Part shown: positions 1 through 17,789 of the stretch, one piece after another | How positions within the stretch are numbered: position 1 is the stretch's first letter | How the letters are laid out: every line of letters starts with the position of its first letter | Assembly (NCBI GenBank): GCA_002719475.1 | Contig: PBHQ01000042.1 | Span: 3,813-21,601 of the forward strand | Length of the DNA: 17,789 bases | Reading direction: 5' to 3' | From: Methanobacteriota archaeon | GTDB lineage: Archaea; Thermoplasmatota; Poseidoniia; Poseidoniales; Poseidoniaceae | The notes under the pieces: model-generated | Database searches by the model: none | The model's input: the letters and a program-made list of their open reading frames with translations, nothing else | What the model was told of the DNA's origin: nothing | Position numbers and translations under genes: made by a program

Positions 1-72
1 CTTGGCAATCGGCTATAACTAATTATTCGCTTATAAAGTTAGGGGGACGGTTCTGCATTCTCAAGAATTTGA

Positions 73-1614
73 TCAGGCTGCTTTCTCTGATCCTTGCATT
101 AAACTAGAGATCTGATCTTCTTTTATATTATGATTCTTACGCCAGATTTTTTCATATTCATCAATTCGCTTATAATCTTTAGCCATCATTATTTCTCGCA
201 GGCCAACTAGTTCGACTGCGTTGAAATTCTTTGAGATAACAGCGGAAATAGTGCTTGCATCTCCTACCTCAAGAATAAACTGTTCCAAATCTCCGCCATA
301 TTGTTCAGTAATGTTCTGGCGGTTGACGGTAAACCATTCTGATCCGGGGTAAGGTGTAGCAAAATGAGGTTTCACTACGATCCCTAGCTCATCCCAAGCC
401 TCCATATTCATCCGAATTGAGTCAAAGTCCTCATTCGGGAAGCCAATAATTATGTTGGGTATCGGGCGAATACCAGCTTCAAGCGTCCAGAAAAAACTTC
501 GGATGTTGTTTTTTGCCGTAGCACCTTTTCCGATTGTCTTAAGTACATGGGGAGCAAACGACTCATAGCCATAAACCAAATGAGAACATCCGGCTTCACC
601 CATCATTTTTAGTACATCGGGACTACATAGTGTTGCGTGGCTAGTACCTCCCCAATGAACGCCCTGCCAATTACCAGTGGCTTCCTTTTTCGGCGCTAAA
701 CCATTTTCATGCCACAATCTACAGATTTCAGGCAACCACGTCTCCTTAGAGAACCGGTTCATGGTCATCAGGTTTTCATCAAGAAATCCAATAAAATCAA
801 TCCCATATTTGTCATATGCATGCTTTACCAAACCGACCACATACTCGGGGCTATGATAACGAATAGTGCGGGTGTAGACCCCAGGTTCATCAAAAGCTAC
901 ATCCGTATCACCGTCTTCATTTTCGAAATATCGCATATCACCCGAAATGCCTAAATGGTAACAATAGCGGCAAATCAAAGAGCATCCGTAAGAGGCATTG
1001 ATATCAAGGCGTCTTTGGGACAGCATTCCCTCCTCTGAGAACAACGATGCGCTGTTGGGAAAATAAACCTCCTCGAGCGGAAATAAATCCCACGCTGGAT
1101 ATGGCAATTGGTCAAGGTCATGAATCAAACCACGTTGCTTGCCAAAAACCAATTTATCGTCTTCTCCTCGCGAAATAGTCCCCTTTATAGACGACCAATC
1201 TAAGTCTCCTTTGTCGACCATGACTAGAATTTCAGGAAATGTAACAAATCCCTCACCAATTACACCAACATCAATTTCCGGCAACCACGCCATAACATCA
1301 CGTGGGAGAGAAGTTAAGACCCCGCCCCCCAGAACAATAGTGGAGGCAGGACAGATCTCTCTGGCGATTGGCAAAATGTGTTTAATCGAACCATAGGCCG
1401 TAGTAATACCCCCGAGACCTATTACGTCCCATTCATCTGCAGAGAGAACTTGGCGAAGTACATCATCGCCTTTCCTCCATGCATTTGCATCGTAGACCTG
1501 GACAAGATGCCCTTGTTCGATAGCTATCGCCGCTAGTAACGCAATACCATAGGGCACATGCTGAGGCCGTGACTCTTCCCTAACCACAGGATTTATTAGA
1601 AGTACCTTCGCCAT
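73..1614 (-). CDS. B12-binding radical SAM protein
   Basis: The 513-residue protein has a cobalamin-binding-like Rossmann domain at about residues 1-140 (start KVLLINP, PYGIALLAA, IGLGG, then GEGFVTFPEIL at 121-131). The radical SAM core begins at C211-x3-C215-x2-C218, which would hold the 4Fe-4S cluster and SAM. Downstream strands such as IDFIGFLDENL and the GFPNED segment fit the barrel. Family members do radical methylations, ring contractions and C-S or C-C chemistry, and the substrate cannot be read from sequence. It starts with ATG only 3 bp after the stop of the Maf-like gene and is the last gene of the nonulosonic acid operon visible here, so a role in modifying the sugar or the glycosylated protein is inferred. 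No DxHxxG base-off motif is evident, as is common in this subgroup. The family call is firm; the function is unknown. Confidence 0.85.
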   Translation of the reverse strand: MAKVLLINPVVREESRPQHVPYGIALLAAIAIEQGHLVQVYDANAWRKGDDVLRQVLSADEWDVIGLGGITTAYGSIKHILPIAREICPASTIVLGGGVLTSLPRDVMAWLPEIDVGVIGEGFVTFPEILVMVDKGDLDWSSIKGTISRGEDDKLVFGKQRGLIHDLDQLPYPAWDLFPLEEVYFPNSASLFSEEGMLSQRRLDINASYGCSLICRYCYHLGISGDMRYFENEDGDTDVAFDEPGVYTRTIRYHSPEYVVGLVKHAYDKYGIDFIGFLDENLMTMNRFSKETWLPEICRLWHENGLAPKKEATGNWQGVHWGGTSHATLCSPDVLKMMGEAGCSHLVYGYESFAPHVLKTIGKGATAKNNIRSFFWTLEAGIRPIPNIIIGFPNEDFDSIRMNMEAWDELGIVVKPHFATPYPGSEWFTVNRQNITEQYGGDLEQFILEVGDASTISAVISKNFNAVELVGLREIMMAKDYKRIDEYEKIWRKNHNIKEDQISSLMQGSEKAA

Positions 1615-1617
1615 AAT

Positions 1618-2670
1618 TTATTGCTTCAATTGCTTAATAAAATTAGCCAATGGCATGCATTTAATACCCTTGCCAAATAACACACCACCCTCGGTGCAGT
1701 TATACGTTACACACTCCGCTTCTTTTTGCATCTCGAGAAACGCCTGCCGGTACCACATGTACGCAGGGTCTGTAAAGAACCACGCGTCTACATAAGGGTT
1801 ATAAATACGTAAATACAAGGAGTCGAGATTCTCTTCGCCAACCAGATTTACTGCTTCGTGAAAATATTGAGTATTTCGATATGGTGTACCGTCGTAGTAG
1901 GAAAAATCAACTCCCGTCAGCGCAACATGGCGCTTTTCAAGAACCGCATCGGCAATTAACCAACAGGCTGTGCCCACATTCCCGCCCGCATTAATAGCGG
2001 GGAACCCATTTTTGTTCTGTAATTTAGTCGTTTTGCTATGTGACTCGTCGGGGTCATCAATCATGGGATTCCACCAAAAAATATCCATCCCTGTTTCAAT
2101 CGCTCTTTTAACAACTGATTGAGAAGCTGAAGTCGACATAGCTATCTTTATCTTATTGCCATAAATTTCAAGAAGTTCGATGATTTCTTCATTTGCCCTC
2201 ATCTCGTCGGCAAATGCATCATCTTGGTCCTGACGAGCAAAATAATCATCCTCTTTCAGTTTTGTTTCCGTTAAATCCGGAAGGCCAAACCATCGAACAA
2301 CTCGATCGTGATGAGGGTCAAGAGTTACGACCAGATCTGGGATCAAACCATTGCGAAGGCAATACGACATTGCCGATTCGGTAGCTACTACTGTTCCATT
2401 GTAATCTGATCCTATCAAAATCTGGGCCGGGTTTTTTCGCTTTAAAGATGGTCCAGCAGCTATAACTACAGCACTTGACCCTTCCATGAGATCTGAGTTG
2501 CACAGTTCTGCTATAGACCGCCCACTATCTGCAAATGCAAGATTAGACTCCGCATTTTTAATCCACAATTCACCAAAGCGGTCCCAAGTCATATCTTCCA
2601 TCTTTGGGAGTAATTCCAATGCTAACTCACCATTGGAGCATTTAAGTGAATTTATGTCTGGAGTTTCCAT
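1618..2670 (-). CDS. Short Maf / DUF115 (MptE-like) protein, probable flagellin glycosylation factor
   Basis: The central part matches the DUF115/MptE-like fold shared by Maf motility accessory factors. It has AAGPSL near residues 71-76, a TVVAT...S strand pair, AGGNVGTA near 218-225 and LTGVDFSYYDG near 241-251. Maf proteins are linked to transfer of pseudaminic or legionaminic acid to flagellin Ser/Thr in Campylobacter, Helicobacter and Aeromonas relatives. At about 350 residues it is much shorter than classical Maf proteins of 600 or more and seems to hold only the core. The frame can open at a TTG at 2694, but that has no upstream Shine-Dalgarno. The ATG at 2670 follows an AAGG about 9 bases upstream and is preferred. 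The gene follows a 55-residue ORF and precedes the radical SAM gene by 3 bp. The acceptor protein is not in this window, so flagellin is inferred. Confidence 0.75.
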   Translation of the reverse strand: METPDINSLKCSNGELALELLPKMEDMTWDRFGELWIKNAESNLAFADSGRSIAELCNSDLMEGSSAVVIAAGPSLKRKNPAQILIGSDYNGTVVATESAMSYCLRNGLIPDLVVTLDPHHDRVVRWFGLPDLTETKLKEDDYFARQDQDDAFADEMRANEEIIELLEIYGNKIKIAMSTSASQSVVKRAIETGMDIFWWNPMIDDPDESHSKTTKLQNKNGFPAINAGGNVGTACWLIADAVLEKRHVALTGVDFSYYDGTPYRNTQYFHEAVNLVGEENLDSLYLRIYNPYVDAWFFTDPAYMWYRQAFLEMQKEAECVTYNCTEGGVLFGKGIKCMPLANFIKQLKQ

Positions 2671-2715
2671 TTTTACTTTGGCCTTAAAATCCAATCAATA
2701 AAACCATTTGCAGTT

Positions 2716-2883
2716 TTAGTCTTTTGATGCCTTCCAATTAACACGCTTCTTGGCTACAAACGCAATAGATCCACCTAAATTCTTGAGTGCCTCGCGCTCA
2801 AATCGATCTTCAATGTCATCCTGTGACTCTTCGACCTTAACCTCTTTTTTTGTGGAGAAGTTCCCTTTTAGAATATCATTCAT
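2716..2883 (-). CDS. Small hypothetical protein, 55 aa
   Basis: This is an open frame of 55 codons between the cytidylyltransferase and Maf-like genes, beginning MNDILKGNFS and ending VNWKASKD before TAA. An AAGGA Shine-Dalgarno lies about 9 bases before the ATG, and the gap after the preceding stop is 16 bp, so it fits the operon spacing exactly. The protein is highly charged with roughly balanced acidic and basic residues: an acidic stretch around residues 14-31 is followed by a basic tail, with no membrane segment and no cysteine. I do not recognise a family. The position suggests a partner of the Maf-like protein or of the cytidylyltransferase, but that is inference only. Without it, more than 200 bp of this tight operon would be empty, which supports it being a real gene. 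Confidence 0.65.
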   Translation of the reverse strand: MNDILKGNFSTKKEVKVEESQDDIEDRFEREALKNLGGSIAFVAKKRVNWKASKD

Positions 2884-2899
2884 AATCTTTGGTCCTTAT

Positions 2900-3652
2900 T
2901 TAGTTGCTTGCGGATTCTATCAGATGTTTTTTCATTACCAATTCGACAAACTCAAAATCGAGTGCTGTATCTATGTCGTATGATCTTTGTTCAGGCATGA
3001 CATATATCATCGTATCGGGATAAAAAACCATGGGATTTTGCATAAACATTTCACGTCGCCATACATAAACAGCCGCATTCATATCGTAACAAGGAGGACA
3101 ATCTTGTCGCCGCTCGATTACCGGGCTTGTGGGCTTTGACAATACCACGTAACCGGCATCATTAATTTCAACCATATTGAAATACGGAATCTTCCGTGCG
3201 AGTGAGCCTGTGATTACACTGCTAACTTGATTTTCCTCGAGAAGTGTCACTGCTCCTTTTATGTCTTCCAAACTGCGTAAAGGCGAAGTCGCATCAAGAT
3301 CAACAATTGTTTCAAAATGGCTCCCAAACTTACTTTCTGCTTTATGAACCGCATGCTGTATCGCTGACATCTTAGAAGCAGTATCAGACGCTAAGTGAGC
3401 CGGTCGCTCCAGAACCAAGCCAGCCCCAGCGGAGCGCCCCTCATTTAGGATGTCATGTTCATCGCTACTGACAACCACAAGATCAAAAAGTTTTGTATCC
3501 AGAGCCTGAAAGACTGCTCGCTCAACAAGTGAAGACCCTAGCAAGGGGCGTAAATTTTTACCGGGCAATCCTTTGCTGCCACCCCGCGCGCAAACTGTTG
3601 CAAGTCTTTTAATCTTCAAATAGTTACTTGAATGACCTACCACGCGGTCCAT
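2900..3652 (-). CDS. CMP-nonulosonate cytidylyltransferase (NeuA/LegF/PtmB family)
   Basis: The enzyme activates a nonulosonic acid with CTP to give the CMP-sugar used by the transferase. The nucleotide-binding loop ARGGSKGLPGKN is at residues 22-33. The family motifs DLDATSPLRSLEDI (about 118-131), RRQD...YDMNAAVYVW (about 181-198) and the Mg-binding region YDIDTALDFE (about 225-234) follow. The length of 250 is slightly above the usual 230 because of about 18 residues before the catalytic loop. The ATG at 3652 overlaps the end of the SDR gene by 16 bp with no ideal ribosome site, so a slightly later GTG (codon 4) or TTG (codon 12) is possible. Given the LegC, LegG and PtmE neighbours the substrate is more likely legionaminic-acid-like than Neu5Ac, which sequence alone cannot decide. 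Confidence 0.9.
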   Translation of the reverse strand: MDRVVGHSSNYLKIKRLATVCARGGSKGLPGKNLRPLLGSSLVERAVFQALDTKLFDLVVVSSDEHDILNEGRSAGAGLVLERPAHLASDTASKMSAIQHAVHKAESKFGSHFETIVDLDATSPLRSLEDIKGAVTLLEENQVSSVITGSLARKIPYFNMVEINDAGYVVLSKPTSPVIERRQDCPPCYDMNAAVYVWRREMFMQNPMVFYPDTMIYVMPEQRSYDIDTALDFEFVELVMKKHLIESASN

Positions 3653-4464
3653 CCACCATCTACGATTAAATTCTGACCAGACATATACTTCGACGCATCG
3701 GAAGCTGCGAATATAACAGCCCCGACAATCTCATCCCTATCCGCCATACGCCCAAGGGGTGTCCGCGCCCCATACCTCTTTTGAAAGTTCTCATTTTGAC
3801 CACTCTCAACGCCACCCGGAACTAGAGCATTCACTCTAATTCCCTTACCGGACCAATACGTCGCTAAATATTTAGTTAACCCGATTACTCCTGCTTTTGA
3901 CGCAGAGTAAGCTGGTGGCGTACTAATCTCATGTCCCAAGTATTCAGAGCCTTCATATATTCCAAAGTCTGGACCAACAATGCCATAAATTGAAGCAGTT
4001 TGGAGGATGCTGCCGCCGCCAGCTTGATCCAACATCTTTTTCCCGACAGCCTGTGCAACGAGAAACATGCCGTCCAAATTTACAGACATAATTTCTCTCC
4101 AACACTCCAAAGTGAATTGCTCAAATGGAGAAAAGAAAGCCCTCAAATCTCTCGATTTTGCGGCCGCATTATTGTGAAGAAAATCGATCTTACCAAATTT
4201 CCCGTAGACATTATCCACCATGGCATTAACAGAGGCAGGATCAGAAACATCACAGTAGACAGCCTTAGCCTTTCCGCCATATTCGTAATTAATTTCCTCC
4301 GCCAAGCACTTGGCTGCTGGCAAGTCGAGGTCTACAACTGCTACGTTAGCGCCATGTGCTGCAAGTCCAAGACAAATGCGAGAGCCAATAACTCCCGCAC
4401 CTCCTGTAACCAGCGCAGCTTTTCCGTCGAGTTTAAATAAGTCGGCTAATGGCTTGGAAGACAT
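3637..4464 (-). CDS. Short-chain dehydrogenase/reductase, PtmA-like
   Basis: This is a classical SDR of 275 residues from the preferred ATG. It shows the NAD(P)-binding TGGAGVIG at 20-27, NNAA at 98-101, the catalytic serine near 158 in QTAS, and Y186-SAS-K190. A C-terminal VDGGWTAW fits the family. The frame also opens at a TTG nine codons earlier (4491), but the ATG gives the normal SDR N-terminus (MSSKPLADLFKLDGKAALVTG begins at or near it). Campylobacter flagellar glycosylation loci carry an SDR (ptmA) beside the cytidylyltransferase ptmB, the same adjacency as here. Its exact step is not certain; it may act together with the Gfo/Idh protein upstream. A 53-bp gap separates it from that gene, one of the few gaps in the operon. 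Confidence 0.85.
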   Translation of the reverse strand: MSSKPLADLFKLDGKAALVTGGAGVIGSRICLGLAAHGANVAVVDLDLPAAKCLAEEINYEYGGKAKAVYCDVSDPASVNAMVDNVYGKFGKIDFLHNNAAAKSRDLRAFFSPFEQFTLECWREIMSVNLDGMFLVAQAVGKKMLDQAGGGSILQTASIYGIVGPDFGIYEGSEYLGHEISTPPAYSASKAGVIGLTKYLATYWSGKGIRVNALVPGGVESGQNENFQKRYGARTPLGRMADRDEIVGAVIFAASDASKYMSGQNLIVDGGWTAW

Positions 4465-4517
4465 TGTGTGTCTGCTTGATCCCGTTATCAAATGGCATTA
4501 TGAGACGCAGTTCAGAT

Positions 4518-5438
4518 CTAATCTCGCAACTCAACCCAAACGCCGGTCTGGTTTGCGGTTTCGATTGCATTAATCAGTTGTGAGACCCCTAACCCAGCAT
4601 CCAAATTACAAAGCGCTGTTTCATCACGTTGCAGCACGGCCTTGTGTTGCGCAAGATAAGTGGTGTCAATATCAACATTAATTTGCAATTCCTCTTTTTC
4701 ACGAAAAGAGACGGTTCCAGAAACAAAATTAGCTCGAGCGGTGCCATCTTCGGTAAAAATTACTACGTCACGATGCAGCGAGTCATCCAAGTAGTTCAAT
4801 GCCAATGAAGCTATCGGACAATCATTTGTTTTAAATAATATTGAATACACATCGTCACTATTAATTTGAAGGTGACTAAATTGACCACCTAGTGCCGCAA
4901 CTTTCTGACATTTACCAAGCATCCAAGTCAGGTAGTCGAGTTCATGGCTTAGGTCTCGAAGAACGCCGCCGCCGCGATTCCTATCTGCGGAGTACCCTAA
5001 CCGATAATCCTGCTTTGGGCGCCACTTTGGAAGATATTGGCCAACGTAAGAGTGAGCCGCAATCTTCTTTTTACCATTAACGATAGCCCGTAAAGTTTTT
5101 AAGACAGGGTGGAATCTTAGATTGAATGCCACATACGCACGAGAAAATATGTTCTCGGGAATTGCCCGTGGCTCATGAAATAGCGGTTTCTCAATTAAAA
5201 CAACGCCAGCAAAGCCCGCCTCCGCAAGTATTGAAAAATCGCGGTAATGCTCATGTGTCTGACTTGAAATTACTATATATTCAGGATTCCATATGTCTAA
5301 CGCCTGTTGTATATCTGGAAAGCAGTTTGGATGATCGACCTGACGACGCGACGCGACTGCTATATTTAAACCTAATTGGTCTAAAATACGCGCGTGCCTC
5401 TTTCCAATTGAGCCATATCCAATAACTAGGGCATTCAT
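4518..5438 (-). CDS. Gfo/Idh/MocA family oxidoreductase
   Basis: The N-terminal Rossmann motif GYGSIGKRH at residues 7-15 and the EKP motif at 83-85 identify a Gfo/Idh/MocA NAD(P)-dependent oxidoreductase. The C-terminal half (about 120-306) has the usual open sheet, including LRDLSHELDYLTWMLG, where the conserved HELD histidine is a candidate catalytic residue. Its ATG overlaps the stop of the nucleotidyltransferase gene as ATGA, indicating translational coupling. Gfo/Idh proteins are recurrent in legionaminic acid loci (a ptmF-type gene in Campylobacter), where they work on a sugar precursor. The substrate here is unknown. The family call is firm and the pathway placement is by context. Confidence 0.85.
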   Translation of the reverse strand: MNALVIGYGSIGKRHARILDQLGLNIAVASRRQVDHPNCFPDIQQALDIWNPEYIVISSQTHEHYRDFSILAEAGFAGVVLIEKPLFHEPRAIPENIFSRAYVAFNLRFHPVLKTLRAIVNGKKKIAAHSYVGQYLPKWRPKQDYRLGYSADRNRGGGVLRDLSHELDYLTWMLGKCQKVAALGGQFSHLQINSDDVYSILFKTNDCPIASLALNYLDDSLHRDVVIFTEDGTARANFVSGTVSFREKEELQINVDIDTTYLAQHKAVLQRDETALCNLDAGLGVSQLINAIETANQTGVWVELRD

Positions 5439-6487
5439 TTTTCAAAATGCTCATCAAATTCACGATTTGCCCGCCGATAATCGTCGAGTCGGCCGACGTC
5501 CATCCAATACTCGTGAATTGGAAACACAGATGTATTTAAACCTGCACCAATAATCCGATCAAACAACATGGGCATATCGAAGGGGCCATCCTGTGGAATG
5601 ATCTCAATAAGACTAGGGTCGAGTACATATATCCCTGCATTTACAAAAAATCGATGTGTGGGCTTTTCATCGACTTTACTTATTTGATTATCCTTAACCG
5701 AAACCACGCCAAACGGAACTTGCATCTCATACTCTCGTACACACATTGTTGCTTGAGATTGGTGTTGTTCATGGAATGAAAGTAGTTGATTGAAATTGAC
5801 CTGCGTGAGCAAATCCCCATTCATTACAATCAAGGGCTCCTTCGGACGTTCTTCAATCAAACGCAAGCCACCCGCTGTGCCGAGGCTGGACTTTTCTTCG
5901 AGATATCTTATCTCGATGCCCCATTTTGAACCATTGCCGAAATACGTTTTAATCATTTCTGATTTATAATTCACCGAAATGTAAAACTGCTGAAATTTTT
6001 GCTGGACGAAATTTTTCAATATTGTTTCTAAAAGAGGTTTGTTCCCAACCTCTAATAGCGGCTTAGGCTTTCCATCTGTAAGTGGCCGTAAACGAGTCCC
6101 TTTTCCGCCCGCCATTAAAACAACCCAGTTCTCATTAAGTTTAACCTCTTGGATTAAACTTGCCATCTCAACCAACCCAACGACTCTTCCCTCGGGGTCA
6201 AGAATTGGGAGTTGATGGAGTCTACGGTCACGCATTAAACCCCGCATCTTACTCTCATCTGTATCCATCGGGACAGCAACAGGCGTATCATTCATGACAT
6301 CTGAAACGACACTATTCATAGCAATCCCATCCAAGATTGCACGGCGGATATCTCCATCTGTAAGTGTGCCAATTAACTTGCCATCTTCATTAGTAACTAG
6401 ACAAATTTGTAACGCTGAGCGGTTTAATGCCTCAACAGCCTCACGTATTGAAGTTAATGGGGATATCAGAGTTTGCTTCCAAGTCAC
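5435..6487 (-). CDS. CBS-domain sugar-1-phosphate nucleotidyltransferase (PtmE-like)
   Basis: This is a fusion of a tandem CBS pair (about residues 1-113, with LIGTLTDGDIRRAIL and VVGLVEMASLI) to a nucleotidyltransferase domain (about 120-350). The catalytic signature VLMAGGKGTRLRPLTDGKPK spans 123-142, followed by SLGTAGGL at 201-208, the metal-binding MNGDLL near 222-227 and VNAGIYVLDP. PtmE of Campylobacter jejuni has this architecture and was reported to be a glucosamine-1-phosphate guanylyltransferase feeding a GDP-linked legionaminic acid route. I infer the same activity, hence GDP-sugar intermediates, though a UDP or other specificity is not excluded. The start is a GTG 2 bp after the acyltransferase stop, without a clear Shine-Dalgarno, and the CBS fold starts immediately after it. 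Confidence 0.9.
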   Translation of the reverse strand: MTWKQTLISPLTSIREAVEALNRSALQICLVTNEDGKLIGTLTDGDIRRAILDGIAMNSVVSDVMNDTPVAVPMDTDESKMRGLMRDRRLHQLPILDPEGRVVGLVEMASLIQEVKLNENWVVLMAGGKGTRLRPLTDGKPKPLLEVGNKPLLETILKNFVQQKFQQFYISVNYKSEMIKTYFGNGSKWGIEIRYLEEKSSLGTAGGLRLIEERPKEPLIVMNGDLLTQVNFNQLLSFHEQHQSQATMCVREYEMQVPFGVVSVKDNQISKVDEKPTHRFFVNAGIYVLDPSLIEIIPQDGPFDMPMLFDRIIGAGLNTSVFPIHEYWMDVGRLDDYRRANREFDEHFEK

Positions 6488-6489
6488 AA

Positions 6490-7149
6490 TTAATTATCGG
6501 CTATTTTTTTGTGTTTTAAAATTTGCTCAGCCGGAACCCCTGCCACACACGAGTTTTCAGGGACATCACGAATAACAACGGCGCCGGCGGCAACAACACT
6601 TCCTTGTCCAATCGAGACTGACTGTATAACAGTCGCTCCCGAACCAACAAAACCATTATTGCCGAGGGTAACTCCGCCACAAATCACTGCTCCTGGCGCA
6701 ATATGCGCATGTGCACCTATATGGCAATCGTGATCTATAGATGCACCCGTGTTGATAATGGTATTACTGCCAATCAATGCTCCGGGCTGGACGACGCACC
6801 CCGCTAAAACTTGCACGCCTTCCTCAATCTTAACATCGGATGAAATAACAGAAGACGGATCAACGACTGATGCGAATTGGTAACCTTGTCGTTTGTATTT
6901 CTGAAAGATCCTGCGCCTATAATTGTTTGCTCCAACAAACCCTATCCCTAAAACAAGATCCATGCCCGTAACATCATATTCCTCAAAAATTTGATCCGAG
7001 ACAAATACGGGCACGCCAAGAATATTCTTTTTTTGCAGCGTTTGGTCCGTATCAAAAACCCCAACTACCGATCTGCCAGCCCTTTTTAATGAAGCAATAA
7101 GGACTTTGCCATGACCACCACCGCCAATAATCAATAAAGGGCGAGTCAC
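6490..7149 (-). CDS. NeuD/LegH-type sugar O/N-acyltransferase
   Basis: An N-terminal Rossmann-like PglD_N domain (GGGGHGKV at residues 9-16) is followed by a left-handed beta-helix of hexapeptide repeats (about 95-200, with VIGSNTIINTG, HIGAHAHIAPG and CGGVTLGNNGFVGSGATV). H140 in IDHDCHIG lies where the PglD/NeuD catalytic histidine sits. The end CVAGVPAEQILK is typical. In a legionaminic acid pathway such an enzyme acetylates the 4-amino group made by the LegC aminotransferase; NeuD proteins can instead O-acetylate sialic acids. It starts at a GTG whose bases overlap the synthase stop as GTGA. At 219 residues it has normal family length. Confidence 0.88.
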   Translation of the reverse strand: MTRPLLIIGGGGHGKVLIASLKRAGRSVVGVFDTDQTLQKKNILGVPVFVSDQIFEEYDVTGMDLVLGIGFVGANNYRRRIFQKYKRQGYQFASVVDPSSVISSDVKIEEGVQVLAGCVVQPGALIGSNTIINTGASIDHDCHIGAHAHIAPGAVICGGVTLGNNGFVGSGATVIQSVSIGQGSVVAAGAVVIRDVPENSCVAGVPAEQILKHKKIADN

Positions 7150-8216
7150 TGGTTAATCAACTCTCCTCGCCGATAATTGCGAACAGCTGTCATGTTCATA
7201 AACTCCCAGTATCGCATCGGTGATATACCTCCCCCAGGCCTTTTGATCCCTATATTATGGGGTGTAAAATTTTCACCCTCACTAATATCACAGTTGGCGG
7301 TCAAGCTCTTACGGACGGTTAGCCGGTTTTCTAGCTCTCCACGGGAAGGTTTTTTTACCCCATTACCAAGAGAGGACTCTATATGCCGAATCCCAGTGAT
7401 CATTAATTTAAGATCTTCAGGCTGCACCGAGGCTATATGGTCAGGACCTGGAAGTCCTCGATCTAATGTGAAATGTTTCTCCACAATACATGCGCCGAGG
7501 GCTGCGGCGCCGATAGATACGTTTATGCCTTGAGAATGATCCGACAAACCAACCTGCAATCCAAATTCATCGCGCAGTGTTTGCATCGAACATAAGTTAA
7601 TATTTTTAAAGGAGGCAGGGTACTCTGAGGTGCAATGCAACAAACTCACATATTTGCGCAATGCCTTTTCGCCATCGATACTTTTATAAGCATGCTTCAA
7701 GTCTATATCGGAAGGCGTATCCCCGCCACAAAATCCAAAGGCTAGTACAGATAGAGCCTGCCGCACCTCATCAATTGAGGACATACCAGTCGATAATATT
7801 ATTGGAATACGTGCGTAAGCCGCCTCTAATAACAAGGGTCCATTTGTGATTTCGCCAGAAGAGAGCTTGATCTTTCCGACCTCTAGTTCAGAAACGAGAA
7901 ATTTAAGACTTACAGTATCAAAAGGTGTCGATAGGAACTCTATTTCCAATTTGTTGCACTCTTCAACTAAGGCAAGATGGTCGCTACTTGACAGCTCTAA
8001 TCGCCGGAGCATCTCAAAATGAGTTTCATTAATATCCGTTGTTTGAGCTTGATATTTTGCTTTAGGCGCATCACTGGTAGCTAATTCCGCAGCTTTGAAC
8101 GTTTGAAACTTTATTGCATCAGCACCCGCATTTTTAGCAACGCGAACCATCTCAACGGCTATCGCCAGATCACCATTGTGGTTCACTCCAGCCTCAGCAA
8201 TCACAAACACGCCCAT
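7146..8216 (-). CDS. NeuB/LegI-type nonulosonic acid synthase
   Basis: The enzyme condenses phosphoenolpyruvate with a 6-carbon amino sugar to form a 9-carbon nonulosonic acid. It has the TIM barrel with AEAGVNHNGD at 7-16, KFQTF at 36-40, STPFD, KLSSGEI, LLHCTSEYPA at 182-191, GLSDHS at 203-208 and EKHFTLDRGLPGPDH at 226-240. A C-terminal SAF (antifreeze-like) domain runs from about 288 and contains GIKRPGGGISP at 323-333. The frame extends 12 codons further upstream, but the ATG at 8216 overlaps the deacetylase stop as TAATG and begins directly at the barrel, giving the usual 356 residues. Neighbours LegC and LegG favour 2,4-diacylamino-2,4,6-trideoxymannose as substrate over ManNAc, by inference. 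Confidence 0.93.
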   Translation of the reverse strand: MGVFVIAEAGVNHNGDLAIAVEMVRVAKNAGADAIKFQTFKAAELATSDAPKAKYQAQTTDINETHFEMLRRLELSSSDHLALVEECNKLEIEFLSTPFDTVSLKFLVSELEVGKIKLSSGEITNGPLLLEAAYARIPIILSTGMSSIDEVRQALSVLAFGFCGGDTPSDIDLKHAYKSIDGEKALRKYVSLLHCTSEYPASFKNINLCSMQTLRDEFGLQVGLSDHSQGINVSIGAAALGACIVEKHFTLDRGLPGPDHIASVQPEDLKLMITGIRHIESSLGNGVKKPSRGELENRLTVRKSLTANCDISEGENFTPHNIGIKRPGGGISPMRYWEFMNMTAVRNYRRGELINQ

Positions 8217-8884
8217 TAATAAATTTCTCTTAAAAGCATGAAAGATTCGCACGCAAACCGGCCCGCTTCCGCGCCACGAAGATAAGCCAAACTTTTTATT
8301 GCTCGATCACTCCTTGGAAATGGAAAATCACTTATCTCACCATCATAAAGCTCCATGATAGAGACTTTTTGATTTAAAAAGGGGTTTATATCCACATAGC
8401 AATTGGGCCGAAACTCGCGATCAATTGGTGTAATAGAAAAATTAGTTTCCGATGGAATTTCCATGCACATAACTTTTCGTACCGAATTAAATCGAAAGGC
8501 TTTTGTGCAAGCACTTGCCGCTTTGAAGCTGATTTGATGGTCGGTGTGAGCATCAGCCGGGAATGGTAGATATAAAATATTTGGAGAAATCGAGCGGAAG
8601 ATCACAGCCATAGCATCAACGATAGATTTAATCGAATATGTGTCAAGTTGTGAACTCGGGAACCCCAACCGATGAACCCCTTCAAATTTATAAGCCTCAG
8701 CCACTGAAGAAATTTCCTTATTTCTGCGCTGAATTTGATCCAGGCTGTAACCTCCATCAGAAGTCATTTCGGATACAATCATCCAGTGCACTGCATCGCC
8801 TTCCTGGCAATGCCGCAACAATGTGCCTCCACAACCAAGCGTTTCGTCGTCCGGATGCGGAGCTACAACGAGTACCGTCCTCAA
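8216..8884 (-). CDS. PIG-L (LmbE) family zinc deacetylase
   Basis: The 222-residue protein has AHPDDE at 9-14 and HTDH at 113-116, the two zinc-binding motifs of PIG-L/LmbE/MshB N-deacetylases, with D13 as the likely catalytic base. These enzymes remove an N-acetyl group from sugars. The start is a TTG (MRTVLVVAPHPDDE) whose bases overlap a TGA at 8881-8883. That TGA is the natural end of the formyltransferase frame if the internal stop of that gene is ignored. The gene lies between the formyltransferase and the synthase. The pairing suggests removal of an acetyl group followed by formylation of the free amine on the nonulosonic acid or its precursor. The family call is firm and the substrate is inferred. 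Confidence 0.9.
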   Translation of the reverse strand: MRTVLVVAPHPDDETLGCGGTLLRHCQEGDAVHWMIVSEMTSDGGYSLDQIQRRNKEISSVAEAYKFEGVHRLGFPSSQLDTYSIKSIVDAMAVIFRSISPNILYLPFPADAHTDHQISFKAASACTKAFRFNSVRKVMCMEIPSETNFSITPIDREFRPNCYVDINPFLNQKVSIMELYDGEISDFPFPRSDRAIKSLAYLRGAEAGRFACESFMLLREIY

Positions 8885-9015
8885 ATATAATCTCCAACTC
8901 GCGGTATTTTGGGAATTTCGTGTTCAAGCAACATAATAGAGTCTATCCCACACTTCACATGAACTATTTTGCCTTCAACATTAAGCACTTTTCCTGGCTC
9001 GACGTGATGCTCATC
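8881..9015 (-). pseudogene. Detached C-terminal segment of the formyltransferase, in frame after a TAA
   Basis: After the TAA at 9016-9018 the same reading frame stays open for 44 codons and ends at TGA 8881-8883. The encoded piece reads like the C-terminal OB-like part of formyltransferases, with VEPGKVLNVEGKIVHVKCG and then IPRVGDYI at the end. The TGA overlaps the TTG start of the deacetylase as TTGA, the same coupling seen between the 2-epimerase and formyltransferase genes. All of this indicates that the ancestral gene ran 8881-9765 (294 residues counting one codon at the TAA). Explanations are a recent nonsense substitution, a sequencing or consensus error, or stop-codon readthrough. 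No start codon with a ribosome site is evident for separate translation. Confidence 0.75.
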
Positions 9016-9765
9016 TTAGCCATAACACACCGTGCTCCAAACTTTTATTTCTTGGCCCTGATGCATAAAATGAGCGCCGATATACGGACGCGAGAGACCC
9101 CGGACTAAGTTATGGATAGTTTGCGACGACATTCGCCAATCTATAGCACCATCAGCCTGTGTGCGACGACGCCAGTTTGTTGCTTTATCATGAAACTGGG
9201 GGATGGTTGCAAGCCGCCCCTCAATCAATTCCTTAATAATATTATCAATCTGTGCCTTTGAGGATACTGTGACTTTTCCCATTAAGCTAGCGGCGTTATC
9301 GTCTCCCGTCACGGGGATTGAAACACGGGAGACAATATCCCCGGTATCAACTCCGCTATCCATCATGAAAAAGCAGGATGCTGTTTCAGGCAACCCTAAA
9401 ACAAGAGTCCAAATAAGGGGATGACGACCACGTCCTAGAGGAAGTGGTGCCGGGTGATAACCAATTACGCCGTATTTTGAAGAAGAAAGGACCGACTTAT
9501 CCAACAAATGAGACCACCCCAGGCAAAAAATTATATCCGGCATAGTCTGATGAAACCAGGCCGCTATATCGCATTGAGAATGCGCATCTGCCATTAAAAA
9601 TGGGATCTTATTTTTTTCTGCTATGGGTGCTAAAGATTTAAAGTCTGAATTAAAGCTCGCCTTTCCTCTAGTTACGATTGAGACGACCTCCACGTCCTTG
9701 GAGTTAAGAAGATGCTCAAGCATTGTGAAACTAAATTGTACACAACCAATAAAACCAACCTTCAA
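9016..9765 (-). CDS. Sugar N-formyltransferase (methionyl-tRNA formyltransferase-like), C-terminally interrupted
   Basis: The N-terminal formyltransferase domain covers about residues 1-190. It has HPAPLPLGRGRHPLIW at 104-119 and a DSGVDTGDIV segment whose D140 matches the catalytic Asp. The usual catalytic triad is N-x-H...D (N102, H104, D140 in E. coli ArnA); here the Asn position holds G102, while H104 and D140 are kept at the same numbering. Sugar formyltransferases move a formyl group from N10-formyl-tetrahydrofolate to a sugar amine. A C-terminal subdomain begins around DGAIDWRMSSQTIHNLVRGL. The frame is cut by TAA at 9016-9018 after 249 residues, but the missing part continues in frame (8881-9015). 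The TTG start overlaps the 2-epimerase TGA as TTGA. The product may be truncated but perhaps still has its catalytic domain. Confidence 0.85.
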   Translation of the reverse strand: MKVGFIGCVQFSFTMLEHLLNSKDVEVVSIVTRGKASFNSDFKSLAPIAEKNKIPFLMADAHSQCDIAAWFHQTMPDIIFCLGWSHLLDKSVLSSSKYGVIGYHPAPLPLGRGRHPLIWTLVLGLPETASCFFMMDSGVDTGDIVSRVSIPVTGDDNAASLMGKVTVSSKAQIDNIIKELIEGRLATIPQFHDKATNWRRRTQADGAIDWRMSSQTIHNLVRGLSRPYIGAHFMHQGQEIKVWSTVCYG

Positions 9766-10946
9766 ACTAACATCTCCATAGGAAGGTCGTAGAAGGGCTT
9801 CATTAAAATATTATCTAAATCAACCGTTTTAAGAACATTCTTAATTTTCCGTGAGGCACCCGCAACACCAAACGGGTAAATAGCTTTATCCGTTTTCTTA
9901 CGATGTTGGGGTTTAATTGCCTCGGAAATTGCCGCAATAATTGATTGTTCGGACTCCGCACAATCGATTACTGAATCAGACCTAATTCTACCTCGCTGTC
10001 TATCACCGATGTTTACAGTTGGGACTTTTAAAGCGGGCGCCTCTAGAATTCCACTTGATGAGTTTCCAACAACGGCAGATGCATATTTCATAGCACTAAA
10101 ATATCTTAATTGACCTAACGAGACATACATACACAATCGTTCGGGTGAAGATGCCACATAACTCTCAATTATTTTTGTAAGGTTTTTATTGCCTGGATCG
10201 GAATTAACCCCTGTTATTATAACGTTGAATTCAGGAAACTTCTCAAAGGCATTGAGCATATGAACGATGTTGTCTCCACATTTGGCGCTATTAAGTGTAA
10301 CTGGATGGTAAGTGACGAGAAAAAAGGGATTAGTCAGATCGAAACTGAGATAATTTGAGAGTGAGTCCCTATCTATGAAATCTAGCACGGCCAAAGCATC
10401 CAGACACATAGCTCCAACATTAAAAACTCGTTCAGGATTCTCTCCTAATTGGATTACACGTCTGCGATAAGGCTCTGCTGCAGTAAAATGCAAATGGCTC
10501 ATCTTTGTTGTCGAATGTCGGATAGACTCATCTATTAAACCCTCAGTTGCTTCCCCCCCGTGAATATGGGCGATCGGAATTTTCAACAACATCGCAGCTT
10601 CTGCCGCACCCAGAATTTCATAACGGTCACCAAGCAACACCAAAATATCGGGCTTCAGACTATCAAGGACCTCCGCCAATCTGGAAATTCCTTTTGCCAT
10701 TGATCGCGCAACTCCCAGCGGACTATCGTCAAACAAATCAATTGGTACTCGTGCGTCGACTTGAAATCCATCTCTCTCTATTAAGACGACCGTGTTTCCA
10801 TATGACGCTTCTAGATGCATAGCCGTAACAACCACTTGAAGATCAAGTAAATCGTCATTTTCAATCTCTCGCATAAGCGTGGAAAGCAGTCCATACTCAG
10901 CCCGTGTTCCAGTTATTATACAAATTTTACGGGCCTCGATTGTCAA
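9762..10946 (-). CDS. Hydrolysing nucleotide-sugar 2-epimerase (LegG/NeuC family)
   Basis: This is a GT-B-fold epimerase of 394 residues with TGTRAEYGLL at 12-21, LLGDRYEIL near 104-112, and HIHGGEATEGLIDESIRH at 127-144. A later VGNSSSGILEAPALKVPTVN then GDRQRGR follows. These match NeuC/LegG enzymes, which hydrolyse a UDP- or GDP-bound 2-acetamido sugar with inversion at C2 to release the free manno-configured sugar for the synthase. The LegC aminotransferase directly upstream argues for a diacetamido-trideoxy substrate (LegG) rather than UDP-GlcNAc (NeuC). The start is a TTG one base after the LegC stop, with an AGGCG upstream; TTG starts recur in this operon. Its stop overlaps the next start. 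Confidence 0.9.
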   Translation of the reverse strand: MTIEARKICIITGTRAEYGLLSTLMREIENDDLLDLQVVVTAMHLEASYGNTVVLIERDGFQVDARVPIDLFDDSPLGVARSMAKGISRLAEVLDSLKPDILVLLGDRYEILGAAEAAMLLKIPIAHIHGGEATEGLIDESIRHSTTKMSHLHFTAAEPYRRRVIQLGENPERVFNVGAMCLDALAVLDFIDRDSLSNYLSFDLTNPFFLVTYHPVTLNSAKCGDNIVHMLNAFEKFPEFNVIITGVNSDPGNKNLTKIIESYVASSPERLCMYVSLGQLRYFSAMKYASAVVGNSSSGILEAPALKVPTVNIGDRQRGRIRSDSVIDCAESEQSIIAAISEAIKPQHRKKTDKAIYPFGVAGASRKIKNVLKTVDLDNILMKPFYDLPMEMLV

Positions 10947-10947
10947 T

Positions 10948-12102
10948 TTATGCGTCGCCTAATTGGGCACTTGAGGGTATATTTATTATACGTTTATAAA
11001 GGCTTCGCGACACAGAGAGATCCATTTGTGGACAATCGTTGTAAGGTGCCAGGGTCGATAGCGGTTTCCATGCAGGGCGGCTCATAAGCCCAGAGTTATT
11101 TAAAAGGTGCAATACCTCATCTCGGAATTTTTCGAATGCGTCCTCAAGAATTATCAGGTTGAGCCAGTAATTACTGCGACAGCTCTTTGGCTCGGTAAAA
11201 AACTTCACGCCTGCGAGACCCTGAAAGGCGGTCTCATAGCGCTTTGCAAGATTGCGCTTATTCTCAATAAAAATATTCAGGTTTTCTAGCTGAGCACATC
11301 CGATTGCAGCATTTATATTCGCCAAGCGATAATTGTACCCAATTTGGTCATGGTCAAATTCCCACGGGCTTGGCTTTTTTGCTGTAGTGGTTAGATGTTT
11401 TGCACGAGCTGCAAGTTCTGCGCTTTCTGTTAAAATTGCACCCCCACTTCCTGTCGTAATTATCTTATTACCGTTAAAACTTAGAGCTGAGAGAAGACCA
11501 TATTTCCCGGTATGGCTGTCTTTATAATATGAACCAAGCGATTCAGCCGCATCCTCGATAAGGGGAAGTTCAAAGTCCTGACAGACTGTAAGTATCTCAT
11601 CGAGACTTGCTGGATGGCCAAATGCATGCATACAGACTACTGCTGCAATTCGCCTTCCGGTTTTTTTATTTACAAGATCACCGTCCCGAAAATTCCCGAT
11701 ATCTGCCAGATGTTCGGCGAGTTTTTTTGGGTCGAGTCCCAAGGTAGACTCTGAACTATCGGCGAAATGTGGGATTGCATTACAGTAAGATACCGCATTC
11801 GCTACAGCTACAAAAGACAATGCAGGAACTATTACCTCATCACCAGCGCGTACACCTGCGAGTAATAGGCATACATGCAAAGCCGAAGTACCATTTATTG
11901 TAGGCACAGCATGACTCACATTAGTTACTTCACTTAACATGTGGCCAAACTTTTCCACATAAGAACCAACACTGGACACCCATCCAGTATCGAGACAATC
12001 TTTTATATAGAGCCATTCATTTCCAATTAAATTCGGTTCATGTAAAGAAGCATCTTCGTTAACGACCAAACGCATTGCTTCGAGCACGTCATTCGCAATC
12101 AT
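10948..12102 (-). CDS. LegC-type PLP aminotransferase (DegT/DnrJ/EryC1 family)
   Basis: The protein has EPNLIGNEW at 22-30 and GWVSSVG at 40-46, hallmark early motifs of the LegC branch of DegT aminotransferases. NGTSALH at 70-76, IEDAAESLGSYY at 182-193 and GNKIITTGSGG at 211-221 follow; K213 is the probable PLP Schiff-base lysine. The enzyme should aminate C4 of a 4-keto-6-deoxy nucleotide sugar using glutamate. The ATG at 12102 lies 2 bp after the epimerase stop and is preferred over a start nine codons earlier that would overlap that gene; the resulting 384 residues are normal for the family. It needs a 4-keto substrate made by a 4,6-dehydratase, which is not clearly encoded in this window. 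Confidence 0.9.
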   Translation of the reverse strand: MIANDVLEAMRLVVNEDASLHEPNLIGNEWLYIKDCLDTGWVSSVGSYVEKFGHMLSEVTNVSHAVPTINGTSALHVCLLLAGVRAGDEVIVPALSFVAVANAVSYCNAIPHFADSSESTLGLDPKKLAEHLADIGNFRDGDLVNKKTGRRIAAVVCMHAFGHPASLDEILTVCQDFELPLIEDAAESLGSYYKDSHTGKYGLLSALSFNGNKIITTGSGGAILTESAELAARAKHLTTTAKKPSPWEFDHDQIGYNYRLANINAAIGCAQLENLNIFIENKRNLAKRYETAFQGLAGVKFFTEPKSCRSNYWLNLIILEDAFEKFRDEVLHLLNNSGLMSRPAWKPLSTLAPYNDCPQMDLSVSRSLYKRIINIPSSAQLGDA

Positions 12103-12104
12103 AG

Positions 12105-13247
12105 TTATTTCGCATCTCGAATTTCCCAATTTCCGTAGAAATTTAAATGCTCGCCAAAATTTTGAAAAAGCCCTTGGCGCATCGCTCCGATTAACTCTCT
12201 AATTCCGTCGGATATTGTATAAGACGGTTCAAAAAAAAGGCGGCTTCTTACCTTGGAAAAATCCACCCTATAATTGCGAGCATCTGAACCACTGTCTTGA
12301 TGCGCATATTTACCGTCCGGCAGTTGTTCAATAATTGCGTCAACTAACATTTGTTTTGTAAAATTATTCACGTCACCGCCTGCGTTGAATACTTCGAAAT
12401 TTACTCTTTCCCGAGGAGCCTCAATAACACGACGAATTAATTCGCTGAAATCACGCAAATGACAATACGGCCGCCATGTGTGCGCATCATAAACACGCAA
12501 GTCATGGCCTAACATCATTGCACGAGTGAATTCACTAACAGTAAGATCAAAGCGCATTCGCAAGCTAAGCCCAAAAGCAGTAGCAAATCGAAGTATCGTG
12601 GGGCAGTAATCAACACTACCCTGCGAGTTTAATATTTTTTTCTCTACTTGAACTTTAGATTTCGCGTACAGTGATAATGGATTCAGTGCAAAGTCCTCAT
12701 CTGCAAGGTGATTTCCCTCTATCAGACCATAGTTGGAGCAGGTGGAGACAAAGACAACCTTGTTCAATGAACGCTCATTCAGCAGGTGCAGCACGAGATC
12801 ATATCCAGTATCATTAATTTCCTCTGCGGCGGCTGGGTATTTTTTTGTAATTGGATCGCCAACTAGGCCAGCGAGCAGTATTACATCATCGACATCTCTG
12901 AGGGCCTCCTCAACGTCCGACTTTACTGTTATATCACCTCGGAGAAATTCATAAGAATTGCGATGAAGAAAGGGGACCACGGTTTGGCCATGATTATAAA
13001 TTAAATTATCAAAACTGCGCACAATGTATCCGGCGTCAAGCAAATGCTCGGTGAGAACAGAGCCTACATACCCAGCTCCACCTATTATTAGAACCCTCCG
13101 GACTTTTGCGCCCCTCAATGAAAAAGCTTTTTCAGCAACATGAATATTTTCCTCGAATACTTCTCCTTGATAATGCGACGGAAGACTGGCGTTATTGACG
13201 TATGCGATATTTCTGCAATACGACTCTAGAATTTCATTAGTAGCCAT
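12105..13247 (-). CDS. NAD-dependent sugar epimerase/dehydratase (extended SDR)
   Basis: Using the ATG at 13247 (preceded by GGGG), the protein has 380 residues. The cofactor loop GGAGYVGS is at 56-63, an AGLVGDP segment is near 126-132, VSTCSNYG is at 167-174 and the catalytic Y194-AKS-K198 follows. 4,6-dehydratases carry Asp-Glu after the active-site Thr (TDExYG). Here those positions are Cys and Ser, so epimerase, reductase or another NAD-linked chemistry is more likely than dehydration. About 50 residues precede the Rossmann fold, which is unusual for extended SDRs and matches no domain I recognise. It is the first biosynthetic gene after the ops element. It occupies the place where a LegB dehydratase would be expected, but its motifs do not support that role. 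Confidence 0.8.
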   Translation of the reverse strand: MATNEILESYCRNIAYVNNASLPSHYQGEVFEENIHVAEKAFSLRGAKVRRVLIIGGAGYVGSVLTEHLLDAGYIVRSFDNLIYNHGQTVVPFLHRNSYEFLRGDITVKSDVEEALRDVDDVILLAGLVGDPITKKYPAAAEEINDTGYDLVLHLLNERSLNKVVFVSTCSNYGLIEGNHLADEDFALNPLSLYAKSKVQVEKKILNSQGSVDYCPTILRFATAFGLSLRMRFDLTVSEFTRAMMLGHDLRVYDAHTWRPYCHLRDFSELIRRVIEAPRERVNFEVFNAGGDVNNFTKQMLVDAIIEQLPDGKYAHQDSGSDARNYRVDFSKVRSRLFFEPSYTISDGIRELIGAMRQGLFQNFGEHLNFYGNWEIRDAK

Positions 13248-13292
13248 TTTCCCCACACACAATACTTCGGCTATCCCGCGCTAATATTTTCC

Positions 13293-13304
13293 CACGCTAC
13301 CGCA
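13293..13304 (-). promoter_or_regulatory. ops-like element (RfaH recruitment/pause site)
   Basis: The minus strand reads TGCGGTAGCGTG, identical to the E. coli ops core GGCGGTAGCGTG at 11 of 12 positions (11 contiguous bases). It lies in the untranslated gap after an RfaH-like gene and about 45 bp before the first biosynthetic gene. In enterobacteria RNA polymerase pauses at ops, and RfaH binds the exposed non-template strand and suppresses termination through long surface-polysaccharide operons. An exact 11-mer in this short gap is very unlikely by chance. Whether this alphaproteobacterial paralog reads it is inference. Confidence 0.75.
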
Positions 13305-13326
13305 CTCAGGGTGAAACTACCCTGAG
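13305..13326 (-). promoter_or_regulatory. Hairpin directly upstream of ops, candidate pause hairpin
   Basis: There are perfect 8-bp arms, CTCAGGGT and ACCCTGAG, with a 6-base loop (AGTTTC on the transcribed strand). The hairpin ends at the base before the ops element. That leaves 10 bases between its foot and the expected ops pause U (13294), about the spacing known for hairpin-stabilised pauses such as the his pause. No T-run follows, so it is not an intrinsic terminator. A second weaker inverted pair, TTTCGC/GCGAAA (13350-13374), overlaps the stop codon of the rfaH-like gene. Confidence 0.6.
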
Positions 13327-13358
13327 GACCGAACGCTCTAACTACTTAGTTTCGCCGT

Positions 13359-13862
13359 TTATAAGGCAGCGAAAACTGTGTTCTCATTAACCTGCGCCCG
13401 CACTTGGCGCCCAAGCATATTTAAAAGGACAGTAACCCGATTACTGCCGTCCGTACTCTCAAATAATGCATCGAGATCCCCCAGCGCACCCTGCAACACG
13501 CGAACATGTTCTCCGCGTCTAAAGGCCTCACCTTCGTAGACCTTAACCAGTCCTGCCTCATTCTGTCGCGATCGAATTTCTTCAATCACTACTTCTGGAA
13601 CGGCAGCAGGTTTCTCGCCAAAGCATATGACATCAAATATACCGATTGTCGAACGAATGGCGCGCCATAGTGAGCATTCCAAATCTATCTCAACGAATAA
13701 ATATCCGGGGAATAGTGGTCGCGGAACCCATTCAACTCTCCGAGCATGAGCACGACGCTTCATGTGTTTTGGCAGCAAAACCTTGAAGTCTTGCCGAGTT
13801 AAATGAAATGCCGCCTGGTCCTCAGCATTAATACGCGATTTTGCAACGCACCAATACTTCAT
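13359..13862 (-). CDS. RfaH-like transcription antiterminator (NusG paralog)
   Basis: The 167-residue protein has an NGN domain (about 1-100) with PRPLFPGYLFVEID at 47-60, TIGIFDVICFGEKPAAVP at 72-89, and a C-terminal KOW domain. The last 45 residues (GALGDLDALFESTDGSNR then VLLNMLGRQVRAQVNENT) follow the RfaH C-terminus closely (GAFEGFQAIFTEPDG... LLLNLINKEI...), so it is an RfaH-type rather than a housekeeping NusG. Such proteins ride with RNA polymerase and block Rho- and pause-dependent termination in long operons. The ATG overlaps the regulator's stop as ATGA. The downstream gap carries an ops element, its predicted target. Compared with E. coli from memory, Glu48 is Arg here, while the KOW Arg138 equivalent (R142) is kept. 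Confidence 0.9.
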   Translation of the reverse strand: MKYWCVAKSRINAEDQAAFHLTRQDFKVLLPKHMKRRAHARRVEWVPRPLFPGYLFVEIDLECSLWRAIRSTIGIFDVICFGEKPAAVPEVVIEEIRSRQNEAGLVKVYEGEAFRRGEHVRVLQGALGDLDALFESTDGSNRVTVLLNMLGRQVRAQVNENTVFAAL

Positions 13863-14482
13863 TTCGTGACCCCTTTGTCGCTAGTGACCCCCAGTAAGTC
13901 AGGAGCTAAAACCCGTTCAGGGGGCAAAATCTCGACCAACTTGTCAAATGACGCCTGTGGATTTGAAACTTCACACATTATAACTGCATCTATCTCGTTC
14001 AGATCAAATTCGGCTGCAGAGATCAGTGGAAGGCCTGCAAACTCAGGCGTATTCGGAAATTCAGTGATAACACAAACTAAGTCAATTTCGAAATTACGCG
14101 CTGAAAGAGTTAAGATCTCGGCTAGATCACTAGCCCCAAATAGAGCGACTCGATGCCAACCTCTAACCTGACATACCCTCAATAATTCGTTACCCGAAAT
14201 CCGTGCTTGACGAAATAAATTCAATGACTGAGAGAAAAACTCCGCAGTTAGCCGCGATTTTTCCGAAAACCCTTGAGGCGTCAAGTAGTAAGCGTAGCGA
14301 TTGGCCGGCGCGTGGGAAATCTTGATCAAGCCCTTCTTAACGCAGCGCTTTATATAAGTATTGGCTAACCCAAGAGCTATGCCGAGACGCCCCGCCATCG
14401 AACGCTGAGAAGCCTGGGCGTCATCATTAACTGCATTTAACAGACCGAGAGTAATTTTGGCTTCGTTATCCATATCGGGCAT
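13859..14482 (-). CDS. EPS-associated MarR-like winged-helix regulator with C-terminal Rossmann-like domain
   Basis: The N-terminal ~90 residues form a winged helix (ASQRSMAGRLGIALGLANTY, then KKGLIKI and YAYYLTPQGFSEKSRL) that resembles the EPS-associated MarR family seen at polysaccharide loci. Residues about 105-195 look like a nucleotide- or CoA-binding Rossmann fold (RVALFGASDLAEILTLSARN, VCVIT, IDAVIMCEV), an added sensor-like domain. It is the first gene of the operon and is coupled to the rfaH-like gene by ATGA. ATG at 14482 is used; another ATG three codons in is possible, and neither has a clear Shine-Dalgarno. It is the natural candidate to bind the palindromes upstream (14599-14638), by inference. 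Confidence 0.8.
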   Translation of the reverse strand: MPDMDNEAKITLGLLNAVNDDAQASQRSMAGRLGIALGLANTYIKRCVKKGLIKISHAPANRYAYYLTPQGFSEKSRLTAEFFSQSLNLFRQARISGNELLRVCQVRGWHRVALFGASDLAEILTLSARNFEIDLVCVITEFPNTPEFAGLPLISAAEFDLNEIDAVIMCEVSNPQASFDKLVEILPPERVLAPDLLGVTSDKGVTK

Positions 14483-14535
14483 TTCAAGATTTCAATTCGA
14501 CTGCTTATATTTTCCAAAAAACGGACAAAGCAAAC

Positions 14536-14564
14536 TATTTATTTCTACACGCATGACCGTTCAA
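14536..14564 (-). promoter_or_regulatory. Weak candidate promoter of the nonulosonic acid operon
   Basis: On the minus strand TTGAAC (14564-14559) and TAAATA (14541-14536) are separated by 17 bases, which would start transcription roughly 45 bases before the regulator gene. The -35 box coincides with a half-site (TGAACG) of the palindromes further upstream, so a repressor there could block it. The match to the sigma70 consensus is only partial. Confidence 0.3.
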
Positions 14565-14598
14565 TTTAGCTCCACAAAATGTCGATCTTCGATGATAG

Positions 14599-14638
14599 CG
14601 TTCAATAAATGAACGATAATGCGTTCAAGCTATGAACG
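14599..14638. promoter_or_regulatory. Tandem operator-like palindromes CGTTCA-N5-TGAACG
   Basis: Two perfect 17-bp palindromes, 14599-14615 (spacer ATAAA) and 14622-14638 (spacer AGCTA), are repeated with a 23-bp period, about two helical turns. The arms are conserved and the spacers differ, the pattern of a dimeric regulator binding twice. A further half-site CGTTCA is at 14558-14563. They lie in the 280-bp space between the tRNA and the first gene of the operon. The rest of that space (14483-14764) shows only a small TGGTTT/AAACCA inverted repeat (14675-14689) and no ORF worth calling. Confidence 0.65.
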
Positions 14639-14764
14639 TCAAGTATCTTTCGCGAATGTGCGCTTGACAGACATTGGTTTGGAAAACCACTCTGACAACT
14701 CAGATACCAAACTATATTTATACTTTTAGAGACTTACACGGGCGAAAATCTGCGATTTAAGGAA

Positions 14765-14839
14765 TGGTGCCGCGGAGTGGAATTGAACCACCGACCCCGC
14801 CCTTACCAAGGGCGTGCTCTACCCCTGAGCTACCGCGGC
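14765..14839 (-). tRNA. tRNA-Thr (anticodon GGU)
   Basis: The minus strand folds as a full cloverleaf. The acceptor is GCCGCGG paired with CCGCGGC, the D arm is GCTC/GAGC, the anticodon stem is CGCCC/GGGCG with loop TTGGTAA (anticodon GGT, decoding ACC/ACU), and the T arm is GGTGG-TTCAATT-CCACT. A73 and an encoded CCA (14765-14767) end the gene. Its 3' end faces the nonulosonic acid operon. Only a weak short stem (AAATC-GCA-GATTT) follows, so termination is unclear and read-through toward the operon promoter is possible. Confidence 0.96.
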
Positions 14840-14909
14840 AAGGCTGCGAGAGGGACCACAAAATGCCATACCCCCGTTTTCGGTGCAAGCTAGAGTTGCG
14901 GTGTTACAC

Positions 14910-14938
14910 TTGACGACAAATTATGGCGTGCGCAGGAT
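14910..14938 (+). promoter_or_regulatory. Weak candidate promoter for the small gene-murA unit
   Basis: TTGACG (14910-14915) is followed after 17 bases by CAGGAT (14933-14938), placing a start near 14945, about 20 bases before the small ORF. The -35 is good and the -10 is poor. The rest of 14840-14965 shows no ORF and must also hold the divergent tRNA promoter. Confidence 0.3.
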
Positions 14939-14965
14939 ACTAGGTAAATTTTATGGATGAACAGA

Positions 14966-15115
14966 ATGACAACAAAAAAAACTCCCCAAAAGAAACCGGC
15001 TTCAATAAAAAAAGAAGAAGTTAAATCAAAACGCCATCTGCGTTTAGCTGCCTCTTTGAGATCAAACCTCAGCAAGCGGAAAGCGCAAGCGCGTAGCCGC
15101 ATAAATAAACCTTAG
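14966..15115 (+). CDS. Small basic protein upstream of murA, 49 aa
   Basis: This open frame of 49 codons starts [13 protein letters not shown] and ends at TAG 8 bp before murA. The C-terminal half, [20 protein letters not shown] then [10 protein letters not shown], is an arginine/lysine-rich amphipathic helix. It resembles short conserved proteins of the pattern RLxxxLRxNLxxRKAQARxR that I associate with alphaproteobacterial genomes; that memory is not a database result. A GGAT lies 8 bases before the ATG. The N-terminal half is low-complexity and lysine-rich. No function is known to me. A nucleic-acid or ribosome-associated role is conceivable from charge alone. Confidence 0.65.
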
Positions 15116-15123
15116 TTTTAAAA

Positions 15124-16410
15124 ATGGATAGTATTCGCATTTTCGGTGGCAAAGCTCTAAAAGGTGAAATTCCTATCAGCGGGGCCAAAAACGCAGCTTT
15201 ACCGCTACTCGCGGCATGCATTTTAACGGATGAGACCCTGAATTTGTCTAACCTGCCCCTTTTAGCAGATATCGCATCGATGACCCTTCTCCTCCAAAAA
15301 CTCGGTGTAATGGTCTCAAAAGAAAGCGAAGAGCTTCCCAGTGAGATGACTGGCACAACCCTAAAACTAAACGCAAAAAATATTAACGATACAACTGCTC
15401 CTTACGAAATTGTTCGAAAAATGCGCGCCTCAGTTCTTGTATTAGGTCCACTTCTTGCCCGCGAGCACTCAGCCCGCGTATCGTTACCAGGTGGATGCGC
15501 AATCGGCAGCCGGCCGGTGGACTTACACCTGCAAGCCCTAGAACAGATGGGAGCGAAAATCGAACTTGCCGAGGGCTATATTAATGCGAAGGCGCCAGGC
15601 GGGCTAATTGGTTCACATGTGATATTTCCATCCGTTACCGTAGGTGGTACGGAAAACGTATTGATGGCAGCAACTTTGGCAACCGGTGAAACAGTTCTTT
15701 CAAATGCTGCACGCGAACCTGAAGTAATAGACTTAGCCAATTGCCTTATCTCTATGGGCGCCAAAATTGAAGGTATAGGTACCGACACCTTAAAAATCCA
15801 AGGAGTAGAGCGCCTTCACGGCGGGGACCACTGGGTTTTAGCTGACCGCATAGAAATGGGAAGCTATGCTGTCGCTGCAGCCATTACAGATGGTGATATT
15901 CTATTACGCGGCGCTAATATGGAATTAATGGAATCAACAGTTGGCTTGCTTGCACGTGCCGGGGTTAGATTTCAATCCGAACAAAATGGTGTCCGAGTCA
16001 CTCGCGCCGGCTCGGGCCTTACAGGCGTCGATATAATGACCGAGCCGTTTCCTGGTTTTCCCACCGATATGCAGGCTCAGTCAATGGCTCTGATGTCAAT
16101 CGCTGATGGGGCATCAATGATTACAGAGACTATATTTGAGAACCGTTACATGCATGTACCGGAGCTTTGCCGCATGGGTGCTAATATTAATGTTCACGGG
16201 CCCTCAGCAATTATACGTGGAGTGGCCAAGCTCTCAGGCGCACCCGTAATGGCAACAGATCTGCGGGCGTCCGTATCACTTGTCTTGGCCGGTCTGGCGA
16301 CCCAAGAAGAAACCATTATTAGTCGCGTATACCACCTTGACCGCGGATATGAGCAGCTTGAAAAAAAGTTAGCCCGATGCGGGGCAAACATTAATCGCGT
16401 TGCTAAATAG
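15124..16410 (+). CDS. murA: UDP-N-acetylglucosamine 1-carboxyvinyltransferase
   Basis: MurA catalyses the first committed step of peptidoglycan synthesis, moving enolpyruvate from PEP to UDP-GlcNAc in the cytoplasm. The 428-residue protein is full length. [10 protein letters not shown] with K22 and N23 contacts substrate; the [15 protein letters not shown] loop carries the PEP-binding cysteine at 125 (the fosfomycin target, Cys115 in E. coli). [23 protein letters not shown] and the final [11 protein letters not shown] also match. Having Cys rather than Asp predicts fosfomycin sensitivity of the enzyme. The ATG lies 8 bp after the small basic gene and has no obvious Shine-Dalgarno, so coupling to that gene is possible. 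Confidence 0.97.
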
Positions 16411-16500
16411 CATTTTTGAAAAACTAAAAAACAAATTCTAGAGAACTGCGCAAAAAACCTCTATGACTCGGCCCATTTAAAGTCGTATGGGACAAAAGCC

Positions 16501-16809
16501 GTGTTTAGGTATGAAACAAGAAGCCTTTTCTGCTCAAATACCCTCAACCGCCCCAGTTTGATTTTATTTTCAACCGGCCGGATTAATGCGATTATTCAAT
16601 GGGCTAAAAACTCTAAGTTTCACGGCGGTTGTCATGCTCCTTCTCAAATGCATGTGAACCAAAAATTTAACCCAGAACATCAGAACTTGAAACTTATATT
16701 AAAAACCTCGAGCGAAATTATTCTCCACCTAGCGACAGAAACCCTGAACGAGCTAATAACATACAGGCCTGAGAATTGCGAGGAGGCAGACCATGTCCAA
16801 ACGACTTAA
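16501..16809 (+). CDS. Doubtful ORF between murA and hisD, possibly a decayed DUF2948 gene
   Basis: A frame opens at 16420 without a start and first offers a GTG at 16501 (GGGA 8 bases before), giving 102 residues that overlap the hisD start by 17 bp. The composition is unlike neighbouring genes: many Asn, His and Cys residues and no clean domain. In many alphaproteobacteria a DUF2948 gene sits at this place between murA and hisD. The tail (LKLILKTSSEIILHL then TYRPENCEE) faintly recalls the end of that family, and a third frame holds FDFIFNR, which recalls its middle. I therefore suspect a frameshifted remnant or a very divergent copy. The stretch 16411-16500 holds nothing I can call. Confidence 0.25.
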   Translation: MFRYETRSLFCSNTLNRPSLILFSTGRINAIIQWAKNSKFHGGCHAPSQMHVNQKFNPEHQNLKLILKTSSEIILHLATETLNELITYRPENCEEADHVQTT

Positions 16810-17789
16810 TTACTATGATCCAGAGTTTTCCATAGAATTCAAAAACCTAATTAATTATAAACGGGAAACTCAAGCCGATGTCAGTGCAACTGTCGCAAAA
16901 ATCCTGTCCGACGTTAAAGCCCGCGGTGATGTTGCTATTTGTGAATCAACTGCAAAGTTTGACCGCTTCAATCTTACCCCCGAATCATTGGCCTTTCAAA
17001 ACCATGAAATCTCTGGGGCTCGCACTGCTTGCTCATCAGAAACATTGGCGGCACTGGAACTTGCTGCCGAGCGCATCACGGCATTTCACGAAAAACAAAG
17101 ACCCAACGATTTCGATGAAATTGATAATATTGGTATTAGGCTTGGCTATCGTTGGACTGCAATTGATTCAGCCGGCCTTTACGTTCCCGGCGGAACAGCC
17201 GCTTACCCATCATCAGTCCTAATGAATGCCATTCCCGCCAAAGTCGCCGGCGTTAAAAGATTAGTAATGGTAGTTCCGACGCCAGACGGAAATTTAAACC
17301 CACTTGTCCTCGCTGCCGCCGAAATTGCCGGTGTTAACGAGGTTTATAGAATTGGTGGAGTTCAAGCCATTGCAGCCTTAGCCTATGGAACCCAAACAAT
17401 TAACGCCGTTGACAAAATTACTGGCCCGGGAAATGCCTATGTCGCGGCAGCCAAAAAGCAGGTGTTTGGAATAGTTGGAATTGATATGATTGCCGGGCCC
17501 TCTGAGATTTTAGTTGTTGCAGATTCTCACAATGACCCTGCGTGGATTTCCGCCGATCTTTTGTCTCAGGCAGAGCATGACCCTTCCGCACAAGCTGTGC
17601 TTATCACAGATGACCAAAATTTTGCTAGTTCCGTCCAATCTTGCATTGACGCCCATTTGAAAACATTGCCACGGGCAAAAACAGCCCGGGCCAGCTGGCG
17701 CAATTTTGGAGCCATTATTACAGTTCCTTCCCTTTCTGACGCCATTCCACTAGTTAATGACTTTGCTCCAGAACACCTTCAAATCGCAA
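16793..17789 (+). CDS. hisD: Histidinol dehydrogenase, 3' end beyond the window
   Basis: HisD is the zinc-dependent NAD enzyme that oxidises histidinol to histidine in two steps. The visible 332 residues include AGLYVPGG near 127-134, RIGGVQAIAALAYGT near 186-200, KITGPGNAYVAAAK near 208-221, GPSEILVVAD near 235-244, and LLSQAEHD, where Q259 and H262 are zinc ligands with the same numbering as E. coli. PEHLQIA near 326-332 carries the catalytic Glu-His pair. About 100 residues are missing at the window edge. The ATG has a strong GAGGAGG Shine-Dalgarno 6 bases upstream, the best ribosome site in the window. Confidence 0.96.
   Translation, partial: MSKRLNYYDPEFSIEFKNLINYKRETQADVSATVAKILSDVKARGDVAICESTAKFDRFNLTPESLAFQNHEISGARTACSSETLAALELAAERITAFHEKQRPNDFDEIDNIGIRLGYRWTAIDSAGLYVPGGTAAYPSSVLMNAIPAKVAGVKRLVMVVPTPDGNLNPLVLAAAEIAGVNEVYRIGGVQAIAALAYGTQTINAVDKITGPGNAYVAAAKKQVFGIVGIDMIAGPSEILVVADSHNDPAWISADLLSQAEHDPSAQAVLITDDQNFASSVQSCIDAHLKTLPRAKTARASWRNFGAIITVPSLSDAIPLVNDFAPEHLQIA

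What the first reader, a model, noticed from the sequence alone, without database searches (positions are those of the whole stretch)
13293..13326. Hairpin plus near-perfect ops element between an rfaH-like gene and its own downstream operon
Seen: TGCGGTAGCGTG on the minus strand (11 of 12 bases of the E. coli ops) is preceded immediately by an 8-bp perfect hairpin. The hairpin foot is 10 bases from the expected pause U, the spacing of hairpin-stabilised pauses. The upstream gene encodes an RfaH-type NusG paralog, and the downstream unit is a 14-gene, ~13-kb operon. Known: ops recruits RfaH in gammaproteobacteria. Inference: this is a compact antitermination cassette in an alphaproteobacterium where the regulator gene is transcribed before the pause site, so RfaH made from the short transcript licenses the rest of the operon. 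The combined hairpin-ops pause appears unusual to me.
Basis: partly seen in the sequence, partly recalled or inferred. Interest (0 to 1): 0.85.

Follow-up and report, generated by a model that had tools for sequence, protein, structure and literature searches.

The report
RfaH landing site in alphaproteobacterial operon
A short RNA hairpin followed at once by an "ops" pause sequence sits just after an RfaH-like gene, is conserved in many alphaproteobacteria and recurs before other sugar-coat operons, so it is most likely the place where this protein boards RNA polymerase to get long operons read to the end.

Summary
CTCAGGGT-AGTTTC-ACCCTGAG directly precedes TGCGGTAGCGTG (minus strand, 13326-13293), 55 nt after the rfaH-like stop. 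In relatives GCGGTAGC lies within 130 nt of that stop in 48 of 79 evaluable loci (expected 0.003 each). The hairpin covaries. A model built without the window finds it (E 8e-9). Of 289 alphaproteobacterial genomes, 40 of 46 with the element have an RfaH-like gene, against 24 of 243 without.

Hairpin plus ops is a known layout (E. coli JUMPstart, RF01707), but Rfam's model scores this form below its cut-off (15.6 against 35 bits). New here: a palindrome GTTCA-N5-TGAAC lies at the marR promoter (67 of 79 loci) and also just upstream of element copies that do not follow an rfaH gene (15 of 28, against 1 of 48 that do). This suggests a MarR/RfaH regulon acting on initiation and elongation. The RfaH lacks E48 and has a predicted beta-barrel C-terminal domain, yet keeps an ops. 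Against: two of the four base-reading side chains of E. coli RfaH are absent. Recruitment itself is inferred.

The parts
13305..13326 (-). 8-bp RNA hairpin CTCAGGGT-AGTTTC-ACCCTGAG
   Evidence: sequence; fold z -3.9; covariation in relatives
13293..13304 (-). ops-type pause and recruitment sequence TGCGGTAGCGTG; expected pause base at 13294
   Evidence: exact GCGGTAGCGTG; in relatives bases 11-12, not used for selection, are T in 44 and G in 40 of 49
13359..13862 (-). RfaH-like NusG paralog (167 aa)
   Evidence: TIGR01955 119.7 bits, PF02357; model closest to RfaH on ops-paused complex
13859..14482 (-). MarR-type regulator gene (207 aa), overlaps rfaH start by 4 bases
   Evidence: TIGR04176 59.7 bits, below cut-off 88; found directly before rfaH in 71 of 79 loci examined
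14623..14637 (-). palindrome GTTCA-N5-TGAAC, putative MarR operator
   Evidence: overlaps promoter-like TTGACG-18-TATCGT, 14642-14613
14600..14614 (-). second GTTCA-N5-TGAAC palindrome
14613..14642 (-). promoter-like TTGACG-18-TATCGT upstream of the marR-like gene
   Evidence: such consensus matches are not above chance in that scan (3 found, 2.8 expected); TTGAC next to the palindrome recurs in relatives
73..13262 (-). 13 co-directional genes of a nonulosonate-type surface-glycan operon, the presumed target
   Evidence: families (NeuB, NeuC, LegC-family aminotransferase and others)

Best explanation
The element is the recruitment site of an alphaproteobacterial RfaH-type antiterminator and works like E. 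coli JUMPstart. Transcription starts at a promoter controlled by the MarR-type protein, makes marR and rfaH, and reaches the hairpin-ops 55 nt after rfaH. The nascent hairpin and the consensus pause sequence hold RNA polymerase at U11; the non-template GCGGTAGC loop binds RfaH, which stays on the polymerase through the 13-kb operon. The same pair of signals, MarR operator in the promoter and hairpin-ops in the leader, marks other operons, so MarR and RfaH form one regulon. Shown here: conservation, covariation, co-occurrence with RfaH, pairing of operator and element. Inferred: pausing, RfaH binding, MarR binding, the order of events and the exact role of the hairpin.
For: Ops core within 130 nt after rfaH in 48 of 79 loci, expected 0.003 each. 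Own hairpin arms pair better than shuffled or swapped arms; 47 two-sided changes, covariation score reached by 0 of 500 shuffles and lost on sliding. Model R1 (8 seeds, window not among them) finds the window at E 8e-9. 40 of 46 element genomes have RfaH-like protein against 24 of 243. Palindrome at marR promoters in 67 of 79 loci, near 15 of 28 non-adjacent elements and 1 of 48 adjacent ones. Hairpin-free composite pattern in 15 of 385 genomes, backwards control in 1. Genes after non-adjacent sites are often glycan genes. Q24, T72, G74 and R23 kept in 48, 48, 49 and 45 of 49 proteins with the element.
Against: 31 of 79 loci lack the core near rfaH, and only 3 of 32 loci rescanned show a model hit below E 0.001 elsewhere. 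Of the four E. coli side chains that read the ops bases (K10, H20, R23, R73), K10 and R73 are absent in the 49 proteins with the element and H20 is N in 20. RfaH homologs of the beta-CTD type have been reported active without ops in E. coli (PMC13015549). 6 of 46 element genomes show no RfaH-like protein at E 1e-30. 13 of 28 non-adjacent elements lack the exact palindrome. Kinship not corrected.
Confidence: 0.78

Rival explanations
1. The hairpin is itself a recognition signal: this RfaH, like LoaP of Bacillus, binds the RNA hairpin in addition to the ops DNA.
For: The 3' arm is conserved in sequence beyond pairing needs (CAC invariant or nearly so, TCACCC in most). LoaP needs a leader RNA hairpin and binds it (PMC12691694 passages). 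Missing base-reading residues could be offset by a second contact.
Against: The arm sequence does vary with compensation, and an AT-rich locus has a quite different stem (L240, by eye). E. coli JUMPstart has a hairpin although its factor reads DNA.
Confidence: 0.25
2. The hairpin-ops is a general pause or attenuation site that acts without RfaH, for instance through NusG or ribosome loading; its place after rfaH is historical.
For: Some element genomes show no RfaH-like protein (6 of 46), and ops-like pauses act on diverse polymerases (PMC7593976, section 10).
Against: Strong co-occurrence with RfaH-like genes, which also lie directly upstream in 22 of 50 cases.
Confidence: 0.12
3. The inverted repeat is a DNA operator for a dimeric regulator, not an RNA structure.
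For: The arms are partly conserved in sequence.
Against: The loop or spacer varies widely, 3 to 23 nt in the helix placement used, while the foot stays at the ops; covariation. A separate, fixed-spacing palindrome already serves as a likely operator.
Confidence: 0.04
4. The hairpin is a terminator or 3'-end stabiliser of the marR-rfaH mRNA.
For: It lies just after the rfaH stop codon.
Against: No T run follows and no terminator was called there. The same hairpin-ops stands in leaders with a promoter-like operator instead of rfaH before it.
Confidence: 0.04

Closest known systems
JUMPstart / ops leader element (Rfam RF01707) of gammaproteobacteria, with E. coli RfaH
   Same: Stem-loop directly before GCGGTAGCGTG, transcribed ahead of polysaccharide operons; model R2 aligns the E. 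coli element in register at 13.3 bits
   Different: No conserved 5' box in the alignment of relatives, different and longer stem, below Rfam's cut-off, placed after the regulator's own gene, operator-coupled copies elsewhere
TaA and UpxY, NusG paralogs encoded within their target operons
   Same: Regulator gene stands in its own target operon (PMC7593976, section 11)
   Different: Here an ops-hairpin follows the gene, and further targets appear to exist
Putative monomorphic RfaH homologs (PMC13015549)
   Same: Beta-barrel CTD in two AlphaFold2 models, no E48 in 80 of 80, next to a long envelope operon
   Different: That work proposes ops-independent action in cis; here ops-hairpins are conserved next to rfaH and elsewhere
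LoaP with its leader RNA hairpin
   Same: NusG paralog and a small leader hairpin (PMC12691694 passages)
   Different: LoaP shows no ops-type site there; here the hairpin abuts an ops

Membership tests
JUMPstart RNA (RF01707) | ops core GCGGTAGCGTG at the 3' end | tested here: met
   exact
JUMPstart RNA (RF01707) | stem-loop directly 5' of ops | tested here: met
JUMPstart RNA (RF01707) | score at or above the gathering cut-off of 35 bits | tested here: not met
   15.6 bits in the window; no cut-off hit in 8 relative loci or 6 relative genomes
JUMPstart RNA (RF01707) | conserved 5' box CAGYGC | tested here: not met
   window has GAGCGT; no conserved columns there in relatives
RfaH (TIGR01955) | score above 144.5 bits | tested here: not met
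   119.7 bits; it is the best-scoring family in that scan
RfaH | side chains that read ops bases (K10, H20, R23, R73) | tested here: inconclusive
   window has R10, H20, R23, I73; in 49 proteins with the element R23 in 45, H20 in 28, K10 and R73 in 0
RfaH | autoinhibition: E48 and alpha-helical CTD | tested here: not met
   E48 absent in 80 of 80; CTD predicted as beta-barrel in two models, a prediction only
RfaH | recruitment to an ops-paused polymerase | not testable with these tools
   needs in vitro transcription
MarR_EPS (TIGR04176) | score above 88 bits | tested here: not met
   59.7 bits

The most novel reading that the evidence does not exclude
Alphaproteobacteria have a two-key regulon for surface glycans. 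A MarR-type protein gates initiation through GTTCA-N5-TGAAC inside the promoter. The RfaH made from the same transcript is not autoinhibited; it is loaded by a composite code, an RNA hairpin in the nascent transcript and an ops hairpin in the non-template DNA, read together. The regulator's own transcript carries one copy after rfaH, and other operons carry the full operator-hairpin-ops set. This would explain how an open RfaH stays operon-specific.
Probability: 0.3. Interest if true: 0.88.

Novelty: new variant of a known kind. Interest (0 to 1): 0.72.

Why it matters
PMC7593976 (section 11) states that E. [quoted passage not shown] This finding gives a concrete, widely conserved candidate recruitment element for a separate RfaH branch, together with a likely promoter operator, so the question becomes directly testable. 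It also bears on PMC13015549, which proposes that RfaH homologs without autoinhibition act without ops and in cis: here a family with that predicted form keeps an ops-hairpin and appears to have further targets. The covariance model lets one map the candidate regulon from sequence alone.

Tried and rejected
Chance match: rejected by conservation. Rfam as the whole answer: JUMPstart scores too low. Plain MAFFT alignments of the elements left the 5' arms unaligned, so 8 elements of equal loop length served as seed and the rest were brought in by model search. Terminator: none called at the site. The window's own genome could not be searched. Solved structures for the MarR-like protein: nothing at E 0.1. 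Plasmids encoding a relative of the MarR-like protein: 16 records, all under 60% identity, not followed. Comparison of RfaH residues between loci with and without the element (R23 45 of 49 against 18 of 31) is not corrected for kinship; the element label is clustered on the protein tree (9 changes, shuffled mean 24.8). The Fisher tests are likewise uncorrected. The genome sample contains G001, whose locus L001 was among the 51 rows behind model R2; other overlaps cannot be excluded.

Literature: nine searches of open-licence papers. In the listings shown (partial) I saw no paper on an ops element in alphaproteobacteria or on an operator of MarR_EPS proteins; subscription papers are mostly not covered. 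Seen: PMC7593976 passages and sections 10 and 11; PMC5995543 passages and section 6; PMC13015549 outline, passages and sections 7-9; passages only of PMC2864571, PMC11150451 and PMC12691694. All other papers as listings only.

Full report
What is in the window. On the minus strand the order is a marR-like gene (14482-13859), an rfaH-like gene (13862-13359, overlapping by four bases), 32 nt, the hairpin CTCAGGGT-AGTTTC-ACCCTGAG (13326-13305), TGCGGTAGCGTG (13304-13293), then 13 co-directional genes to the edge of the window. Their families point to a sialic/legionaminic-type sugar on a surface glycan: NeuB, NeuC, a LegC-family aminotransferase, a CMP-sugar-synthetase-like protein and others.

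Is it more than chance? Exact GCGGTAGCGTG occurs once. The better test is relatives. Of 567 confirmed relatives in public genomes the tool kept the best 80 loci; 79 have a readable rfaH stop. In 48 of 79 GCGGTAGC lies within 130 nt after that stop, 43 to 101 nt away, against an expected 0.003 per locus from the same loci; 31 do not have it. Record titles of loci with it include Rhodospirillales, Magnetovibrio, Paramagnetospirillum, Bradyrhizobium, Nitrobacter and Afipia. The 48 were picked by exact GCGGTAGC, so ops bases 2-9 are invariant by construction. Bases 11 and 12, the pause dinucleotide, were not used and are T in 44 and G in 40 of 49, window counted; both together in 39.

The hairpin. 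A helix was sought with its foot 1-4 nt before the ops core, so that foot range is set by the search. Mean helix score was 20.7, against at most 15.3 with the 5' block shuffled and at most 18.9 with 5' blocks swapped among loci (200 rounds each). A covariance model from 8 relatives, the window not among them, found the window at 34.8 bits, E 8e-9 in 912 kb, and all 48 selected loci at E 0.5 or better, 8 of these being the seeds. On 51 aligned matches (49 distinct) 8 of 12 pairs change on both sides (4 of 500 shuffles reach that), 47 cells do (0 of 500), and the covariation score of 0.264 is reached by 0 of 500 and falls to 0.073 or less on sliding. That alignment was fitted to the structure, so counts lean towards it. 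The loop varies widely while the foot stays at the ops, which suits RNA rather than a dimer's operator.

What it resembles. The E. coli JUMPstart between galF and rfbB has a stem ending one base before the 12-base ops; model R2, made here, finds it in register at 13.3 bits, E 0.009. Hairpin plus ops is therefore a known layout (PMC2864571 passage). Rfam's model gives the window 15.6 bits, cut-off 35, with no cut-off hit in 8 relative loci or 6 relative genomes. It works like JUMPstart but is not a member by Rfam's test.

Link to RfaH. In 289 alphaproteobacterial genomes R2 hit 46 at E 0.001; 40 of these have an RfaH-like protein below E 1e-30, against 24 of 243 without the element; 6 element genomes have none. 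Of 50 elements at that threshold 22 lie within 210 nt after an RfaH-like gene on the same strand and 28 do not. Of 20 proteins taken from downstream of such non-adjacent sites, 15 had a Pfam match at E 1e-6, many of glycan type (DegT aminotransferase, Polysacc_synt_2, RmlD-like, nucleotidyl- and cytidylyltransferase, polysaccharide deacetylase), besides ABC exporters, methyltransferases and asparagine synthase; 5 had none.

A second signal. A palindrome GTTCA-N(3-7)-TGAAC lies 450-1200 nt upstream of rfaH, at the marR promoter, in 67 of 79 loci (L063 left out for lack of sequence), background 0.12 per stretch. The window has two copies with N5, 14600-14614 and 14623-14637, the latter inside a promoter-like TTGACG-18-TATCGT; such promoter matches alone are not above chance. 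Within 250 nt upstream of the 28 non-adjacent elements the exact palindrome occurs in 15, and two more have one mismatch; one of the 28 (L203) has only about 60 nt of upstream sequence. For the 48 elements after rfaH it occurs in 1 (one search lists 31 sites, three of them weaker, which add one more). A pattern that does not mention the hairpin, palindrome then 86-110 nt then GCGGTAGC, hits 15 of 385 genomes and its backwards control 1. Of the 12 of 15 places that became loci, 10 score with the hairpin model; of the other two, L240 has a stem of a different sequence by eye and L241 looks like chance. The natural reading is that the MarR-type protein acts at the promoter and RfaH in the leader of the same operons. 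MarR binding is inferred.

Limits. No experiment was possible; many genomes are drafts and unnamed; kinship is not corrected in the Fisher tests. Of the 32 loci without the core near rfaH (L003 included), R2 finds an element elsewhere at E below 0.001 in 3. Whether the hairpin aids pausing or is bound by a protein is undecided.

Noticed in passing
L081-L160 (viral contigs), e.g. L085, L100, L112, L114, L115, L156, just after the RfaH-like gene: 16 of 80 viral-contig RfaH-like genes have exact GCGGTAGC within 160 nt after the stop (expected 0.005 each; L085, L087 and L088 are near-copies), several with a stem before it. Phage-borne NusG paralogs may carry their own ops in the same place.
   Followed up: partly
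L153, L155, L160 about 470-750 nt after the RfaH-like gene: Three viral contigs carry the hairpin with a variant core GCGTTAGC, model E 1e-5 to 3e-5.
   Followed up: no
window 13859-14482, residues about 90-207 of the MarR-like protein: The part after the winged helix has no Pfam match at E 0.001; by eye it looks Rossmann-like and could sense a ligand. Untested.
   Followed up: no
window 14768-14839 (minus) and 15124-17788 (plus): A tRNA gene separates the cassette from genes that by eye look like murA and hisD, so the glycan cluster may be an island beside a tRNA.
   Followed up: no
window 13359-13862, loop LLNMLGRQV near the C-terminus: By eye the loop that binds Rho in NusG reads M-L-G-R here, nearer to NusG's I-F-G-R than E. 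coli RfaH's L-I-N; possible residual Rho contact. Untested.
   Followed up: no
L033 at 4297-4338 and 4535-4578: Two hairpin-ops matches in tandem after one rfaH gene in Bradyrhizobium retamae.
   Followed up: no
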